DNA from: Rhodoplanes tepidamans
GTDB lineage: Bacteria; Pseudomonadota; Alphaproteobacteria; Rhizobiales; Xanthobacteraceae
DNA length: 64,000 nt
NCBI RefSeq assembly: GCF_030813915.1
Contig: NZ_JAUSUJ010000001.1
Span: 248,001 to 312,000 of the forward strand
Direction of reading: 5' to 3'
Made by a program: the position numbers and the translations under genes. Shown in pieces: positions 1 through 64,000 of this stretch. The notes under the pieces are model-generated. The model did no database searches, was not told where the DNA came from, and worked only from the letters and a program-made list of their open reading frames with translations. How positions within the stretch are numbered: position 1 is the stretch's first letter; each line of letters opens with the position of its first letter.

Positions 1-711
1 CAGCATCATCATGCCCATCGACATCAGCACCGAGGCGACCACGAGGTCGATGATCAGGAACGGCAGGAACAGCAGGAAGCCGATCTCGAAGGCGCGTTTG
101 AGCTCGGAGATCATGAAGGCCGGCACCAGGATGCGCAGCGACAGATCCTCCGGAGCTGCCGGCCGCGCCTCCCGCGCCATGTCGAGGAACAGCTTGAGGT
201 CCTTGTCCCGCACGTTCTTGAGCATGAAGGCCCGGAACGGCTCGCTCGACCGCTCGAAGGCCTGCTCGACCGTGATCTCGTTGTTGACCAGCGGCCGGAT
301 GCCGATGTCGTAGGCCCGCTCGAAGGCCGGCCCCATCACGAAGGCGGTGAGGAACAGGGCGAGCGAGATGATCACGGTGTTGGGCGGTGCCGTCGCGGTG
401 CCGAGCGCGGTGCGCAGCAGCGACAGGACGACGACGATCCGGGTGAAGGACGTCACCATCACCAGGATCGACGGCGCCAGCGACAGCACCGTGATCAGTG
501 CGATGAGCTGGATCACCCGCTCGGTCAGCCCGGCGCCCTGGCCGAGATTGAGGCTGATGTCCTGGGCGGCCGCCGGGCCGGCCAGCATCATGCCCCCCAG
601 CAGCACAGCCCCCAGCAGCGTACCGGCCAGCAGCGTACCCGTCAGCAGCATGCCGGCCGGCGGCGCACAGGCGCGCAGCCTCGTGGTGGCCGTCCCCACT
701 CCGGCCGCCAT
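1..711 (-). CDS. fliP: Flagellar type III export gate protein FliP (C-terminus cut by window edge)
   Basis: FliP forms the core of the flagellar type III export gate with FliQ and FliR in the inner membrane. The visible 237 residues begin at an ATG at 711 with a hydrophobic, alanine-terminated signal sequence (ends PAAAQD). The family motif MVTSFTRIVVVLSLLR follows near residues 70-85, and the late segment AFMISELKRAFEIGFLLFLP runs into a hydrophobic helix ending in VLMSMGMMM at the window edge. FliP is usually about 245-250 residues, so only the last few residues are missing. It lies 38 bp after the fliO-like gene and is probably cotranscribed with it, facing away from fliQR. Confidence 0.95.
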   Translation of the reverse strand, partial: MAAGVGTATTRLRACAPPAGMLLTGTLLAGTLLGAVLLGGMMLAGPAAAQDISLNLGQGAGLTERVIQLIALITVLSLAPSILVMVTSFTRIVVVLSLLRTALGTATAPPNTVIISLALFLTAFVMGPAFERAYDIGIRPLVNNEITVEQAFERSSEPFRAFMLKNVRDKDLKLFLDMAREARPAAPEDLSLRILVPAFMISELKRAFEIGFLLFLPFLIIDLVVASVLMSMGMMML

Positions 712-749
712 CGTCGCGAGACGAACGCGGCGGCCGCCCCCGACCGATG

Positions 750-2036
750 TCACGGCTTGCCGGGCGCGCGGCCGAGCAGATTCGCCATTTCCTCTTCGAG
801 GCTCTCGTAGGCGGTCTTGCCGGAAGGCTTGCTGTCTTGCGGTTGGGGGGCGGGAGGCGCGGCATGCGCCTGGGCCGGCTCTTCGCCGGCCGGCGGGGGC
901 ACCGGCTCGGCGGCGGTCTCGGCCTGCGGAGCGGGCGGCGGGGGCGGCTCGCTCATCGGCGGACGGGCCGGCGAGGTGCCGCGGAGCAGCGAGCTGCGCG
1001 GCTCGAGCGGCGACCGCAGCGACGGACGCGGACGAGCGGCGGGGGGCGCCGCGGGAGGCGGGCTCGGAACGGCCTCGGCCGCCGGCTCGGAGGGGCGCTC
1101 GCTGCCGCCGGAGCGCCGCAGCGCGGCTTCCAGCTGCTCCGCCATGGCGGCGAGCTGGCGGTCGCCGCCGTGATCGTTCTCGCCCGCCGGGGCGGCCGGC
1201 GGAGCGGCAGGCGGGGCCGGCGGTGCACGCCGCGGCTCGAGCGGGCGGCGAAGCTCGCCGACCGGCCGGCGGGCGTCGGCCGGCCGGTGCTCGGCGGGCC
1301 GGTGCTCCGGCGTTCGCGGCTCGGGCATCCGGGGCTCGGGCATCCGGGGCTCGGCGGCGCGGGGCTCCGGCATGCGCGGCTCCGGCATCCAGGGCTCCTG
1401 GGCCCGCATGTCCGGCATGCGGGGCTCGGGAGGCCGCATCTCGGGCATGCGGGGCTCCGACATGCGCGGCTCGGCCATGCGGGGATCGACGATCGGCGGT
1501 GGCGCGCTGCGGCCGAGCTCGGCCGCCAGCCCGGCGAGCCGATCGACGGTCTGCGGCCGCGGCGCCGGCTCGGCCTGCGGCTGCAGCGGCAGATCCTCGG
1601 CGATCGGCTGGATCATGGCGCGCTCGCCGCCGCGGCCGGCCCGGAACGCCGGCTCCGGCGCCAGCGGGGCGGCCGGCGCCCACAGGCCGTTCTCGGCCGC
1701 CGGGCGGCCGGGCTGTTCCATCCGGGGCGTTGGGACGTCGCGCATCGGCGCGGCCGGCTGGCCGCGGACGATGTTGGCCTCGACCACCACGTCGGTGGGG
1801 CCGCCCAGCATGATCAGATGCTCGACATTGTCGCGCCGCACCAGCACCAGCCGGCGCCGGCTGTCCACGGCGGTCGCCTCGATCACGCCGAGTCGGGCCT
1901 GGCGGCCGCGGGCCGAGGCCGAGCCGAGCCCGCCCGAGCCGAACCGCCGCACCAGCCACGCGACCCCGCCGATCAGCGCCAGCACGATGACGAAGGCGAT
2001 GAAGAACTTTGCGGGAAGCGGCATGTCGCCCATCAC
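750..2036 (-). CDS. fliO: FliO-like flagellar biosynthesis protein with long Pro/Arg repeat tail
   Basis: FliO assists assembly of the FliP ring of the flagellar export gate. The N-terminal 95 residues fit the family: one membrane helix at about residues 10-29, then a small soluble FliO domain (RRLVLVRRDNVEHLIMLGG, about 61-79) of the RxLVLVRRDxVEHLIM type. From residue 95 to 428 the protein is a Pro/Ala/Arg-rich, probably disordered tail. Residues about 185-255 carry a degenerate pentapeptide repeat of the RMPEP/RMSEP/RPAEH type. Total length of 428 is far above classical FliO (about 100-140). It is immediately upstream of fliP and divergent from flgB across a CtrA box. Starts at 2033 or 2024 are also possible. 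Confidence 0.82.
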   Translation of the reverse strand: MMGDMPLPAKFFIAFVIVLALIGGVAWLVRRFGSGGLGSASARGRQARLGVIEATAVDSRRRLVLVRRDNVEHLIMLGGPTDVVVEANIVRGQPAAPMRDVPTPRMEQPGRPAAENGLWAPAAPLAPEPAFRAGRGGERAMIQPIAEDLPLQPQAEPAPRPQTVDRLAGLAAELGRSAPPPIVDPRMAEPRMSEPRMPEMRPPEPRMPDMRAQEPWMPEPRMPEPRAAEPRMPEPRMPEPRTPEHRPAEHRPADARRPVGELRRPLEPRRAPPAPPAAPPAAPAGENDHGGDRQLAAMAEQLEAALRRSGGSERPSEPAAEAVPSPPPAAPPAARPRPSLRSPLEPRSSLLRGTSPARPPMSEPPPPPAPQAETAAEPVPPPAGEEPAQAHAAPPAPQPQDSKPSGKTAYESLEEEMANLLGRAPGKP

Positions 2037-2228
2037 TGTTAACCCTTTCTCCGCTCCTGCCGCGCGTGCCCGAGGTGATTCGCGGGACCGTTAACGCGTG
2101 CGGCAAAACCTGCCGCTCCGCGCGTTCACGGCTTCTTAACACGAAAGCGCAGGGGAGCCCACCGCATACGCGATATCAGGGCTTTTCCGAAGCGGCAAAA
2201 CCGTGGCGACCGGATGGCGCCGCGGCGG

Positions 2229-2243
2229 TTAACGGACCGTTAA
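2229..2243. promoter_or_regulatory. Perfect CtrA-binding box (TTAA-N7-TTAA) in the fliO/flgB divergent region
   Basis: TTAA at 2229-2232 and TTAA at 2240-2243 are separated by exactly seven bases, which is the full consensus for the cell-cycle regulator CtrA; the right half continues as TTAACCAT. It lies 66 bp before flgB and about 190 bp before fliO in the 272-bp divergent intergenic region. Single TTAA half-sites also occur at 2039, 2091 and 2136. CtrA commonly activates class II flagellar genes in alphaproteobacteria. The position suits activation of flgB, but I cannot locate the start of transcription. Confidence 0.75.
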
Positions 2244-2308
2244 CCATACGCCCGGCAATGTTTGCCTAGCGGCGCACACCATGTCGCCGCGACGGCAGGC
2301 GACCCACC

Positions 2309-2692
2309 ATGGCGATCTCCGACATCCCGATCTTCTCGATGCTCCGCACCCGGATGCAGTGGCACCAGGAACGCCAGCGGCTGCTCGCCGAGAACGTGTC
2401 AAACGCCGACACGCCCAAGTTCAAGCCGCGCGACCTCGCGCCGCTGTCCTTCGAGCGGCCGGAGCCCCGGCCGGTGGCTCTCGCCACCACCGATGCGGCC
2501 CACCTGGCGGGCCTCTCCGGCGGCGAGCGCTTCCGCGACAAGCCCGAGCGCTTCGCCGTGCGGCCCGGCGGCAACGCCGTCCAGATCGAGGACGAGATGC
2601 TGAAGGTGGCGAGCAACCAGATGGACTACCAGGCGGCCACGCAGCTCTATTCGCGCAGCCTCGCGCTCCTGAAGACGGCGATCGGCAAGTGA
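2309..2692 (+). CDS. flgB: Flagellar proximal rod protein FlgB
   Basis: FlgB is a rod subunit exported to the periplasm, where it links the MS-ring/FliE to the drive shaft. The 127 residues carry the rod-family N-terminal helix with LLAENVSNADTPKF (about 26-39) and end in the helical segment MDYQAATQLYSRSLALLKTA. This is normal length and arrangement for FlgB. It is the first gene of flgB-flgC-fliE-fliQ-fliR-flhB and probably read from the promoter region carrying the CtrA box. Only a weak GGCAGG ribosome-binding sequence precedes the ATG. Confidence 0.96.
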   Translation: MAISDIPIFSMLRTRMQWHQERQRLLAENVSNADTPKFKPRDLAPLSFERPEPRPVALATTDAAHLAGLSGGERFRDKPERFAVRPGGNAVQIEDEMLKVASNQMDYQAATQLYSRSLALLKTAIGK

Positions 2693-2712
2693 CGCGAGAG
2701 TGAGGTGAACCC

Positions 2713-3123
2713 ATGGACTTCGTGAAATCGCTCTCCATCGCCGCCTCCGGCCTGCGGGCCCAGGCGGGCCGCATGCGGGTGCTCTCCGAGAACATCGCCA
2801 ACGCCGATTCGACGGCGTCGCGTCCCGGAGCCGACCCCTACCGGCGCCGCATCCCGACCTTCCGGTCGGAGCTCGACCGCAGCCTCGACGCGCGCGTCGT
2901 CGCCCTCGGGCCGGTGCGCCCCGACCAGACCGAGTTCCGGACCAAGTACCAGCCCGGCCATCCGATGGCCGACGCCAGCGGCAATGTCCGCTACCCGAAC
3001 GTCAACGCGCTGGTCGAGATGACGGACATGCGCGAGGCCCAGCGCTCCTACGAGGCCAACGTCAACGTGATCGGCGCGACCCGCCGAATGATCCAGCGCA
3101 CGCTCGACATCCTGCGCGCCTGA
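2713..3123 (+). CDS. flgC: Flagellar proximal rod protein FlgC
   Basis: FlgC is the second proximal rod subunit. The 136-residue protein has the rod signature VLSENIANADSTASRPGADP near residues 24-43 and the conserved C-terminal helix VEMTDMREAQRSYEANVNV, as in other FlgC proteins. It starts 20 bp after flgB with GAGTGAGG as ribosome-binding sequence, and fliE follows after 17 bp, which indicates one operon. Confidence 0.96.
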   Translation: MDFVKSLSIAASGLRAQAGRMRVLSENIANADSTASRPGADPYRRRIPTFRSELDRSLDARVVALGPVRPDQTEFRTKYQPGHPMADASGNVRYPNVNALVEMTDMREAQRSYEANVNVIGATRRMIQRTLDILRA

Positions 3124-3140
3124 ACCAGAGGGGAAGAGAC

Positions 3141-3464
3141 ATGGCCATTCCGGGCATCGCCGCCAATGCCTACGCCACCACGGCGCGCCTCGGCACGCCC
3201 GGCACGGGGCTCAGCAAGACCATCGGGGACGCGGCCGAGGGCAAGACCGGCAGCTTCGGTGCGATGCTGCGCGACGTCGCCCAGGACATCGCCGCGGCCG
3301 GCCACAAGTCCGACGTGCAGGGCCAGGCGCTCGCGTCCGGCAAGGCCAACATCGTCGACGTGGTGACGGCGGTCGCCGAGACCGAGACCGCCATCGCCAG
3401 CCTCGTCTCGGTGCGCGACAAGGTCATCCAGGCCTACGAAGAGATCATGCGGATGACGATCTGA
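3141..3464 (+). CDS. fliE: Flagellar hook-basal body complex protein FliE
   Basis: FliE adapts the rod to the MS-ring. The 107-residue product has the FliE C-terminal signature (KANIVDVVTAVAETETAI followed by LVSVRDKVIQAYEEIMRM), and its N-terminal third is variable, as usual. A good AGGGGAAGAG ribosome-binding sequence precedes the ATG. The order flgB-flgC-fliE is standard. Confidence 0.95.
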   Translation: MAIPGIAANAYATTARLGTPGTGLSKTIGDAAEGKTGSFGAMLRDVAQDIAAAGHKSDVQGQALASGKANIVDVVTAVAETETAIASLVSVRDKVIQAYEEIMRMTI

Positions 3465-3525
3465 CCGGTCCGGCGGCGGAGCGGGCGAGCGGGGCGGCGC
3501 GACGGCGCCGGGCAGGGGACTTGGA

Positions 3526-3789
3526 ATGACCGGGCCGGAAGTCGTAGACGTCGCGCGCGATTCGATCGTCACGCTCGTCCTGGTGGCGAGCCCGCTGATG
3601 CTGGTCGGTCTCGTCGTCGGCGTGGTCGTCTCGCTGTTCCAGGCGCTCACGCAGATTCAGGAGTCGACTCTGATCTTCGTCCCGAAGATCCTCGCCATAT
3701 TCACCGCGATGATTCTGGCGCTGCCGTTCATGGCGGATCAGCTCAACGGCCACATGATCCGGCTCGCGGCGCGGATCACCGGCGGATGA
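3526..3789 (+). CDS. fliQ: Flagellar export gate protein FliQ
   Basis: FliQ is a small two-helix membrane subunit of the export gate. The 87-residue protein matches in length and has the conserved segment VVSLFQALTQIQESTLIFVP between two hydrophobic helices (about 15-40 and 50-73). It lies 61 bp after fliE and 25 bp before fliR. Its usual partner fliP is encoded on the opposite strand at the other end of the cluster. Confidence 0.96.
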   Translation: MTGPEVVDVARDSIVTLVLVASPLMLVGLVVGVVVSLFQALTQIQESTLIFVPKILAIFTAMILALPFMADQLNGHMIRLAARITGG

Positions 3790-3814
3790 CGCCGGCCACC
3801 GGGGAGGGGCGGGA

Positions 3815-4585
3815 ATGCGCATCGACCTCTCGTTCCTGCCCTCCCTCGCCGTCGCCTTCATGCTGATGTTCGCCCGCACCGGCACCATGATCATGCTGCT
3901 GCCGGGCTTCGGCGAGCGCAGCGTGCCGGTCCGCCTGCGGCTGACCGTGGCGCTGGTGCTCGCCGCGGTGGTGATGCCGCTCTACCGCAATGCCTATCAG
4001 GTCGACCTGAAGAGCTTCGGCCCGGTGTTCGGCATGCTGATGTCGGAGCTCCTGGTCGGCTTCCTGCTCGGCATGACGGCGCGGCTGTGCATCTCGGCCC
4101 TGCAGGTCACCGGCTCGATCGTCGCCCAGCAGCTCGGCTTCGGATTCGTCTCGACCATCGACCCGACCCAGGGCCAGCAGGGCGTGATCGTCTCAAACTT
4201 CCTCACCCTGCTCGGCATCGTGCTGATCTTCGCCACCGACATGCATCACCTCGCCATCGCGGCGCTCGGCGACAGCTACCTGCTGTTCCGCCCCGGCGAG
4301 GTGCCGGCGACCGGCGACATGGCGGCGCTGGCGACCCGGCTGGTCGCCGGCGCCTTCTCGATCGGGGTGCAGATCGCCGCGCCGTTCCTGGTGTTCGGCA
4401 TCCTGTTCAACGTCGGGCTCGGCGTGCTGTCGCGGCTGATGCCGCAGATGCAGGTGTTCTTCGTCGCGATGCCGCTGTCGATCTTCGCCGGCCTCCTAAT
4501 CCTCGTGTTCGTCATCGGCGCCATGATGGCGACCTTCCTGGGCTTCTTCGAAGGCGTGATGCACGACATCGCGCCCCGTGGCTGA
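3815..4585 (+). CDS. fliR: Flagellar export gate protein FliR
   Basis: FliR completes the FliPQR gate in the inner membrane. The 256-residue sequence is strongly hydrophobic with about six membrane segments. It contains the conserved segment QQLGFGFVSTIDPTQGQQG (about 105-123) and the late ISRLMPQMQVFF-like stretch (here LSRLMPQMQVFFVAMPL), both typical of FliR. A purine-rich GGGGAGGGGCGGG sequence precedes the ATG. The spacing to flhB is 15 bp. Confidence 0.96.
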   Translation: MRIDLSFLPSLAVAFMLMFARTGTMIMLLPGFGERSVPVRLRLTVALVLAAVVMPLYRNAYQVDLKSFGPVFGMLMSELLVGFLLGMTARLCISALQVTGSIVAQQLGFGFVSTIDPTQGQQGVIVSNFLTLLGIVLIFATDMHHLAIAALGDSYLLFRPGEVPATGDMAALATRLVAGAFSIGVQIAAPFLVFGILFNVGLGVLSRLMPQMQVFFVAMPLSIFAGLLILVFVIGAMMATFLGFFEGVMHDIAPRG

Positions 4586-4600
4586 GGGACCGACCCCGCC

Positions 4601-5668
4601 ATGGCCGAGGACCAGGACCAGTCGGACAAGACAGAAGACCCGACACAACGACGCCTCGACGAGGCACTCAAGCGCGGCGACGTGGTCAAGAGCCAGGAGG
4701 TGTCGACCTGGTTCGTGATCGGCGGCGGCACACTGGCTCTGACGATGTTCGCCGGGCCGACCAGCAGCGCCCTCACGGCGACCATGAAGGGGCTGATCGC
4801 CAAGTCGTGGGAGATCCCGACCGACGGCCGCATGCTGGTCCGTCTCACCCAGACGCTGACGCTGGAGGTGCTGGCCGCGGTCGGGCTGCCGTTCCTGATG
4901 CTCGCCGTGGCGGCGCTCGCCGGCACCGCCCTCCAGCACCGGCTGGTGTGGTCGACCGAGGGCCTGACCCCCAAGCTCTCCAAGGTGTCGCCGCTCGCCG
5001 GTTTCAAGCGGCTGTTCTCCAAGCAGGCGATCGTCAACTTCGTCAAGGGGCTGCTCAAGGTCGCCCTGATCGGCACCGTGCTGGCGATGCTGCTGTGGCC
5101 GGAGCGCGACCGGCTCGAGGCGCTGGTCTCGACCGATCCGGCCGCCATCCTGCCGCTGTCCCTGACCCTGGTCCTGAAGCTGCTCGGCGCCGTGGTGGCG
5201 ATCCTGGCCGTCATCGCCGGCGCCGACTACCTGTTCCAGTACCAGGAGTGGTATCAGCGCCAGAAGATGACGCTGAAGGAGATCAAGGACGAGTTCAAGG
5301 AGACCGAGGGCGACCCCAAGATCAAGGCCAAGATCCGCCAGATCCGGGTGAGCCGCATGCGCAAGCGCATGATGGCGGCGGTGCCGGGCGCCACCGTGGT
5401 GATCACCAACCCGACCCACTACGCCATCGCCCTCAAATACGAGCGCGGCATGAACGCCCCGGTCTGTCTCGCCAAGGGCGTCGACCGGATCGCCCTCAAG
5501 ATCCGCGAGGTCGCGACCGAGCATTCGGTGCCCGTGATCGAGAACCCGCCGCTCGCCCGCACCCTCTACGCCACCGTCGAGATCGACCAGGAGATCCCGC
5601 CCGAGCACTACAAGGCGGTCGCCGAGGTCGTCGGCTACGTGATGCGCCTCAAGAAGGCCTGGCGATAG
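4601..5668 (+). CDS. flhB: Flagellar export switch protein FlhB
   Basis: FlhB controls the switch of export substrate from rod/hook to filament. The 355-residue protein has the N-terminal cytoplasmic DKTEDPTQRRLDEAL signature, four hydrophobic segments, and the autocleavage site Asn270-Pro-Thr-His within VVITNPTHYAIAL. Length and motif position agree with well-studied FlhB (cleavage near residue 269). It closes the rightward flagellar operon, and cckA follows after about 220 bp. Confidence 0.97.
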   Translation: MAEDQDQSDKTEDPTQRRLDEALKRGDVVKSQEVSTWFVIGGGTLALTMFAGPTSSALTATMKGLIAKSWEIPTDGRMLVRLTQTLTLEVLAAVGLPFLMLAVAALAGTALQHRLVWSTEGLTPKLSKVSPLAGFKRLFSKQAIVNFVKGLLKVALIGTVLAMLLWPERDRLEALVSTDPAAILPLSLTLVLKLLGAVVAILAVIAGADYLFQYQEWYQRQKMTLKEIKDEFKETEGDPKIKAKIRQIRVSRMRKRMMAAVPGATVVITNPTHYAIALKYERGMNAPVCLAKGVDRIALKIREVATEHSVPVIENPPLARTLYATVEIDQEIPPEHYKAVAEVVGYVMRLKKAWR

Positions 5669-5890
5669 GACGGCCGGCAGGACGAAAGGCCTCGCGGCGG
5701 GACGTGAGGTGCGGCGGTAAGCCGGCGCGACCTCGGCCGCGGACGCGACGGCCGGCCCTGCGTCGGGGCCGGCGTCGGGGCCGGTCCGCGGCGGTCCCGG
5801 CGCTTGCGCGTGCGTCGTGGGCGCCCTTGTTCGAAGCAGGGGACTCGGGCACAGATTGATTCGCGAGGTCGGGCGACGGAGCCGATACCG

Positions 5891-8518
5891 ATGACGACGC
5901 AAGACCTGAGCGGAAGAGGCGGCTCGGGCAGGGGCGGCCTCGGCGGCGGAGGCCTGGGCAGCGCGGGCTTCGGCAACGGAGGCTTGGACGTGTTCCCGGG
6001 CGGCGAGCGGCGTGGAAGCATCCGGTTCGTGCTGGTCATCGCGCTCGCGCTGATCGCCGCGGCCGCCGGCCTGCTGTTCCTCGGCCGCGCCGAGGCCGAG
6101 CCCTACGTGCTCGGCCTGCTCGCCGTCCTCGGCATGATCGGCGTGTTCTCGCTGCTCGCCACCGCGACCGGGATCCTGCGCTTCGCCGGCGGGGCGGAAG
6201 CGAGCCCGATGTACCGGCGGGTGCTCGACGACGCCTTCGACGGCATCGTGGTGACCGATCCGAACGGCCGGGTGGTCTACGCCAACCCGGCCTACTGCCA
6301 GCTCGTCGACGCCACCGACCTCGCCGACGTGCGACCGGTCGAGCGGGTCTTCATCGGTGATCCGGACGTGTCCGAGGCCGTCTACCGGCTGCTCAAGGCG
6401 GCCCGCGAGGGGCGGCGCCTGCAGGAGGAGGTGCGGGTCGCCGGCCTCCCCGGCGATCCCGCCCGCTGGCTGCAGATGCGGGTGCGGCCGCTCGGCCGCA
6501 GCGGGTCCGATTCGCGCTTCACGGTGTGGACGGTGGCCGACGTGTCGCGCGAGCGCGAGCGCCAGGAGAACGTCTTCCAGGAGCTGCAGCACGCCATCGA
6601 CTATCTGGACCACGCCCCGGCCGGCTTCTTCTCGGTCGATGGCGCCGGCGCGGTCGGCTACATCAACGCGACGCTCGCCGAATGGCTCGACTACGACCTC
6701 GCCGAGGTCGGCTCGGGCGGCCTGCAGCTGACCGACATCGTGCCGGCCAACGGCGCCGCGCTGCTCACCGCCGCGGCGGCCCAGCCCGGCGAGGTGAAGA
6801 CCGACGTCCTCGACCTCGACCTCAAGACCCGCAGCGGCAAGACGGTTCCGGTGCGGCTCTACCACAAGGTGGCGTTCGGGGCGGACGGCGCGCCGGGTGC
6901 GTCGCGCACCCTGGTGCTCAACCGGGCCAAGAACGAGGGCATCGATCCGCAGCGCGCCGCCGAGGTGCGCTTCATGCGCTTCTTCATCAACACCCCGATG
7001 GCGATCGCGACGGTCGACCGGGCCGGCCGGATCGCCCGCCCCAACGGCCTGCTCGCCCGCCTGTTCCAGGACCTCGTGCCGGGGGAGGCCCGGCCCGAGG
7101 GCGGCTCCATCCTCGCCATCGTGGCGGAACGCGACCGTCCCGCCCTGGAGACGGCGATCGCCAAGGCGGCGCGCGGGCAGGGCGACGTGCCGCCCGTCGA
7201 GGCGGCGCTCGCCGGCGCGGGGGAGCGCTGGGCCCGCTTCTGGGTGACGGCGGTCGAGGAGGAGGGCGACCAGGAGGCCGCCATCGTCTACGCGCTGGAG
7301 ACCACCGAGCAGCGCGCCCTGCAGAAGCAGGTCGATCAGGCGCAGAAGATGGATTCGGTCGGCAAGCTCGCCGGCGGCATCGCGCACGACTTCAACAACG
7401 TGCTGTCCGCCATCATGATGGCGACCGACTTCCTGCTCAACGCCCACAAGCCGACCGACCCGTCCTTCCAGGACATCATGCAGATCAAGCAGAACGCCAA
7501 CCGGGCGGCCGCGCTGGTGCGGCAGCTGCTGGCGTTCTCGCGCCGCCAGACGCTGCGGCCGCAGGTGCTCGACCTCGCCGAGGCGCTGTCCGACATCTCC
7601 ATGCTGCTGCGCCGGCTGATCGGCGAGAAGGTGTCGCTCGACGTCCGCCACGGCCGCGACCTGTGGCCCGTCAAGGCGGACCTCTCGCAGTTCGAGCAGG
7701 TCATCGTGAACCTGGCCGTGAACGCGCGCGACGCCATGCCGGACGGCGGCCGGCTGACGCTGCGCACCCGCAATGTCGGCGAGGAGGAGACCCGCGCCTC
7801 CGCCTACAAGGGCATGCCGCCGGGCGAGTACGTGCTGATCGAGGTGGCGGACTCCGGGTCCGGCATTCCGCCCGAGATCATCGACCGCATCTTCGAGCCG
7901 TTCTTCTCCACCAAGGAGGTCGGCAAGGGCACCGGGCTCGGCCTGTCGACCGTCTACGGCATCATCAAGCAGACCGGCGGCTACGTCTTCGTCGAGTCGG
8001 AGATCGGCCGCGGCACCACGTTCCGCATCTACCTGCCGCGCCACGTGCCGACCATCGAGGAGACCGAGGCGATCGCGGCGTCGCTGGCGCCGGCCCAGCC
8101 GACGGCCCCCGAGCAGGCGCGCGCCGCCGACCACACCGGGCAGGGCACCATCCTGCTGGTCGAGGACGAGGAGGGCCTGCGCGGCCTCAACGCGCGCGGC
8201 CTGTCGTCGCGGGGCTACACGGTGTGCGAGGCCGGCAACGGCCAGGAGGCGATCGAGCTGATCGACGCCGGCCAGAAGGTCGACCTCGTCGTCTCCGACG
8301 TGGTGATGCCCGAGATGGACGGCCCGACGCTCCTCAAGGAACTCCGCAAGCGCCATCCCGACCTCAAGATCATCTTCGTCTCCGGCTACGCCGAGGAGGC
8401 CTTCGCCAAGAATCTTCCGGAGGGCGGCCAGTTCGCGTTTCTCGCGAAGCCGTTCACCCTGAAGCAGCTGGTCGCCGCCGTGAAGGAGACCATGGGGGGC
8501 GAGGCGTCGCATCCGTAG
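5891..8518 (+). CDS. cckA: Cell-cycle hybrid histidine kinase CckA
   Basis: CckA phosphorylates ChpT, which passes phosphate to CtrA and CpdR. The 875-residue protein has a Gly-rich N-terminus (about 8-38), two membrane helices (about 44-65 and 71-96) and PAS-type modules to about 485. These are followed by a HisKA domain with His499 in [14 protein letters not shown], an ATPase domain (N-box [15 protein letters not shown]-box [20 protein letters not shown]), and a receiver domain with Asp803 in [10 protein letters not shown]. An in-frame GTG-type extension reaches 5804, but the ATG at 5891 has a GGAG nine bases upstream. Its location directly after flagellar genes carrying a CtrA box fits the pathway. 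Confidence 0.95.
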
Positions 8519-8535
8519 GCGGCACGAAGCGCGAG

Positions 8536-8561
8536 CCCGCACGACGCCAGCGGCGTGCGGG
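8536..8561. terminator. Hairpin after cckA
   Basis: An 8-bp perfect stem (CCCGCACG at 8536 and CGTGCGGG at 8554) closes a 10-base loop 17 bp after the cckA stop. No T-run follows, so it may be a weak or Rho-assisted terminator, or simply an mRNA 3' end stabiliser. Confidence 0.45.
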
Positions 8562-8630
8562 TCGGGCGGACGCCCCGGACCGCGTCGCGCTTCATCCGGG
8601 GTCCCACGTCTCGAGGTCTGTCGCTCCATC

Positions 8631-8843
8631 ATGACCCAGCCCCAAGACCACGACGAGGACGACGACGAGGGCGACGGCAGCCGCCGGACCACCAACATCG
8701 TGCTGGCGATCTTCTTCCTCGCCGTGGTCGCCGCCGGGTACTGGCTGGTCGACGCCATGGTGGCGCAGCGCAGGGCCGACGACTGCGCCGCCCAGGGCCG
8801 CCGCAACTGCGGCGCCCCGGTGGTCGTGCCGCCGCCGCGGTGA
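8631..8843 (+). CDS. Small single-span membrane protein, function unknown
   Basis: The 70-residue product starts with an acidic segment (DHDEDDDEGDGSRR), has one membrane helix (about 22-44, NIVLAIFFLAVVAAGYWLV) and ends with ARRADDC-like and GRRNCG motifs holding two cysteines. I recall similarly built small proteins with an RRADDCxAQGRRNC motif in Bradyrhizobium-like genomes, which supports a real gene, but I know no function. The two cysteines would face the periplasm if the N-terminus is cytoplasmic. Confidence 0.65.
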   Translation: MTQPQDHDEDDDEGDGSRRTTNIVLAIFFLAVVAAGYWLVDAMVAQRRADDCAAQGRRNCGAPVVVPPPR

Positions 8844-8989
8844 GACCGGCTGGCACGCGACATGCTCGGAGACGCCGCCGCCCGCATGGAGCGCAGCGGA
8901 TCGCGGGGCGCGATGCTCCCCGATTGCGCTTCGCTTCATCCGGGCTGCAGGCAGGATCCCGGCGACAGGTGGCAGGCTGACGCGACACC

Positions 8990-9745
8990 ATGGCGAAGGA
9001 CGCTGAGAAGAAGCCGGCCAAGCGGCCGGGCGACCGGGCCGAGGCGATCTACCGGGCGCTGCGGCACGCCATCATCGAGCAGGCGCTCGAGCCCGGCGCC
9101 AAGCTGCCCGAGGACGCCATCGGCGAGCGCTTCGGGGCGAGCCGCACCATCGTGCGCCATGCGCTCGGCCGGCTCGCCGCCGAGGGGCTGGTCGAGCTGC
9201 GCCGCAACCGCGGCGCCGCCGTCGCCACCCCGGGCTGGGACCAGGCCGGCGACCTGTTCGACATCCGGCTCGGGCTGGAGCGCCTGGTCGTCACCCGGCT
9301 CGCCGGCCGCCTGACACCGGCCCAGATCGCCACCCTCGAGGCGCATGTCGCGGAGGAGGAGCTTTCACGCGGCACCGACGAGCGGCGGTCGATCCGGCTC
9401 GCCACCGAGTTCCACGTCGTGCTCGCCGAGATGACGGGCAGCGAGGTGCTGGTCCGCTACGTGTCCGAGATCGCTCTGCGCTGCGGCCTGATCCTGGCCC
9501 TCTACGCGCGGCCGCACTCCTCGGAATGCGCGGTCAGCGAGCACCGCGCCGTCATCGCGGCGCTGGCGGAGGGCGACGCGGAGGCGGCGATCGCCGTGAT
9601 GGACCAGCATCTCGGCGCCGTGATGGACCGCGCCCTGATCGTCCCGCGCCCGACCAAGGAGCGCGACATCAAGGCGATCCTGGCGCCCTACGCGGACGAA
9701 GCGCCGGCCGGCGTGCGGCGGGCGAAGGGGGCGCGGAAGCGGTGA
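8990..9745 (+). CDS. GntR-family (FCD-type) transcriptional regulator
   Basis: This is a ligand-responsive repressor/activator. An N-terminal winged helix (about 15-80) contains PEDAIGERFGASRTIVRHAL and GLVELRRNRGAAV. It is followed by an all-helical FCD effector domain with the metal-site-like histidines of EFHVVLAEMTG and SEHRAVIAALAEGD. At 251 residues its length is normal. Genes of this class usually control an adjacent transport/catabolic operon. The following SnoaL gene, ABC transporter and amidohydrolase are the likely targets, and a TGTATACA palindrome at 10528 is a candidate operator. Confidence 0.88.
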   Translation: MAKDAEKKPAKRPGDRAEAIYRALRHAIIEQALEPGAKLPEDAIGERFGASRTIVRHALGRLAAEGLVELRRNRGAAVATPGWDQAGDLFDIRLGLERLVVTRLAGRLTPAQIATLEAHVAEEELSRGTDERRSIRLATEFHVVLAEMTGSEVLVRYVSEIALRCGLILALYARPHSSECAVSEHRAVIAALAEGDAEAAIAVMDQHLGAVMDRALIVPRPTKERDIKAILAPYADEAPAGVRRAKGARKR

Positions 9746-9856
9746 GGAAGGCAGGAGCCTCGTGCCCCGGACAAGGCGCAGCGAGCCGCAGGCTCGGTGT
9801 TGCCGCAGAGCCGGGGCCCATCTGCGGCGCCGCCTGCGTCGGCAGGTCAGGCACCC

Positions 9857-9965
9857 GTCGTTCCGGAGCGGCGCGAAGCACCGGACCCGGAATCCAGCGG
9901 CGGACGCCTGCTTTCATGGCTGGATTCCGGGTTCGAGTGCCTGCGGCACTCGCCCCGGAATGACC
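9857..9965. repeat. Palindromic repeat family A, copy 1
   Basis: This roughly 109-bp element has nested inverted repeats: outer GTCGTTCCGG against CCCCGGAATGAC and inner CCCGGAATCCAG against CTGGATTCCGGG. A second copy of the same architecture is at 15781-15883. It lies between the convergent GntR and SnoaL genes, so it may also end both transcripts. Elements of this type are common in intergenic DNA of Hyphomicrobiales. Confidence 0.85.
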
Positions 9966-9975
9966 AGCGTTCCCG

Positions 9976-10416
9976 TCACGCCTCGATGCCGTTCTTGGTG
10001 AGCAGGCGCTCGGCCGAGTCGTTCCACACGTCCATCTGGACGATCTTGCCGCCGCGCACGACGAAGCGGTCGATGTAGCGGTTGCCCTCGAACGGGGTGC
10101 CGTCCGGCCACTCGCCGTAGAGATGGCCGAGATTGTAGCAGATGGTCTCGCCCACCCCCGGCACCACGTCGGTGCGCAGCATCCGCTTCTTCACCCACTT
10201 GTAGCGGCCGGCATTGAACGCCGCGCTCTCGCGCGGATGCGAGAATTTTCGCCCGCCCGTGAAGGTGATCACCAGGTCGTCGGAAATATAGGTCGCGGCC
10301 CGGACCGGGTCCGGAACCATCGAGGCCTCCAGGAAGGCCTCGACGATGGCGGCGGCGGCCTGCGTCTCGGACGGGCTGTCGAGCGGGGCGGCGGACGGGG
10401 CGGGCGCAGCGGACAT
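9976..10416 (-). CDS. SnoaL-like / NTF2-fold protein
   Basis: The 146-residue product has the size and pattern of the SnoaL-like NTF2-fold superfamily, a cone-shaped ligand-binding or small-molecule enzyme fold. An N-terminal helix pair (AAAAIVEAFLEASMVPDPVR) is followed by a beta-rich part with YISDDLVITFTGGRKF and GNRYIDRFVVRGGKIVQMDVW. The start at 10416 is supported by CCGGAGGAA upstream. It is divergent from the ABC transporter operon, sharing a 277-bp control region. A role in the same catabolic route is an inference from location only. Confidence 0.8.
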   Translation of the reverse strand: MSAAPAPSAAPLDSPSETQAAAAIVEAFLEASMVPDPVRAATYISDDLVITFTGGRKFSHPRESAAFNAGRYKWVKKRMLRTDVVPGVGETICYNLGHLYGEWPDGTPFEGNRYIDRFVVRGGKIVQMDVWNDSAERLLTKNGIEA

Positions 10417-10527
10417 CGGTTCCTCCGGAACGGTGAGCGGGCGGGGTCGTCCTCCGGGAATGCATTTTCCCGGCCAGCCGCGCCGCGGCCCGTCACCTCG
10501 CCGATCGTATGCGAAAGCGATATCGAT

Positions 10528-10535
10528 TGTATACA
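10528..10535. promoter_or_regulatory. Candidate GntR-family operator (TGTATACA)
   Basis: A perfect 8-bp palindrome, TGTATACA, within ATTGTATACAC, lies between the divergent SnoaL and ABC-transporter genes in an AT-richer patch. FCD-type GntR regulators often bind short palindromes of the TNGT-N-ACNA kind. The regulator at 8990 is the obvious candidate. The assignment rests on motif and position only. Confidence 0.45.
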
Positions 10536-10572
10536 CTTCTGCATGCGATTTGAGCGGAGCGCCCATGCGAGT

Positions 10573-10593
10573 GCCCATCCGGTGGGCGTTTTT
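10573..10593 (+). terminator. Possible leader terminator/attenuator hairpin
   Basis: GCCCA (10573) pairs with TGGGC (10583) around a 5-base loop and is followed by GTTTTT, about 100 bp before the substrate-binding-protein gene. The stem is short, so this could be chance. If real, it would sit between the operator and the first structural gene. Confidence 0.25.
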
Positions 10594-10693
10594 GCCGCCT
10601 GCCGGAGGCGAGGTCGTGCGAATCCGGCGGCTCCGGTCTGGCACGTCGCTTGCGTGGAAGGGCGCGGTCCACCCACCCCCGTGAGGTACGCCC

Positions 10694-11896
10694 ATGCTCA
10701 GGATTCCGTCCGCCCGCCCGACCCGGCGGCTCGCGCTCGCCGGCGCGGCCGCGCTTCTCGCCGGCACGCTGGCCGGCCCGCTGGCGTCGCCGTCGCAGGC
10801 GCAGGAGACCGTCAAGCTCGGCCTCGTCGCCGCCATGTCGGGCCAGTCGGCGAAGTCCGGCGAGGCGATCGTGCGCGGCCTGTCGCTCGCCATCGACGAG
10901 ATGAACGCCAAGGGCGGCCTGCTGGGCAAGAAGGTCGAGCTGGTCGTGCGCGACGACGAGAGCAATCCGGCCAAGGGCGTCGTCGCGGCGCGCGAGCTGG
11001 TGCAGCGCGAGAAGGTGGCGGCGTTCTTCGGCGGCCTCGACACGCCGGTGTCGCTCGCCATCGTGCCGTTCGCCAACCAGTCCAAGGTACCGTTCATGGG
11101 CGTGTGGGCGGCCGGCACGCCGATCACCAAGAACGGCGCCGCCGACAACTACGTGTTCCGCGTCTCGGCCGTCGACGAGCTGGTCGACGTCGCGCTGGTC
11201 GACTACGCCGTCAAGAAGTACGGCGCCAAGAAGCCGGGCATGATCCTGATCAACAATCCGTGGGGCGAGTCCAACGAGAAGGGCCTCAAGGCCGCGCTCG
11301 AGGCCAAGAAGATCCCGTTCGCCGGCGTGGAGAAGTTCGAGACCAACGACGTCGACGTGGTGCCGCAGCTCACCCGCCTGAAGCAGGCCGGCGCCGACGT
11401 GCTGTTCCTGGTCGCCAACGTGGCGCCCTCGGCCCAGGTGGTGAAGTCGCTCGACCGGATGGGCTGGTCGGTGCCGATCGTCTCGCACTGGGGCCCGGCC
11501 GGCGGCCGCTTCGGCGAGCTCGCGGGCGCCAGCGCCGACAAGGTGCACTTCATCCAGACCTTCAGCTTCTCGGGCAACGAGACGCCCAAGGCGAAGGCGA
11601 CGCTGGCCGCGCTCAAGGCCAAGTATCCCGAGATCAAGGGCCTCGCCGACGTGACCCCGGCGGTCGGCATCGCCAACGCCTACGACGCCGCCCATCTGGT
11701 CGGCCTCGCCATCGCCAAGGCCGGCTCGACCGACGGCACCAAGATCCGCGACGCGCTCTACGCCATCGACAGCTACGACGGCCTGATCAAGACCTACAAG
11801 ACGCCCTTCACCAAGCAGAACCACGACGCGCTGGCGTCGTCCGACTACATCTTCACCTACTTCAAGGGCGACGAGATCCTGCCGCTGAAGAACTGA
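10694..11896 (+). CDS. Branched-chain-type ABC transporter, periplasmic substrate-binding protein
   Basis: This is the periplasmic receptor of a LivK-like (HAAT family) importer. An Arg-rich n-region and hydrophobic h-region (RRLALAGAAALLAG) end at a signal-peptidase-type SQAQ site near residue 36. The mature part begins ETVKLGLVAAMSGQSAKSG, the usual type I peripheral-binding fold start, with later ANAYDAAHLVGLAIAKAG. Length is 400 residues. The true ligand may not be an amino acid: the operon continues with a permease, a fused permease/ATPase and a deaminase-like amidohydrolase, which suggests a nitrogenous heterocycle or amide (inference). Confidence 0.9.
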   Translation: MLRIPSARPTRRLALAGAAALLAGTLAGPLASPSQAQETVKLGLVAAMSGQSAKSGEAIVRGLSLAIDEMNAKGGLLGKKVELVVRDDESNPAKGVVAARELVQREKVAAFFGGLDTPVSLAIVPFANQSKVPFMGVWAAGTPITKNGAADNYVFRVSAVDELVDVALVDYAVKKYGAKKPGMILINNPWGESNEKGLKAALEAKKIPFAGVEKFETNDVDVVPQLTRLKQAGADVLFLVANVAPSAQVVKSLDRMGWSVPIVSHWGPAGGRFGELAGASADKVHFIQTFSFSGNETPKAKATLAALKAKYPEIKGLADVTPAVGIANAYDAAHLVGLAIAKAGSTDGTKIRDALYAIDSYDGLIKTYKTPFTKQNHDALASSDYIFTYFKGDEILPLKN

Positions 11897-11912
11897 GCGC
11901 TGCCTCTGCTGC

Positions 11913-12033
11913 ACCTCTCCCCGGCGGGGGGAGGTCGCCGCGCGCAGCGCGGCGCGTGAGGGGGGCCCAGGCTCGTCATCGGCGCCGTAGGCCCTCACCC
12001 CGGTCGCGAGCTTCTCCCCCAGGGAGGGGGCAA
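11913..12033. repeat. Palindromic repeat family B, copy 1
   Basis: This element consists of a CCTCTCCCC-GGGGGGAGG hairpin, a CGCGCGCAGCGCGGCGCG hairpin, a CCCTCACCC motif and a final CTCCCCC-AGGGAGGGGG hairpin. The same arrangement recurs at 13000-13137, and a partial copy is near 45612. It occupies the gap between the binding-protein and permease genes of one presumed operon. Confidence 0.8.
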
Positions 12034-12086
12034 GACCCGGACGCGGGGACGAGCGGAGATCGGGGCCCGGGCCCAGGGAGAACGAG

Positions 12087-12959
12087 ATGCTGCTCACCTC
12101 GTCGATCGTGTCCGGGCTGGGGCTCGGCAGCATGTACGGGCTGATCGCGCTCGGCTTCCATGTCACGTATGTCGTGTCCAGCACGGTCAACTTCGCGCAG
12201 GGCTCGGCCATGATGCTCGGCGCGGTGCTGGGCTACGTGTTCGCCGTCAAGCTCGGCTGGCCGTGGGTGCCGGCCGCCGTGCTGGCGCTGTTCCTGTGCG
12301 CCGCCTTCGGGCTCGCCATCGAGCGCGTGCTGGTGCGGCCCTTTGTCGACCGCGGCTCCGGCGCCTGGCTGATGGCGACGGTGGCGGGCGGCATCGTGCT
12401 CGACAACGCCGTGCTGTTCACGTTTGGCAAGGAGCCGCGCAGCTTCCCGTCGTCGCTCGCCGTCAGGCCGGTGGAGGTCTTCGGCGCCGGCGTCTACCCG
12501 CTGCAGCTCGTCATCCCGGCGGTCGGCCTCGGCATCGCGGTGCTGCTGCATCTCGCGCTGCGGAAGACGCGGCGCGGCAAGGCCATGCTGGCCGTGGTGC
12601 AGAATCCCGACGCGGCGCGGCTGATGGGCATCGACGTGCGGCGCGTCGTCGCCGTCGCCTTCATGCTGTCCACGGCGCTCGCCGGCCTCGCCGGCCTGCT
12701 GATCGCGCCGCTGTTCAGCGTCCATTCCGAGATGGGCACGCTGTTCGGCATCAAGGCCTTCGCCGTGGCGATCCTGGGCGGCATCGGCTCGGCCTGGGGC
12801 GTCATGCTGGCCGGCCTGATCTACGGCCTGACCGAGGCCCTGGTGACCGCCTATCTGGGCTCGACCTACACCCAGATCGTCGTCTTCTCGGTGGTGATCG
12901 CCGCGCTCGCCCTGATGCCCCACGGCCTCCTCGGCCGCGCCGCCGTGAGCAAGGTGTGA
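12087..12959 (+). CDS. Branched-chain-type ABC transporter permease (LivH-like)
   Basis: This is an inner-membrane permease subunit. The 290 residues carry about eight hydrophobic segments and the LivH-type signature GLGLGSMYGLIALGFHVTY with VNFAQG near the N-terminus. The conserved GIDVRRVVAVAFMLSTALAGLAG and KAFAVAILGGIGSAWG lie in the second half. Its partner permease LivM is not free but fused to two ATPases in the next gene. Confidence 0.92.
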   Translation: MLLTSSIVSGLGLGSMYGLIALGFHVTYVVSSTVNFAQGSAMMLGAVLGYVFAVKLGWPWVPAAVLALFLCAAFGLAIERVLVRPFVDRGSGAWLMATVAGGIVLDNAVLFTFGKEPRSFPSSLAVRPVEVFGAGVYPLQLVIPAVGLGIAVLLHLALRKTRRGKAMLAVVQNPDAARLMGIDVRRVVAVAFMLSTALAGLAGLLIAPLFSVHSEMGTLFGIKAFAVAILGGIGSAWGVMLAGLIYGLTEALVTAYLGSTYTQIVVFSVVIAALALMPHGLLGRAAVSKV

Positions 12960-12999
12960 TGGCCTGGTCCAACATCACGGCCTCGCGTCTGCCCCCGTC

Positions 13000-13137
13000 A
13001 CCTCTCCCCAGCGGGGAGAGGTCGACGCGCCCAGCGCGTCGGGTGAGCGGGGGCCGAGGCCGATCATCGGCGCATACGCCCCTCACCCCGGACGCGAGCT
13101 GCGCTCTCGTCCGACCCTCTCCCCTCGGGAGAGGGTA
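13000..13137. repeat. Palindromic repeat family B, copy 2
   Basis: This copy carries the hairpin CCTCTCCCC-AGCGGGGAGAGG, a GACGCGCCCAGCGCGTC hairpin, CCCTCACCC and a final CCCTCTCCCCTCGGGAGAGGG hairpin. It is the same architecture as 11913-12033. It lies between the permease and the fused permease/ATPase gene. Confidence 0.82.
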
Positions 13138-13194
13138 CCGGTTCGTGCCGCAGCTCCGCATACAGAACCGGACGATCACGGGACGAGCCCGGCC

Positions 13195-15759
13195 ATGACG
13201 GAGGAGGGGACATTGTCCGCCAAAATTCGTCGGGCCCTGCGTGCTCTGCGCCTCCCCCGCCTCCCGTCGCTGCCCGCGCCGCTGCGGCGTTTCGCAACGC
13301 CGGTCGCCATCGCGCTGCTCACCGCGGTCGCGCTCGGCTTCGCGCTGCTGGCGGAGGGCTATGCGCCGTTCGTGCTGGCGCTGGTCTCGCTCACCGTCGT
13401 CGTCTGCGTCGGGCTCAACATCCTGCTCGGCCTCGGCGGGCAGGTGTCGCTCGGCCATGTCGGCTTCTACGCCATCGGCGCCTATGCGGTGGCGATCCTG
13501 ACGCTGGCCGGCGTGGACTTCTGGCTGGCCTTGCCGGCCGCCGGCCTGATCGCCGCCGCGGTCGGGTTCCTGCTGTCGCTGCCCGCCCTGCGGGTCGCCG
13601 GGCCGACGCTGGCGATGCTGACCATCGCGTTCGCCTTCATCGTCCAGCACGGCACCATCGAGTGGCGGGCCCTGACCGGCGGCGCCAACGGCCTGATGGG
13701 CCTGCCGCCGCCGGCGATCGGCAGCCTCGTGTTCACCGAGCGCGAGATGGCGGCGCTCGCCGTGGTGCTGGCCGGCGCCTCGCTGTGGCTGTTCCACCGC
13801 ATCGCCCGCAGCGCCTGGGGCAAGAGCATGGTGGCGGTGCGCGACGCCGAGATCGCCGCCCGCTCGGTGGGGCTCGATCCGGTGATCGTCAAGGCGGCCG
13901 CCTTCACGCTGTCGGCCGGCTTCGCCGGGGTCGCCGGCGGCCTGTTCGCGCCGCTGATGATGTTCGTCGCGCCCGACTCGTTCCCGTTCTCGCAGTCGAT
14001 CCTGTTCCTGCTCGCCGTGATCGTCGGCGGCGCCGGCGCGGTGTTCGGCCCGGTGATCGGCGCAGCGATCAGCGTGGTGCTGCCGGAGCTGCTGTCCGGC
14101 CTCGCCGAGTACCGGCTCCTGTTCTTCGGCGCGCTGCTGCTCGGTGTGCTGTGGCTCGCCCCGGAGGGCGTCATCGGCACGGTGTCGCGGTTCTGGCGCC
14201 GCGTCGATCCGCGCCCCGCCGACGGCACCGGCTTCGACCTCGCCGCCTTCCTGGCGCCGGCCGAGCCGCGGACCCTGCGGGTCGAGGGCCTGACGCTCGC
14301 CTTCGGCGGCATCAAGGCGGCGACCGGCGTCGCCGTGACGGCCGAGCCGGGGCGCGTCACCGCGATCATCGGCCCGAACGGCGCCGGCAAGACGACCGTC
14401 CTCAACATGATCGGCGGCTTCTACCGCCCCGATTCCGGCAGCATCCGGCTCGCCGACACGGAGCTCGCCGGCGCCGCGAGCCACAGGGTGGCGCGCGCCG
14501 GCATCGCCCGGACCTACCAGACGACGCGGCTGTTCGGCTCGCTCTCGGTGCTCGACAACGTCCTGGTGGCGCTCCGCCGCGGAAAGCTCGGCGGGCTGCT
14601 CGGTCGTTTCGCCGGTCCCGACGACGTGAAGGCCGCCGAGGCGCTGCTCGCCTTCGTCGGCTATCGCGGCGCCCTGGCGACCCCGGCCGCGGATCTCCCG
14701 CATGTCGACCGCCGCCTCGTCGAGATCGCCCGGGCGCTGGCCATGCGGCCGCGCGTGCTGCTGCTCGACGAGCCGGCCGCCGGCCTGATGCGGGCCGACA
14801 AGGACACGCTCGCCGGCCTCCTGCGCCGGATCGCCGATCTCGGCCTCGCCGTGATCCTGGTCGAGCACGACATGCAGCTCGTGATGGGAATCTCGGATTC
14901 CATCGTGGTGCTCGACGCCGGCGTGCCGATCGCCACCGGCCGGCCGGCCGAGATCCGCCGCGACCCGAAGGTGATCAAGGCCTATCTGGGCGGCGAGACC
15001 AGGCAGGCGCGCGGCCGCACCGCGGGGTGGGAGGCGCCTGTCGACGCCATCCTCACCGTCATCCGCCTCACCGCCGGCTACGGCGCCGCCCCGGTGCTGG
15101 ACAACGTCGATCTCGACGTCCGTCCGGGCGAGACCGTCGCGCTGATCGGCGCCAACGGGGCCGGCAAGTCGACCGCGCTGCGGGCGCTCGCCGGGCTGCT
15201 GCGGCCGGTCGACGGCGAGGTGGTGTTCAACGACCTGCGCATCGACCATCTCGACGCCCCCGAGATCGCCGGCGCGCGCCTCGTGCTGGTGCCGGAGGGC
15301 CGGCAGGTGTTTCCCGACCTCTCGGTGCGCGACAACATCCTGCTCGGCGCCTACACGCGCTCCGACCGCGACATCGAGGCGGACGCGGAGCGTCTGCTGA
15401 ACCTCTTCCCGCGGCTGCGCGAACGAATCGACAGTCCGGCCGGGCTCCTGTCCGGCGGCGAGCAGCAGATGCTGGCGATCGTCCGCGGCCTGATGGCGCG
15501 GCCCCGCACCCTGCTGCTCGACGAGCCGTCGCTCGGGCTGGCGCCGGCCGTCATCGACGGGCTGTTCGACGTGCTGGCGCGGCTGCGTGACGACGGCGTC
15601 ACCATCCTGCTGGTCGACCAGATGGCGCAGCTCGCCCTCGACGTCGCCGACCGGGCCTATGTGCTGGAGTCGGGCCGCGTCGTCGGCGCCGGCACGGCCG
15701 CGGCCCTGCGCGGCGACCCCGCCATCGAGGCCGCCTATCTGGGCCACGCGGCGGAGTGA
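13195..15759 (+). CDS. Fused LivM-LivG-LivF: ABC permease plus two ATPase domains in one chain
   Basis: This 854-residue protein joins three subunits that are normally separate. Residues about 30-345 form a LivM-like permease (LNILLGLGGQVSLGHVGFYA, GGAGAVFGPVIGA). Residues about 360-600 form a LivG-like ATPase with Walker A GPNGAGKTT at 393 and Walker B LLLDEPAAGL. Residues about 618-854 form a LivF-like ATPase with Walker A GANGAGKST at 652, signature LSGGEQQ and LLLDEPSLGLAP. The first ATPase has LPHVD at 501-505 where LSxGQ is expected, so one composite ATP site may be degenerate. The ATG at 13195 lacks a ribosome-binding site. A TTG at 13213, just after GGAGGAGGGG, is a strong alternative start. 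Confidence 0.92.
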   Translation: MTEEGTLSAKIRRALRALRLPRLPSLPAPLRRFATPVAIALLTAVALGFALLAEGYAPFVLALVSLTVVVCVGLNILLGLGGQVSLGHVGFYAIGAYAVAILTLAGVDFWLALPAAGLIAAAVGFLLSLPALRVAGPTLAMLTIAFAFIVQHGTIEWRALTGGANGLMGLPPPAIGSLVFTEREMAALAVVLAGASLWLFHRIARSAWGKSMVAVRDAEIAARSVGLDPVIVKAAAFTLSAGFAGVAGGLFAPLMMFVAPDSFPFSQSILFLLAVIVGGAGAVFGPVIGAAISVVLPELLSGLAEYRLLFFGALLLGVLWLAPEGVIGTVSRFWRRVDPRPADGTGFDLAAFLAPAEPRTLRVEGLTLAFGGIKAATGVAVTAEPGRVTAIIGPNGAGKTTVLNMIGGFYRPDSGSIRLADTELAGAASHRVARAGIARTYQTTRLFGSLSVLDNVLVALRRGKLGGLLGRFAGPDDVKAAEALLAFVGYRGALATPAADLPHVDRRLVEIARALAMRPRVLLLDEPAAGLMRADKDTLAGLLRRIADLGLAVILVEHDMQLVMGISDSIVVLDAGVPIATGRPAEIRRDPKVIKAYLGGETRQARGRTAGWEAPVDAILTVIRLTAGYGAAPVLDNVDLDVRPGETVALIGANGAGKSTALRALAGLLRPVDGEVVFNDLRIDHLDAPEIAGARLVLVPEGRQVFPDLSVRDNILLGAYTRSDRDIEADAERLLNLFPRLRERIDSPAGLLSGGEQQMLAIVRGLMARPRTLLLDEPSLGLAPAVIDGLFDVLARLRDDGVTILLVDQMAQLALDVADRAYVLESGRVVGAGTAAALRGDPAIEAAYLGHAAE

Positions 15760-15780
15760 CGGCGTGGTGGAAGCAAGCCA

Positions 15781-15883
15781 GTCATTCCGGGGCGCGCCGA
15801 AGGCGCGAACCCGGAATCCAGCCCCGAACTCGGCATTCTTGGCTGGATTCCGGGTCCGGCGCTGCGCGCCGGCCCGGAATGAC
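15781..15883. repeat. Palindromic repeat family A, copy 2
   Basis: The 103-bp element is bounded by GTCATTCCGGG and CCCGGAATGAC, with inner CCCGGAATCCAG and CTGGATTCCGGG. It is the cleaner of the two family A copies in the window. It occupies the gap between the fused transporter gene and the amidohydrolase gene. Confidence 0.88.
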
Positions 15884-15924
15884 CACAGCTGTCTGTAGCC
15901 CACTCTCGGATGCGAGCTGTCTCC

Positions 15925-17166
15925 ATGCCCCTCGATCTCCTCTTCAGGAACGTCCGCCTCGCCGGCCGCGAGTCGCTCTGCGACATCGGCGTGCGTGCGG
16001 GCCGCATCGCCGCGATCGAGCCCCGCATCGCGAGCGGCGCGCCGACCGAGGACCTCGGCGGCCGGCTGGCGGTGCCGGGCTTCGTCGAGACCCACATCCA
16101 TCTCGACAAGTCCTGCATCCTCGACCGCTGCCGGAGCGAGCAGGGGACGCTCGCCGAGGCGATCGCCCAGGTGGCGGCGGCCAAGCGCGACTTCACCGAG
16201 GAGGACGTCCATGCGCGGGCGAGGCGGACATTGGAGAAGGCGATCCTGCAGGGCACGACGCGCATGCGCACCCATGTCGAGGTGGACCCGCGCATCGGCC
16301 TGAAGAGCTTTCGTGCCATCCGCCGACTGAAGCACGACCATGCCTTCGCGATCGATCTCGACATCTGCGTCTTTCCGCAGGAAGGGCTTCTCAACGATCC
16401 CGGCACCGAGGAGCTGCTGGTCCAGGCCTGCGAGGCGGGGGCCGACACGATCGGCGGCTGCCCCTACACCGACACGGACCCGCACGGCCAGATCGCCCGC
16501 ATCTTCGCCATCGCGCAAAGGTACGATCTCGACGTCGACTTCCATCTCGACTTCGACCTCGATCCCGGCTGGACGCATCTCGACGAGGTGTGCCGCCTAA
16601 CCGACCGCCACGGCTGGGGCGGCCGCGTCGCCATCGGCCACGTCACCAAGCTCTCGGCCATGCCGGAGGCGGCCCGGGCCGCGGCGGCCAGACGGCTCGC
16701 CGACGCCGGGGTGGCGCTCACCGTGCTGCCGGCGACCGACCTGTTCCTCATGGGCCGCGGCCACGACCACGACGTGCCGCGCGGCGTCACCCCGGCGCAT
16801 CGCCTGGCCGAGCAGGGCGTCACCTGCTCGATCGCCACCAACAACGTGCTCAACCCGTTCACGCCGTTCGGCGACTGCTCGATGGTGCGGATCGCCAACC
16901 TGTACGCCAACGTGGCGCAGCTCGGCCGCGCGGCCGAGCTGGAACGCTGCCTCGACATGATCACGGCCGCGCCGGCCCGGCTGATGAATCTCCCGGACTA
17001 CGGCATTGCGGTCGGCAACCCGGCCGATCTCGTGGTGCTCGACGCGCGCGATCCGGCCGGCGCCGTCGCCGAGATCGCCGTGCCGCTCGGCGGCTGGAAG
17101 CGTGGCCGCCGCACCTTCACGCGCGCCCCCGCGGTGCTGCACCGGGAGGCGGTCGCGGCGGAATGA
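15925..17166 (+). CDS. Cytosine-deaminase-like amidohydrolase
   Basis: This is a metal-dependent TIM-barrel hydrolase resembling CodA. Visible elements are the N-terminal composite beta domain, the metal motif HIHLDK, HVEVDP, FHLDFDLDPG, GHVTKLS and a late TNNVLNPFTPFGD. In CodA the corresponding positions are HCDE and a DDV segment. Here the catalytic-type Glu appears to be Phe and the Asp appears to be Asn, so the reaction may differ from cytosine deamination. Length is 413 residues from the ATG at 15925; an in-frame ATG at 15910 is also possible. It follows the transporter, which suggests it acts on the imported compound. Confidence 0.82.
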   Translation: MPLDLLFRNVRLAGRESLCDIGVRAGRIAAIEPRIASGAPTEDLGGRLAVPGFVETHIHLDKSCILDRCRSEQGTLAEAIAQVAAAKRDFTEEDVHARARRTLEKAILQGTTRMRTHVEVDPRIGLKSFRAIRRLKHDHAFAIDLDICVFPQEGLLNDPGTEELLVQACEAGADTIGGCPYTDTDPHGQIARIFAIAQRYDLDVDFHLDFDLDPGWTHLDEVCRLTDRHGWGGRVAIGHVTKLSAMPEAARAAAARRLADAGVALTVLPATDLFLMGRGHDHDVPRGVTPAHRLAEQGVTCSIATNNVLNPFTPFGDCSMVRIANLYANVAQLGRAAELERCLDMITAAPARLMNLPDYGIAVGNPADLVVLDARDPAGAVAEIAVPLGGWKRGRRTFTRAPAVLHREAVAAE

Positions 17167-17239
17167 CGCCGCCCGCTTGCGCGGGGCCGCCGGCGCCCGA
17201 TACGGTGGGCCGGCCCCCGGGGAGGAGGCGCAGGTCGCC

Positions 17240-18217
17240 ATGCTGGTTGTCGGACTTCTGCTGGTCGTCGCGGTCGGGCTCGCCGCGGCGGCGACGCTCA
17301 CATGGTGGCTCACGCGCATCATCGAGGCGGACAACCCGCCGGTCGGCCGGCTGATCGAGGCGGGGCCGGCCCGCATCCATCTCGTCGATCTCGCCCCCGA
17401 AACGCCCCCCGGCACCGGCGCCGGCACCGGCGCCGAGCCGCCGGCCGTGCTGCTGCTCCACGGCGCCAATGTGCACCATGCCGACATGCGGCTCGCGCTC
17501 GGCGAGCGGCTGTCACGCCGCCTGCGCGTGATCGTGCCGGACCGGCCCGGGCAGGGCTTCTCCGGGGAGGGCGGTCCGGTGGTCTCCGATCCCGGCCATC
17601 AGGTCGCGCTGATCCGCACCGCCGTGGAGAAGGTCGGCGCGAAGCGGCTCGTCGTCGTCGGCCACTCGCTCGGCGGCCTGATCGCGCTGCGCTACGCGCT
17701 CGACGAGCCCGGCACGGTGGCGGGCCTGGTGCTGATCAACCCGACCACCCATCCGCGTCCGGGCGGGCTGCCCTGGTTCCAGCGCGTCGCCGAGGTGATG
17801 TTCGGGCGGCCGCTGATCTGGACCGTGCTGCTGCCCGCCTCGCTGCCGATGATGGACCGCATGGTCGCCCGGCTGTTCCGGCCGGAGCCGCCCGTCAAGG
17901 ACTATGCGGCCCGCACCGGCCTCGCCGTCGGGCTGACGCCGCGGCGCTTCCGGAACAGCATGACGGAGTATTCGGACCTGCGGAACCACCTCGTCGCGGT
18001 GGCGCCGCGCTATCCCGACATCACGGTGCCGACCGTCGTGGTGGTCGCCGAGGCCGACCCGATCGTCCCGCCCGCCCTGCATGGCGAGGTGCTGGCCAAG
18101 GTGCTGCCGCACGGCCGCGTGGTGCGCCTGCCGGGCGCCGGCCACATGGCCCATCACCGCCACGCCGAGGCGATCGCGGCCGAGATCGAGCGCCTCGCCG
18201 GCCTGCCGCTGGGCTGA
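17240..18217 (+). CDS. Alpha/beta-hydrolase fold protein
   Basis: The 325-residue protein has an N-terminal membrane helix or signal anchor (about 2-24), then a canonical alpha/beta hydrolase. The oxyanion-region motif VLLLHGAN is followed by the nucleophile elbow GHSLGG, the acid in VVVAEADPIVPP and the catalytic His in LPGAGHMAHH. The start at 17240 has GGAGGAGG upstream and avoids an unsupported longer frame. It is 73 bp after the amidohydrolase and probably belongs to the same operon. The substrate is unknown; an ester or amide hydrolase is most likely. Confidence 0.87.
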   Translation: MLVVGLLLVVAVGLAAAATLTWWLTRIIEADNPPVGRLIEAGPARIHLVDLAPETPPGTGAGTGAEPPAVLLLHGANVHHADMRLALGERLSRRLRVIVPDRPGQGFSGEGGPVVSDPGHQVALIRTAVEKVGAKRLVVVGHSLGGLIALRYALDEPGTVAGLVLINPTTHPRPGGLPWFQRVAEVMFGRPLIWTVLLPASLPMMDRMVARLFRPEPPVKDYAARTGLAVGLTPRRFRNSMTEYSDLRNHLVAVAPRYPDITVPTVVVVAEADPIVPPALHGEVLAKVLPHGRVVRLPGAGHMAHHRHAEAIAAEIERLAGLPLG

Positions 18218-18358
18218 GCCGCCACCGAGTGGGAAGGCCGGCTCCGCCGGCCCGGCGTCTTGCATCCGGGCGAGCCCGGTCGCCCTTGCAAAGCCGCGGG
18301 CGATGATGCAATGAGAGGCCGTGGCCGCCGGAACCGGCAGCCGCTGCGCCTCGCGCGT

Positions 18359-18435
18359 AGGAGTGTAGCTCAATTGGTCAGAGCACCGGTCTCCAAAACC
18401 GGGGGTTGGGGGTTCGAGTCCCTCCACTCCTGCCA
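18359..18435 (+). tRNA. tRNA-Trp (anticodon CCA)
   Basis: The acceptor stem AGGAGTG pairs with CACTCCT, followed by discriminator G and an encoded CCA at 18433-18435. The D arm is GCTC-AATTGGTCA-GAGC. The anticodon stem CCGGT/ACCGG encloses loop CTCCAAA, with anticodon CCA. The T arm has TTCGAGT. A tRNA-Trp upstream of secE-nusG is the usual arrangement in alphaproteobacteria. Confidence 0.97.
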
Positions 18436-18747
18436 TCGAGCGGCATGACCTCAAGCATCTGATTGAAAACGGATTTCGCGTCGGCTGCATCGGCCCGCCG
18501 CGGGGATGCGGCGCGGCGATCGCGCCTCTGCCGCGCCGGCTGCCAAGGCCGCTCTCCGCCGGTCTGCCGCGACGCTCCGTCTCCACCGGTCCTGCTGTCG
18601 GGGTTCATCCCGTCTTCGCGGGCCGTCCGGCTCCCCCCCCCCCGCACCGTGCGAGCGAAATTGAGAATGCGGCGGCAGTTCGCTAAAGGACTGCGGCGCG
18701 GCGTGCCGGCCGGGCGATGCGGGCACGGGCCGAGGGGGCGGAGCGGC
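18436..18747. other. Gene-free stretch after tRNA-Trp, with a C11 tract
   Basis: I see no convincing gene in these 312 bp. A homopolymer of eleven C residues occupies 18633-18643, followed by a short AT-richer patch (GCGAAATTGAGAATG). No T-rich terminator hairpin follows the tRNA. Confidence 0.6.
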
Positions 18748-18951
18748 ATGGATTTCGACATACGGATCTTCTACGGCCTCGCCGGGCTGATGGTGATCGC
18801 CGGCGGCGCCCTGATGGTGGCCGCCGAGCGGGCCACCCATCGCGCCAGCCTCGACACGCCCCTCCTGTCCCGGCGAGCCCGGGTGGTGATCGGCGGAACC
18901 TGCATCTATTTCGGGCTGATGATCGCTGCGCTCGTCTACTTCCACAGATGA
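18748..18951 (+). CDS. Small two-span membrane protein, function unknown
   Basis: The 67-residue product has two hydrophobic segments (FYGLAGLMVIAGGALMVAA, about 8-26, and VVIGGTCIYFGLMIAALVYF, about 46-65) linked by a basic loop. A GGGGGCGGAG sequence precedes the ATG. I recognise no family. Hydrophobic pattern, clean start and position before the glycosyltransferase gene support a real gene. Confidence 0.55.
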   Translation: MDFDIRIFYGLAGLMVIAGGALMVAAERATHRASLDTPLLSRRARVVIGGTCIYFGLMIAALVYFHR

Positions 18952-19012
18952 CCGCGATCCCCCGCCGGCCGGCTGCCGGAACCCGGCGGCGAACCCGAGA
19001 AGAGCCTTCGTG

Positions 19013-19810
19013 ATGGTGAGCTACCAGGCGTCGGTCGGGCTGGGCGACGACAATGCAGTCGCTGGCGGCCATCTGGGCGTGGTAGTTCCGTTCCGCGACC
19101 GCAATGCGCATCTCGCCGAGTTTCTCCCGGTGCTGCAGCGCTATCTCCGCGAGCACCGGAGCAAGGCGCCGGCCCGCACGAGCCTCCTCGTCGTCGAGCA
19201 GGAGCCGGGCCGCGAGTTCAACATCGCGAAGCTCAAGAACATCGGCTACGTGCTCCTGCGGGATCGCATCGACGCCGTGTGCTTTCACGACGTCGACTAC
19301 TGCCCGGTGCGGGTCGATTACCGCTGCCCGAAGCGCGGCGGGGTGCATCTGGTCGGCCGCGGGGCCGAGACCGTCGTCGACCCGCGCGGGTTCGCCGTCT
19401 CGCACGACATGGCGGCGTTCATGGGTGGCGTCGTCGCCTTCGCCAAGGAGGGCTTCGAGCGGGTCAACGGCTACAGCAACGACTACTGGGGATGGGGTTA
19501 CGAGGACACCGACCTGGCCGCGCGGTGCGAGATCACGGGGGTGCCGCTCACCCGGCGCAACGGCAGGTTCAGGCTCCTGCCGCACCCCAACAAGGGGTAC
19601 GACCTCGCCGCCGGGCAGGTTGCGCCGACCGCCTCGCACCTGCGGAACAAGGCGCTGTTCGAGCAGCGCTTCGCCGCCCGGGAGGCGACCGATCCCGCAT
19701 CGCTGGCGGCGGACGGGCTCTCGACCCTCGACTTCGCGGTATTGACCCGGGCGACGCTCGCCGAGGCCGCGCCCGGCTTCCAGGCCGAGAAGGTGACGGT
19801 CTCGATCTGA
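19013..19810 (+). CDS. Family 7-type (beta-1,4-galactosyltransferase-like) glycosyltransferase
   Basis: The 265-residue protein carries the hallmark order of animal beta-1,4-galactosyltransferases. VVVPFRDRNAHL (PFRxRxxHL type) is followed by FNIAKLKNIGY, the metal-binding FHDVDYCP (DVD motif), FMGGVVAFAKEGFERVNGY, and YWGWGYEDTDLAARC (WGWGxEDxD). It has no membrane anchor, unlike the Golgi enzymes. Transfer of galactose or a related sugar from a UDP-sugar is predicted; the acceptor is unknown. GTG at 19010 is a possible alternative start. Its location between tRNA-Trp and secE is unusual. Confidence 0.87.
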   Translation: MVSYQASVGLGDDNAVAGGHLGVVVPFRDRNAHLAEFLPVLQRYLREHRSKAPARTSLLVVEQEPGREFNIAKLKNIGYVLLRDRIDAVCFHDVDYCPVRVDYRCPKRGGVHLVGRGAETVVDPRGFAVSHDMAAFMGGVVAFAKEGFERVNGYSNDYWGWGYEDTDLAARCEITGVPLTRRNGRFRLLPHPNKGYDLAAGQVAPTASHLRNKALFEQRFAAREATDPASLAADGLSTLDFAVLTRATLAEAAPGFQAEKVTVSI

Positions 19811-20159
19811 CCGGCCCCGATCCGATCGGCGCCGGGGCGGCCCGCCGGGCCGGTCGAACCGCGGCCGGCCGTGGCGGTTCGGCCCTTGCTTGGAGCGTAA
19901 AACAAAACTAGAAGGTGGATCATCGAGTTGGGCCTGTTCGGCCCGCGGCGGGGTTGTCGGCGCGTCGGCTCGAACCTAAGTGTCTGAACGGTTTTCGGTT
20001 CGGGCATGCGTCCACACTGCTCGGGCGGCGCGACGGTGGTGCGCCACCGGGGCGGGAAGGCGCGGCTCGACCCTGCGGGACCGCGATGGCGAGGACCGAC
20101 GGCGGCTCCGCCGTCGCTCGCGCGGGCTCATTTCACCCATTGGACGATCGGAAGAGGCG
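19811..20159 (+). promoter_or_regulatory. Upstream region of secE-nusG with a candidate promoter
   Basis: This 349-bp gap has no supportable gene. TTGCTT (19886) and TAGAAG (19909) are 17 bp apart in an AT-rich patch (GCGTAAAACAAAACTAG) and could be a housekeeping promoter for secE-nusG. A second AT-richer patch is at 19975-20000. The promoter reading is tentative. Confidence 0.35.
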
Positions 20160-20357
20160 ATGGCGAAGGTTAGCCCGTTCAAGTTCTTGCAGGAGGTCCG
20201 CTCGGAGACCGAGAAGGTCACCTGGCCGACCCGGCGCGAGACCGCGATCACCACCGTGATGGTGTTCGTGATGTCGGCGGCGGCTGCCATCTTCTTCCTG
20301 CTCGCCGACCAGGTGATCCGGTTCGGCGTGACGCTCGTGCTCGGGATCGGACGCTAG
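20160..20357 (+). CDS. secE: Preprotein translocase subunit SecE
   Basis: SecE clamps the SecY channel in the inner membrane. The 65-residue protein is the short, single-helix alphaproteobacterial form: an amphipathic KFLQEVRSETEKVTWPTRRE (SecE signature VxWPTRxE) is followed by one membrane helix (TTVMVFVMSAAAAIFFLLA). The ATG at 20160 follows GAAGAGGCG. nusG begins 10 bp downstream. Confidence 0.97.
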   Translation: MAKVSPFKFLQEVRSETEKVTWPTRRETAITTVMVFVMSAAAAIFFLLADQVIRFGVTLVLGIGR

Positions 20358-20366
20358 ACGGCGCGG

Positions 20367-20906
20367 ATGACGGACATGAGCAAGCGTTGGTACATCGTTC
20401 ACGCCTATTCCAATTTCGAGAACAAGGTGGCGGAATCGATCCGCGAGCAGGCGCGCCAGCGGCATCTCGAGCACCTGTTCGACGAGATCCTGGTGCCCAA
20501 GGAGAAGGTCACCGAGGTGCGGCGCGGCCGCAAGGTCGACTCGGAGCGCAAGTTCTTCCCCGGCTACGTGCTGGTGAAGATGGAGCTCACCGACGAGGCC
20601 TACCACCTCATCAAGAACACCCCGAAGGTGACCGGCTTCCTCGGCACCGACAACAAGCCGATGCCGATCTCCGAGGCCGAGGCCGGCCGCATCCTGCACC
20701 AGGTGCAGGAGGGCATCGAGCGCCCGAAGCCGACCGTCTCGTTCGAGATCGGCGAGCAGGTGCGCGTGTCGGACGGCCCGTTCGCCTCGTTCAACGGCGT
20801 GGTCGAGGAGGTCGACGACGCCCGCTCGCGCATCAAGGTCGCGGTGTCGATCTTCGGCCGCGCCACGCCGGTCGAGCTGGAGTTCGGGCAGGTCGAGAAG
20901 GTCTGA
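20367..20906 (+). CDS. nusG: Transcription termination/antitermination factor NusG
   Basis: NusG binds RNA polymerase and couples transcription to Rho or ribosomes. The 179 residues comprise an NGN domain (WYIVHAYSNFENKVAESI, FFPGYVLVKMEL) and a C-terminal KOW domain (GEQVRVSDGPFASFNGVVEE). Start at 20376 (MSKRW) is equally plausible. It is followed by a strong hairpin instead of rplK, so this genome has broken the usual nusG-rplK junction. Confidence 0.97.
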   Translation: MTDMSKRWYIVHAYSNFENKVAESIREQARQRHLEHLFDEILVPKEKVTEVRRGRKVDSERKFFPGYVLVKMELTDEAYHLIKNTPKVTGFLGTDNKPMPISEAEAGRILHQVQEGIERPKPTVSFEIGEQVRVSDGPFASFNGVVEEVDDARSRIKVAVSIFGRATPVELEFGQVEKV

Positions 20907-20937
20907 CCGCAAAACTCTGAGTCTTTAGAAATTTTCG

Positions 20938-20961
20938 AACGGCCGGGCTCGCCCGGCCGTT
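20938..20961 (+). terminator. Hairpin terminator after nusG
   Basis: An 11-bp perfect inverted repeat (AACGGCCGGGC / GCCCGGCCGTT) with a two-base centre starts 31 bp after nusG. It is preceded by an A/T-rich run (TTTAGAAATTTTCG). There is little T-run after it (TTGTG). It probably ends the secE-nusG transcript. Confidence 0.65.
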
Positions 20962-21291
20962 GTGCTGTGGGGTCCCGGCGAGCGCTCGGCCGCCGCCCTG
21001 CAGCCTGCCTTGCGCCCTGCGCCTCGCGTCGCCCTTGCCGCCCGGTGGCCCCGGCCGCTACCATCCGAGGCACGTCCTCCGCGCAGGCCGCCGTTCGGCG
21101 CCGGCGGCGGACGACCCGCCCGCGTCCGGTCGATCCGGTCGACGCGCGGCGGACGGCGCCCTTCGGGCCCGCGCGTCGCGCGGCCGGGCGCGGATCGGGC
21201 AGAGCCCGGCCACACTCCCATCGATCGCCGGTCGCCACGGAGCGCCATCCGCTCCGCCGGGCGGACCGGCGTCGTGACGCAGGAGGCGATC
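20962..21291. other. Gene-free GC-rich stretch before nadA
   Basis: These 330 bp hold no gene I can support; the open frames through it have the composition of random GC-rich DNA. A GCAGGAGG ribosome-binding sequence for nadA lies at its right end (21280-21286). No promoter or riboswitch fold was recognised. Confidence 0.5.
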
Positions 21292-22377
21292 ATGTCCTCG
21301 GATGTTCCGGATGCGGGCCGCAGCGCGGCGACCTCGTCTCCCGCCGGGCCGGGCGGGGCCGTGCCGGACTTCACGCCGGAGATCGCCGAGGCGACCCGGC
21401 CGGCCTACGAACGGCTGCGGCGGGTGATCCCCGCCGTCGAATGGCCGGTCCACGCGCCGCTGATCCACGCGATCGACCGCCTCAAGCGCGAGCGGCGGGC
21501 GATCGTGCTCGCCCACAACTATCAGGCACCGGAGATCTTCCACGGCGTCGCCGACCTGGTCGGCGACAGCCTCGCGCTCGCCCGGCAGGCGTGCGACACC
21601 GACGCCGAGGTGATCGTGCTGGCCGGGGTCCACTTCATGGCGGAGACCGCCAAGCTGATGAATCCCGACAAGACCGTGCTGATCCCCGATCCGGAGGCCG
21701 GCTGCTCACTCGCCGCCTCGATCGCGCCGGCCGACGTCCGCCGGCTGCGGGAGCGCCATCCCGGTGTCCCGGTGGTCGCCTATGTGAACACGTCGGTGGC
21801 CGTGAAGGCCGAGGTCGACATCTGCTGCACCTCCGGCAACGCCCTCGAGGTGGTCGAGAGCCTCGGCGCGCCGGAGGTGATCATGCTGCCGGACGCCTAT
21901 CTGGCCCGGCACGTCGCCTCGCGCACCGCGGTGCGGATCATCGCCTGGGAGGGCCAGTGCGAGGTCCATGTCCGCTTCACGGCGGCCGACATCGCCGAGT
22001 TCCGCGAGGCCTATGACGAACTCGTGGTGCTCGCCCATCCGGAATGCACGCCCGAGGTGCTGGCCGGGGCGGATCTGGTCGGCTCGACTGCCGCGATGAT
22101 CGACTTCATCGAGAGCCGCAGGCCGCCGCGGGTGCTGCTGCTGACCGAATGCGCGATGAGCGACAATGTCACGGCGGCGGTGCCGGAGGTCGAGATCGTG
22201 CGGCCCTGCCATCTGTGCCCGCACATGGGCCGGATCACCCTCGCCAACATCCTGGCGGCGCTGCGCGGCCTGGCGCCCCGGGTGGAGATCGACCCGGCCC
22301 TGGCGGCGCCGGCGCGGCGTGCGGTGGAGCGCATGCTGGCGGTCCGGCCGGCGGTGCGCCGGCCGGCCGTTCCGTGA
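21292..22377 (+). CDS. nadA: Quinolinate synthase NadA
   Basis: NadA condenses iminoaspartate with dihydroxyacetone phosphate to quinolinate for NAD synthesis, using a [4Fe-4S] cluster. The 361-residue protein has IVLAHNYQAPEI, GVHFMAETAKLMNPDK and the three cluster cysteine positions: Cys138 (AGCSLAAS), the Cys178/179 pair (ICCTSGNALEVV) and Cys306 with Cys309 in RPCHLCPHMGRITLANI. The ATG at 21292 has GGAGG upstream. nadB and nadC are not adjacent. The gene lies inside the normally contiguous nusG-rplK region. Confidence 0.95.
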   Translation: MSSDVPDAGRSAATSSPAGPGGAVPDFTPEIAEATRPAYERLRRVIPAVEWPVHAPLIHAIDRLKRERRAIVLAHNYQAPEIFHGVADLVGDSLALARQACDTDAEVIVLAGVHFMAETAKLMNPDKTVLIPDPEAGCSLAASIAPADVRRLRERHPGVPVVAYVNTSVAVKAEVDICCTSGNALEVVESLGAPEVIMLPDAYLARHVASRTAVRIIAWEGQCEVHVRFTAADIAEFREAYDELVVLAHPECTPEVLAGADLVGSTAAMIDFIESRRPPRVLLLTECAMSDNVTAAVPEVEIVRPCHLCPHMGRITLANILAALRGLAPRVEIDPALAAPARRAVERMLAVRPAVRRPAVP

Positions 22378-22393
22378 CGCCGGAGGCCGGCGC

Positions 22394-23413
22394 CTAAAAG
22401 CCCTCCAGCACCAGCTTGCCCCGGGTGCGGCCGCTCTCGATCAGGGCATGGGCGCGGCGCAGCGTCGCCGCGTCGATGCGGCCGAGCGTCTCGGTCGCGG
22501 TGGTCTTGATCCGGCCGGCGTCGACCAGATCGGCGACCTCGTTCAGCAGCCGATGCTGCTCGATCATGTCGGGCGTCCCGAACAGGGGCCGGGTGAACAT
22601 CAGCTCCCAGTGGAACGAGGCGCATTTGCGCTTGAGCTTGCGCACGTCGATCGGCCCCGGATCGTCGATCAGGCCGAACCGGCCCTGCGGGGCGATCACC
22701 TCGGCGGCGGTGTCGAAGTGCTGGTCGCTGGCATTGATCGAGAAGATCCACGGGACGGTCGGGTGGCCGATCGCGGCGAGCTGGGGCGCCATCGGCTGCG
22801 TGTGGTCGATGACGTGATGGGCGCCGAGCGACCGCGCCCACGCGGCCGTCTCCGGACGCGAGGCGGTGCCGATCACGGTGACGTCGGTGAGGGCCCGGGC
22901 GAGCTGGATCGCGATCGAGCCGACCCCGCCCGCGCTGCCGATCAGGAGCAGGCCGGGGCCGCCGCCGCGGCCGTCCGGGCTGCGCGGAATTCCCAGCCGG
23001 TCGAACATCATCTCCCAGGCCGTGATGGCGGTCAGCGGCAGCGCCGCGGCGGCCGCGAAGCCCAGCGTCCGCGGCTTGCGGCCGACGATGCGCTCGTCGA
23101 CCAGGTGGAACTCGGCATTGGTGCCGGGGCGGGCGATCGAGCCGGCGTAGAAGACCTCGTCGCCCGGCCGGAACAGCGTGACCTCGGGCCCGGCCGCGGC
23201 CACCACGCCGGCGGCGTCGTAGCCGAGAACCACAGGCTTTCCATCGGGTTCGGTCCGCTTCCTCACCTTCGTGTCGACCGGATTGACCGACACCGCCCTG
23301 ACCTCGACCAGGAGGTCCCGCCCGGTCGGCTCCGGCCGGTCGAGGGTGAGGTCGACGAGCGATTCGGGGTCGTCGATCGGGAGCGAGCGGGTGAAGCCGA
23401 CGGCACGCATCAT
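22394..23413 (-). CDS. Zinc-free MDR-family alcohol dehydrogenase/quinone oxidoreductase
   Basis: This medium-chain NAD(P)H oxidoreductase has 339 residues. Its GroES-like N-terminus contains EVRAVSVNPVDTKVR and VLGYDAAGVV, and the Rossmann part has LLLIGSAGGVGSIAIQLAR. The catalytic-zinc cysteine/histidine set of classical alcohol dehydrogenases is not evident, which suggests the quinone-oxidoreductase-like subgroup. It is divergent from an HxlR-type regulator, a very common pairing in which the regulator responds to electrophiles. Start may be 23413 or the next Met at 23410. Confidence 0.9.
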   Translation of the reverse strand: MMRAVGFTRSLPIDDPESLVDLTLDRPEPTGRDLLVEVRAVSVNPVDTKVRKRTEPDGKPVVLGYDAAGVVAAAGPEVTLFRPGDEVFYAGSIARPGTNAEFHLVDERIVGRKPRTLGFAAAAALPLTAITAWEMMFDRLGIPRSPDGRGGGPGLLLIGSAGGVGSIAIQLARALTDVTVIGTASRPETAAWARSLGAHHVIDHTQPMAPQLAAIGHPTVPWIFSINASDQHFDTAAEVIAPQGRFGLIDDPGPIDVRKLKRKCASFHWELMFTRPLFGTPDMIEQHRLLNEVADLVDAGRIKTTATETLGRIDAATLRRAHALIESGRTRGKLVLEGF

Positions 23414-23532
23414 GGTCTCCGGGTGTTCGGCGGGCCTCGCCGCGAGGCCCGATGTGACGCCCGCAGAGTTGGCGATAGGGCGGACAGGTGCAAGAATGAA
23501 CCTTTCGGGCTCTTAGGGTCGTTTTGGATACC

Positions 23533-23949
23533 ATGGCGAAGACGACGCGGCGGTACGACTGCGGACCGGGCTGCCCGGTCGAGGCGACCCTCGACCTGAT
23601 CGACGGCAAGTGGAAGGGCGTGGTGCTGTACCACCTGCTGGACGGCTGCCTGCGCTTCAACGCCCTGCGCCGCAAGCTGCCGGGCGTGACCCAGCGGGTC
23701 CTGACGCGCCAGCTGCGCGAGCTGGAGACGGCCGGGCTCGTGGTGCGCACCGTCTATGCCGAGGTGCCGCCGCGGGTCGAGTACCGGCTGTCCGGGCTTG
23801 GCGCGAGCCTGCGGCCGGTCATCCTGGCGCTGAAGAGCTGGGGCGACGCCTATCTGGCGGCGCGCGACGGCAGGCCGGTCGCGTCCCCGGCGCCGGGCCG
23901 TTCGGAGCCCGGCGGCGGCCCCCTTGTCTCCCCGGACGTCCCGGGATAG
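23533..23949 (+). CDS. HxlR-family transcriptional regulator
   Basis: The 138-residue protein is a MarR-like winged helix of the HxlR family. It has a CGPGCPVEATLDLIDGKWKG opening, then HLLDGCLRFNALRRKLPGVT and LTRQLRELETAGLVVR, with the wing at EVPPRVEYRLS. The N-terminal cysteines (CGPGC) may sense electrophiles or redox state, as in related YodB-like proteins. It probably represses the divergent oxidoreductase across the 119-bp gap. It is also 132 bp upstream of rplK in the same direction, so read-through is possible. Confidence 0.92.
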   Translation: MAKTTRRYDCGPGCPVEATLDLIDGKWKGVVLYHLLDGCLRFNALRRKLPGVTQRVLTRQLRELETAGLVVRTVYAEVPPRVEYRLSGLGASLRPVILALKSWGDAYLAARDGRPVASPAPGRSEPGGGPLVSPDVPG

Positions 23950-24081
23950 ATACCCGCCACACCGCCGTCGGCGCCTGCCGGCGACGGCGTCGATACGTGG
24001 GAGGAGGGACGGTTCGCCGACCGCCCTTGATCCGCACCACGAACCCTGCGAGCCGGCGATGCCGGCGCGAAGGACATTGCC

Positions 24082-24510
24082 ATGGCGAAGAAAGTCACAG
24101 GATACCTGAAGCTTCAGGTGCCGGCGGGATCGGCCAATCCGTCCCCGCCGATCGGCCCCGCGCTCGGCCAGCGCGGCCTCAACATCATGGAGTTCTGCAA
24201 GGCGTTCAACGCCCAGACCCAGCAGATGGAGAAGGGATCGCCGATCCCGGTCGTCATCACCATCTATGCCGACCGCTCCTTCACGTTCGAGATGCGCACC
24301 CCGCCGGTGTCGTTCTTCCTCAAGAAGGCGGCCGGCATCCAGTCGGGCGCCAAGGCGACCGGCCGCGACCACGTGGGCGTCGTGACCCGCGACCAGGTGC
24401 GCGAGATCGCCGAGAAGAAGATGAAGGATTTCAACACCGACAACATCGAATCGGCGATGCGCATGGTCGAGGGCTCCGCCCGCTCCATGGGCCTGGACGT
24501 GAAGGGGTGA
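24082..24510 (+). CDS. rplK: 50S ribosomal protein L11
   Basis: L11 is part of the GTPase-associated centre of the large subunit. The 142 residues show [36 protein letters not shown], and the RNA-binding C-terminal domain with [14 protein letters not shown]-like [20 protein letters not shown]. Length and motifs are standard. It is followed after 4 bp by rplA, but it is not preceded by nusG, which is unusual. Confidence 0.98.
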
Positions 24511-24514
24511 TCTG

Positions 24515-25231
24515 ATGGCTGATCATGGAAAGCGCGTTCTGGCCTCCCGCGAAGGCATCGACCGCAACAAGCTCTATTCGCTCGCCGACGCCGTGAAGCT
24601 GATCAAGGAGCGGGCCACCGCGAAGTTCGACGAGACCGTCGAGATCGCGATGAATCTCGGCGTCGATCCGCGTCACGCCGACCAGATGGTGCGTGGCGTC
24701 GTCACCCTGCCGAACGGCACCGGCCGCAGCCTGCGGGTCGCGGTGTTCGCCCGCGGCGCCAAGGCCGACGAGGCGCGCGCCGCCGGGGCCGACGTGGTCG
24801 GCGCCGAGGACCTGGTCGAGCGCGTCCAGGGCGGCAACATCGACTTCGACCGCTGCATCGCCACCCCGGACCTGATGCCGCTGGTCGGTCGCCTCGGCAA
24901 GGTGCTCGGCCCGCGCGGCATGATGCCGAACCCGAAGGTCGGCACCGTCACCATGGACGTCAAGGCGGCGGTCGCCGGCGCCAAGGGCGGCTCGGTGGAG
25001 TTCCGCGTCGAGAAGGCCGGCATCATCCATGCCGGCGTCGGCAAGGCGTCGTTCGAGGCCGACAAGCTGGTCGAGAACATCAAGGCGTTCGCCGACGCGG
25101 TGTCGAAGGCCAAGCCGGCCGGCGCCAAGGGCCAGTACATCAACCGGATCGCCATCTCCTCCACGATGGGCCCGGGCGTGAAGGTCGAGCCGTCGACGGT
25201 GCTGGCCGCCGCGACGGCCCAGCAGCACTGA
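24515..25231 (+). CDS. rplA: 50S ribosomal protein L1
   Basis: L1 builds the mobile L1 stalk and usually represses its own operon by binding the rplK leader. The 238-residue protein contains [47 protein letters not shown] and [13 protein letters not shown], all L1 signatures. AAGGGGTGATCTG precedes the ATG. Two strong hairpins follow, and rplJ-rplL do not, so this L11-L1 operon is bicistronic here. Confidence 0.98.
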
Positions 25232-25234
25232 GGC

Positions 25235-25308
25235 GACGCGACCGCCGCGCGGCGGTCGCGTCACATCGTTCGAATCGTGACGTCACGGCCGGGCTTCGTC
25301 CCGGCCGT
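25235..25308 (+). terminator. Double terminator after rplA
   Basis: The first hairpin has a perfect 12-bp stem (25235-25246 with 25251-25262) and a GCGC loop. The second has a 9-bp stem ACGGCCGGG/CCCGGCCGT (25285-25293 with 25300-25308), loop CTTCGT, and is followed by TTTCGATTT. The second is a good intrinsic terminator. Together they end the rplKA operon. Confidence 0.75.
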
Positions 25309-25516
25309 TTCGATTTGGGGCACGAGCAAGGCACGGCGGCGGCCCGGATCCGGCCGGAGATCGGCCATGCCGACCGTCGACAGGATTGGACTGCGCCCAC
25401 GAAGCAGTTAAGAATTCGCAAATCATGCCTGGACGTGCTCATCGGCTTCATCGGACTTTTTGGTCGTTCGCGCCGGCCTCCGCAGCGGAGCGCCCGCAGA
25501 CCCGGAGGTGCCCGGC

Positions 25517-26041
25517 GTGACCGTGTTCCGAGTCGTCAAGTTGTTGCTGCCGTTCGTGTTGCTCCCGCTCGGCGCGGCGGCCGCCCAGGATCGGGTCACC
25601 ACCGGTTTCGTGCTGCGTGTGCCGGTCCCGGCGCCGGCTCCGGGGCAGGGCCCGGAGCGGCCGGCGCTGGTCGAGCACGGCCTGTCGGTGACGCGCCGCG
25701 AAGGGCCGATGGCCGAGCCGGGCCGGGCCGGGCTGCTGGTGGAGTGCCGGCAGGGGACGCTCGCGCTGCTCGCCGTCGACCTCGACTGGCCGCCCGGCAG
25801 CGAGCCGGTCGGCGAGGTCGACGTCACCGTGCAGCTCGACCACGTGACCAGCGCGGAACGCTGGCGCATTCTGGGCAACGCCTATGCGGCGCCCGACGCG
25901 GCGGCGCTGCTCGATCGCTTCCGCGCCGCCCGCACCTTCGCGCTGCAGGTCCGCACCGCAGCCGGGGAGCGCGAGCTCAGCTTCGACGTCCACGGCTTCG
26001 CCGAGGCCGCCGGCCGGCTTCGCGGCGCCTGCGCTTTCTGA
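25517..26041 (+). CDS. Exported protein of unknown function
   Basis: A GTG at 25517 is preceded by CGGAGGTG at the right distance and gives a 174-residue product. It has a clear signal peptide (FRVVKLLLPFVLLPLGAAAAQD, cut near residue 24 or 25 after AAAA/AQ). The mature part has two cysteines (LVECRQG and the C-terminal RGACAF) that could form a disulfide, and a predicted beta-rich body ending in a short helix (FAEAAGRLRGAC). The two-cysteine, C-terminal R-x-x-C ending resembles small periplasmic proteins of the invasion-associated or VasI type in overall pattern, but I cannot assign a family. Confidence 0.7.
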   Translation: MTVFRVVKLLLPFVLLPLGAAAAQDRVTTGFVLRVPVPAPAPGQGPERPALVEHGLSVTRREGPMAEPGRAGLLVECRQGTLALLAVDLDWPPGSEPVGEVDVTVQLDHVTSAERWRILGNAYAAPDAAALLDRFRAARTFALQVRTAAGERELSFDVHGFAEAAGRLRGACAF

Positions 26042-26101
26042 CCCGCCACCAGGCGCCCGGCGCCGGCAGCCGGCCGCCAGGCGGAGCGGCGCGCCGGATC
26101 G

Positions 26102-26464
26102 TCACGCCTTCGGCAGGCCGCCACGCTCGAACACCGGCGTCCCGTCGCCGCGGTCCTCTTCGCCGGGGCCGGTGGCGATGTCCTCGGCGGCGCGCCGGGT
26201 CGCCTCCTCGGTCTCGCTCAGCCCGTCCTCGGTCTCCTGGCCGCCCGTGCCCGGCTCGTGCCGGCCCGTGACGGTGCTGCGCGGAACCGCGCCCACATCG
26301 GTGCGGCGGGCCTCGTCGTCGAAGTCGCTGCGGTCGGCCGGATCGCGCTCGGCGGAGCGTCCGCCGGGGGTCTCCAGCAGCGGGCGGTCGCCGTCGCTCA
26401 CCTCGGCCCGGTCGGCGAAGGCTGTCCTGGAAGGCGCGGCGCGGGCGGTCTCGTCACGGTCCAT
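26102..26464 (-). CDS. Acidic, disordered small protein of unknown function
   Basis: The 120-residue product is very hydrophilic and rich in Asp, Glu, Arg, Gly and Thr (for example DRSDFDDEARRTDVG and GQETEDGLSETEEATRRAAED), without hydrophobic segments or cysteines. It has an AAGGGAG ribosome-binding sequence before its ATG. The composition differs from what shadow frames give here, which are Arg/Pro/Ala-rich. I recognise no family. Confidence 0.5.
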   Translation of the reverse strand: MDRDETARAAPSRTAFADRAEVSDGDRPLLETPGGRSAERDPADRSDFDDEARRTDVGAVPRSTVTGRHEPGTGGQETEDGLSETEEATRRAAEDIATGPGEEDRGDGTPVFERGGLPKA

Positions 26465-26546
26465 CTGGGGCTCCCTTTCGAGGGAAACCCGTGGCGGGAC
26501 CGGGCGTTCCGCGCCGAGGCGGCGGCCGGGCCGGCGCCCTCCGGCG

Positions 26547-27416
26547 TCACGCCACGAAGGCGCTGCGCAGGGCGCGGCTGAGCGCGAAGGCGTAATTGTG
26601 GAGGTTGACGTCGACGAGGGCCGGGAGATGCGAGATCATCTCCTTGCACGCCTCCAGCCGGATCTCGCCGGGCTCCAGCGGGCGCTCACGCAGGCGCGTG
26701 GACAGCTCGTCGAGGACCAGCGGCGGGCATTTGAGCCCGCCCAGCACCACCCGGCTGACGCCGCGCTCCGGATCGGAGATCACGGCGGCGATCGCGTCCG
26801 CCGATTCGCTGACCGTGCGGGTGACCTTGTAGTAGCCCCACCGGGCCCGCTTGGACGAGCGCGGCAGCACGATCGAAGTGACGATCTCGGCCGGGCCGAG
26901 GGCGTTGGTGAACGCCTCCGGATAGAACGCGGTGATCGGGATGCGCCGCTCCCCCTGCTGCGACAGGGTCACCATGGTGGCGTCGAGCGCCATCAGGGCG
27001 GTCGGCCAGTCGGCACACGGATCGGCCCAGCAGGCGGTGCCGCCCAGGGTGCCGCGGTTGCGGATGTCACGGTGCGCGATGCCGTGCGCCACATAGGGCA
27101 GAATGCCGGCCATCGGGTCCGGCACCAGGCCGTCCTCGATCATCGCATGGGTGACCATCGCGCCGATCGCGACCGTGTCGCCGCGCGCCTCGATGGTGCG
27201 CAGATCGGTCGCCTGGCCGAGATCGACGAGGACGTGCGGCACGGAGGAGCGCAGGCTCATCTGCGGGATCAGCGACTGGCCGCCGGCCAGCACCACGCCG
27301 CGCTCACCGCACTGGGCCAGGACGTTGACGGCCTCCTCGGCATACAGCACGCGGACATAGTCGAACTGAGCGGAATCCATGTGGAGGTCCAGCGAGGGTC
27401 CCTTCATGGGCAGCAT
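26547..27416 (-). CDS. FAD-binding medium subunit of a molybdenum hydroxylase (CoxM/XdhB-like), unpartnered
   Basis: These subunits pass electrons from an Fe-S subunit to FAD in carbon-monoxide- or xanthine-dehydrogenase-type enzymes. The 289 residues show the family FAD motifs AGGQSLIPQM (about 44-53) and RDIRNRGTLGGTACWADPCADWP (about 117-139), and the C-terminal CO_deh_flav_C-like region VLGGLKCPPLVLDEL. The molybdopterin (coxL) and [2Fe-2S] (coxS) partners are absent on both sides. Starts at 27407 or 27380 (MDSAQFDYVR) are possible; the last gives the usual N-terminus. Confidence 0.88.
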   Translation of the reverse strand: MLPMKGPSLDLHMDSAQFDYVRVLYAEEAVNVLAQCGERGVVLAGGQSLIPQMSLRSSVPHVLVDLGQATDLRTIEARGDTVAIGAMVTHAMIEDGLVPDPMAGILPYVAHGIAHRDIRNRGTLGGTACWADPCADWPTALMALDATMVTLSQQGERRIPITAFYPEAFTNALGPAEIVTSIVLPRSSKRARWGYYKVTRTVSESADAIAAVISDPERGVSRVVLGGLKCPPLVLDELSTRLRERPLEPGEIRLEACKEMISHLPALVDVNLHNYAFALSRALRSAFVA

Positions 27417-27838
27417 CCGCCATGGGAGCCCGCCGGGCGCGCGCCGCGCCGAAGGTCGATGGATGCCGCCCGAGCGGGAGCGCGCGATCGCGTCGACACC
27501 GACCGCTCCCAGCGAGCGTGGTTGCGAACATCGAACAGGACGACACGGGCGCGAGCCGGGGCCGCTGGGCGCTTCGCGTCGGAAGGCGTGGAGATCGAGC
27601 GGTCCAACACGGGTCCTGAGCCGGGCTCGTCACGAATGGGCCGAGACCGCGTCACGAAGCAACGGCTCGGTCGCCTCAAGCTCTCATACAGGCAGGCCGA
27701 TTTGTCAATTTGTCAGAACACGGCCGTCGTGCAGTTGACTGGACAGGTCGGCGTCGGCTCCCCGAGCGGCCCCGGCCGCGCCCGGGATGCACCGGGGGGC
27801 GGCGAGGGTTTCGGGCCGGGCGAGTCGGACCGTTCGGG
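27417..27838. other. Gene-free stretch between the FAD subunit and the glycan cluster
   Basis: No gene is supported in these 422 bp. A tandem 8-bp repeat ATTTGTCA x2 lies at 27700-27715. On the minus strand this gives TTGACA followed 14 bases later by TATGAG, a promoter-like pair with poor spacing. It might serve the leftward FAD-subunit gene. Confidence 0.35.
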
Positions 27839-28909
27839 TCACGCCGGCCCGGAGACGGCCGAGAGGGCGGCCCGCCGCTTTCGCACGGCGCGATTCGGCC
27901 CGGCCGCCACCGCCGTGGGCGCCTCGCGCCGCGGTGCCGCGGCCGGAGCCGGCGTCGCCACCTTGAGGGCGAAGTAGTCGATCGTCGAGCGCAGCCCCTG
28001 CTCGAGCGGGATGCTGGGCTGCCAGCCCAGCGCCTGCGCGGCCGCCCCGATCTCCGGCTTGCGGCGGCGCGGATCGTCCTGCGGCAGTGGATGGTAGGCG
28101 AGGCGCGAGCGCGACCCGGTCTGGGCCAGCACCATGTGGGCGATCTCCTTGACCGTCACCTCGCGCGGATTGCCCAGATTGATCGGCCCGGTCACCTGGT
28201 CGTCGCTCTCCATCAAGAGCTCGAGGCCGTTCAGCAGGTCCTCGACATAGCAGAACGAGCGGGTCTGCGAGCCGTCGCCGTACAGCGTGATCGGCTTGTT
28301 GCGCAGCGCCTGCACGACGAAATTGGAGATCACCCGGCCGTCGTTCTCCAGCATGCGCGGACCGTAGGTGTTGAAGATGCGCGCTACCTTGACGGCGACG
28401 CCGTGCATGCGCCGATAGTCGAAGAACAGCGCCTCGGCGCAGCGCTTGCCCTCGTCGTAGCAGGCGCGCGGGCCGATCGGGTTGACGCTGCCCCGATAGC
28501 TCTCCGGCTGCGGATGGATCTCCGGGTCGCCGTAGACCTCGCTGGTCGAGGCCTGCAGCACCCGTGCGCCGGTCGAGCGAGCGAGCTCCAGCACGTGGAG
28601 GGCCCCGAGCACGCAGGTCTTCACGGTGCCGATCGGATCGGTCTGGTAATGCGGCGGCGAGGCCGGGCAGGCGAGATTGTAGATGCGGTCGACCGGGCCG
28701 CCGATGTCGAGCGGCTCGCGCACGTCGGCCTCGGCGAAGCTGAAGTTGCGGTGATTGAGCAGCGGCCGGACGTTGTCGAAACGGCCGGTGTGCAGATTGT
28801 CGACGCAGGTCACCATGTGCCCCTTCTGGACGAGCCGGTCGCACAGGTGGGAGCCGATGAATCCGGCGCCGCCGGTCACGACGATGTTCAGCTTTCCGAT
28901 CACGGGCAC
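27839..28909 (-). CDS. UDP-glucuronate decarboxylase (UDP-xylose synthase)-like SDR
   Basis: This enzyme makes UDP-xylose from UDP-glucuronate. The 356-residue protein has the NAD motif VVTGGAGFIGSHLCDRL and the diagnostic UXS stretches YNLACPASPPHYQTDPI and STSEVYGDPEIHPQPESY. It also has PRACYDEGKR with the YxxxK dyad and ARIFNTYGPRM. A GTG at 28909 following AAGGGAGACC is the best start; the frame also runs to an unsupported ATG at 28993. It has an Ala/Arg-rich C-terminal tail of about 40 residues. It is the last gene of the leftward glycan cluster, 129 bp after its neighbour. Confidence 0.9.
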   Translation of the reverse strand: MPVIGKLNIVVTGGAGFIGSHLCDRLVQKGHMVTCVDNLHTGRFDNVRPLLNHRNFSFAEADVREPLDIGGPVDRIYNLACPASPPHYQTDPIGTVKTCVLGALHVLELARSTGARVLQASTSEVYGDPEIHPQPESYRGSVNPIGPRACYDEGKRCAEALFFDYRRMHGVAVKVARIFNTYGPRMLENDGRVISNFVVQALRNKPITLYGDGSQTRSFCYVEDLLNGLELLMESDDQVTGPINLGNPREVTVKEIAHMVLAQTGSRSRLAYHPLPQDDPRRRKPEIGAAAQALGWQPSIPLEQGLRSTIDYFALKVATPAPAAAPRREAPTAVAAGPNRAVRKRRAALSAVSGPA

Positions 28910-29038
28910 GCGTGGTCTCCCTTCCTGTTCTTGTCGTGGTGTCGCTGCCGATCGGCCGTGTCGCTCGCCGAGATCGGTCCTGCGCGACGGCACACTGGGT
29001 ACAAACCTCGTCCCGTTCGCCGGTTCCTGATCACGTCA

Positions 29039-30154
29039 TCAGGCCACCGCGCCGACCCCGACCCGCGGGGCGTCACGCCGGGTCCTCGCCGCCGCCGCCT
29101 CCGCGTAGTGCTCCTCCAGCGCACGGGCGCGCTCGCGCGCCGTGTGGCAGGCGAGCGTGCGCCGGCGCGCCGCCGCGGCGATGTCGCGCCGCCTGTCCTC
29201 CGGCATCTCGCGGATGATCGCCACCGCCTGCTCGGTCGAGTCGGCGATCAGGATCTCGGTGCCGGGCGTGTAGAAGCCGTCGAGGCCGGCCCAGCGGTCG
29301 GAGATCACCGGGACGCCGCAGGCGCCCGCCTCGAACAGACGCACGCTCGGCGACCAGCCGGCGGCGATCATGTCGGCGCGGGTGACGTTGAGGGTGTAGC
29401 GCTGGCCGCAGTAGAAGCGCGCGTGCTCCTGCGGCGGGAGGTGGTCGATGCGCTCGACATTGGCGGGCCACTGCAGCTCGGCCGGATATTGCGGGCCGGC
29501 GACAGCGAAGCGCAGCGCCGGCAGGCGTCGCGCCGGCTCGACCAGCAGGCGGTCGAGGGTGCGCTGGCGGTCGGGGCTGTAGGTGCCGATGTAGCCGAGC
29601 GCGAGGTGCGGAACGACGTCGTGCGGCCGGTGGATGTCGGGATCGACGGCGCAGTAGAGCGGCCGCGCCGCCCGCGCGCCCCAGGTCTGCTCGATCAGCT
29701 CCAGCACCGGGCCGCCCGTGAACGACAGGTAGACATCGAAGCGGGGGACGAGGGCCGGCGCGATGTAGTCGGTGACGCCGCGCTCGAGCCGCGCCAGCGT
29801 CACCGGCGTGTCGATGTCGTAGAAGGCGGTGACGCCGCGTGCCTGCGACGTCACCCAGTCGGCGATGGCCGCGCCGTCCGGCACGAAGGAGCCGAGGATC
29901 ACGAGGTCTGCATCGCGCACCAGCCCGGCATGGCGGCGCGGCAGATCCGTCAGGGTCCTGTACAGCTCGACCCGGCACCAGTCCGGCCGCCGCAGGTCGC
30001 GATGGTCGCGATACCACGCGACGTCGCGCTCCAGGAAGGTGACGCGATGGCCGCGCTCGGCGAGCGCCTTGATCAGCGCCCGGTAGGTGGTGGCGTGGCC
30101 GTTGCCCCAGGACGACGTGATGGACAGGCCGAGGACGACGATGTCGAGCGTCAT
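29039..30154 (-). CDS. CgeB-like GT-B glycosyltransferase (paralogue 1 of 4)
   Basis: The 371-residue protein begins with the cluster-specific motif LGLSITSSWGNGHATTYRAL. It has two Rossmann-like halves and the C-terminal glycosyltransferase segment NVTRADMIAAGWSPSVRLFEAGACGVPVISDRWAGLDGFY, like the CgeB/GT1 group. YCAVDPDIHRP and GYIGTYSPDRQ are shared with the paralogue at 39938. It overlaps the next upstream gene by 4 nt (ATGA), so translation is coupled. Donor and acceptor sugars are unknown. Confidence 0.85.
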   Translation of the reverse strand: MTLDIVVLGLSITSSWGNGHATTYRALIKALAERGHRVTFLERDVAWYRDHRDLRRPDWCRVELYRTLTDLPRRHAGLVRDADLVILGSFVPDGAAIADWVTSQARGVTAFYDIDTPVTLARLERGVTDYIAPALVPRFDVYLSFTGGPVLELIEQTWGARAARPLYCAVDPDIHRPHDVVPHLALGYIGTYSPDRQRTLDRLLVEPARRLPALRFAVAGPQYPAELQWPANVERIDHLPPQEHARFYCGQRYTLNVTRADMIAAGWSPSVRLFEAGACGVPVISDRWAGLDGFYTPGTEILIADSTEQAVAIIREMPEDRRRDIAAAARRRTLACHTARERARALEEHYAEAAAARTRRDAPRVGVGAVA

Positions 30155-31242
30155 TCCGCCGCCTCCCGGCCGACGCTGCGGACGCCGAGGCGGTCGAGCA
30201 CCTGGCGGGCGCGGTGCGCGTAGGTGTGGGCCGCGAGCACGCGGGCGCGGCCGGCGGCGCCGATCGCCCTGGCGCGCGTCTCGTCGAGCGCCGCGAGCAG
30301 GGACGCGACCTCGGCGCCCGACTCGGCGACCAGGATCTCGCGGTCCGGCTCGAGGAACTGGTCGATGCCGTCCCAGCGGTCGGTGATCAGGCAGGCACCG
30401 GCGCCGGCCGCCTCGAAGATGCGGGTCGGCGGCGAGAAGCCGTAGCGCGCCATGCTGGCGCGGTTGACGTTGAGGGTGGCGACCGACGAGCAGAAGAAGG
30501 CGTTGTGATCGACGCTGCCGACATGGCCGAGGCGGCGCACATTGGCGGGCATCGGCTTGTCCTCCCAGCCGGCGCCGCCGAGCAGGAAGCTCCGCTCCGG
30601 CAGGTGCGCGGCGGCGGCGAGGAAGAAGTCCTCGACGCGGGCCTCGCGGTCGGGCAGGCGGTTGCCGAGGAAGCCGAGATCGCAGCGCCATTCGTCGCGC
30701 GCCGGCACCGGGTGATGCGTCTCGGGATCGACGGCGTTGTAGATCGGCACGCAGGCGCGGGCGCCGAGCGCCATGTAGGCGTCGACCACCGGATCGCCGC
30801 CCCCGTAGGTGAAGACGATGTCGTAGCGCGGCACGGCGGCCCGCAGGTGATCCTCCGGGTTCGCCGCGACGGCATCGAGCGTGGCGGGCGCGTCGACGTC
30901 CCACCAGGCGGAGATCGCCCCCGGTCGCACCGCCTCCGGCACCGCGATCTCCAGCTCGCGGTCGAACACGCCGACGCCGCTCGCCTTGACCAGCAGGTCG
31001 GCGTCGCGCGCCGCCTCGTCGAGCGCCCGCTGCCAACCCGCCGCGCTGGCCGGGTAGACGACGACGCGCGCCCAGTCCGGGTCGGCGATGTCGCGGAACT
31101 GCTGACGCTGATAGGCGTCCGGCTCGTAGAAGACGACGTCGACGCCGTGCGCGGCGAGCGCCTTCAGGAGTCCGCGATAATAGGTGGCCGCCCCGTTCCA
31201 GTAGGAGGACACGAGGCTCGATCCGAAGAAGCGGAGCTTCAT
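30151..31242 (-). CDS. CgeB-like GT-B glycosyltransferase (paralogue 2 of 4)
   Basis: The 363-residue product starts MKLRFFGSSLVSSYWNGAATYYRGLL, here quoted only to show the shared SSxWNGxAxxxRGL motif at residues 11-25. It continues with VFTYGGGDPVVDAY, YNAVDPETHHPV, DLGFLGNRLPDRE and LNVNRASMARYGFSPPTRIF before GACLITDRWDGIDQF. It overlaps both neighbours by 4 nt (ATGA). It is probably cytosolic, as no membrane helix is seen. Its place between two sister enzymes suggests successive sugar additions. Confidence 0.85.
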   Translation of the reverse strand: MKLRFFGSSLVSSYWNGAATYYRGLLKALAAHGVDVVFYEPDAYQRQQFRDIADPDWARVVVYPASAAGWQRALDEAARDADLLVKASGVGVFDRELEIAVPEAVRPGAISAWWDVDAPATLDAVAANPEDHLRAAVPRYDIVFTYGGGDPVVDAYMALGARACVPIYNAVDPETHHPVPARDEWRCDLGFLGNRLPDREARVEDFFLAAAAHLPERSFLLGGAGWEDKPMPANVRRLGHVGSVDHNAFFCSSVATLNVNRASMARYGFSPPTRIFEAAGAGACLITDRWDGIDQFLEPDREILVAESGAEVASLLAALDETRARAIGAAGRARVLAAHTYAHRARQVLDRLGVRSVGREAAE

Positions 31243-32378
31243 GATGCGGCGATCCTGCTCGGCTCGGCGGGGGCGGGGGAGGCGGGCATGCGGTCTCCTC
31301 GGAGGGACGCGGCGATGGACAGGAGCTCGGCGACGCGGTGGGCGCAGGTGTGACGCGCCCGGATCGCGGCGAGCCCGGTGCGGGCGAGGTCTTCGGCGCG
31401 GTCGCGGTCGCGCAGCACGGCGGCGAGCGCCGCCGTCATGCCGTCGCGGTCGCCGACCTTCAGATAGCTGCCGTCCGGGAACAGGCCCTCGGCGTCGTCC
31501 CACGGCGCGCTGATCAGCGGGATGCCGCAGGCGAGCGCCTCGAACATCCGGATGGTCGGGATGCCGCGCAGCGCCTCGGCATAGGGCCGGCGCGGCACGT
31601 GCACGGTGACGCGGGCGCGGGCGAAGGCCTCCGGCGCGCGGTGATTGGGCAGCCAGCCGGCATACTCGATGCCGCGCGCGAGAAGCGCGGCGCGGGCGGC
31701 CTCGGGCCAGCGCACGCCGTGCACGCGGGCGGCGAGGCCCAGCGCCGCGACCGGCTCCATCAGGAAGCTCTTCAGCTCGGCGTCCCGCTCGCCGTCGCCG
31801 TAGTTGCCGATGAACACGAGGTCCCGCTCGTGCGCCCGCACCAGCGGCCGGAACAGGGCCGTGTCGGCCGCCTCGTGCCAGGTGAACACCCGGCGGCCCC
31901 AGCCGCGCTTCAGATACACCTCGCGCAGCACCTCGCCGAAGGCGAGCACGCCGTCGTAGCCGTCGAGGTCGAAGCGGCCGATCTCCTCCGGCGCCGTGAC
32001 GGCGCGGTGATGGGTGTCGTGGAAGAACAGCAGGAAGCGACCGTCGGCGGCGCGGCGGGCGCCGAGCGCGGCGATCAGGCCGGGCTCGTTCCACTCGTGC
32101 GCCAGCACCAGGTCGGCCCCGTCGAGGGCCTCGTCGAGGTCCGGGCCGGCAGCGTCGTAGCGCTGCACGGCGACGCCCGGGACGAGATCCGCCGCCTGCG
32201 CCAGCGCGTGCGGACCGCCGTCGGCGACCGCATTGGTGCGGCTCCAGCCCTCGGCCGGCTCGTGCACGGCGACGGCATGCCCGGCCCGCAGGAGCTCGCG
32301 CGCGACGCCGCGGAGGAAATGGGCGTTGCCGTGGTTCCAGCAGGATTCGAGCGAGTGGCAGAAGATCACGATCTTCAT
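31239..32378 (-). CDS. CgeB-like GT-B glycosyltransferase (paralogue 3 of 4)
   Basis: The 379-residue protein opens MKIVIFCHSLESCWNHGNAH, the most divergent version of the shared N-terminal motif. FFHDTHHRAV, DLVFIGNYGDGERDAELKSF and VPRRPYAEALRGIPTIRMFE lead to ALACGIPLISAPWDDAEGLF, the usual CgeB-type acceptor/donor loop near the C-terminus. It ends with a Pro/Ala-rich tail. It is coupled by ATGA overlaps to the genes on both sides. Confidence 0.85.
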   Translation of the reverse strand: MKIVIFCHSLESCWNHGNAHFLRGVARELLRAGHAVAVHEPAEGWSRTNAVADGGPHALAQAADLVPGVAVQRYDAAGPDLDEALDGADLVLAHEWNEPGLIAALGARRAADGRFLLFFHDTHHRAVTAPEEIGRFDLDGYDGVLAFGEVLREVYLKRGWGRRVFTWHEAADTALFRPLVRAHERDLVFIGNYGDGERDAELKSFLMEPVAALGLAARVHGVRWPEAARAALLARGIEYAGWLPNHRAPEAFARARVTVHVPRRPYAEALRGIPTIRMFEALACGIPLISAPWDDAEGLFPDGSYLKVGDRDGMTAALAAVLRDRDRAEDLARTGLAAIRARHTCAHRVAELLSIAASLRGDRMPASPAPAEPSRIAAS

Positions 32379-33523
32379 GCCACGGCCTCCGGCGCGAGCG
32401 TCGCCGCGTGCAGGGCCTGGCGAGAGCCGCCGGCGAGCAGCCGCGCGTAGAGCGCCTCCACGGCGTCGGTCACGGCCGCGAGCGTGAGGGCCGCGGCGCG
32501 GGCGCGGGCGGCACGCTGCAGCGCGGCGCGCCGCTGCGGGTCCGCCGCGAGGCCCTTCACGGCCGCGGCGAGGGCGTCCGGGTCGTCCGGCGGCACGAGG
32601 ACGGCGGCGCCGTCCCACAGCTCGCGGAAGGTCGGGATGTCGGCCAGCACCAGCGCGGCGCCGCAGGCCGCCGCCTCGGCGACGGTCAGGCCGAACGGCT
32701 CGTAGCGGGCGGGCGCCGCGACGATCTCGGCCGATCGCATCTCGTCGTGCAGGGCGTCGCGGTCGAGCCGGCCGAGAGCCGCCACGGCGTCGGACGCGGC
32801 GAGGGCGGCGCTGCCGTCCGGCGCCATCTCCGGACCGGCGATCCGCACAAGCCAGGGCAGGGCAGGGGCGGCCGCGACCAGGGTGTCGATGCCCTTGGCC
32901 TCGTCCCACAGGCGGCCGGCGGCGAGCACGACCGGACGACGGAGCGCCGGCCCGGCGGCGTGACGCACCGCGATGCCGTTCGGGATCACGACCCCGGCGC
33001 GCGGCGGCGCGTAGAGGGCGGCGATCTCGTCGCGGAACGCGCGGGTCGGCGCCGCCCAGGCGTCCGCCGCGGCGAGCCCCGCCGCGACGTTCGCCATGTA
33101 GGTCCGCCAGCGCGGCTCGTCGGGCTCGCCGCCCCGGCAGGCGCGCCACCACGAGCGCACGCAGGAATGCGCCACCACCAGGGTGGGCGCGGCGACGTCG
33201 ATCGTCGCCTCGCGAAAGCCGCCGAGATGCACGACGTCGGGACCGAACTCGGCCGCGATCACGCCGAGCACGCTCCGGGCACGGGGAAGATCGCGACCCT
33301 CGGGATCCATCCATTCGAGCGCGAGGTCGGTGACGCGCAGCGCGACGCCGTCGGTCGCGGCCACCGCCGCCCGCTGGGCGGCGTCGGGTGCGGGGCCGAG
33401 CGTCACCAGCAGGACCCGATGCCCGCGCCCGGCCAGGGCCCCGGCGAGCGTCGTCGCGTAGGTCCACACGCCGCCGACGGCGTCGGCGGTCATCAGCACG
33501 CGCAGCGGGCGCGGCGGCCTCAC
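32375..33523 (-). CDS. GT4-family glycosyltransferase
   Basis: The 382-residue protein has a GT4 architecture: an N-terminal glycine motif (TADAVGGVWTYATTLAGALA), a C-terminal donor domain with VLAAGRLWDEAKGIDTLVAA, and the retaining EX7E-type motif ARYEPFGLTVAEAAACG. The start is a GTG at 33523 that overlaps the stop of the radical SAM gene (GTGA), with GGGAG eight bases upstream. The first ATG is 30 bases later at 33493. GT4 enzymes transfer sugars from nucleotide donors with retention. MshA, which glycosylates inositol phosphate, belongs to this family, which is notable given ino1 in the cluster. Confidence 0.87.
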   Translation of the reverse strand: MRPPRPLRVLMTADAVGGVWTYATTLAGALAGRGHRVLLVTLGPAPDAAQRAAVAATDGVALRVTDLALEWMDPEGRDLPRARSVLGVIAAEFGPDVVHLGGFREATIDVAAPTLVVAHSCVRSWWRACRGGEPDEPRWRTYMANVAAGLAAADAWAAPTRAFRDEIAALYAPPRAGVVIPNGIAVRHAAGPALRRPVVLAAGRLWDEAKGIDTLVAAAPALPWLVRIAGPEMAPDGSAALAASDAVAALGRLDRDALHDEMRSAEIVAAPARYEPFGLTVAEAAACGAALVLADIPTFRELWDGAAVLVPPDDPDALAAAVKGLAADPQRRAALQRAARARAAALTLAAVTDAVEALYARLLAGGSRQALHAATLAPEAVA

Positions 33524-34806
33524 GCGCAGCACTCCCGCTCGAGCTCGGGCAGCGGCCGCGGGCGCTCCTCCTGGATGTCGCTGAAGCCGGCGAACTGGCC
33601 GAGATACCAGGCGTGCGCCCGCTCCCAGGCCTCGTCGTCGGGCTCGCCCCACAGGCGGCGGTAGTCGGGCGAGCCGGGATACGGGAACAGCGGCACCGGA
33701 TCGTTCGCCCAGACTCCGGCGGCCCGCATGGCGTCGCGCCAGCGCTGCACCGTCTCGTCGTCGTCCTGCGGCATCTCGATCAGGTTCGCCTGGACGAAGG
33801 GGATGTGCCGCTTGGCGGCGTAGAGCCGTTCGGCGAGCTCGTCGGTCGACAGCCGGCACTTCTTCGCGAGCGCGTCGCGGCCTTCGACCGAGAGGCTCTC
33901 CACGCCGGCCTCGACCGACCCGCAGCCGGCACGGCCGAGCAGCGCGAGCTGGTCCGGCTTCCACAGGTCGATGCGGGTCTGCACGCCGAAGGTCAGGCCG
34001 CGGCCGACCAGCCCCTCGAGCAGCTCGGCATTGGGCAGGAAGATCTCGTCGATGAAGTAGACGTACTCGACGCCCTGCCGCTGCAGGGCGTCGATCTCGG
34101 CCAGCACCGAGGCCGGCGGACGCCTGCGGTAGCCGTTGCGGAAGTTCTCCTTGGCGCAGAACGTGCAGCTGTAGGGGCAGCCGCGCGACGCCTCGACCTC
34201 GGCGCCCGGCCCGGCCGGCTCGGCGTCGAAGCGGTGATGATGGTGACGGTGGCGGGCGACGAACTCGTCCGGCCAGGCGAGCGGTGCCATGTCGACGAAG
34301 CACGCCGCCTGCGGACCGCCACTGACGCGCACCGTGCCAGCGTCGACGTAGCAGAGCCCCGGAACGCCGTCGCGCTCGCCGGCGGCGAGGCGCACCAGCG
34401 TCTCCTCGCTCTCGCCCATCACCACCACGTCGACGTCGAGCTTCTTCAGGGCGGCACGGGGCGTGGTCGAGCCGTGCGGCCCGACGGCGACGAGGAGCGG
34501 CGCGAGGTCGCGCAGCGCCCGCGCCGTCTCCTGCGGCACCCGCAGCTCGGGCGGAGCGCAGCGCCAGAACAGATAGGTCGGCGCAGTCGTGATCACGACC
34601 ATGTCCGGAGCGGCGGCGCGGACCCGGTCGGCGAGCTCGGCCAGCGACAGGCCGAGCAGATGCGCGTCGAGGATCGTCGCCTCGTGTCCGGCGGCGGCGA
34701 GGAGCTGCGCCGCGCAGCCGAGCTCGATCGGCAGGTGCGGCGCCCGGCAGCCGAAATAGATGCTGCCGTCGTAGCGCCACGGCGGGTTGACGAGCGCGAC
34801 CTTCAT
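33520..34806 (-). CDS. B12-binding-domain radical SAM protein
   Basis: The 428-residue protein begins with a cobalamin-binding-type Rossmann domain (VALVNPPWRYDGSIYFG, LPIELGCAAQLLAAAGH, VVITTAPTYLFWR). It continues with a radical SAM barrel carrying C210-x3-C214-x2-C217 in SRGCPYSCTFCAKENF and GCGSVEAGVESLS. It lacks the DxHxxG signature of base-off B12, so cobalamin binding is not certain. I recall that this subclass recurs in glycosyltransferase cassettes. Possible reactions include C-methylation or sugar rearrangement. It overlaps the epimerase stop by one base and the GT4 start by four. Confidence 0.87.
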   Translation of the reverse strand: MKVALVNPPWRYDGSIYFGCRAPHLPIELGCAAQLLAAAGHEATILDAHLLGLSLAELADRVRAAAPDMVVITTAPTYLFWRCAPPELRVPQETARALRDLAPLLVAVGPHGSTTPRAALKKLDVDVVVMGESEETLVRLAAGERDGVPGLCYVDAGTVRVSGGPQAACFVDMAPLAWPDEFVARHRHHHHRFDAEPAGPGAEVEASRGCPYSCTFCAKENFRNGYRRRPPASVLAEIDALQRQGVEYVYFIDEIFLPNAELLEGLVGRGLTFGVQTRIDLWKPDQLALLGRAGCGSVEAGVESLSVEGRDALAKKCRLSTDELAERLYAAKRHIPFVQANLIEMPQDDDETVQRWRDAMRAAGVWANDPVPLFPYPGSPDYRRLWGEPDDEAWERAHAWYLGQFAGFSDIQEERPRPLPELERECCA

Positions 34807-35921
34807 CACGCCACCAGGCCGCGGCGCGCGAGCTCGGCGGTGGCGTGCTCGACCTGGTCGATGGCGATCTCGGTCGACAGCCACTCTGCGAGCTCGACCA
34901 GCCCGTCCGAGAAGTCCACCTTGGGCGTGAAGCCGAGCCGGCTGCGGCTCCGGCCGACGTCGGCGAAGCAGTGGCGGATGTCGCCGGTGCGGTACTTGCC
35001 GGTGACGTGCGGGGCGAGGTCGGTCGCGTTCATCACGGCGGCGAGGTCGTGGGCGACGGACTCGATGCTGCGGCTCGTGCCGGAGCCGACGTTGAACACC
35101 TCGCCGACGCCGACGTCGGTGGTCATCGCCAGCAGGCAGGCCTCGGCGACGTCGCGCACATGCACGAAGTCGCGCCGCTGCCGGCCGTCCTCGAACACCA
35201 GCGGCGGCCGCTGGTTGAGCAGGCGCGCCGCGAAGATCGCCAGCACGCCGGTGTAGGGGTTGGACAGCGCCTGATGGGGCCCGAACACGTTGAAGAAGCG
35301 CAGCGCCACGGTCGGGATGCCGTAGGCGCGGCCGGTGATCAGGCCCATGCGCTCCTGCACGTACTTGTTCAGGGCGTAGATCGAGTTGAGGGCCGGACGC
35401 TTGGTCTCCGGGGTCGGCACCGCCTCGAGCGGAGCGCCGTCCTGGTCCTCGGGCTCCCAGCGGCCGTGGCGGAGCTGCTCGACGCTGCGGTCCGCCGGCT
35501 CGACGAGCGTGCCGTCGGCCCGCCGCGCCAGACCCTCGCCGTAGATGCTCATCGACGAGGCGACCACCAGCCGGTCGACCGGGTGGCGCAGCAGCGCCTC
35601 CATCAGCACGGCGGTGCCGAGGTCGTTGGTGTTGGTGTAGGCGGCGATCTCGTACATGCTCTGGCCGACGCCGACGGCGGCGGCGAGATGGATCACCGCG
35701 TGGGTGCCGACCAGCAGACGGGCGACGGTGTCACGATCGCGAACGTCGCCGACGATCAGCTCCGCCTCGCGCGACAGATGACGCGGGCTGGTGTCGCCGC
35801 CGTGAACCTGCGGATCGAGATTGTCGAGGACGCGAACCTGATAGCCCCGCTCGAGCAGGAGATTCGTCAGGTGGGACCCGATGAATCCCGCTCCGCCGGT
35901 AACCAGTACACGCTGCGCCAT
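34806..35921 (-). CDS. NAD-dependent nucleotide-sugar epimerase/dehydratase
   Basis: The 371-residue extended SDR protein has VLVTGGAGFIGSHLTNLLLE at residues 5-24, HLAAAVGVGQSMYE, the catalytic set SSMSIYGEG and YALNKYVQE (YxxxK), and RFFNVFGPHQALSNPYTGVL. The overall pattern is that of UDP-glucose 4-epimerase/dTDP-glucose dehydratase relatives; the exact substrate cannot be read. It lies upstream of the radical SAM gene (1-nt overlap) in the same operon. The GGGAGCAGCG sequence upstream of the ATG is an adequate ribosome-binding site. Confidence 0.9.
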   Translation of the reverse strand: MAQRVLVTGGAGFIGSHLTNLLLERGYQVRVLDNLDPQVHGGDTSPRHLSREAELIVGDVRDRDTVARLLVGTHAVIHLAAAVGVGQSMYEIAAYTNTNDLGTAVLMEALLRHPVDRLVVASSMSIYGEGLARRADGTLVEPADRSVEQLRHGRWEPEDQDGAPLEAVPTPETKRPALNSIYALNKYVQERMGLITGRAYGIPTVALRFFNVFGPHQALSNPYTGVLAIFAARLLNQRPPLVFEDGRQRRDFVHVRDVAEACLLAMTTDVGVGEVFNVGSGTSRSIESVAHDLAAVMNATDLAPHVTGKYRTGDIRHCFADVGRSRSRLGFTPKVDFSDGLVELAEWLSTEIAIDQVEHATAELARRGLVA

Positions 35922-36043
35922 CGCTGCTCCCTTTCGTCGCACCTGTCCCTGGGCGAACGCGAGGTCGTCAGCTTTGTTCCTGCACGAAGGTGCGGCGGCA
36001 CCCCGGCACGGTGGAGAACCCCACCACGGTGTGGACGACCTGA

Positions 36044-37246
36044 TCAGATCGCAGGTCGCCAGCCGATCGCGAGATGCCGCGTCACCATCGCGGCGATGGC
36101 GGCGTAGGACGGCATCCGGCCGAGCGGCGCCGTGCCGGCGCCGTATGTCAGCACCGGAACCTGCTCGCGGGTGTGATCGGTGCCGGGCCAGGTCGGGTCG
36201 CAGCCGTGGTCGGCCGTGATCACGACGAGGTCGCCGGTGCGCAGCCGTGCGAAGAGCTCCGGAAGGCGGCGGTCGAAGGCCTCGAGCGCGGCGGCGTAGC
36301 CGGCGACGTCGCGGCGGTGGCCGTAGAGGCTGTCGAAGTCGATGAAGTTGGCGAACAGCAGGCCGCCGTCGGCGAGGGCGTCGGCGCCGTCGAGCGTGCG
36401 GTCGAGCAGCGCCGCGTTGCCGCTCGCCGGCCATTCGCGGCCGGTGCTCCGGTGCGCGAAGATGTCGCCGATCTTGCCGACCGTGATCACGTCGCGGCCG
36501 GCGGCCTCGGCCGCGTCGAGCATGGTCGCGGCGGGCGGCGGCACCGCGAGGTCCTTGCGGTTGCCGGTGCGCACGAAGCCGTCCCGCGTCGCCCCGGTGA
36601 AGGGCCGTGCGATCACCCGGCCGACGGTCAGCGGGTCGACGAGGCGGCGGGCGACGCGGCACACCGCGTAGAGACGGTCGAGCCCGAACGCCTCCTCGTG
36701 CGCGGCGATCTGGAAGACGCTGTCGGCCGAGGTGTAGCAGATCGGCCTGCCGGTGCGGACGTGCTCCTCGCCGAGCGCCGCGATGATCTCGGTGCCCGAC
36801 GCATGGCAGTCGCCCAGGATGCCGGGAAGATCCGCCTCGCGACACAGGGCGGCGACGAGGTCCGGCGGGAAGCTCGGCATGGTCTTCGGGAAGTAGCCCC
36901 AGTCGAACGTCACCGGGCAGCCGGCGATCTCCCAGTGGCCGGACGGCGTGTCCTTGCCGCGCGAGGTCTCGGCGGCGCAGCCGAATCCGCCGGCCGGCGT
37001 ACCGCCGTCCGCCAGTCCGGGCGGCACCCGGCCGGTGGCGAGCCGGCAGGCTTCGCCGAGGCCGAGCCGCGCCAGGTTCGGCAGCGCCAGCGGCCCGGTC
37101 CGCAGGCCGGGGCGATCCGCGGCGCCGCGCGCGCAGGCCTCGGCGATGTGGCCGACCGTGTCGGCGCCGGCGTCGCCGTAGCGGGCGGCGTCCGGTGCGC
37201 CGCCGATGCCGACCGAATCCAGGACCAGGACGAAGGCGCGGGGCAT
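36044..37246 (-). CDS. deoB: Phosphopentomutase DeoB
   Basis: DeoB interconverts ribose- or deoxyribose-1-phosphate and the 5-phosphate. The 400-residue alkaline-phosphatase-superfamily protein has [29 protein letters not shown], and the active-site Thr motif [12 protein letters not shown]. It also has [31 protein letters not shown] and [19 protein letters not shown] with metal ligands. The ATG at 37246 has GAGGAGCC upstream; a longer frame to 37312 lacks support. DeoB normally lives with nucleoside catabolic genes. Here it is embedded in a glycan cluster on the same strand. Confidence 0.95.
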
Positions 37247-37408
37247 GGGCTCCTCGGGCAGGCGGACGCGGCCGGCAGGCTCGCCGCGTGCGTCCGTCGG
37301 ATCAGCATACACCGACCCGGCCGGCGGAAGGCCTCGGTGCCGCGGAAGGGCCGGCGCCGCCCGGCGGGGTCGGGCGGTCCGTCCGGGCCGCCGCCGGAGA
37401 CCGGCCGC

Positions 37409-38341
37409 TCAGCCGGCCGGGCAGGCGACGAGGGCCGGGCGCGACGGGCTGCGATGGGCGGCGTAGCGCGCGATCATGGCGGCGCAGAAGTCGGCGAAGG
37501 CGCGCGGGTCGCGCGGCGCGCTGGTGTGGTGCGGGGCGAGGCCGAGATGCTCGGGCGTGAAGCAGAACGTGACGGTCACGTCGAAGTCGGCGAGCGCCTC
37601 CATCTGGCGGTCGAACCAGGCGAGCGCGTCGGGGCGGAAGCTGTCGGCCCAGGACAGGCCGGTGCGCAGATAGGTGACGCCGAGCCGCTTCATCCAGGCG
37701 ACGGCGTCGTCGAGGCGGTGGTCCTGATAGTGGAACCACTGGCACAGGCCGAGCGCCGGCGTGTGGCGGGCGAAGCGCTCGACCGCGAGCTTGGGCGTGC
37801 CGTCCTCGCGCAGCAGGCCCATGTCGAAATGCCGGTAGTAGGACGAGCCCTCCGCCTCCTTGTGGCGCGTCGTCGCCGGCCAGGCGCGCGGCAGGTCGTA
37901 GAGGCTGTACCAGTGGATGCGCGGGGCCTTGCCGATCAGCAGCTCGGCGGTGCGGTCGACCCCGAAGACCTGCACCTCCTCGGCTCCGAAGGTGGAGACG
38001 CCGACCTCCGATACCCAGATCGGCTTCGACGTGACGGCGCGGATCTCGTCGATCTTGCGCGGCCATTCGTTAATGGTCCACAGGTTCCAGTCGAGCGGGA
38101 AGCCGTGCACGGCGAGGACGTCGACGTGATCCATCACGCCGCGCTCGGTGAGGTTCTCGATGAAGCTCGGGTCGATCGGCGAGATGCCGCCGAGCACGCG
38201 CGGCAGCGTCGGATCGACGGCCGCGACGGCCTTCCCGGCCAGGATCGCCATCTCGGCGAATCTGCTCCAGTCGGGGTCGATCTCCGGATCCCAGTGCGAC
38301 TTGTTGTTGGGCTCGTTCCAGATCATCGCGGCTTCGATCAT
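37409..38341 (-). CDS. Glycoside hydrolase-like TIM barrel, apparently circularly permuted
   Basis: The 310-residue protein looks like a clan GH-A hydrolase (beta-xylosidase type) with strands in the wrong order. The acid/base motif WNEPNN (Glu10), normally on strand 4, is at the very N-terminus. VLAVHGFP (about 75-82) and WVSEVG (nucleophile Glu112, strand 7) follow, then RIHWYSLYD (strand 8, 141-149). Residues 199-296 resemble strands 1-3 of such barrels (LGLCQWFH, VTYLRTGLSW, DVTVTFCFTPEH). The start is well fixed by an ATGA overlap with the methyltransferase stop. No signal peptide is seen, so it acts in the cytosol. Confidence 0.8.
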   Translation of the reverse strand: MIEAAMIWNEPNNKSHWDPEIDPDWSRFAEMAILAGKAVAAVDPTLPRVLGGISPIDPSFIENLTERGVMDHVDVLAVHGFPLDWNLWTINEWPRKIDEIRAVTSKPIWVSEVGVSTFGAEEVQVFGVDRTAELLIGKAPRIHWYSLYDLPRAWPATTRHKEAEGSSYYRHFDMGLLREDGTPKLAVERFARHTPALGLCQWFHYQDHRLDDAVAWMKRLGVTYLRTGLSWADSFRPDALAWFDRQMEALADFDVTVTFCFTPEHLGLAPHHTSAPRDPRAFADFCAAMIARYAAHRSPSRPALVACPAG

Positions 38342-39141
38342 GACGGCTCCGGTGCGGTGACGGTCAGGCGCTCCGACGCCGCGCCCGCGTCCGGCGTCGC
38401 GCAGCGGCACAGATAGACCTCGGGCTCGGGGTGGGCCGCGACGGCGAAGCCGGCGCTGCGCAGCATCGCCTCGACGCAGGCGCGGTTGGGGATCCACCAG
38501 TTGGTCGGGTCGCCGGCGTAGCGCTTCTCGACGAAATGCAGCTTCGGCCAGTCGGGCCGGTCGAACAGGTCCGTCTGCCAGAAGTCGTAGTCGTCGGCCG
38601 CCTCGTGCACGGCGGTGCTGCCGCGCTGCATCGACTGGAAGAGCAGGAGGTCGCGGGCGACGTGGGTGCGGATCAGGTCGAGCGCCAGCAGCGGGTGGCG
38701 CAGGTGATAGAGCACGCCCATGAAGATCACGAGGTCGAAGGTCTCGCCGATGGCGCCGACCTCGTAGACCGACAGCCGGCGGAACTCGACGTCGGCGTCG
38801 CACACCTCGGCGGCGAAGCGGGCCTGCGCCAGGTAGTCCTCGTCGGAGTCGATGCCGAGCACCCGCGCGGCGCCGCGACGCTTCATCTCGATGGAATAGA
38901 AGCCGCCGTTGCAGCCGATGTCGAGCACGCTCTTGCCGGCGAGGTCGGCCGGCACGGCATGCGCGAAGCCCTTCCACTTCACGGCCGGATAGTCGCCGAG
39001 GAAATGGTCGGGCGCGGTCCTCACCCCGCCGAGATCGAGATTGTGGAACCAGGGCCCGAGCGCGCGGACCCGGGCCGCGATCGCCTCCGGGGTCAGCCGG
39101 GTCCGGGCGCGGATCGCCGTCGTCGATGCGGGTGGGGTCAT
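38338..39141 (-). CDS. SAM-dependent methyltransferase (CmoB/Rta_06860-like)
   Basis: The 267-residue class I methyltransferase has motif I VLDIGCNGGFYSIEMKRRGA and the acidic post-motif GIDSDEDYLAQA. FDLVIFMGVLYHLRHPLLALD and the N-terminal WFHNLDLGGVRTAPDHFLG are features shared with CmoB-like enzymes. From memory, a TIGRFAM family named after Rta_06860 describes such proteins in glycan cassettes; I could not check this. It is coupled by ATGA overlaps to both the nucleotidyltransferase and the glycoside hydrolase. It probably methylates a sugar intermediate. Confidence 0.87.
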   Translation of the reverse strand: MTPPASTTAIRARTRLTPEAIAARVRALGPWFHNLDLGGVRTAPDHFLGDYPAVKWKGFAHAVPADLAGKSVLDIGCNGGFYSIEMKRRGAARVLGIDSDEDYLAQARFAAEVCDADVEFRRLSVYEVGAIGETFDLVIFMGVLYHLRHPLLALDLIRTHVARDLLLFQSMQRGSTAVHEAADDYDFWQTDLFDRPDWPKLHFVEKRYAGDPTNWWIPNRACVEAMLRSAGFAVAAHPEPEVYLCRCATPDAGAASERLTVTAPEPS

Positions 39142-39935
39142 GGGAGGCGCGCCTCGCTGCTGCGGTCGCCCGCGATCCGCAAGCCGAGCGGGGGGGCCAT
39201 GTGCTCCGGCGAGATGCCGTCGCTCAGCATGCCGACCGCGGCCCGGTAGCCATGGACCGTGCCGACGTCGACATAGGCGGTGCCGGCCTTGATCCCCACG
39301 GCGCGGCCGCCGGCGGCGAGCCAGGCGTTGACCAGCGTGCCGACATACTCGTCGCCGCGGCCCGGCCGGCGCCACAGGGCGGCGAGCTCGTGGAACACCC
39401 GGCCCGGCATCTTGAAGGCGCCCCAGATCCAGCGCGAGCGCACCTCGCTCTGCTTGACGCGGATCTCCTTCACCCGATCGGCGCCGTCGAGCTCGACGGC
39501 GTCGAACAGCTCCGGCCGCTCGACCGGGAACAGCAGGAACGAGAGCTGGTCGTCGGGCAGCGTGGCGAGCGCATCGGCCGGGAACCAGACGGTGTCGGGA
39601 AGGCCCACCACGACGGGCTCGTCGGCGGCGATCAGCGGGGCGGGCCGGAAGATCGCGTCGCACAGGCCGACCGGCCGCGGCTGCACCATGTAGGCGATGT
39701 CGGCCGGCCCGTACGCCGCGCCGTAGTATTCCATGATGTCCGACTTGCCCGGCGAGATGACGAAGCAGATCTTGGTCGCGCCGCCTAGGATCATCCGCTC
39801 GACCAGGTACTCGCTGACGGCGCAGGGCCGCTCGCCGGTCTCGTGCGGGCGGCTGCCGACCGGCAGCAGCTCCTTGGAAAAGGCGAGCGGCTGAATTCGG
39901 CTGCCGCGGCCGGCGGCCGGCACGATGCCCCACAT
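39138..39935 (-). CDS. Sugar-1-phosphate nucleotidyltransferase
   Basis: The 265-residue protein has the GT-A-like nucleotidyltransferase signature GIVPAAGRGSRIQPLAFSKE followed by LLPVG, the substrate loop VGLPDTVWFP, and VDVGTVHGYRAA. It resembles RfbA/GalU-type enzymes that make NDP-sugars. The specific sugar is not readable; a pentose- or hexose-1-phosphate are both possible. It lies 2 bp after a CgeB-like glycosyltransferase and overlaps the methyltransferase by 4 nt. Confidence 0.9.
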   Translation of the reverse strand: MWGIVPAAGRGSRIQPLAFSKELLPVGSRPHETGERPCAVSEYLVERMILGGATKICFVISPGKSDIMEYYGAAYGPADIAYMVQPRPVGLCDAIFRPAPLIAADEPVVVGLPDTVWFPADALATLPDDQLSFLLFPVERPELFDAVELDGADRVKEIRVKQSEVRSRWIWGAFKMPGRVFHELAALWRRPGRGDEYVGTLVNAWLAAGGRAVGIKAGTAYVDVGTVHGYRAAVGMLSDGISPEHMAPPLGLRIAGDRSSEARLP

Positions 39936-39937
39936 GG

Positions 39938-41065
39938 TCAGGTCTCCCAGGCGCGCGACGGGACGGTGTCGTCCGGTCTCGGGGCCGTCGCGACGCCCGG
40001 CGCGGCCGTGGTCTCGATCAGGTGCTCGAAGGCGATGGCGCGGTGCATCGAGGTGTGGGCGGAGAGCACGCGCTCGCGCGCGGCGCGGCCGATCCCGGCG
40101 ATTTCGGCGTCGGAGAGATCGAGCGCGGCGTCGATGTCGGGCGAGTTGCGGGCGACCAGCACCTCGGCGCCCGGCGTGAAGAAGCTCTCGAGCCCGTCCC
40201 AGTCGTCCGTCACCAGGGCGGTGCCGCAGGCGGCGGCCTCGAACAGCCGGCCCGAGGGACACCAGCCCATCGTCGCCATCGCCCTGCGGGTGATGTTGAG
40301 GGTGAGGCGCGACGACGAGAAGAAGGCCGGATGCTCGGACGGGGGCAGGTGGCGCACGAACCAGATGTTGTCGCCCCAGGGGAACTCCTGCGGATACTGC
40401 GCCCCACCGATGAGAAAGCGCTTGTTGCGCCGCCGCGCTGCCGGCTGCACCAGGAACGCGTCCAGGGCGGCCTGCCGGTCCTGCGCATAGGTCCCGAGAT
40501 AGGAGAGGTCGGCGACATAGTGCGACACCGGCGGCACCCGGTGGTGCACGCGCGGATCGACGTGGCCGTAGAGCGGCGCGGTGCGCCGCGCCCCCAGCCG
40601 GGTGATCAGCTCATCGAGCGCCCGCCCGCCCGTGTAGCTCAGCACCAGGTCGAAGCCGGCGAGGCCGTCGGCCGGCAGATAGGGCACGTGCTCGCCCTCG
40701 CGCAGGGTGGCGAGCGTGACGGGGGTGTCGAGATCGTAGAAGACCTTCACGGGCCGCGCCGCGTCGAGCACCAGCGCCGCCGCGTCCGGCCCGTCCGGGC
40801 AGTACGAGGTGACGATGGCGACGTCGGCGTCGATCAGCGCCCGGTCGACCCGGGCGGCCTCCTCGGCGAGGTCGCGATAGAGCACCAGCTCGCCGTCCGG
40901 CAGCGCGGTCAGGTCGCGGTTGGTGGCGTACCACGGCACGTCGCGCTCGAAGAACACGACCTGGTGCCCGCGTGCCGCGAGCGCCGCGATCAGCCCGCGC
41001 CACAGCGTCGCGTGCCCGTTTCCCCACGACGACGAGACGGTGAGGCCGAACACCACGATCTTCAT
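39938..41065 (-). CDS. CgeB-like GT-B glycosyltransferase (paralogue 4 of 4)
   Basis: The 375-residue protein starts IVVFGLTVSSSWGNGHAT, nearly identical in motif to the gene at 29039, and shares FFERDVPWYATNRDL, YGHVDPRVHHRV, LSYLGTYAQDRQ and LNITRRAMATMGWCPSGRLF with it. AACGTALVTDDWDGLESFF is the C-terminal donor-loop region. It is separated from its three relatives by about 7.5 kb of other cluster genes. It overlaps the phosphatase gene by 4 nt (ATGA). Confidence 0.86.
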   Translation of the reverse strand: MKIVVFGLTVSSSWGNGHATLWRGLIAALAARGHQVVFFERDVPWYATNRDLTALPDGELVLYRDLAEEAARVDRALIDADVAIVTSYCPDGPDAAALVLDAARPVKVFYDLDTPVTLATLREGEHVPYLPADGLAGFDLVLSYTGGRALDELITRLGARRTAPLYGHVDPRVHHRVPPVSHYVADLSYLGTYAQDRQAALDAFLVQPAARRRNKRFLIGGAQYPQEFPWGDNIWFVRHLPPSEHPAFFSSSRLTLNITRRAMATMGWCPSGRLFEAAACGTALVTDDWDGLESFFTPGAEVLVARNSPDIDAALDLSDAEIAGIGRAARERVLSAHTSMHRAIAFEHLIETTAAPGVATAPRPDDTVPSRAWET

Positions 41066-41661
41066 GCCGCCACCCGCTCGTTGAGGGCCAGGATCCTGGC
41101 GCCCCACGCGCCCACCACCAGCGTGCTGATGCCGGCCGGGCTCACCTCGATACGGTCGTAGGCATCGAGCTCCAGGCCGAGATAGTGCAGCAGCGCGGCC
41201 CTGATCACGTCGCCGTGGCTGACCGCGGCGATGCGGCCCTCCGGATGGGCCCGGGCCAGGTGATCGAGCACGCGGACGGCGCGCTCCTGCACCTCGCGCA
41301 TGCTCTCGCCGCCGGGCGTGCGGGCCCGCGCGCGCTGCTCGTTCCACACCCGCCAGCGCGGGTCGCGGCCGATCTCCTCGAAGCTGCGGCCGGTCCACTC
41401 GCCGACGTCGATCTCGTCGAGGTCGGGCGCGAGGGTGACGACGGTGCGGGCCGCCGCGGCGATCGGATTCGCCGTCTCCTGGGCCCGCTCGCGCGGGCTG
41501 GAATGGACGGCGGTGAGCTCCTCGCGGGCGAGGCGCGCCGCGAGCGTCCGCGCCTGCCGCCTGCCGTCGTCGGAAAGCCCGATGCGGGGCGTGCGCCCGA
41601 CGAGGACGCGATCGAGAAGGCCGTGCGCGGCGTGGCGGACCAGGAAGAAGGTCGTTGTCAT
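41062..41661 (-). CDS. Histidine phosphatase (phosphoglycerate mutase-like)
   Basis: The 199-residue product has the catalytic LVRHAAHGLLD (RHG variant RHA), the second arginine in HSSPRERAQETA, the acid in LDEIDVGEWTGRSFEEI and the second histidine in AAVSHGDVIRAALLHYL. Such enzymes dephosphorylate small phospho-sugars and similar compounds. GpgP of mycobacterial glucosylglycerate synthesis is a family member. Placed 18 bp after ino1 and coupled to a glycosyltransferase, it may remove phosphate from a glycosyl intermediate or inositol phosphate (inference). Confidence 0.92.
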   Translation of the reverse strand: MTTTFFLVRHAAHGLLDRVLVGRTPRIGLSDDGRRQARTLAARLAREELTAVHSSPRERAQETANPIAAAARTVVTLAPDLDEIDVGEWTGRSFEEIGRDPRWRVWNEQRARARTPGGESMREVQERAVRVLDHLARAHPEGRIAAVSHGDVIRAALLHYLGLELDAYDRIEVSPAGISTLVVGAWGARILALNERVAA

Positions 41662-41679
41662 CGCAGCACCGTCCGGTGG

Positions 41680-42768
41680 TCAGGCCTCACCGGCGATGAA
41701 GCGTTCGAGGCGGGCGTGCGCCTCGTGGTCGGTGAACTGGACGGGCGGCGACTTCATGAACCAGCTGGACGGCCCCTCCAGCGCGCCGCCGATGCCGCGG
41801 TCGAGCGCCAGCCGGGCGCAGCGCACCGCGTCGATCACGACGCCGGCGGAGTTCGGCGAATCCCACACCTCGAGCTTGAGCTCGAGATTGAGCGGGGCGC
41901 CGCCGAACCCCATGCCCTCCATCCGGATATGCGCCCATTTTCGGTCCTCGAGCCATGGCACGTGATCGCTCGGACCGATATGGATGTCGCCGGGCGCCAG
42001 CGGCATGTCGAGCTGGCTCGACACCGCACGGGTCTTGGAGATCTTCTTGGAGTCGAGCCGCTCGCGCTCCAGCATGGTCTTGAAGTCGGAGTTGCCGCCG
42101 AAATTGAGCTGATAGGTGCGGGCGAGGCGGACGCCGCGCTCACCGAACAGGTTGGCGAGCACGCGGTGCACGATTGTCGCCCCGACCTGGCTCTTGATGT
42201 CGTCGCCGATCAGCGGCACGCCGCGGGCGGCGAAGCGGCGGCGCCACGCCTCGTCCGAGGCGATGAACACCGGAATGCAGTTGACGAAGGCACAGCCGGC
42301 GTCGAGGGCGTGCTCGGCGTAGTACTCGGTCGCCTTCTGGGACCCGACGGGCAGGTAGGACACCAGCACGTCGGTGCGGGTCTCCCGCAGGATCCGCCCG
42401 ATGTCGGCCTCGGGCTCCGGCGATTCCGGCACGTCCTCGGTCAGCCAGCGGCCGATGCCGTCGAGGGTGCGGCCGCGCGCCACCGTGACGCCGAGCGGCG
42501 CCGGGGTCGCGAACCGAATGGTGTTGTTGGGCGAGGCGAAGATCGCCTCGGCGACGTCGCGGCCGACCTTGTGGGCGTTGACGTCGAAGGCGGCGGAGAT
42601 CTCCACGTCGCGTACCCGGTAGCCGCCGAGATCCGGATGCATCAGCCCCGGTACCGGCTCGTTCTCGTGCGCGTCGCGGTAATGGGTGAGGCCCTGGACG
42701 AGGGCGGAGGCGCAGTTTCCGACACCGACGATGCCGACGCGGACGCTCGGTGATGCGGCACTCGTCAT
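41680..42768 (-). CDS. ino1: myo-Inositol-1-phosphate synthase
   Basis: This enzyme converts glucose-6-phosphate to inositol-1-phosphate using NAD. The 362-residue protein is of the actinobacterial/archaeal type: [74 protein letters not shown] and [13 protein letters not shown]. The ATG at 42768 overlaps the stop of a six-codon upstream frame (ATGA). Inositol synthesis is uncommon in this bacterial group and marks the pathway as specialised. Confidence 0.94.
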
Positions 42769-42785
42769 CGGTTCGTCCGGCTCAT
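42765..42785 (-). CDS. Short upstream frame (MSRTNR) overlapping the ino1 start
   Basis: An ATG at 42785 with GGAAG five bases upstream opens a six-codon frame whose TGA overlaps the ino1 ATG as ATGA. The ino1 ATG itself has only a weak ribosome-binding sequence. The layout suits translational coupling through a leader peptide. It is too short to judge by coding statistics. Confidence 0.4.
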
Positions 42786-42814
42786 TGTGTCTTCCACTTC
42801 GTGTGTCTTCCACT
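42786..42814. repeat. 16-bp-period tandem repeat before ino1
   Basis: TGTGTCTTCCACT occurs at 42786-42798 and again at 42802-42814, a 16-bp period. On the coding (minus) strand each copy supplies a GTGGAAGACACA segment with a ribosome-binding-like GGAAG. The copy nearest ino1 serves the short upstream frame. Confidence 0.75.
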
Positions 42815-42856
42815 CGGTTCTGTGTCCGCCGCGCCCTGTCGGCGGTGCGCACGAAC

Positions 42857-43849
42857 CTAAGTACGTTTCGCCAACGTCTGCTCGGAACGATGGTTCCCGG
42901 AGCGCTCGTCGGGGTCGTCCAGCAGCGTCTCGAGCCGGGCGAGCACGTCCGCCCAGCCGCCGTCCGGCGGCATCCGCACGAGCCGCATGGTCGGGTACCA
43001 CGGTGTGTCGTCGCGCCCGCGCATCCAGCGCCAGTCGCAGTCGTCGCGGAGCAGCGTCACGCAGGGAAGCCCGAGCGCGCCGGCGAGATGCGCCGGCATG
43101 GTGTCGACCGAGACGATCAGGTCGAGTGCGCGCATGCGGTTCGCCGTGACGACGACGTCGTCGCTGCCGATGTCGCGCGCCGGCAGGGCGGCGAGATCGT
43201 CGGCCGCGAGGCCGCGCTGCAGGACGAGGGGCTCGATGCCGCGGCGGGCGAGGCGCGCGAACAGGGCCGCCATCGCGTCGGTCGCGATCGAGCGCTCCGG
43301 ATCCCAGCCGCCCGCCTTCCAGACGAAGCCGATGCGCCTCGGCCGCGGCGCACGCGCTTCGGCGGAGCGGGCGCTGCGCAGGCACGCAGTCGTCCGCTGC
43401 GGAAACAGGTAGGGCACCGGCCCGAGCGTCGCGGGCGTCACCCGCAGCGCATGGGCGAGCTCCATGATCTCGATGTCGACGTCGTAGCCGACGTCCGGGG
43501 TGCCGTCGTGCAGCGGCAGCACGACATCGACGCCGGAGGCGGTCGCGACGAGCGGCAGCAGCGCGGGCTGCACCCACACGGCGACATGCGCGGCGATCCT
43601 GCGCAGCGGCGCGGCGAAGCGGATGAACTGCAGCGTGTCGCCGAGGCCGTGATAGCAGCGCACCAGCACGCGGCGTCGCGCCAGCGGCGCCCCGCTCCAG
43701 ACGAACTGGCGGTGCCGCGGCCAGTGCCAGCAGGTGTCGCCGCGCGCGCGACGCTCGGCGAGCACGCCGTCGCTGATCGACCAGGCGGCGGAGAAGTCGC
43801 CGCGCCGCATCGCCGCCATCCACGCATCGCCGCTCCACAGCCCGTCCAT
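42857..43849 (-). CDS. GT9/OGT-like glycosyltransferase
   Basis: The 330-residue protein has the late segments of heptosyltransferase/TPR-OGT-like enzymes: [57 protein letters not shown] and [19 protein letters not shown]. The last three are the motifs seen in C-terminal domains of bacterial TPR-OGT-like proteins, but no TPR repeats are present. AAAGGAG precedes the ATG at 43849. It is the first gene of the leftward cluster and lies 88 bp before ino1. Confidence 0.82.
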
Positions 43850-43973
43850 TCGGCTCCTTTCGCCGGTATCGCCGTGATCCGGATGGGCGTGGAACACGCG
43901 AGGGCGCCCGGCGGTTTCCGAACGGATGCGGCGGCCGAGTGCCGCCGGAACCGGCAGGACCCAGGAGGAGCCG

Positions 43974-44255
43974 ATGTCGCAGGGCAAGACGACCACCGAT
44001 CACGAGGCCATCCGCAAATGGGTGGAGGAGCGCGGCGGGCATCCGGCCACCGTCAAGGGCACCGAGACGGGCGGCGAGCACGCCGGCATCCTTCGGGTCG
44101 ACTTCGATCCCAAGGAGGAGAAGCTCGACACGCTGAGCTGGGACGAGTTCTTCGAGAAGTTCGAGGAGGCCGATCTCGCCTTCCTGCACCAGGACAAGAC
44201 CGCCGACGGCAAGGTGTCGCGCTTCCACAAGTTCGTCAGCCGGTCGCAGCAATGA
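43974..44255 (+). CDS. Small conserved protein, often misnamed alpha-glucan branching protein
   Basis: The 93-residue hydrophilic product has TTTDHEAIRKWVEERGGHPA, GILRVDFD and LSWDEFFEKFEEADLAFLHQD, a pattern I recognise from a widespread family of small proteins in alphaproteobacteria. These are sometimes labelled 1,4-alpha-glucan-branching protein without evidence. GGAGGAG precedes the ATG. GGAAC (43891) with CGGT 16 bases on resembles, imperfectly, an EcfG stress promoter. It overlaps the next gene by 4 nt. Confidence 0.8.
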   Translation: MSQGKTTTDHEAIRKWVEERGGHPATVKGTETGGEHAGILRVDFDPKEEKLDTLSWDEFFEKFEEADLAFLHQDKTADGKVSRFHKFVSRSQQ

Positions 44256-44581
44256 ACGAGGCGGCGCTGCACGACCTGCTCGCCCGCGCCTACAATCTGA
44301 TCGCCGCCGCGCTGCGCGACGACAGGCCGGACTTCGACCGCGTCATGGACGCGGTCGGCCGGCTGCTCGATCCCAAGGGGCCGTTCAACACCCCGACCAT
44401 GACGCTGTCGCTGCCGCCCTCGGTCGACCGCGCGATCCTCGATCTGCGCGGCGTGATGGAGCGGTTCCGCGATGCCAGCGCGGAGTCGACCGAGGAGGCG
44501 GTGCGCGAGATCTGGTCGGTGCTGAGCCGGCCCGAGGTGGTGAAGGCGCTGAAGGAGCGGGAGGCGTTCAAGACCGGGTGA
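44252..44581 (+). CDS. Small helical protein of unknown function
   Basis: The 109-residue product is predicted mostly helical (LHDLLARAYNLIAAALRDD, VDRAILDLRGVMERFRDA), without cysteines or membrane segments. Its ATG overlaps the stop of the preceding gene (ATGA), so the pair is translationally coupled. I recognise no family. Shared expression with the preceding conserved small protein suggests a joint role. Confidence 0.6.
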   Translation: MNEAALHDLLARAYNLIAAALRDDRPDFDRVMDAVGRLLDPKGPFNTPTMTLSLPPSVDRAILDLRGVMERFRDASAESTEEAVREIWSVLSRPEVVKALKEREAFKTG

Positions 44582-44748
44582 GCGGGACGCGTGCGCCGTC
44601 GGTTCGGAGCCCGCATGCTGATCGTAGCCCGCAGGCAGCCCGCAGGGCGGAATGCGGGAACGGCATCGCGTCCTGGCTACCCGCGCGGATCCCCGCATCC
44701 CGCTGGCGCTTCATGCGGGCGACGAGCAGGGTCGGGAGGCCGCTCGCC

Positions 44749-44952
44749 TCATCCGTCGAGCACGGCCCGGAGCTCGCGCAGGTCGACCTCGTCGACCACG
44801 GGGGCGAGCTCGTCGAGCCGGAGCTCCAGGTGGGCGGCGATCTCCCGGGCGAGGTCGTGATGTCCCCGCCGGGCGGTGTCCGCCAGCACGATGCCCATCC
44901 CGAGAAGGGTCGCGGAGTGGACCGTGCCGGTCATGTCGGTGACGGTACGCAT
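44749..44952 (-). CDS. Small protein of unknown function
   Basis: The 67-residue frame starts MRTVTDMTGTVHSATLLGMG and ends in a Leu/Glu/Asp-rich helix (EIAAHLELRLDELAPVVDEVDLRELRAVL). GAGGGGAAACTG lies upstream of the ATG. The amphipathic, acidic composition is unlike the Arg/Pro-rich shadow frames here. The assignment is weak because of its size. Confidence 0.45.
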   Translation of the reverse strand: MRTVTDMTGTVHSATLLGMGIVLADTARRGHHDLAREIAAHLELRLDELAPVVDEVDLRELRAVLDG

Positions 44953-45083
44953 CGGTCAGTTTCCCCTCGGCGAAGCATCATACCACCCAGAGGATAATCC
45001 TTCGCTTACGGGCCTTCGCGTAGGGAAAACGCCGGGGCCGCGGAGCGCCCGTCCGGGGCGGCGGACCGACCCGGACGTGCCGG

Positions 45084-45566
45084 TCAGGCGGGGGGCCGTT
45101 CGGAGCTGTCGGTCCCGTTCTCGACCGGCCGGCCGAACCGCGCCCGCAGCGCCTTCTCGATCGGGCCGCCGGCGACCAGCACGAAGAAGAACAGCGGCAC
45201 CGCGATGGCGATGACCGGCCAGGCGGCGACCGCGCAGGCGGCGCCGAGGCTCGCCGTCACCCAGATGCAGGCGGCCGTGGTGAGGCCGCGCACCCGGGCG
45301 TCGCCGGAGCCGCGCACGATCACGCCGGCGCCGAGAAAGCCGATGCCGGTCAGGATGCCCTGGACGACGCGGCTGACCGCGTTGAGGCCGTCGCCGCGGC
45401 CGACCGTCGGGTCGATCACGGCCATCACGGCGAGCGCCGCGCCGAGCCCGACGAGGCCGAGGGTGCGCATGCCGGTCGGCTTGCCGTGCAGGTCGCGGTT
45501 GAGCCCCAGCACCATCCCGATGACGGTGGCGGCGGCGAGCCGCAGGGCGATGTCGGTCCAGTCCAT
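45084..45566 (-). CDS. MgtC/SapB-family membrane protein
   Basis: The 160-residue protein has four to five hydrophobic segments and the family motif GLNRDLHGKPTGMRTLGLVGLGAAL near the N-terminus, with GIGFLGAGVIVRGSGDARVRGLTTAA in the middle. MgtC proteins are linked to low-magnesium growth and, in pathogens, to ATP synthase inhibition. It lacks the long C-terminal domain of MgtC proper, so the SapB-like short form is the better description. Its neighbour upstream is the large oxidoreductase. Confidence 0.92.
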   Translation of the reverse strand: MDWTDIALRLAAATVIGMVLGLNRDLHGKPTGMRTLGLVGLGAALAVMAVIDPTVGRGDGLNAVSRVVQGILTGIGFLGAGVIVRGSGDARVRGLTTAACIWVTASLGAACAVAAWPVIAIAVPLFFFVLVAGGPIEKALRARFGRPVENGTDSSERPPA

Positions 45567-45611
45567 GATCGCTGTTCTCGATTCACCAGGCGCATCTGCC
45601 TGCGCTCTGCT

Positions 45612-45635
45612 CCTCTCCCCGCGCGCGGGGAGAGG
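45612..45635. terminator. Perfect GC palindrome after the large oxidoreductase
   Basis: CCTCTCCCC and GGGGAGAGG flank GCGCGC in a 24-bp perfect palindrome between the 3' end of the oxidoreductase gene and mgtC. It resembles the first hairpin of repeat family B and is probably a truncated copy. It may also act as a terminator or mRNA end. Confidence 0.55.
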
Positions 45636-45674
45636 GAGAACCGGCTCCGTGCCACGGGGGAAGCAACGGTGTCG

Positions 45675-48600
45675 TCACCCCGCGATGGGCCCGCGAAGGT
45701 CGAGGCGGCGCAGGGCGCGGTCGATCCACTGCCTGGTCAGCTTCTCCTGCGTGCCGTTCTGGGACAGGCGGCCGCGCAGGTTGGCGAAGTCGACGCGGTC
45801 GAGCTCCTGGTCCTGGTTGGCGCAGGAGAACACCACGGTCTCGGTGCCGGTCGCCGGGTCCCGGTGGACCTGCAGGCACTGGGCGCAGATCTCCTTCATC
45901 ATGCACTGCATCGGCGAGTTGATCGAGCCGATCGCCTTGTGGCCGGGCTTGAGATGCGCGGCCAGCATGCCGTGGCGGGCGCGGGCGACCGCCGCCATCA
46001 TGCCGTCGGAGCCGATGGCGACGACCCGGTCGACATCGCCGAGATCGATCGGCTGGTCGCCGAGGGCGCCGGTCGCGTAGGCCTCCAGCGCCGCCACCAT
46101 GTTGCCGACGAAGGCCTTGTCCTGCGGCCGCTCGGGCGAGAAGCCGGGCGCCTCGTCGCAGCACCAGACGATGGCGTCGGCGGCGCGCTCGATCTCGGCC
46201 ACCTTGTAGCGGTCGCGGATCTGCTTGTAGCCGGCGAAGTAGAGGACCCTGCCGCCGCGGGCCCGCGCCGCCTCGCCGATCGAGAACAAGACGGCGTTGC
46301 CGAGGCCGCCGCCGATCAGCAGCACGGTCTCGCCCGGCTCGATCTCGGTGGGGGCGCCGGTCGGGCCCATCAGGATCACCGGCTCGCCGGGGCGCAGCGT
46401 CGCGCAGAGATCCGACGAGCCGCCCATCTCCAGCACGATGGTGGCCAGCAGGCCCTGGTCGCGGTCGACCCAGGCGCCGGTGAGGGCGAGACCCTCCATC
46501 GCGAGCGCGGTGCCGTCCACCCGGGTCGCGAAGGTCTCGTAGTTCTGCAGGCGATAGAACTGGCCGGGCTCGAAGGCGCGGGCCGCCGCCGGCGCCTCGA
46601 CCACCACCTCGACGATGGTCGGGGTGAGGCGGTTGACGGCATGGATGGTCGCCCGCAGCTCGCGGTCGAGCCCCTGGTACAGCGCGGCGCGGTCGGCCGG
46701 CACGGTGTCGAGCTTCGCCAGCAGGCGCGCCACCACGGGAAAGCCCTGCTTGGCGCTCGCCATCGCCTTCACGACATTGCCGGCGAAGGAGGGGTGCAGG
46801 TCGCCGAAGAAGCTGACGGCGCGGCCGTCGGCCCGGATGTCGGTCAGCACATGGGCGACGGACGGCTTGGCGATGCGCTCGGGGCTGACGGTCCCGCCGC
46901 CTTCGTCGCGCGCGCGAAAATACTTGCCGTCGAGCGCCATGGCGGCGTCCTCGCGGGCCAGCGTGGTGTTCGGCTGGGTGCCGGCCGCGACCACGATGGT
47001 GCGGGCCGGCAGCGTCACCTCCGCCTCGCCGGGCACGTCGCCCTGCCGCTGGAGCTTGAGCGCGCGGGCGTGGCCGTAATTGTCGAGCAGCACCTCGGTC
47101 GGGGAGAGGCGCTCGGCGAACCCGATGCCTTCCTCCATCGCCTTGGCGATCTCCTCGTGATTGAGCGTGTAGCTCGGCGCCTCGACCATGCGGCGTCGAT
47201 AGGCGACGGTGACGCCGCCCCACGATCGCACCAGGTCGGCGAGCCGCGGCGGCCGCCCGTCGCGCGCCGCCGCCTCGCGCTCCGTCCTGATCGCGCGGGC
47301 ATGCGCGATGAACTCGTCGGCGACGATGGTCTCGGCCTCGCTCCACAGGGCGCGCACCTGCGCCTCGCTGCGCTCCGCCGCGAGCGCCTCGTAGCGGGCC
47401 AGGAACTTCTCCACCTGCAGCGGGTAGTAGGCGAGCGCCTCGGTCGCCGTGTCGATCGCCGTGAGGCCGCCGCCGATGACGACCACGGGCAGGCGGATCT
47501 GCAGGTTGGCGATGCTGTCGGGTTTCGCCGCGCCGGTGAGCTGCAGCGCCATCAGGAAGTCGGAGGCCTGGCGCACGCCGGTGGCGAGGCCGTTCTTCAT
47601 GTCGACCACGGTCGGCTTGCCGGCGCCGGTGCACAGGGCGACGTGATCGAAGCCGCGGGCGAAGGCGTCGTCGATCGTCAGCGTGCCGCCGAACCGGATG
47701 CCGCCGAACATCTTGAACTGGCGGCGCCGCTCCAGCAGCAGGCGGATCAGCTTCAGGTAGTTCTTGTTCCAGCGTACCGTGATACCGTACTCGGCGACGC
47801 CGCCGAAGCCGGCCATCACGCGGGTGCCGAGATTCTCCTCCAGCTCGGCGAGGTCGCGGACCGGCCGGAACGGCACGCGCGCGCCCGACATCTCGACGCC
47901 TGAGAGGGCGGGATCGAGCGGCTCGATCTTCAGCCCGTCCACCGCGACGACGCCGTGGCCGTCGTTCATCAGGTGGTGGGCGAGGGTGAAGCCGGCCGGG
48001 CCGAGGCCGACCACCAGCACGCTGCGGCCGCTGTCGGGCTTGGGCAGCGGGCGGCGCAGGTTCAGCGGGTTCCAGCGGGTCAGCAGCGAGTAGATCTCGA
48101 AGCCCCACGGCAGCGCCAGCACGTCCTTGAGGGCGCGGGTCTCGACCTGCGGGATGTCGACCGGATCCTGCTTCTGGTAGATGCAGGACTTCATGCAGTC
48201 GTTGCAGATACGGTGGCCGGTCGCCGCGCACATCGGGTTGTCGATGGTGACGATCGCCAGCGCGCCGATCGTGTGGCCGCCGGCCTTCACCAGATTCATC
48301 TCGGAGATCTTCTCTTCCAGCGGACAGCCGGCGAGCGGCACGCCGAACTCGTTGCGGCGGAAGCCGCCGGCCTTCTCCTTGAGGCCGCGGGAGCAGCTGT
48401 CCTTGCCCTGGTTGTGGCACCAGATGCAGTAATTGGCGTGATCGAGCGCGCCGGTGAGATCGGTGCCGCAGTCGGTGAGGGCGAATCCCTCGCGGAAGCG
48501 GCGGTGGTCGTCGGAGAGCTTGAACATGGTCACGCCGTCGACCACCTCGGTCTCCACCGGCACGAGCCGCATCGGGTCGATCTTGCCGGGCGCCTTGAAC

Positions 48601-49214
48601 AGCACGCCGCCCCGATGGCGGTGCTGTCCTGCCTCGGTGTGCAGCGCCCAGGCGGCGTAGCGGGCGGCGAGGTCCAGCACCTCGGCGTGCTCGGCCTCGG
48701 TCTCGAAGATCGGCGCCACCAGGGTGGCGAAACGCAGCTCGTCGAACGGTCCGCCCATCACCTCCTCGAGGGCGCGGGCGAGGGCGTCGCCGTCGAACGC
48801 GGCGGCCGCCGCCGGTCCGTACTTCTTGGCGGCGCGGCGCTGCACGAACAGGCGCTTCACGGTGTAGAGCGGGGCGAGGGCGTGGTGGCGCGCCTGCAGG
48901 TCCCGCACCTCGGCGCCGATGCCGAACAGGTCGGCCAGGAAGTCCTCGACATGCGGGGCGAGGGCGACGAGCAGCTCGGACTCCTCCTTGGCGGCGAGCG
49001 TGTCGGCCGCCGCCCGTGCCACCATCAGCCGGTCGTGCAGCGCAGCGTCGGCCGCGGCCAGCCAGGCCACGAAGGCGGCGTCCAGGCGCACCAAGCCGTC
49101 GCGCGCGTAGAGGTCGGCGAAGCCGAGCCCGTGCGCCAAGTGGAGCGGGTCGGCGGCGGGCGACGGGGACGCGGGGAGGGCGGAACTCACGACAGAATCG
49201 ATCGGCGAAGTCAT
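45675..49214 (-). CDS. Multidomain Fe-S/flavin oxidoreductase: GltD-like FAD module fused to PyrK/ferredoxin-reductase-like module
   Basis: This 1179-residue protein has an unusual order. A helical N-terminal region is followed by a cysteine-rich block (about 255-345: CIWCHNQGKDSC, AGCPLEE, PMCAATGHRICNDCMKSC) fit for two [4Fe-4S] clusters. A GltD-like two-dinucleotide flavoprotein follows, with VLVVGLGPAGFTLAHHLM at about 395 and VVVIGGGLTAIDTATEAL at about 587. From about 865 there is a ferredoxin-reductase/PyrK-like module (FEPGQFYRLQNY, VLLIGGGLGNAV), with cysteines MQCMMKEICAQCLQVH near 1100 suited to a [2Fe-2S] cluster. An NAD(P)H-linked electron bifurcation or transfer role is likely; the partner is unknown. 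Confidence 0.88.
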   Translation of the reverse strand: MTSPIDSVVSSALPASPSPAADPLHLAHGLGFADLYARDGLVRLDAAFVAWLAAADAALHDRLMVARAAADTLAAKEESELLVALAPHVEDFLADLFGIGAEVRDLQARHHALAPLYTVKRLFVQRRAAKKYGPAAAAAFDGDALARALEEVMGGPFDELRFATLVAPIFETEAEHAEVLDLAARYAAWALHTEAGQHRHRGGVLFKAPGKIDPMRLVPVETEVVDGVTMFKLSDDHRRFREGFALTDCGTDLTGALDHANYCIWCHNQGKDSCSRGLKEKAGGFRRNEFGVPLAGCPLEEKISEMNLVKAGGHTIGALAIVTIDNPMCAATGHRICNDCMKSCIYQKQDPVDIPQVETRALKDVLALPWGFEIYSLLTRWNPLNLRRPLPKPDSGRSVLVVGLGPAGFTLAHHLMNDGHGVVAVDGLKIEPLDPALSGVEMSGARVPFRPVRDLAELEENLGTRVMAGFGGVAEYGITVRWNKNYLKLIRLLLERRRQFKMFGGIRFGGTLTIDDAFARGFDHVALCTGAGKPTVVDMKNGLATGVRQASDFLMALQLTGAAKPDSIANLQIRLPVVVIGGGLTAIDTATEALAYYPLQVEKFLARYEALAAERSEAQVRALWSEAETIVADEFIAHARAIRTEREAAARDGRPPRLADLVRSWGGVTVAYRRRMVEAPSYTLNHEEIAKAMEEGIGFAERLSPTEVLLDNYGHARALKLQRQGDVPGEAEVTLPARTIVVAAGTQPNTTLAREDAAMALDGKYFRARDEGGGTVSPERIAKPSVAHVLTDIRADGRAVSFFGDLHPSFAGNVVKAMASAKQGFPVVARLLAKLDTVPADRAALYQGLDRELRATIHAVNRLTPTIVEVVVEAPAAARAFEPGQFYRLQNYETFATRVDGTALAMEGLALTGAWVDRDQGLLATIVLEMGGSSDLCATLRPGEPVILMGPTGAPTEIEPGETVLLIGGGLGNAVLFSIGEAARARGGRVLYFAGYKQIRDRYKVAEIERAADAIVWCCDEAPGFSPERPQDKAFVGNMVAALEAYATGALGDQPIDLGDVDRVVAIGSDGMMAAVARARHGMLAAHLKPGHKAIGSINSPMQCMMKEICAQCLQVHRDPATGTETVVFSCANQDQELDRVDFANLRGRLSQNGTQEKLTRQWIDRALRRLDLRGPIAG

Positions 49215-49667
49215 GTCGGAAGGCTGTCCTGGATCTGCGATCTGCCGCCCGGCGCGGCGCTGCTCGGTTCTGAAAGCGGAACGAGGCTTGTAGCACGAAT
49301 CGGCGGAGGCCGAACCGCCGCCGCGCCACCGGCCGGGGCGGCCGCCGGGCGGCGGAACGGTGGCGGAACGCCCAGCGGAACGCCCGGAAAAGCCGCTTTC
49401 TCGATGGTCGACCACGGTCTTTTACTACCCCCGTGATAGGACTAATGGCGCGCCCCGGGAATTAGGTGTCTAAGTCGTTTGCCGAGCAGGCGCGCTCTCG
49501 CGCCTGCAGCTGGTCCCGGTCGCGGCAGCTGCCGTCCGTCGGCAAGATCGAGGACGCGTCCGGGCGATGTAGCGATGAGAACCGCGCGGCCGAGGCCGGC
49601 GCCCGGACATGCCGTGCATGCGTCGGGCGAGCTTCCGTCACGTCGGTCGAGCCTGTCAGGTCGTGCC
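49215..49667. promoter_or_regulatory. Divergent control region with a TGGTCGACCA palindrome
   Basis: This 453-bp region separates the large oxidoreductase (leftward) from a GntR-family regulator (rightward). I see no gene. TGGTCGACCA at 49405-49414 is a perfect 10-bp palindrome of the TGGT-ACCA type bound by FadR/FCD-type GntR proteins. An AT-rich patch follows (TCTTTTACTACC), suitable for a promoter. The regulator at 49668 may act here. Confidence 0.4.
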
Positions 49668-50444
49668 ATGACCGATTCCGAATTGTCCTTCGACGTTCCG
49701 GCGCTCGTTTCGCTGTCGCGCCAGATCGAGCAGCATCTCGAGCGCCTCATCGTGCAGGGCACGCTGAAAAGCGGCCAGCGCCTGTCGGAGCCCGACATCG
49801 CCAAGCGCTTCCACACCAGCCGCTCGCCGGTGCGGGAAGCGCTGCGGCGGCTGGAGCAGGTCGGCCTCGTGGTGATCGAGCCGCGCCGCGGTGCCTCGGT
49901 GAAGGCGCCGAACGAGCGGGACATCGCCGACATGCTGGCGATCCGCGAGGCGCTCGAGGGCATGGCGGCCCGGCTCGCGGCGGAGCGTGCCGAGCCCGAG
50001 GACATCGCGCGGCTGGAATCCTGCGCGGCCGATCCGGCCGTCACCGACGCCGAGCCCACGCTGGCGCTGGTCGAGTTTCACGACGCGCTGGCGCAGGCCG
50101 CCAAGAACCCCGCCCTGCAGACGATGCTGCGCGGCTCGCTGAACCTGTTCCGCATGGTGCGGATGCGGCCGGCCGATCATCACGCCCGCAAGGCCCGGGC
50201 GGCCGATGAGCACGCGGCGATCCTCGCTGCGATCGTGGCGCGCGATCCGGACGCGGCCGAGGAGGCGGCGCGGCGCCACATCCGCACGATGCGCAAGCAG
50301 CTGCTCGGCGCGGCGCCGGTGCCGGCGTCCACCGACGCGCCGGACGCGGCGCCGCTCGAGGGCGCGGAGCTGCGCCGGGCGGCGCCCCGGCGGTCGCCCC
50401 GGCCGGGCCCGCTCGAGAACGGCCGGGACGAGCTCGCCGAATGA
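49668..50444 (+). CDS. GntR-family (FCD-type) transcriptional regulator
   Basis: The 258-residue protein has a GntR winged helix (LKSGQRLSEPDIAKRFHTSR followed by SPVREALRRLEQVGLVVIE and RRGASV) and an FCD ligand-binding domain (DMLAIREALEGMAARLAAE, LVEFHDALAQAAKN, ADEHAAILAAIVARDPDAA). It ends with a Pro/Arg-rich tail of about 45 residues. It is divergent from the large oxidoreductase across 453 bp and is the natural candidate to control it. The effector is unknown. Confidence 0.9.
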   Translation: MTDSELSFDVPALVSLSRQIEQHLERLIVQGTLKSGQRLSEPDIAKRFHTSRSPVREALRRLEQVGLVVIEPRRGASVKAPNERDIADMLAIREALEGMAARLAAERAEPEDIARLESCAADPAVTDAEPTLALVEFHDALAQAAKNPALQTMLRGSLNLFRMVRMRPADHHARKARAADEHAAILAAIVARDPDAAEEAARRHIRTMRKQLLGAAPVPASTDAPDAAPLEGAELRRAAPRRSPRPGPLENGRDELAE

Positions 50445-50610
50445 CATGACGGTCGAAGCCGGCGGAACGATCGAGGCCGGCGGACGGCGCGGGGCACCGC
50501 GCCCGCCCGTGCATGCGGGCGCCTGAACGCGCGCGCCTGAAGACGGCGACGCTGAACCGCCGTCGCGCCGGGCCGGGCACGGACCGGCGGACGCGGCGTG
50601 CGGCGCGCCC

Positions 50611-50769
50611 TCAGCCGCTGGTCAGGCGGTCCTCGATGTCGTTGGCGACCTCCTCGCAGACCGCCGCCAGCTCGATCAGCTCCTTGCGGACGAAGTCGTC
50701 GCCGGCCTTCTCGGCGAGCTCGCGGTACTTCACCGCCTGATCGCGCAGATAGTCCTCGATCACGTCCAT
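50611..50769 (-). CDS. 52-residue conserved helical protein
   Basis: MDVIEDYLRDQAVKYRELAE opens a short, highly charged helical protein ending in VCEEVANDIEDRLTSG. I recall very similar small proteins (DVIxDYLRDQAxKYRxLAEK) in Bradyrhizobium-like genomes, so it is likely real. A 17-bp tandem duplication covers its start codon. The GGAGGG ribosome-binding sequence precedes the outer, out-of-frame ATG at 50786 (short frame MDVIFAWT), and the true ATG at 50769 lies 17 bases further on. Confidence 0.65.
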   Translation of the reverse strand: MDVIEDYLRDQAVKYRELAEKAGDDFVRKELIELAAVCEEVANDIEDRLTSG

Positions 50770-50791
50770 GCGAAGATCACGTCCATGCGAA
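50758..50791. repeat. 17-bp perfect tandem duplication over a start codon
   Basis: GATCACGTCCATGCGAA occurs at 50758-50774 and 50775-50791 without mismatch. It doubles the first four codons of the 52-residue protein plus five upstream bases. Because 17 is not a multiple of three, the duplicated start is out of frame. Confidence 0.95.
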
Positions 50792-50984
50792 CGCCCTCCG
50801 TTCGGCCTGACCACGGATCGGCGACGGTGCGCACGCGGCCGAGCATGGCCGCGGCACTTCGGCGGGCCGTCTCCCGCATCGTACACGCATGGTAACAGCG
50901 CGAGTGTGCGCCACGCTTGACCGGTGTCAAGCCGGCGTCGCCCGGACCGGAGCGTCGTCCGATGGGCTGCGGCGCGGCGCCGCG

Positions 50985-51887
50985 TCAGCGCTCGCGCGGG
51001 CCGACCAGCGTCCGGTTCAGCCGTTCGCGCACCGCCTCGGCCTCCTCCGGCGTCCACCGCCGGAAGCCCTCGCCGGTCTTCATGCCGAGCTTGCCCTCGG
51101 CGACCTTCCGGCGGAGGAAGTCGCTCGCCGCGGCGGAGCGGTCGAGATGCGGCACGAGCGTCTCCTGGATGTCGAGCGTCAGGTCCAGCCCGACCAGGTC
51201 GCTCTGCTCCAGCGGACCGAGCACGGCGAGCCGGGCGCCGAAGCCGCTCTTCACCACCATGTCGATGGTCGCCGCATCGGCGACGCCAGCGGCCAGGAGG
51301 GCGATCGCCTCGCGCTTGAGGGCGTGCTGCAGGCGGTTGCCGATGAAGCCCGGAATGTCGCGGCGCACGTGCACGGGCTGCTTTCCGACGTCGCGCAGCA
51401 CCGCCATGGTGGTCGCGACCGTCGCGTCGCTGGTCCATTCGGTCTGGATCACCTCGACCAGCGGCACGAGATGCGGCGGGTTCCAGAAGTGGGTGCCGAC
51501 GACGCGGTCGCGATGCCGCAGGTGCCGGCCGATCTCGGTGCTCGGGATGGCCGAGGAGTTGCTGGCCAGGATGGTCTCGGGCGCGACCACGGCTTCCAGC
51601 TCGGCGAACAGGGCACGCTTGAGATCGAGCTTCTCGGGCGCCGCCTCGAACACCACGGCGCTGCCGGCGGCGGCCGGTGCGAGACGATCGTGGATCGCGA
51701 TCGCATCGAGGACGCCGTGATCGCGACCGACGAGGTCGGCGATGCAGCCGAGCCGGTCCGGCAGACCGGCGCGCACCGCCTCGGTCGGCTCGAAGATGCG
51801 GACCGGATGGCCGGACGCCGCGAACAGCCAGGCGATGCCGTGGCCCATGAGGCCGCCGCCTACGACGGCGATGATCGGTTTCGTCAC
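50985..51887 (-). CDS. 3-Hydroxyacyl-CoA dehydrogenase family protein
   Basis: The 300-residue NAD enzyme has the Rossmann motif IIAVVGGGLMGHGIAWLFA, the catalytic region VVFEAAPEKLDLKRALFAEL and SSAIPSTEIG. The family histidine lies in VVGTHFWNPPHLVPLVEVI. A C-terminal helical domain carries GFIGNRLQHALKREA. It resembles the short, crystallin-lambda-like hydroxyacyl-CoA dehydrogenases. A GTG at 51887 behind GGGGGGACGAC is the best start. It is 112 bp after the ArsR gene on the same strand and possibly cotranscribed. Confidence 0.92.
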   Translation of the reverse strand: MTKPIIAVVGGGLMGHGIAWLFAASGHPVRIFEPTEAVRAGLPDRLGCIADLVGRDHGVLDAIAIHDRLAPAAAGSAVVFEAAPEKLDLKRALFAELEAVVAPETILASNSSAIPSTEIGRHLRHRDRVVGTHFWNPPHLVPLVEVIQTEWTSDATVATTMAVLRDVGKQPVHVRRDIPGFIGNRLQHALKREAIALLAAGVADAATIDMVVKSGFGARLAVLGPLEQSDLVGLDLTLDIQETLVPHLDRSAAASDFLRRKVAEGKLGMKTGEGFRRWTPEEAEAVRERLNRTLVGPRER

Positions 51888-51999
51888 GTCGTCCCCCCGG
51901 GATCGAGAAACAGCGCAGCGAAGCATGCTCCCGCGCGTGGGGCGAGAGCCGGGCGAAAGCCATCGGTCGGCGTTTCGCGAAGCCGTCGGGCGAAGCGGA

Positions 52000-52365
52000 T
52001 CAGCGGCCGCGGCGCGGCGGCTTGCAGAAGGACTTGTGCAGGGCCGCGATGATCTCGCGGACCTCGGGGCGGGCGAGCGAATAGTAGACGTTCTTGCCGT
52101 CGCGGCGGGTCTCGACCAGATCGTCGGCGCGCAGCCGCGCGAGCTGCTGCGACACGGCGGGCTGGCGCAGCTTGACGGTCTGCTCGATCTCGCTCACCGA
52201 CTTCTCGCCCTCGGTCAGCATGCAGAGAATGACCAGCCGGGCCTCGTGCGACAGCGCTTTCAGGAATTCACTGGCCTCGCGGGCGTTGGCCCGCATGGTG
52301 CCGAAGTCGACCGCGGTGCTGGAGGCGCTGCGCGTCCGGCGGCCGACGGGGGTCTGAAGGTTCAT
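52000..52365 (-). CDS. ArsR-family persulfide/redox sensor of the BigR/SqrR type
   Basis: The 121-residue winged-helix repressor has LKALSHEARLVILCMLTEGE, SVSEIEQTVKLRQPAVSQQL and ARLRADDLVETRRDGKNVYY. Two cysteines, Cys48 and Cys114, are 66 residues apart, the same spacing as the sulfide-sensing pair in BigR and SqrR, which form a di- or tetrasulfide bridge. It also has the LCxLxEGEKSVxE surroundings of those proteins. No sulfide:quinone reductase or persulfide dioxygenase is adjacent, so its target lies elsewhere or is the downstream dehydrogenase. Confidence 0.85.
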   Translation of the reverse strand: MNLQTPVGRRTRSASSTAVDFGTMRANAREASEFLKALSHEARLVILCMLTEGEKSVSEIEQTVKLRQPAVSQQLARLRADDLVETRRDGKNVYYSLARPEVREIIAALHKSFCKPPRRGR

Positions 52366-52636
52366 GGGCGGTCCTGTCTCGGATGACCTTGTTTCGGAGG
52401 TCCGTGGCGAGCCGCCGGCCGAAGTCGTCGTTTCGACGAGGTCGTCGTTTCGAAGTCGTCCCCCGTTGCGACCATGCATCGAAGACGCCGGCCGCCGCGG
52501 TTTCTGCAGCGCAACCATCGATTCAGATATCACGCTCGGCAGGATTTGTCAGCGCATGCCGCGACGTCGCCGCCCCGGCATGCACGGTCGGCCGGGGCGT
52601 GCCGTCGGTGGCGGCGGAGCCGGAGCGGCGCCGCCG

Positions 52637-52822
52637 TCAGTCGTTCTGACCGCCGGCCGGGCGGCGGCCGGTCGGCGCCACCTGGTCCTGGTGCCCGGTC
52701 TGCTGCGATCGCTGGCCCGGCTCCTTCCACGGCTCGTTCGTGCCCTGCTGGCCGTGCTTGTCGCGCTTCTTGGAGTCTTTCTCGGGATCGTTCCCAGCGG
52801 GGCCGTCGGGTCGGTTCGTCAC
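52637..52822 (-). CDS. Small hydrophilic protein of unknown function
   Basis: A GTG-started 61-residue frame encodes a Lys/Asp/Gln-rich product (GNDPEKDSKKRDKHGQQGTN, EPWKEPGQRSQQTGHQDQ). This composition is very unlike the background frames and suggests selection. It lacks hydrophobic segments. I cannot name a family. Disordered stress-type small proteins look like this. Confidence 0.5.
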   Translation of the reverse strand: MTNRPDGPAGNDPEKDSKKRDKHGQQGTNEPWKEPGQRSQQTGHQDQVAPTGRRPAGGQND

Positions 52823-52904
52823 GGGCAGGCGTCCTCGACAGTGTCGGCTGCGGTTCGGCGCGCGCTCGCGCGCCGGGGCTCGTCGCCGCCACTGTCGCGC
52901 GGCC

Positions 52905-53483
52905 TCACTCGGCCGCCTTCACCCGCACCTTGGTGGCGACCGGGCCCGTGTCGCCAACGCCCTCGACATAATAAAGTTCGTCGCCGCGTCCGAGCGCGTC
53001 GAAGTCGCCGGCCAGCACGCTGTTGCGGTGGAAGTAGAGCAGGCTGCCTTCCGACGTGACCAGATAGCCGAAGTCCTGGTCGGGCTGCACCTCGGCGACC
53101 TGGCCGAGGCGCTGGTTCTGGGCGTCGCTGTAGATCGCCTTGGTCTTGCCCTGGCGCTGCTCCTTGAGGCCGACGAGCTGGCGTTCCGCGATCCGGAACG
53201 CCTCGTTGATCGCCTTCTGCAGGTCGGGGCGCTGGTACTTGCGCTGCAGATGCTCGGGCTCGTGACTCACGACGAGGTCGGCGCGGCCCGGAATCCCGAT
53301 CTCGATGCGCACGACCGGGGGGATCGAGGTGCCGTTCGACTTGGCCCGCTGATCGACCCGGACCCGGCAGGACGTGATCCGGTCGAACAGGCGCTCCAGC
53401 TCCGAGATGCGGTTGCGGATCATCGTCTCCGCCCAGTCGGCCGAGTCGATGTTGTGGAAAGCGATCTCGACAGGAACTTGCAT
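52905..53483 (-). CDS. HPF/RaiA-like ribosome factor fused to a cold-shock-type domain
   Basis: The 192-residue protein has an N-terminal HPF/RaiA fold (VEIAFHNIDSADWAETMIRN, VRVDQRAKSNG, RIEIGIPGRADLVVSHEPEH, INEAFRIAERQLVG). From about residue 125 there is a small beta-barrel domain resembling a cold-shock domain (EVQPDQDFGYLVTSEGSLLY, FHRNSVLAGDFDALGRGDEL, YYVEGVGDTGPVATKVRV). HPF dimerises or silences ribosomes in stationary phase. The RNA-binding barrel would add nucleic-acid affinity. This differs from the classical long HPF, whose C-terminus is a dimerisation domain. Confidence 0.88.
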   Translation of the reverse strand: MQVPVEIAFHNIDSADWAETMIRNRISELERLFDRITSCRVRVDQRAKSNGTSIPPVVRIEIGIPGRADLVVSHEPEHLQRKYQRPDLQKAINEAFRIAERQLVGLKEQRQGKTKAIYSDAQNQRLGQVAEVQPDQDFGYLVTSEGSLLYFHRNSVLAGDFDALGRGDELYYVEGVGDTGPVATKVRVKAAE

Positions 53484-53690
53484 TGGTCACCTGACAGCGC
53501 GGTGAGGATGAACGGAAGGGCGAGTCACAATGCCTGAATGTAGGCATTCCGGCGCGGGAATTCCAGGACGGGCGGGCCGGCGCCGCCCGCCGCGGGCCGG
53601 ACGCGGCGGGTCGGGCGGGACGCGGCCCGGAACCAGGATGGCGCGGCCGGGATTGATTTTTCGCTAAGAACAAGAACCGGAACCTCCCCC

Positions 53691-54776
53691 ATGCTCCACT
53701 CCTCCGCCGCGTCCGCGGCCGCGCCGGCATCCCGTGCCGCCGCCGGCTCCCGTCCTCGCACCGATCGTCTGGCCGGCAAGCTGAAGCTCGTGCGCGTGGA
53801 GGCCGACAGCCTGTCGATCCGCCGCGTTCGCCGCGGCCGGGGCTTTTCCTACATATCGGAAAACGGCGATCCGATCCGGGATCCGGACGCGCTCGCCCGC
53901 TTCGCCGCGCTGGCGGTGCCGCCGGCCTATACCGACGTGCGCTTCGCCGCCGATCCGCGCGCCCACATCCAGGCGATCGGCCGCGACGAGGCCGGGCGGA
54001 CGCAGTACCGCTATCATCCCGACTGGGTGCAGGTGCGCGAGCGCCGCAAGGCACAGCGCCTGCTGCGCCTCGTCGAGCGGCTGCCGGTGGTGCGCCGCGC
54101 CGTGACCCGGCACCTCGCGACTGAGACGCCGGACCGGTCCTTTACGCTCGCCTGCGCCATCGAGCTGATCGCCTGCACGGCGATCCGGGCCGGTGACGAG
54201 GCCTATGCGCGCCAGCGCGGCACCCGCGGCGCGGCGACGCTCCTGAAGTCCAACGTGCGGGTCGAAGGCGACACCGTGGTGCTGTCGTTCCGGGCCAAGG
54301 GCGGCAAGGAGGTGCGCAAGGCGGTCGCCGCGCCGCGCCTGACGGCGGCGGTGACCAAGCTGCTCGCGGTGCCCGGCCGCCGGCTGTTCCAGTACCGCGA
54401 CGACGAGGGCGCGATCCGGATCGTGCGGCGGCAGGACATCAACGTGTTCCTGCAGGACATCGCCGGCGACCGCATCTCGCTGAAGGACTTCCGCACCCTG
54501 TGCGCCTCCGCCATGGTGCTGGAGACGCTGGCCCGCACCGTGCCGGCGCCGACCCCCCGCGGCCGCCGCCGGCAGGTCCTGGAGGCGGTGCGCCAGGCGG
54601 CGGACAGCCTCACCAACACCCCGGCGATCTGCCGTAGGAGCTACGTGCACGAGACGGTGGTCACCGCCTTCGAGACCGGCGTGCTGGAGGGCTTTTCGGC
54701 GACCGTGAGGCAGTGCCGCACCGCGACCCGGCGCGAGCAGCTGGTCGCCCAGGTGCTGGCCGGCATGGTGACGTGA
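53691..54776 (+). CDS. DNA topoisomerase IB (poxvirus-like)
   Basis: This type IB enzyme relaxes supercoils by single-strand nicking through a 3'-phosphotyrosine. The 361-residue protein has the N-terminal beta domain (IRRVRRGRGFSYI, LAVPPAYTDVRFAADPRAHI, GRTQYRYHPDW). The catalytic domain has IRAGDEAYARQRGTRGAATL and SFRAKGGKEV, then the active-site Tyr318 in ICRRSYVHETVV. Size and motifs match bacterial topoisomerase IB. An unusual 15-bp tandem array begins 40 bp after the stop. Confidence 0.95.
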   Translation: MLHSSAASAAAPASRAAAGSRPRTDRLAGKLKLVRVEADSLSIRRVRRGRGFSYISENGDPIRDPDALARFAALAVPPAYTDVRFAADPRAHIQAIGRDEAGRTQYRYHPDWVQVRERRKAQRLLRLVERLPVVRRAVTRHLATETPDRSFTLACAIELIACTAIRAGDEAYARQRGTRGAATLLKSNVRVEGDTVVLSFRAKGGKEVRKAVAAPRLTAAVTKLLAVPGRRLFQYRDDEGAIRIVRRQDINVFLQDIAGDRISLKDFRTLCASAMVLETLARTVPAPTPRGRRRQVLEAVRQAADSLTNTPAICRRSYVHETVVTAFETGVLEGFSATVRQCRTATRREQLVAQVLAGMVT

Positions 54777-54815
54777 GGTTGCGGCCGGATCGGCCCGACC
54801 TCGACCGCTGCCGCC

Positions 54816-54965
54816 GTATCGCTGTCGAACGTATTCCTGTCGACCGCGTCCCTCTGGACGGCGGTCCTGTGGACGGCGTCGCGCTGTGCGATGGCGCCGT
54901 GGACGATGGTGCTTTGGACGATGGTGCTTTGGACGATGTCGCTGTGGAAAGACGGCGCCGTGGAA
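54816..54965. repeat. 15-bp minisatellite, ten degenerate units
   Basis: Starting at 54816, ten consecutive 15-bp units can be aligned, for example GTATCGCTGTCGAAC, GCGTCCCTCTGGACG, GCGGTCCTGTGGACG, ATGGTGCTTTGGACG (twice, identical) and ATGTCGCTGTGGAAA. The core is CTGTGGACG. Units are most alike at 54891-54935 and degrade outward. It lies between topoisomerase IB and a leftward small gene and is outside any gene I can support. Confidence 0.85.
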
Positions 54966-54983
54966 AGGACCGCCGCCTGCGGC

Positions 54984-55280
54984 TCAGCCGTGCGCCTGCT
55001 CGGCGATGATGTTGATGCGCTCGGCCGGAATGAGGCCGAAGAGCTTCCGCGCGATGGTGCCCTTCACCCGGTGGACGGGCAGGGTGCCGTCCGTGCGCCA
55101 CACGGTGACCTTCGGCGTGAGCCGGCCGTCGCGGCCGTTCCAGCTCACGAGATACTCGGAAATCAGGCCCTTTTTCTTGATCGTCTCGAGGAAGCGGACG
55201 ATCTCGTCGTGTCCGTGAAGCTGCTGCTCTTGTACGAACATGGAGGGCTCGCTCGCCAACATCGTGCCGTGATCCATCAT
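54984..55280 (-). CDS. Conserved-looking small protein of unknown function
   Basis: The 98-residue product (from ATG at 55280) contains VQEQQLHGHDEIVRFLETIK followed by KKGLISEYLVSWNGRDGRLTP and VTVWRTDGTLPVHRVKGTIA. It has normal amino-acid variety for a globular protein and no membrane helix. Starts at 55277 or 55385 are also open; no good ribosome-binding sequence decides. Upstream lies an AT-rich promoter-like patch and a near match to an EcfG site (CGAAC-N16-CGTT on the minus strand, 55423-55447). Confidence 0.6.
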   Translation of the reverse strand: MMDHGTMLASEPSMFVQEQQLHGHDEIVRFLETIKKKGLISEYLVSWNGRDGRLTPKVTVWRTDGTLPVHRVKGTIARKLFGLIPAERINIIAEQAHG

Positions 55281-55538
55281 CAGCACACCACAGTTTCGCA
55301 GACGCGCAAAGTCATTTTCGCACCCGCGAATTTTTTTCCATCTTGTGCCAGAGGCGTGATGCCGAAGCGGAAGGCAATCGCGCACGGAAAGGACTGCGGC
55401 ACCGTTGTTCGGTGCTCTCCATGCATCAACGTTCGAGGCGTGGAATCGTTCGGGGTGCGGCGCAACAATACGGGGTCGCCGGGTGTATCCCGGCGACCTG
55501 TCTCGTGAAACGCGAATGGGCCAGGACGCCTGCGGGCG

Positions 55539-56012
55539 TCAGACCACGGCGCGGTCGGACGGCGTCGCAGCAGGCTCGGCGGGCGTCTCGGCCGTGGCCT
55601 CGATTGTCGGCCCCGCATGCTCGTGATGGTGCTCGTGCTCCGATCCGCCGACGCCGGCCGGGAGCTGGAGCACGGTCGCGATCTGGCCTTCGCACAGGCG
55701 GGTCAGCAGGACGACCTGTCCGCTCGGGAACTCGAGGGCGTCATGGTGCTCGTAGGGGTTGTCCATGTTGATCTGGCGGAACCGGGCGACCCGCTCCTTC
55801 AGCTTCCGGCTCGGGAAGAAGCCGAGAGCGTGATCGCATTCGACCTCGCGGTCGAAGGCGAGCTCGGTGCCGGGCAGGATGCAGACCGCCACGTTCGGCA
55901 CCCCGACCTCGGAGAACCCGCGGGTGATCGAGTTGTTGAACTTGGTGGTCACCAGCTGATCGCCGACCTTCGCGGCACGCGTCGCGACGTGTTGCAGGCT
56001 GTAGTCGCACAT
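55539..56012 (-). CDS. Conserved protein of unknown function with His-rich tail
   Basis: The 157-residue protein opens MCDYSLQHVATRAAKVGDQL and continues ITRGFSEVGVPNVAVCILPG, TELAFDRE and FRQINMDNPYEHHDALEFPS. I recall this MCDYSL family in Bradyrhizobium and Rhodopseudomonas, without known function. A His/Glu run (SEHEHHHEHAG) near residue 125 could bind metal. AAGGAG lies upstream of the ATG. Confidence 0.75.
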   Translation of the reverse strand: MCDYSLQHVATRAAKVGDQLVTTKFNNSITRGFSEVGVPNVAVCILPGTELAFDREVECDHALGFFPSRKLKERVARFRQINMDNPYEHHDALEFPSGQVVLLTRLCEGQIATVLQLPAGVGGSEHEHHHEHAGPTIEATAETPAEPAATPSDRAVV

Positions 56013-56584
56013 CGATGGTCACTCCTTCGAGGCTTGCGGGCGGCCTTGCGGCGCTCGCCCGCGCGGGGGTCCGATCCGACGGACCAGGATGCTTCGGCAT
56101 CGATGGCGGCCGTCGATCGGCGCGGCCGGCCGGCTGTCCGGATCAAACCGGTACAGCCTCCTGCAAACGAAAGCGGGGGCGTGCACCGGCGTTCCCGACG
56201 CAAAAAAATATCTCAAGCTTGCCATGGGTTAATGAAAGAGCGTTTTACTTTCTCGGACAACGTACTCGGCGAGCCGATCGCGTGTTCGTGATCGCGTTGT
56301 TCGAGTCTTTCTAGAAATCGCGGGGCCCCGGCTCCGGTTCCTCGGTAGGGAGACTTGGTCGATATGCCGACACAACTCGGTGAACACGCGTCTCGATCGG
56401 TGGGCGGCGCGGCGCCGACATGATTTGCTCGTCTTTGGGCGAAACCCTGGGTGGGACGCCGGGCGGACCGCACCGAGCCTCGTCGCCGCGCCGCGGAACG
56501 CCGCCGCCGACCGCCCGTTCCACCAGGGTCGCTCCGCCGGGAGGTGATGCCCCGGCCGGACCGGGCGCTTCGGCGCGAGGAGGG
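56013..56584. other. Long gene-free region before the Crp/Fnr regulator
   Basis: No gene is supported in these 570 bp. An AT-rich patch (GCAAAAAAATATCTC, about 56201-56216, and TTAATGAAAGAGCG after it) is the best promoter region for one of the flanking genes. A near-perfect 14-bp tandem repeat (GATCGCGTGTTCGT then GATCGCGTTGTTCG) lies at about 56276-56303. The right half (56330-56580) is ordinary GC-rich DNA. Confidence 0.5.
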
Positions 56585-56615
56585 ATGAAGCAGAGCGACG
56601 ATGAAGCAGAGCGAC
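56584..56615. repeat. 16-bp perfect tandem duplication over the Crp/Fnr start
   Basis: GATGAAGCAGAGCGAC is present at 56584-56599 and 56600-56615. Each copy brings an ATG (56585 and 56601) in different frames. GAGGAGGG abuts the first ATG and is 16 bases from the second. Confidence 0.95.
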
Positions 56616-57374
56616 ATGGCCATCGGTGCGGGCAGTCTTCGCGCGGTCGACCGCAGGCCGCACGAGTTCCTGTGGCGGCGCCTGTCGGGCTTCGCGGCCC
56701 TGTCCGACCAGGAGCGCTCGATGGTGCGACAGAGCTGCGCGGCGCCCGGCGAGGTGAGGGCCGGGGTCGAGCTCTATGTCGAGGGCGAGCCGCTGGCCAA
56801 GCCCGGCGCACTGCTGGCCGGCTGGGCCTGCCGGTTGCGGATGCTCTCCGACGGCCGTCGCCAGATCTTCGACTTCCTGCTCCCGGGGGACCTGTTCGGC
56901 CATCCGCTCGGGGCGGCGCCGGTCGCCACCACCTCGGCCGTGACCCTGACCCCGGTGTCGATCGCCGGCACCGGCTGCCTGTGGGAGATGGCGCGCGAGC
57001 CCGACCGCTTCCCGGGCCTGGCCTGCGCCTGGGCGGTCGCCCAGGCCCGCCAGGAGGCCTGCCTGCTCGACCACGTGGTCCGGCTCGGCCGCCAGACCGC
57101 CTACGAGCGCATCGCCCATCTGCTGGTCGAGCTCGGCCACCGGCTCGACGAGATCGGTTTCCCGCTCGGCTCCTTCGTGCCGATGCCGCTCACCCAGGAG
57201 GTGATGGCGGACGCGCTCGGGTTGAGTGTGGTCCACGTCAATCGCACGCTCCAGCAGCTCAAGCGTGAGCGGCTGATCGAGACCCGGGCCGCCTCGGTGC
57301 GGCTGATCGAGCCCCGGGCGCTCGCCGAGATCGCCGATTTCCGCCCGCCACGCCGCCTCCCGGTGTCCGGCTGA
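56601..57374 (+). CDS. Crp/Fnr-family transcriptional regulator
   Basis: The 257-residue protein has a cyclic-nucleotide-binding-type beta barrel (VELYVEGEPLAKPGALLAGW, RRQIFDFLLPGDLFGHPLG), a long dimer helix (QARQEACLLDHVVRLGRQTA, YERIAHLLVELGHRLDEIG) and a winged helix (MPLTQEVMADALGLSVVHVN, RTLQQLKRERLIETR). The Fnr [4Fe-4S] cysteine pattern is not evident, so it is of the general Crp-like class. ATG 56601, 56616 or an upstream start are all possible because of a local duplication. It is 127 bp upstream of an ABC transporter operon. Confidence 0.87.
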   Translation: MKQSDMAIGAGSLRAVDRRPHEFLWRRLSGFAALSDQERSMVRQSCAAPGEVRAGVELYVEGEPLAKPGALLAGWACRLRMLSDGRRQIFDFLLPGDLFGHPLGAAPVATTSAVTLTPVSIAGTGCLWEMAREPDRFPGLACAWAVAQARQEACLLDHVVRLGRQTAYERIAHLLVELGHRLDEIGFPLGSFVPMPLTQEVMADALGLSVVHVNRTLQQLKRERLIETRAASVRLIEPRALAEIADFRPPRRLPVSG

Positions 57375-57501
57375 GGCCGCGTCCGGCGCCGTGCGGGGCA
57401 GTCCGGCCCCGCCGAAGAGGCGCTTGCCCGCTCCCGGCCGTCCCCCTACGATCCGCGCCAATTTTCAACGGGCGGAAAGCTTTTCCAGGAGGACAGTGCC
57501 C

Positions 57502-58743
57502 ATGCGTTGCGAGACCCGTTCCCGGCCCAGCCGGCGTGATGTGTTGGCCGGCGCCACGGCCGCCGGCGCGGTGCTGGCGGCGCCCGCGATCGTGCGGGCG
57601 CAGGCCAAGGCCCTGAAGGTGGCGGTCGTGCTGCCACGGTCGGGCCTGTTCGCGGCGGCCGGGCAGTCCTGCCATCGCGGCGCCGTGGTGGCCCCGAAGG
57701 TGCTGGCCGATCTCGGCTACGCGGTCGAGCTGATCAACATCGACTTCGAGTCCAATGTCGACGTGGCGCGCACCCAGACCGAGCGGGCGATCGCCGAGGG
57801 CGCCCAGGCCGTGGTCGGCGCCTTCGAGTCCGGCGCGACGCTGGCGATGGCGCAGGTGTGCGAGCAGCGCAAGGTGCCGCTCGTCATCAACATCGCCTCG
57901 GTGCCGCAGCTCACCGAGCAGGGCTATCAGTATCTGGTCCGCAACTTCCTCACCAATGCCCAGCTGGTCGGCAACGGCCTCAAGCTGGTCAAGGACCTGA
58001 TGGCGGCGACCAACGTCCAGTTCAAGAACGCCGTGTTCGTGCACGCCAACGACACCTTCGGCACCGCCCAGCGGGCCGCCATGGACAAGCTGTTCCCGGC
58101 CGCCCAGATGCCGTTCCCGCTGGTCGAATCGATCGCCTACGACCCGAAGGCGCAGGACCTCGCCGTCGAGGTGACCAAGATCCGCGCCGTCGCGCCGGAG
58201 CTCGTGCTCGTCACCACCCGCTCGTCCGACGCGATCAAGCTGGTGCGTGACATGGTGCGGCAGCGCTACGAGCCGAAGGCGATCATCTCGCCCGGCTCGC
58301 CCGGCCTCTACGACGAGGAGTTCTACCAGGCGCTCGGCCCGCTCGCCGACTTCCACATCTTCAATCTGCCCTGGGCGAACGCCAAGTCGCCGGTCACCCA
58401 GGCGCTCGCCGCCGCCTACAAGACCGCGCATCCCTCGAACCGCTTCGAGGTCGATTGCTTCAACGCCGGCTTCACGTTCGAGGCGATCATGATCGCGGCG
58501 GACGCCTTCAAGCGCGCCGGCACGGCCGATGGGCCGACGCTGATGAAGGCCGTGAAGGCGACCGACATCGCCGAACACGTGATGACGGGCGGCCCGATCC
58601 GCTTCGACGAGAAGGGCCAGAACAACGACATCCAGGCCTCGGTGGTGCAGAACCGCAACCGCACCCCGACCGTGGTGCTGCCGCCCGAGGTGGCGGTCGC
58701 CGCCCCGGTGCTGCCGATGCCGCCCTGGCAGGGCCGCTCCTGA
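57502..58743 (+). CDS. Branched-chain-type ABC transporter, substrate-binding protein (Tat signal)
   Basis: The 413-residue receptor begins with a twin-arginine signal (SRRDVLAGATAAGAVLAAPA, ending at a VRAQ-type site near residue 34). It then has the type I binding-protein fold start LKVAVVLPRSGLFAAAGQSC. AFESGATLAMAQVCEQRKVP and DCFNAGFTFEAIMIAADAFK are family-type segments. AGGAGGA lies eight bases before the ATG. It heads a complete LivKHMGF-like set. The ligand is unknown; the FAH-family gene downstream suggests an organic acid or aromatic compound. Confidence 0.92.
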   Translation: MRCETRSRPSRRDVLAGATAAGAVLAAPAIVRAQAKALKVAVVLPRSGLFAAAGQSCHRGAVVAPKVLADLGYAVELINIDFESNVDVARTQTERAIAEGAQAVVGAFESGATLAMAQVCEQRKVPLVINIASVPQLTEQGYQYLVRNFLTNAQLVGNGLKLVKDLMAATNVQFKNAVFVHANDTFGTAQRAAMDKLFPAAQMPFPLVESIAYDPKAQDLAVEVTKIRAVAPELVLVTTRSSDAIKLVRDMVRQRYEPKAIISPGSPGLYDEEFYQALGPLADFHIFNLPWANAKSPVTQALAAAYKTAHPSNRFEVDCFNAGFTFEAIMIAADAFKRAGTADGPTLMKAVKATDIAEHVMTGGPIRFDEKGQNNDIQASVVQNRNRTPTVVLPPEVAVAAPVLPMPPWQGRS

Positions 58744-58934
58744 TCGTCCTTCGGCGGGCCGGACCGCTCCGGCCCGCCGCGTCCCGCGCGATGCGCATCC
58801 GCGCCGGCCGAGAACGGAGGTTGCGCCCGGTCGCCGACCTGGGGTAACTCCTCCGTCACACTTCCGGCACCTGTCCGTGGCGGGGCCTTTCGGGGCCGCC
58901 GCCCGGGTGGGTGCGTTCACGTCAGTTCATCCCG

Positions 58935-59804
58935 ATGCTCTCGATCTGGCTCAACGTCGTCGTCCAGGGAATCCTGACCGGCCTGCTCTACGGCCTGATG
59001 GCGCTCGGCCTGTCGGTCATCTTCGGGGTGGTGCGGCTCGTCAATTTCGCCCACGGCGAATTCGCCGTGGTGGCGATGTACGCGGCTTTCGTGCTGTTCC
59101 GGGCCTTCGGGCTCGACCCGCTGATCGCGATGCTGCCGATCGCGCTCGCCTTCTTCGTCGTCGGCTTCGCCCTGCAGCGCACCCTGATCAACGCCTTCGT
59201 CGGGCGGCCCGAGCACGAGCAGTTCATCCTGCTGGTCGGCGTCGCGATCGTGCTGGTCAACGCCGTGCTGATCGTGTTCGGGCCCGACGCCCAGCCGGCG
59301 AACCTGCCCTATGCGTTCGACAGCTACATGATCGGCCCGCTGCTCGTCGACAAGGTGCGGGTCTACGCCGCCGTGGCGGCGCTCGCGGTGTGCGCGGCGC
59401 TGTTCGGCTTCTTCCGCTTCACCCGCACCGGAACGGCGATCCGCGCCTGCGCCGACAACCTGGTCGGCGCCGCCGTCGTCGGCCTCGACGTGCGCAAGCT
59501 CTACGCCATCACGTTCGGGATCGGGCTCGCCTGCGTCGGCGCCGCCGGCTCGCTGATGATCACCATCGCCGACGCGGTGCCGAGCCTCGGCCCGGCCTAC
59601 ACGCTGCTCGCCTTCACGATCGTCATCATCGGGGGCCTCGGCTCGATGGCGGGCGCGCTGGTCGCCGGGCTGCTGATCGGCGTCTCCGAGGCGCTCGCCG
59701 GCTTCCTCATCGCCCCGTCGATGAAGAGCATGTTTTCCTTCGCCCTCCTGGTCGCCGTGCTGGTGCTGCGGCCGCAGGGCCTGCTCGGAAAGAAGCCGGC
59801 ATGA
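58935..59804 (+). CDS. Branched-chain-type ABC transporter permease (LivH-like)
   Basis: The 289-residue permease shows about eight membrane segments with the LivH motifs VVVQGILTGLLYGLMALGLS, RLVNFAHGEF near the N-terminus and IVIIGGLGSMAGALVAGLLI near the C-terminus. ATG 58935 is chosen; a GTG at 58911 is in frame. Its stop overlaps the next start (ATGA). It lies 191 bp after the binding-protein gene. Confidence 0.93.
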   Translation: MLSIWLNVVVQGILTGLLYGLMALGLSVIFGVVRLVNFAHGEFAVVAMYAAFVLFRAFGLDPLIAMLPIALAFFVVGFALQRTLINAFVGRPEHEQFILLVGVAIVLVNAVLIVFGPDAQPANLPYAFDSYMIGPLLVDKVRVYAAVAALAVCAALFGFFRFTRTGTAIRACADNLVGAAVVGLDVRKLYAITFGIGLACVGAAGSLMITIADAVPSLGPAYTLLAFTIVIIGGLGSMAGALVAGLLIGVSEALAGFLIAPSMKSMFSFALLVAVLVLRPQGLLGKKPA

Positions 59805-60802
59805 TCTCGCTGTGGCGCGACATGAACGGGCGCGGGCAGGTGGCGGTCGCGCTCGCCTTCCTGGTGCTGCTGTTCGCTCCCGTGGCGGCGACCCGCTATC
59901 TGCTCTCGGTCCTCACCCTGATCCTCTATTTCGTCTATGTGGGGCAGGCCTGGAACCTGATGATGGGCTATGCCGGGCAGCTGTCGCTCGGCCACGCCCT
60001 CTATGTCGGGCTCGGCGGCTACATCTCGGCGGCGCTGTGGGTGCATTTCGGCATCGGGCCGTGGCTCGGCGTGGTGCCCTCGGTGGCGATCGCCGCCGCC
60101 TTCGGCGCGGCGATCGGCTGGCTCGGCTTCCGGTTCGGCATCGAGGGCGTCTACTTCTCGCTGCTCACCATCGCGTTCGCCGAGTTCACCCGCATCGGCT
60201 TCGACCACATCGGCTTCGTCGGCGGCGCCGGCGGCCTGTTCATCCCCTACGAGGAGAGCCGGCTCGGCGAGTGGTGGAATCTGCGCGGCAGCCAGGTCTT
60301 CTTCTACTATCTCGCCTTCGGGATGGCGGTGCTGGCCGTGCTGCTGACGGCGCTCCTGGCGCGCTCGCGGCTCGGCTACCAGTGGCTCGCCATCCGCGAG
60401 GACGAGACCGCGGCGCGCGCCCTCGGCATCGACGTGTTCCGGGCCAAGATGAAGGCCGTGCTGATCTCCTCGTCGATGACGGCGGTCGGCGGCGTGTTCT
60501 ACGCCTTCTACTACAACAGTCTGTTCCCGGCGCAGCTGTTCGACATGAGCCGCTCGATCGAGCTGATCCTCGGGCCCATCGTCGGCGGCACCGGCACCGT
60601 GTTCGGCCCGGTGATCGGCGCCTTCGTGCTCACCCCGCTGGGCGAGATCCTCATCGCCGTCACCGAGAAGGCCGGCATCAACGCGCCCGGCGCCAAGGCG
60701 ATCTTCTTCGGCCTCATCCTGATGGCGATCATCTATCTGGTGCCCACCGGGGTGTGGCCGTGGCTGTCGCAGCGGCTCGGCTTCGCGAGGCGCCGCTCGT
60801 GA
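59801..60802 (+). CDS. Branched-chain-type ABC transporter permease (LivM-like)
   Basis: The 333-residue permease has the LivM signature AWNLMMGYAGQLSLGHALYV near residues 50-69, the conserved IREDETAARALGIDVFRAKM in the large cytoplasmic loop, and ILGPIVGGTGTVFGPVIGA late. It is coupled by 4-nt overlaps to both livH (ATGA) and livG (GTGA). Confidence 0.94.
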   Translation: MISLWRDMNGRGQVAVALAFLVLLFAPVAATRYLLSVLTLILYFVYVGQAWNLMMGYAGQLSLGHALYVGLGGYISAALWVHFGIGPWLGVVPSVAIAAAFGAAIGWLGFRFGIEGVYFSLLTIAFAEFTRIGFDHIGFVGGAGGLFIPYEESRLGEWWNLRGSQVFFYYLAFGMAVLAVLLTALLARSRLGYQWLAIREDETAARALGIDVFRAKMKAVLISSSMTAVGGVFYAFYYNSLFPAQLFDMSRSIELILGPIVGGTGTVFGPVIGAFVLTPLGEILIAVTEKAGINAPGAKAIFFGLILMAIIYLVPTGVWPWLSQRLGFARRRS

Positions 60803-61524
60803 GCGCGCTCCTCTCGGTCGTCGACGTCGGCAAGCGGTTCCGCGGCCTGATCGCCGTCGACCGGGTGTCGTTCACGGTCGAGGCCGGCGAGATCTTCGCC
60901 GTCATCGGCCCGAACGGCGCCGGCAAGACGACCCTGTTCAACATGATCGCCGGCGTGCTGGCCCCCAACGAGGGCACCATCACGTTCCGCGGCGAGCGCA
61001 TCTCGGGCCGCACGCCCGACGCCGTCTGCCGGCTCGGCGTCGCCCGCACGTTCCAGATCGTCCGCCCGTTCCCGGCCCTGACGGTCGAGGACAACGTGGT
61101 GATCGGCGCGCTGCTGCACCGCACCGAGATGGCGGCGGCGCGCCGCCACGCCCGCGACGTGCTGGCCACCCTCGACCTGTTCGACAAGCGCGATTTCCGC
61201 GCCTCGGCGCTCACCCTGCCGGACCGCAAGCGCCTGGAGCTCGCCCGGGCGCTCGCCACCGACCCCAAGCTCCTGCTGCTCGACGAGGTGATGGCGGGCC
61301 TGCGGCCGACCGAGACCGACCGGATGGTCGAGATCCTGCGCGGCGTGAACCGCGACATGGGCGTCACCATCCTGCTGATCGAGCACGTGATGCGGGCCGT
61401 GATGGCGCTCGCCGGCCACATGCTGGTGCTGCATCACGGGGCGCCGATCGCCAAGGGCAAGCCGGAAGACGTGGTGCGCGACCAGAAGGTGATCACCTCC
61501 TATCTGGGCCAGGAGTCGATCTGA
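60799..61524 (+). CDS. Branched-chain-type ABC transporter ATP-binding protein (LivG-like)
   Basis: The 241-residue ATPase has Walker A IGPNGAGKTTLFNMIAGVL, Q-loop VARTFQIVRPFPALTVEDN, and Walker B LLLLDEVMAGLRPTE. Its signature is LTLPDRKRLELARAL where LSxGQ is usual, a variation I recall in a LivG subgroup of alphaproteobacteria. The start is a GTG overlapping the livM stop (GTGA). Confidence 0.93.
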   Translation: MSALLSVVDVGKRFRGLIAVDRVSFTVEAGEIFAVIGPNGAGKTTLFNMIAGVLAPNEGTITFRGERISGRTPDAVCRLGVARTFQIVRPFPALTVEDNVVIGALLHRTEMAAARRHARDVLATLDLFDKRDFRASALTLPDRKRLELARALATDPKLLLLDEVMAGLRPTETDRMVEILRGVNRDMGVTILLIEHVMRAVMALAGHMLVLHHGAPIAKGKPEDVVRDQKVITSYLGQESI

Positions 61525-62228
61525 TGCTCCAGGTCCGCGATCTCGACGTGTTCTACGGCGACGCCCAGGCGCTCGACCGCGTCTCCTTCGAGGTGGCCGA
61601 GGGCAGCATCGTCGCCATCGTCGGCGCCAACGGCGCCGGCAAGACGTCGCTGATCCGCACCATCGCCGGCATGATCCGCCCGGCGCACGGCCGCATCACG
61701 TTCCGCGGCGAGGAGATCGCCGGCCTGCCCAGCCACCGGGTCTGCAATCTCGGCATCGGCCAGGTGGCCGAGGGCCGCCAGATCTTTCCCAGCCTGACGG
61801 TCGGCGAGAACCTGGAGATGGGCGCGCTGCTGCCGCGCGCCCGCGACAAGCGCGACGGCCAGCTCGCGCGGGTCTTCGAGATGTTCCCGATCCTCGAGGA
61901 GCGGCTGAAGCAGACCGCCGGCACGCTGTCCGGCGGCGAGCAGCAGATGCTGGCCATCGGGCGCTGCCTGATGGGCCAGCCCGACCTCGTGATGTTCGAC
62001 GAGCCGTCGCTCGGCCTCGCGCCGGCGATCGTGCACGAGGTGCTGCGCACCATCCGCGACCTCAACGCCGCCGGCCTCACCTGCGTGCTGGTCGAGCAGA
62101 ACGTCGCGATGTCGCTGAAGCTCGCCGACCGCGCCTACGTCCTGGAGAACGGCCGCATCACGCTCACCGGCACCGGCGAGGACCTGCTCGCCGACGACCG
62201 GGTGCGCCAGGCCTATCTCGGGATGTGA
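61524..62228 (+). CDS. Branched-chain-type ABC transporter ATP-binding protein (LivF-like)
   Basis: The 234-residue ATPase has Walker A GANGAGKTSLIRTIAGMI, the LivF hallmark GIGQVAEGRQIFPSLTVGEN, signature LSGGEQQMLAIGRCLMGQPD and Walker B MFDEPSLGLAPAIV. Its ATG shares a base with the livG stop (TGATG). It completes the second branched-chain-type transporter of the window. Confidence 0.95.
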   Translation: MLQVRDLDVFYGDAQALDRVSFEVAEGSIVAIVGANGAGKTSLIRTIAGMIRPAHGRITFRGEEIAGLPSHRVCNLGIGQVAEGRQIFPSLTVGENLEMGALLPRARDKRDGQLARVFEMFPILEERLKQTAGTLSGGEQQMLAIGRCLMGQPDLVMFDEPSLGLAPAIVHEVLRTIRDLNAAGLTCVLVEQNVAMSLKLADRAYVLENGRITLTGTGEDLLADDRVRQAYLGM

Positions 62229-62262
62229 GGGGGAGCGCCACGTTCCCGGACCTCTCCTCCGC

Positions 62263-62378
62263 CCTCACCCCGAGGAGCCCGCGAAGCGGGCGTCTCGAAG
62301 GGCGAGGGCGGCCTCCTCGAAACAGCCGGGCCGAATGGTTCGAGAGGCGCTCCTGCGGGGCGCTCCTCACCATGAGGC
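62263..62378. repeat. Palindromic repeat family C
   Basis: This element has CCTCACCCCGAGGAGCCCGC and GCGGGCGTCTCGAAGGGCGA as an imperfect dyad, then a GGTTCGAGAGGCGCTCCTGC part ending CTCCTCACCATGAGG. It matches a widespread intergenic repeat type of Bradyrhizobium/Rhodopseudomonas that usually reads CCTCATCCTGAGGAGC. It lies between the convergent livF and FAH-family genes. Confidence 0.75.
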
Positions 62379-62414
62379 GCGAGGCGGTCGGACGCCGCCC
62401 CCGTGCCGCCGCCC

Positions 62415-63116
62415 TCACGCCAGCGGCGCGCCGATCTTCACCGTGAGGGTGCCGACGCCTTCGACCGCGCAGTCGAGCGTGTCGCCCGGGACCGTGGCGG
62501 CGACGCCGGCCGGCGTGCCGGTCATGATGATGTCGCCCGGCGCCAGCGCGACCATCTCGGACAGCTTCGAGATCACCTCGGGCACGTTCCAGATCATCTG
62601 CTCGAGGTCGCCGTCCTGGCGCAGCGTGCCGTTGCAGGACAGCGTGATGCGGCCCTTCGACGGGTGGCCGATCTCCGACGCGGGCTTCAGCGCGCCGCAC
62701 GGCGCCGAGGCGTCGAACGCCTTGCCGATCTCCCACGGCCGCTGGATCTTGCGGGAGGCGATCTGCAGGTCGCGGCGGGTGAGGTCGATGCCGACCCCGT
62801 AGCCCCAGACGAGATCGAGCGCGTCCTCGGTCCGGATGTTGCGGCCACCGCCCTTCAGCGCGACGACGAGCTCGACCTCGTGGTGCATGTCCTTGGTGAG
62901 CGGCGGGTAGGGCACGGTGGCGCCGTCCGGCACCACGGCGTCGGCCGGCTTGGCGAAGAAGAAGGGCGGCTCGCGCTCGTCGTTCCCCATCTCGCGGATG
63001 TGCTCGACATAGTTGCGGCCGACGCACCAGATGCGGCGGACCGGGAAGAGCTGGTCCGACCCGGCGACGGACAGGGTCGCCTGCGGGGCAGGATCGATCA
63101 CGTAGCTCGCGCTCAT
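62415..63116 (-). CDS. Fumarylacetoacetate-hydrolase-family protein
   Basis: The 233-residue enzyme has the FAH metal-site order: WCVGRNYVEHIREMGND, PPFFFAKPADAVVPDG, HHEVELVVALKGGGRNI, GYGVGIDLTRRDLQ and GDIIMTGTPAGVA. The short length and FAKPADAVV motif resemble fumarylpyruvate hydrolase (gentisate pathway), but other acylpyruvate or keto-acid substrates are possible. It is convergent with the ABC transporter operon. Confidence 0.93.
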   Translation of the reverse strand: MSASYVIDPAPQATLSVAGSDQLFPVRRIWCVGRNYVEHIREMGNDEREPPFFFAKPADAVVPDGATVPYPPLTKDMHHEVELVVALKGGGRNIRTEDALDLVWGYGVGIDLTRRDLQIASRKIQRPWEIGKAFDASAPCGALKPASEIGHPSKGRITLSCNGTLRQDGDLEQMIWNVPEVISKLSEMVALAPGDIIMTGTPAGVAATVPGDTLDCAVEGVGTLTVKIGAPLA

Positions 63117-63227
63117 TGAGACGTCTCGGTGAGGGTGGCGGGGGCGCCGGCCGGCGGCCGGACGGGGCACGGCCGCCCCATATCACATGCGCCCCGGCCG
63201 TCAACGCGGGCAGGGCCGGACGGCTGC

Positions 63228-63713
63228 CTAATCGGCGGGCTGCTGCAGTCGCCAGGCGAGGAACTCGCGAAACAGGGCCTCGCGCTCGGCGTCGGTCAGC
63301 GGATGCGACGGGTGCTCGGGGGCGCCCCGGCCGTCGACGCCGCGGCCGGTCGCGGCCGCGACGGGCGCCCCGGCGAGCGGCTCGGCCGGCGTCGCTGCGG
63401 CGCCGGGCGGCAGCGGGGTCGCCGGCACCGGGGTGGCCGAAACGGACGCCGGGCCGCTGTCGCTCGCCTCGCCGCCCGCGGGCGATGCCGCGCGGGCTTC
63501 GCCCGGCGCCCTGAGATACCAGCACTTGCGGTTGTTGGCGTGGTCGAGCCGGTAGTACCAGCGTCGCCCTTCGGTCGGCGTGTCGTCGGGGGCGGCGAGG
63601 CAGTCGGGCGCCGCGACGGCCGGCGCGGTGGTGGAGGCGAGCACGGCCGCGCAGGCGACCGCCGACAGGACGGCGGCACCGGTGTGGAGCGGGCGGAAAC
63701 GGGTACGGGACAT
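63228..63713 (-). CDS. Exported protein with WYYR...CWY motif, function unknown
   Basis: The 161-residue product has a signal peptide (LHTGAAVLSAVACAAVLAST, ending PAVAA near residue 35). A short conserved-looking core follows, with two cysteines (DCLAAPDDTPTEGRRWYYRL, NNRKCWYLRAPG). The long Ala/Pro/Gly linker is probably disordered. The C-terminus has a helix (LTDAEREALFREFLAWRLQQ). I recall the RWYYRxD-KCWY pattern from hypothetical proteins of Bradyrhizobium-like genomes. Confidence 0.72.
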   Translation of the reverse strand: MSRTRFRPLHTGAAVLSAVACAAVLASTTAPAVAAPDCLAAPDDTPTEGRRWYYRLDHANNRKCWYLRAPGEARAASPAGGEASDSGPASVSATPVPATPLPPGAAATPAEPLAGAPVAAATGRGVDGRGAPEHPSHPLTDAEREALFREFLAWRLQQPAD

Positions 63714-63895
63714 GACGAACTCCGGTGCGCGCGCCGGTGCAGGGCGGCAGGCGGCGCGCGTCCGGGCCGAGGTCTCCCACGGATCGGGTACGGATGTAGG
63801 GCGCAATTGCGCAATCTTCCCGGCATTCACCGGTTCGTTCCGCCCCACCCGGGGCGCGGTTGCAGGAGCCGGCGCGGAGGCGACGCGGCAGGCCG

Positions 63896-64000
63896 TCACG
63901 CCTCCGCGCCGGGGGCGTCCGGCACCAGGGCGTCGAGCTGGCGCAGGAGCTTGCGCAGGCCGGGCTCCTGCACGGCCTTGGCGGCCTCCGCCAGCGTGAA
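63896..64000 (-). CDS. C-terminal end of a leftward gene (partial, unknown)
   Basis: The last 105 bp encode, on the minus strand, 34 residues (TLAEAAKAVQEPGLRKLLRQ, ending DAPGAEA) and a TGA at 63896-63898. The helical, Leu-rich composition suggests real coding sequence, but the gene begins outside the window and no family can be named. Confidence 0.5.
   Translation of the reverse strand, partial: FTLAEAAKAVQEPGLRKLLRQLDALVPDAPGAEA

Follow-up and report, generated by a model that had tools for sequence, protein, structure and literature searches.

Evidence for a naturally circularly permuted glycoside hydrolase in a TIGR04290/TIGR04295 gene cassette of Rhodoplanes tepidamans, and a normal-order counterpart fused to an epimerase in sister cassettes

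In glycoside hydrolases (GHs) of clan GH-A, the acid/base glutamate follows an asparagine at the end of strand 4 of the barrel, and the nucleophile glutamate lies on strand 7. The nearest solved relative of the enzyme analyzed here, PslG from Pseudomonas aeruginosa (PDB entries 5bx9 and 4zn2), shares with it the catalytic glutamates and a sequence match over strands 4 to 8 but differs in its normal strand order, its longer chain (416 residues in the crystal), and its polymer operon. PslG is described as intracellular and as encoded in a glycan operon; its hydrolytic activity, for which E165 and E276 are key residues, is reported to be important for Psl production (PMC9075953). Naturally permuted (beta/alpha)8 barrels are described for the glucansucrases of family GH70, with the order N-a3-b4...b8-a8-b1...b3-C (PMC11046441), and non-permuted members of this family are reported as well (PMC9732880). 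A permuted domain order has also been described in the GH MalS (GH13_19); there, however, it is domain C that is permuted, while the barrel (residues 181-314 and 436-645) keeps its order (PMC10223318). Thousands of permuted protein pairs are reported in the CIRPIN study, in whose main text a word search found neither "barrel" nor "glycoside hydrolase" (PMC12667903). Within the open-licence literature, we found no permuted clan GH-A enzyme, met GH70 as the only naturally permuted family of GH barrels, and found no paper linking circular permutation with GH39.

The window, that is, the whole stretch of 64,000 nucleotides from R. tepidamans that was analyzed, carries a gene for which the original prediction had claimed a natural circular permutation, with the barrel opened between strands 3 and 4 (Table 1). 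No such protein is encoded by the plus-strand reading of positions 37409-38341. Counting on the translation bore out the predicted places of the motifs: WNEPNN occupies residues 8-13 (with E10) and WVSEVG residues 109-114 (with E112), and the segments resembling strands 1 to 3 lie C-terminal to them, with LGLCQWFH starting at residue 197, YLRTGLSW at 224, and VTVTFCFTPEH at 255. The start codon, too, is fixed as had been argued, by an ATGA in which the ATG of the GH gene overlaps the stop of the upstream TIGR04290 methyltransferase gene, and this start is kept in relatives. Among the best 80 of at least 581 confirmed relatives (permuted query; one genome per species, bacteria and archaea), 79 have ATG or GTG followed by A (ATGA/GTGA) at the aligned start of the window gene, and in L031, the 80th, the match begins at residue 2. 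An in-frame stop lies no more than eight codons upstream of the aligned start in 9 of these 80. The kept start and the close upstream stops together argue that no N-terminus has been missed, and the open frames with a start kept in 79 of 80 loci led us to reject a truncation, a frame error, or an assembly error. Both main segments of the protein are under purifying selection (dN of 0.02-0.12 versus dS of 0.22-0.50, dN/dS of about 0.1-0.3, in three comparisons). The C-terminal tail (13-15 codons) is less constrained, with dN/dS of 0.26-0.84 and a dN of 0.23-0.50 versus 0.02-0.08 for residues 196-294.

Table 1. Parts of the permuted GH gene and neighboring cassette genes, in window positions.
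Feature	Position	Strand	Basis or remark
Permuted glycoside hydrolase gene	37409..38341	minus	310 aa + stop
Residues 1-195, clan strands 4-8, with acid/base and nucleophile	37757..38341	minus	PslG and normal-order GH matches
Residues 196-294, clan strands 1-3 and helix 3	37460..37756	minus	PslG (weak) and normal-order GH matches
Residues 295-310, variable tail after helix 3	37412..37459	minus	Low pLDDT, high dN
E10, predicted acid/base	38312..38314	minus	Invariant in 49 rows; aligned with PslG E165
E112, predicted nucleophile	38006..38008	minus	Invariant in 49 rows; aligned with PslG E276
TIGR04290 methyltransferase, overlaps GH start by ATGA	38338..39141	minus	392.1 bits, cut-off 300; start by inspection
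Sugar-1-phosphate nucleotidylyltransferase-like	39138..39935	minus	Matches below model cut-offs; start by inspection
Glycosyltransferase-like protein	39938..41065	minus	No NCBIfam match; related to annotated glycosyltransferase genes in L108
Histidine phosphatase	41062..41661	minus	TIGR03848, 158.6 of 203.85 bits, below cut-off; annotated so in L108
Inositol-3-phosphate synthase-like	41680..42768	minus	524.6 bits, below cut-off 638; annotated so in L108
Presumed phosphopentomutase, between GH and SDR1	36044..37246	minus	Start by inspection
SDR1, NAD-dependent epimerase/dehydratase	34806..35921	minus	Start by inspection
TIGR04295 B12-binding radical SAM protein	33520..34806	minus	696.9 bits, cut-off 400
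Glycosyltransferases and UDP-glucuronate-decarboxylase-like SDR (gene group)	27839..33526, approximate	minus	Names from annotated relatives

Searched against the PDB with phmmer, the window protein matches PslG in two swapped pieces (residues 3-194 to PslG 132-332 and residues 203-294 to PslG 28-129; E value of 8.5e-6 for the whole sequence). A 49-sequence profile repeats the swap (4-185 to 133-320 and 200-296 to 25-131); taken alone, the match of the C-terminal segment is weak, with an i-Evalue of 1000 for the single sequence and 10 for the profile. With the same profile, residues 204-295 also find near-N-terminal parts of three beta-glucosidase chains, 9uct, 9gci, and 9gcj (E values of 0.11-0.57). 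A profile of strands 1 to 3 likewise finds a beta-glucosidase near its N terminus (E value of 4.6e-4), and since this profile includes normal-order rows, neither that value nor its hhalign score is independent proof. Normal-order relatives of the enzyme, described below, were compared as well. Residues 7-185 match the second part of a normal-order GH, and residues 196-310 align with the normal-order protein of locus L105 at a score of 152, compared with a mean of 31 and a maximum of 60 over 300 shuffles. When the window protein was rotated against four normal-order GH domains (local alignment), the score rose from 229-269 in the native order to 341-395 at the best rotation, near residues 190-195, while in a control with two normal-order proteins rotation lowered the score (native, 1165; best rotation, 1017). 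Profile-profile comparison of the two forms gave a probability of 99.8 over residues 3-190, which is the strand 4-8 part only. The window protein is almost certainly a natural circular permutation, opened, more exactly than had been predicted, between helix 3 and strand 4. Its chain would run beta4-alpha4 through beta8-alpha8 and then beta1-alpha1-beta2-alpha2-beta3-alpha3, with the old ends joined from helix 8 to strand 1 and the new ends lying between helix 3 and strand 4. A match to residues 204-295 at G000:C20 (E value of 0.027) was considered as a second copy and rejected; it belongs to a separate gene of normal length (455 amino acids), which resembles a GH1 beta-glucosidase.

E10 and E112 are invariant in all 49 alignment rows, and the normal-order rows (n = 10) likewise keep both corresponding glutamates without exception. 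E10 and E112 align with PslG chain positions 139 and 250, which, with an offset of 26, correspond to the E165 and E276 named above. The placement of the glutamates is therefore that of clan GH-A, whereas the strand order along the chain, 4 to 8 and then 1 to 3, departs from the 1 to 8 of the clan. No GH family of Pfam exceeded its cut-off (PF11790, 18.9 bits against 21; PF07745, 14.5 against 24), the sub-threshold matches spanning residues 3-117 only, and NCBIfam gave no GH match for the window protein. Three proteins of the fused, normal-order form were also scanned, and no GH family of Pfam or NCBIfam was over cut-off in them; the normal-order profile matches PDB hydrolases only at E values of 0.03 or above. 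Relatives are annotated as beta-xylosidase, glycosyl hydrolase, or hypothetical protein, and the first of these names has no support in this analysis beyond distant similarity. GH-type catalysis by the permuted enzyme is nevertheless probable. Family GH70 belongs to clan GH-H, and its clan and catalytic residues differ from those of the window enzyme; with no GH13 or GH70 family in the Pfam result or among the PDB matches listed, no sequence relation to GH13 or GH70 was found. The openings of the two barrels lie next to strand 4 and within one helix of each other, but GH70 is described as opened before helix 3 (PMC11046441), whereas in the window enzyme helix 3 stays with strand 3 at the C terminus. 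GH70 enzymes are, moreover, described as multidomain proteins with a signal peptide (PMC11046441), unlike the window enzyme.

The AlphaFold2 model of the 310-residue chain, computed from a shallow alignment of 49 rows (the other rows are 73-92% identical to the query), reached a pLDDT of 84.8 and a pTM of 0.86. It predicts strands at residues 2-7, 48-53, 75-80, 108-113, 142-145, 197-200, 224-229, and 254-259 with helices between them, that is, eight consecutive beta/alpha units in one chain, as in the single (beta/alpha)8 barrel of clan GH-A. A separate domain formed by residues 199-296, which would have spoken against the original prediction, is not seen in the model. E10 follows the first predicted strand and E112 lies on the fourth, which are the places of clan strands 4 and 7; pLDDT falls below 50 only at residues 155-159, 161-167, and 307-310 and at single residues. 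Foldseek, whose alignments follow sequence order, gave no good match over the full length but weak and mixed TIM-barrel hits (TMq of 0.22-0.43 in the first five), with a methyltransferase component at rank 1 and beta-glucuronidases at rank 2 (219 columns) and rank 3 (181 columns). Such a weak result would be expected of a permuted barrel, although it does not prove one. As a whole, a complete clan GH-A-type (beta/alpha)8 barrel enzyme in circularly permuted form is likely the best explanation.

The normal-order counterpart appeared in a whole-genome search, where genome G265 gave two matches in reversed order within one long frame; the frame encodes a 705-residue protein with a normal-order GH followed by an epimerase-like domain. 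All 10 loci of this fused type (L105-L107 and L157-L163) have the normal order in frame and are fused to an NAD-dependent epimerase (SDR2), and their identities to the two window segments are 33-35% and 29-36%. In a mechanical count, all 91 loci of the window's type (the window, L003-L082, L102, L108, L164-L170, and L172) are permuted and in frame. The two groups had been set beforehand from earlier searches, leaving out L104, L171, and shorter duplicate stretches, and strand order among the best 80 relatives is a biased sample, the query itself being permuted, while the whole-genome draws are unbiased. The original prediction had held normal-order homologues in the cassette against a permutation. 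These do exist, but they make up a distinct sister form of fused enzymes, whose segments are 29-36% identical to those of the window enzyme and whose genes lie in a different cassette version. Since none of the 91 loci of the window's type departs from the permuted order, the normal-order form serves as an unpermuted reference rather than as a refutation. On plasmids, 147 records match, 97 at 60-80% identity and 50 below 60%. Among 60 plasmid records listed, 21 show low identity (26-35%); for 17 of the 21 the match is split into two or three pieces, and 13 carry the annotation epimerase. Strand order was established for the fetched plasmid records only, of which L105, L106, and L107 are normal and L104 is frame-broken.

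Like the window, the fused cassettes (e.g., with WGF90846.1 in L105 and ACE94375.1 in L107) contain a TIGR04290-type methyltransferase, SDR1, and glycosyltransferases, together with a UXS-like SDR, the GH-SDR2 fusion, and, in 7 of 10 stretches, the TIGR04295 radical SAM protein. Their genes run in the order SDR1, GH-SDR2, radical SAM protein, glycosyltransferases, UXS-like SDR, and methyltransferase, with variations in L159. The fused enzymes also share WNEPNN and an E-x-G around the second glutamate with the window enzyme; they differ from it in strand order and in the SDR2 fusion, and their cassettes differ in lacking INO1, the phosphatase, and the nucleotidylyltransferase in 10 of 10 stretches. 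In the permuted-form stretches (n = 91, of differing lengths), INO1 is found in 76, the phosphatase in 67, the nucleotidylyltransferase in 51, and SDR2 in 37, and a second GH copy is absent from all of them. When the 160 bases upstream of the permuted GH were examined for the end of a preceding gene, this gene was the methyltransferase in 75 of the 91, the nucleotidylyltransferase in 6, and the phosphatase in 1, with none found in 9. The SDR2 of Azospirillum is 60% identical to the epimerase part of a Geminicoccaceae fusion. With both TIGR04290 and TIGR04295 over their NCBIfam cut-offs, the window carries the cassette that these families mark, for which we found no paper naming either family in the open-licence literature. 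The cassette is present in Sinorhizobium, Bradyrhizobium, Methylobacterium, Azospirillum, and others.

The two forms occur in an either-or manner. A GH of either form was found in 14 of 385 genomes of the class, the window's included: 8 permuted, 6 fused with normal order, and none with both. TIGR04290 was found in 16 of 385 genomes, apparently of the same draw (same size and handles), among them all 14 that bear the GH. In the other two, G358 and G422 (82-83% complete), the cassettes run into the contig start, the contig of G358 beginning where SDR2 starts, which is the place expected for a fused GH; neither has a permuted GH after the methyltransferase. Over three whole-genome draws within the window's phylum, with weak hits to other hydrolases left out of the counts, 25 genomes carry one of the forms (18 permuted and 7 normal) and none carries both. 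A search of viral contigs with the normal form gave one stretch that matched the pattern and none that was confirmed.

In a tree of 33 SDR2 rows, Sinorhizobium meliloti (L102) and Tianweitania (L080), both with the permuted GH in their cassettes, have unfused SDR2 that stand inside a clade of fused forms (supports of the nested branches, 100/97, 95/89, and 97/94). One SDR2 clade for all fused rows is rejected with a p-AU of 0.00019, a test in which L157, a fused row standing apart in the tree, also weighs; as the tree is unrooted, loss and gain of the fusion are indistinguishable in it. In S. meliloti, 20 residues of SDR2 precede the matched region and include an N-terminal LAAPA stretch. This stretch resembles the LAxP found in the linkers of 6 of 10 fusions (L105, L106, L107, L157, L162, and L163), a short likeness that is absent from the other 4 (L158-L161). 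In seven other unfused SDR2, that of L080 included, the nearest start lies 6-11 residues before the matched region. L102 (pSymB of S. meliloti 1021, 243009-271932) is a hybrid cassette: its genes are ordered as in the fused-form operon of L107, except that the GH domain is missing and SDR2 is unfused, and INO1, the phosphatase, and the permuted GH lie on the other side. For this region, a search of the open-licence literature by guessed locus tags, judged by title, found no relevant paper. We read the S. meliloti arrangement, together with the LAAPA stretch, as the probable deletion of the GH domain from a fusion, and by the SDR2 tree the S. meliloti cassette would descend from the fused form while carrying the permuted enzyme. 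The permuted enzyme thus seems to have displaced the fused normal-order enzyme in two lineages, the case for the second (L080) coming from the tree, because the linker likeness is not seen there. We infer that the permuted and the fused normal-order enzymes are interchangeable.

In the GH tree, each form is one clade, which makes a single origin of the permutation the simplest reading, and the branch between them is saturated at about 10 changes per column, so that it cannot be read from this tree which form is nested. Permutations are usually explained by duplication or by fission and fusion (PMC3320104); here, the permutation would have arisen by tandem duplication with loss of the ends or by fission and fusion. 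No duplicated or half-size intermediate was found, as a second copy of either segment at an E value below 0.05 is absent from the stretches compared, and L104 is the only locus with two pieces for one segment. We lean toward one old clan GH-A permutation that gave a freestanding enzyme, spread among bacteria with the cassette, and replaced the SDR2-fused enzyme in more than one lineage, leaving one linker scar, with a joint that is nearly that of GH70.

Two other accounts of the strand order were weighed. That annotators name relatives of the enzyme without comment, and that the sub-threshold Pfam matches are confined to residues 3-117, would suit a truncated or mis-started GH whose true N-terminal strands are missing and whose residues 196-296 form an unrelated extra domain. 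This account has next to no probability, given the start kept in 79 of 80 loci with nearby upstream in-frame stops in 9, the match of residues 196-294 to strands 1 to 3 of a normal-order relative far above shuffles, and the eight beta/alpha units predicted by the model. It is also very improbable that the fused normal form derives from an ancestral permuted one. Unfused SDR2 does occur on both sides of the midpoint root of the SDR2 tree, so that unfused SDR2 may be old, and saturation between the forms keeps the GH tree from showing ancestry, but normal order is shared by PslG and the beta-glucosidase chains and is thus the outgroup state, which concerns the order of the GH and not its fusion.

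Turning to function, the window protein has no signal peptide by inspection, and since the other form is fused to an SDR, a cytoplasmic location is likely; PslG likewise is described as intracellular, with its gene, like that of the window GH, inside a glycan biosynthesis operon. The permuted chain would fold to the same active site and act as a retaining (two-glutamate) cytoplasmic hydrolase. On the precedent of PslG we propose a trimming or editing hydrolase, which would cut or trim what the neighboring glycosyltransferases make, be it the glycan or its intermediates, in a role resembling that of PslG in Psl production; by this analogy, trimming of the cassette glycan has about even chances. 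The main rival on function is a transglycosidase that builds the glycan instead of trimming it. It would fit a cassette of glycosyltransferases and sugar-nucleotide enzymes, and GH70 enzymes, many of them permuted, are described as building alpha-glucans (PMC4919382, PMC9732880), but PslG, the nearest relative of known structure, acts as a hydrolase, and this activity matters for its polymer (PMC9075953); we regard the transglycosidase as unlikely. The SDR2 fusion of the other form might suggest an enzyme-holding role and hence a catalytically dead scaffold for the cassette enzymes, in which a permutation is tolerated because activity is not needed; with the catalytic pair invariant in both forms, such a scaffold is decidedly improbable compared with a working enzyme.

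As both forms occur in comparable gene clusters and never together in the 25 genomes, they make a clean natural experiment, one that addresses the origin of permutations, their effect on catalysis, and the helix 3/strand 4 joint as a possible preferred opening of GH barrels. The comparison further brings to light a hydrolase family that is unclassified and often carries the annotation beta-xylosidase, as well as its cassette in several genera.

Some local variations were seen in the cassettes. At 33520-35921 of the window, SDR1 adjoins the radical SAM gene with no SDR2 between them, and the stretch from Rhodoplanes elegans (L003) looks alike. Relatives of the presumed phosphopentomutase occupy the same place in several cassettes and are found close to the GH in stretches from Bradyrhizobium and Steroidobacter, too. 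In L167 (genome G524; 6952-9700), the glycosyltransferase operon closes, after its UXS-like SDR, with the methyltransferase and then the permuted GH; because of this arrangement, the place of the methyltransferase alone cannot separate the two cassette forms. One permuted GH (L110; G619:C1:3595083-3595970) has a single in-frame TGA inside the profile match. On the Xanthomonas sacchari plasmid NZ_CP010410.1 (L104, around 8000-8440), a normal-order GH region is split over two reading frames, and the annotated epimerase gene begins within it, either as a broken copy or through a sequencing error.
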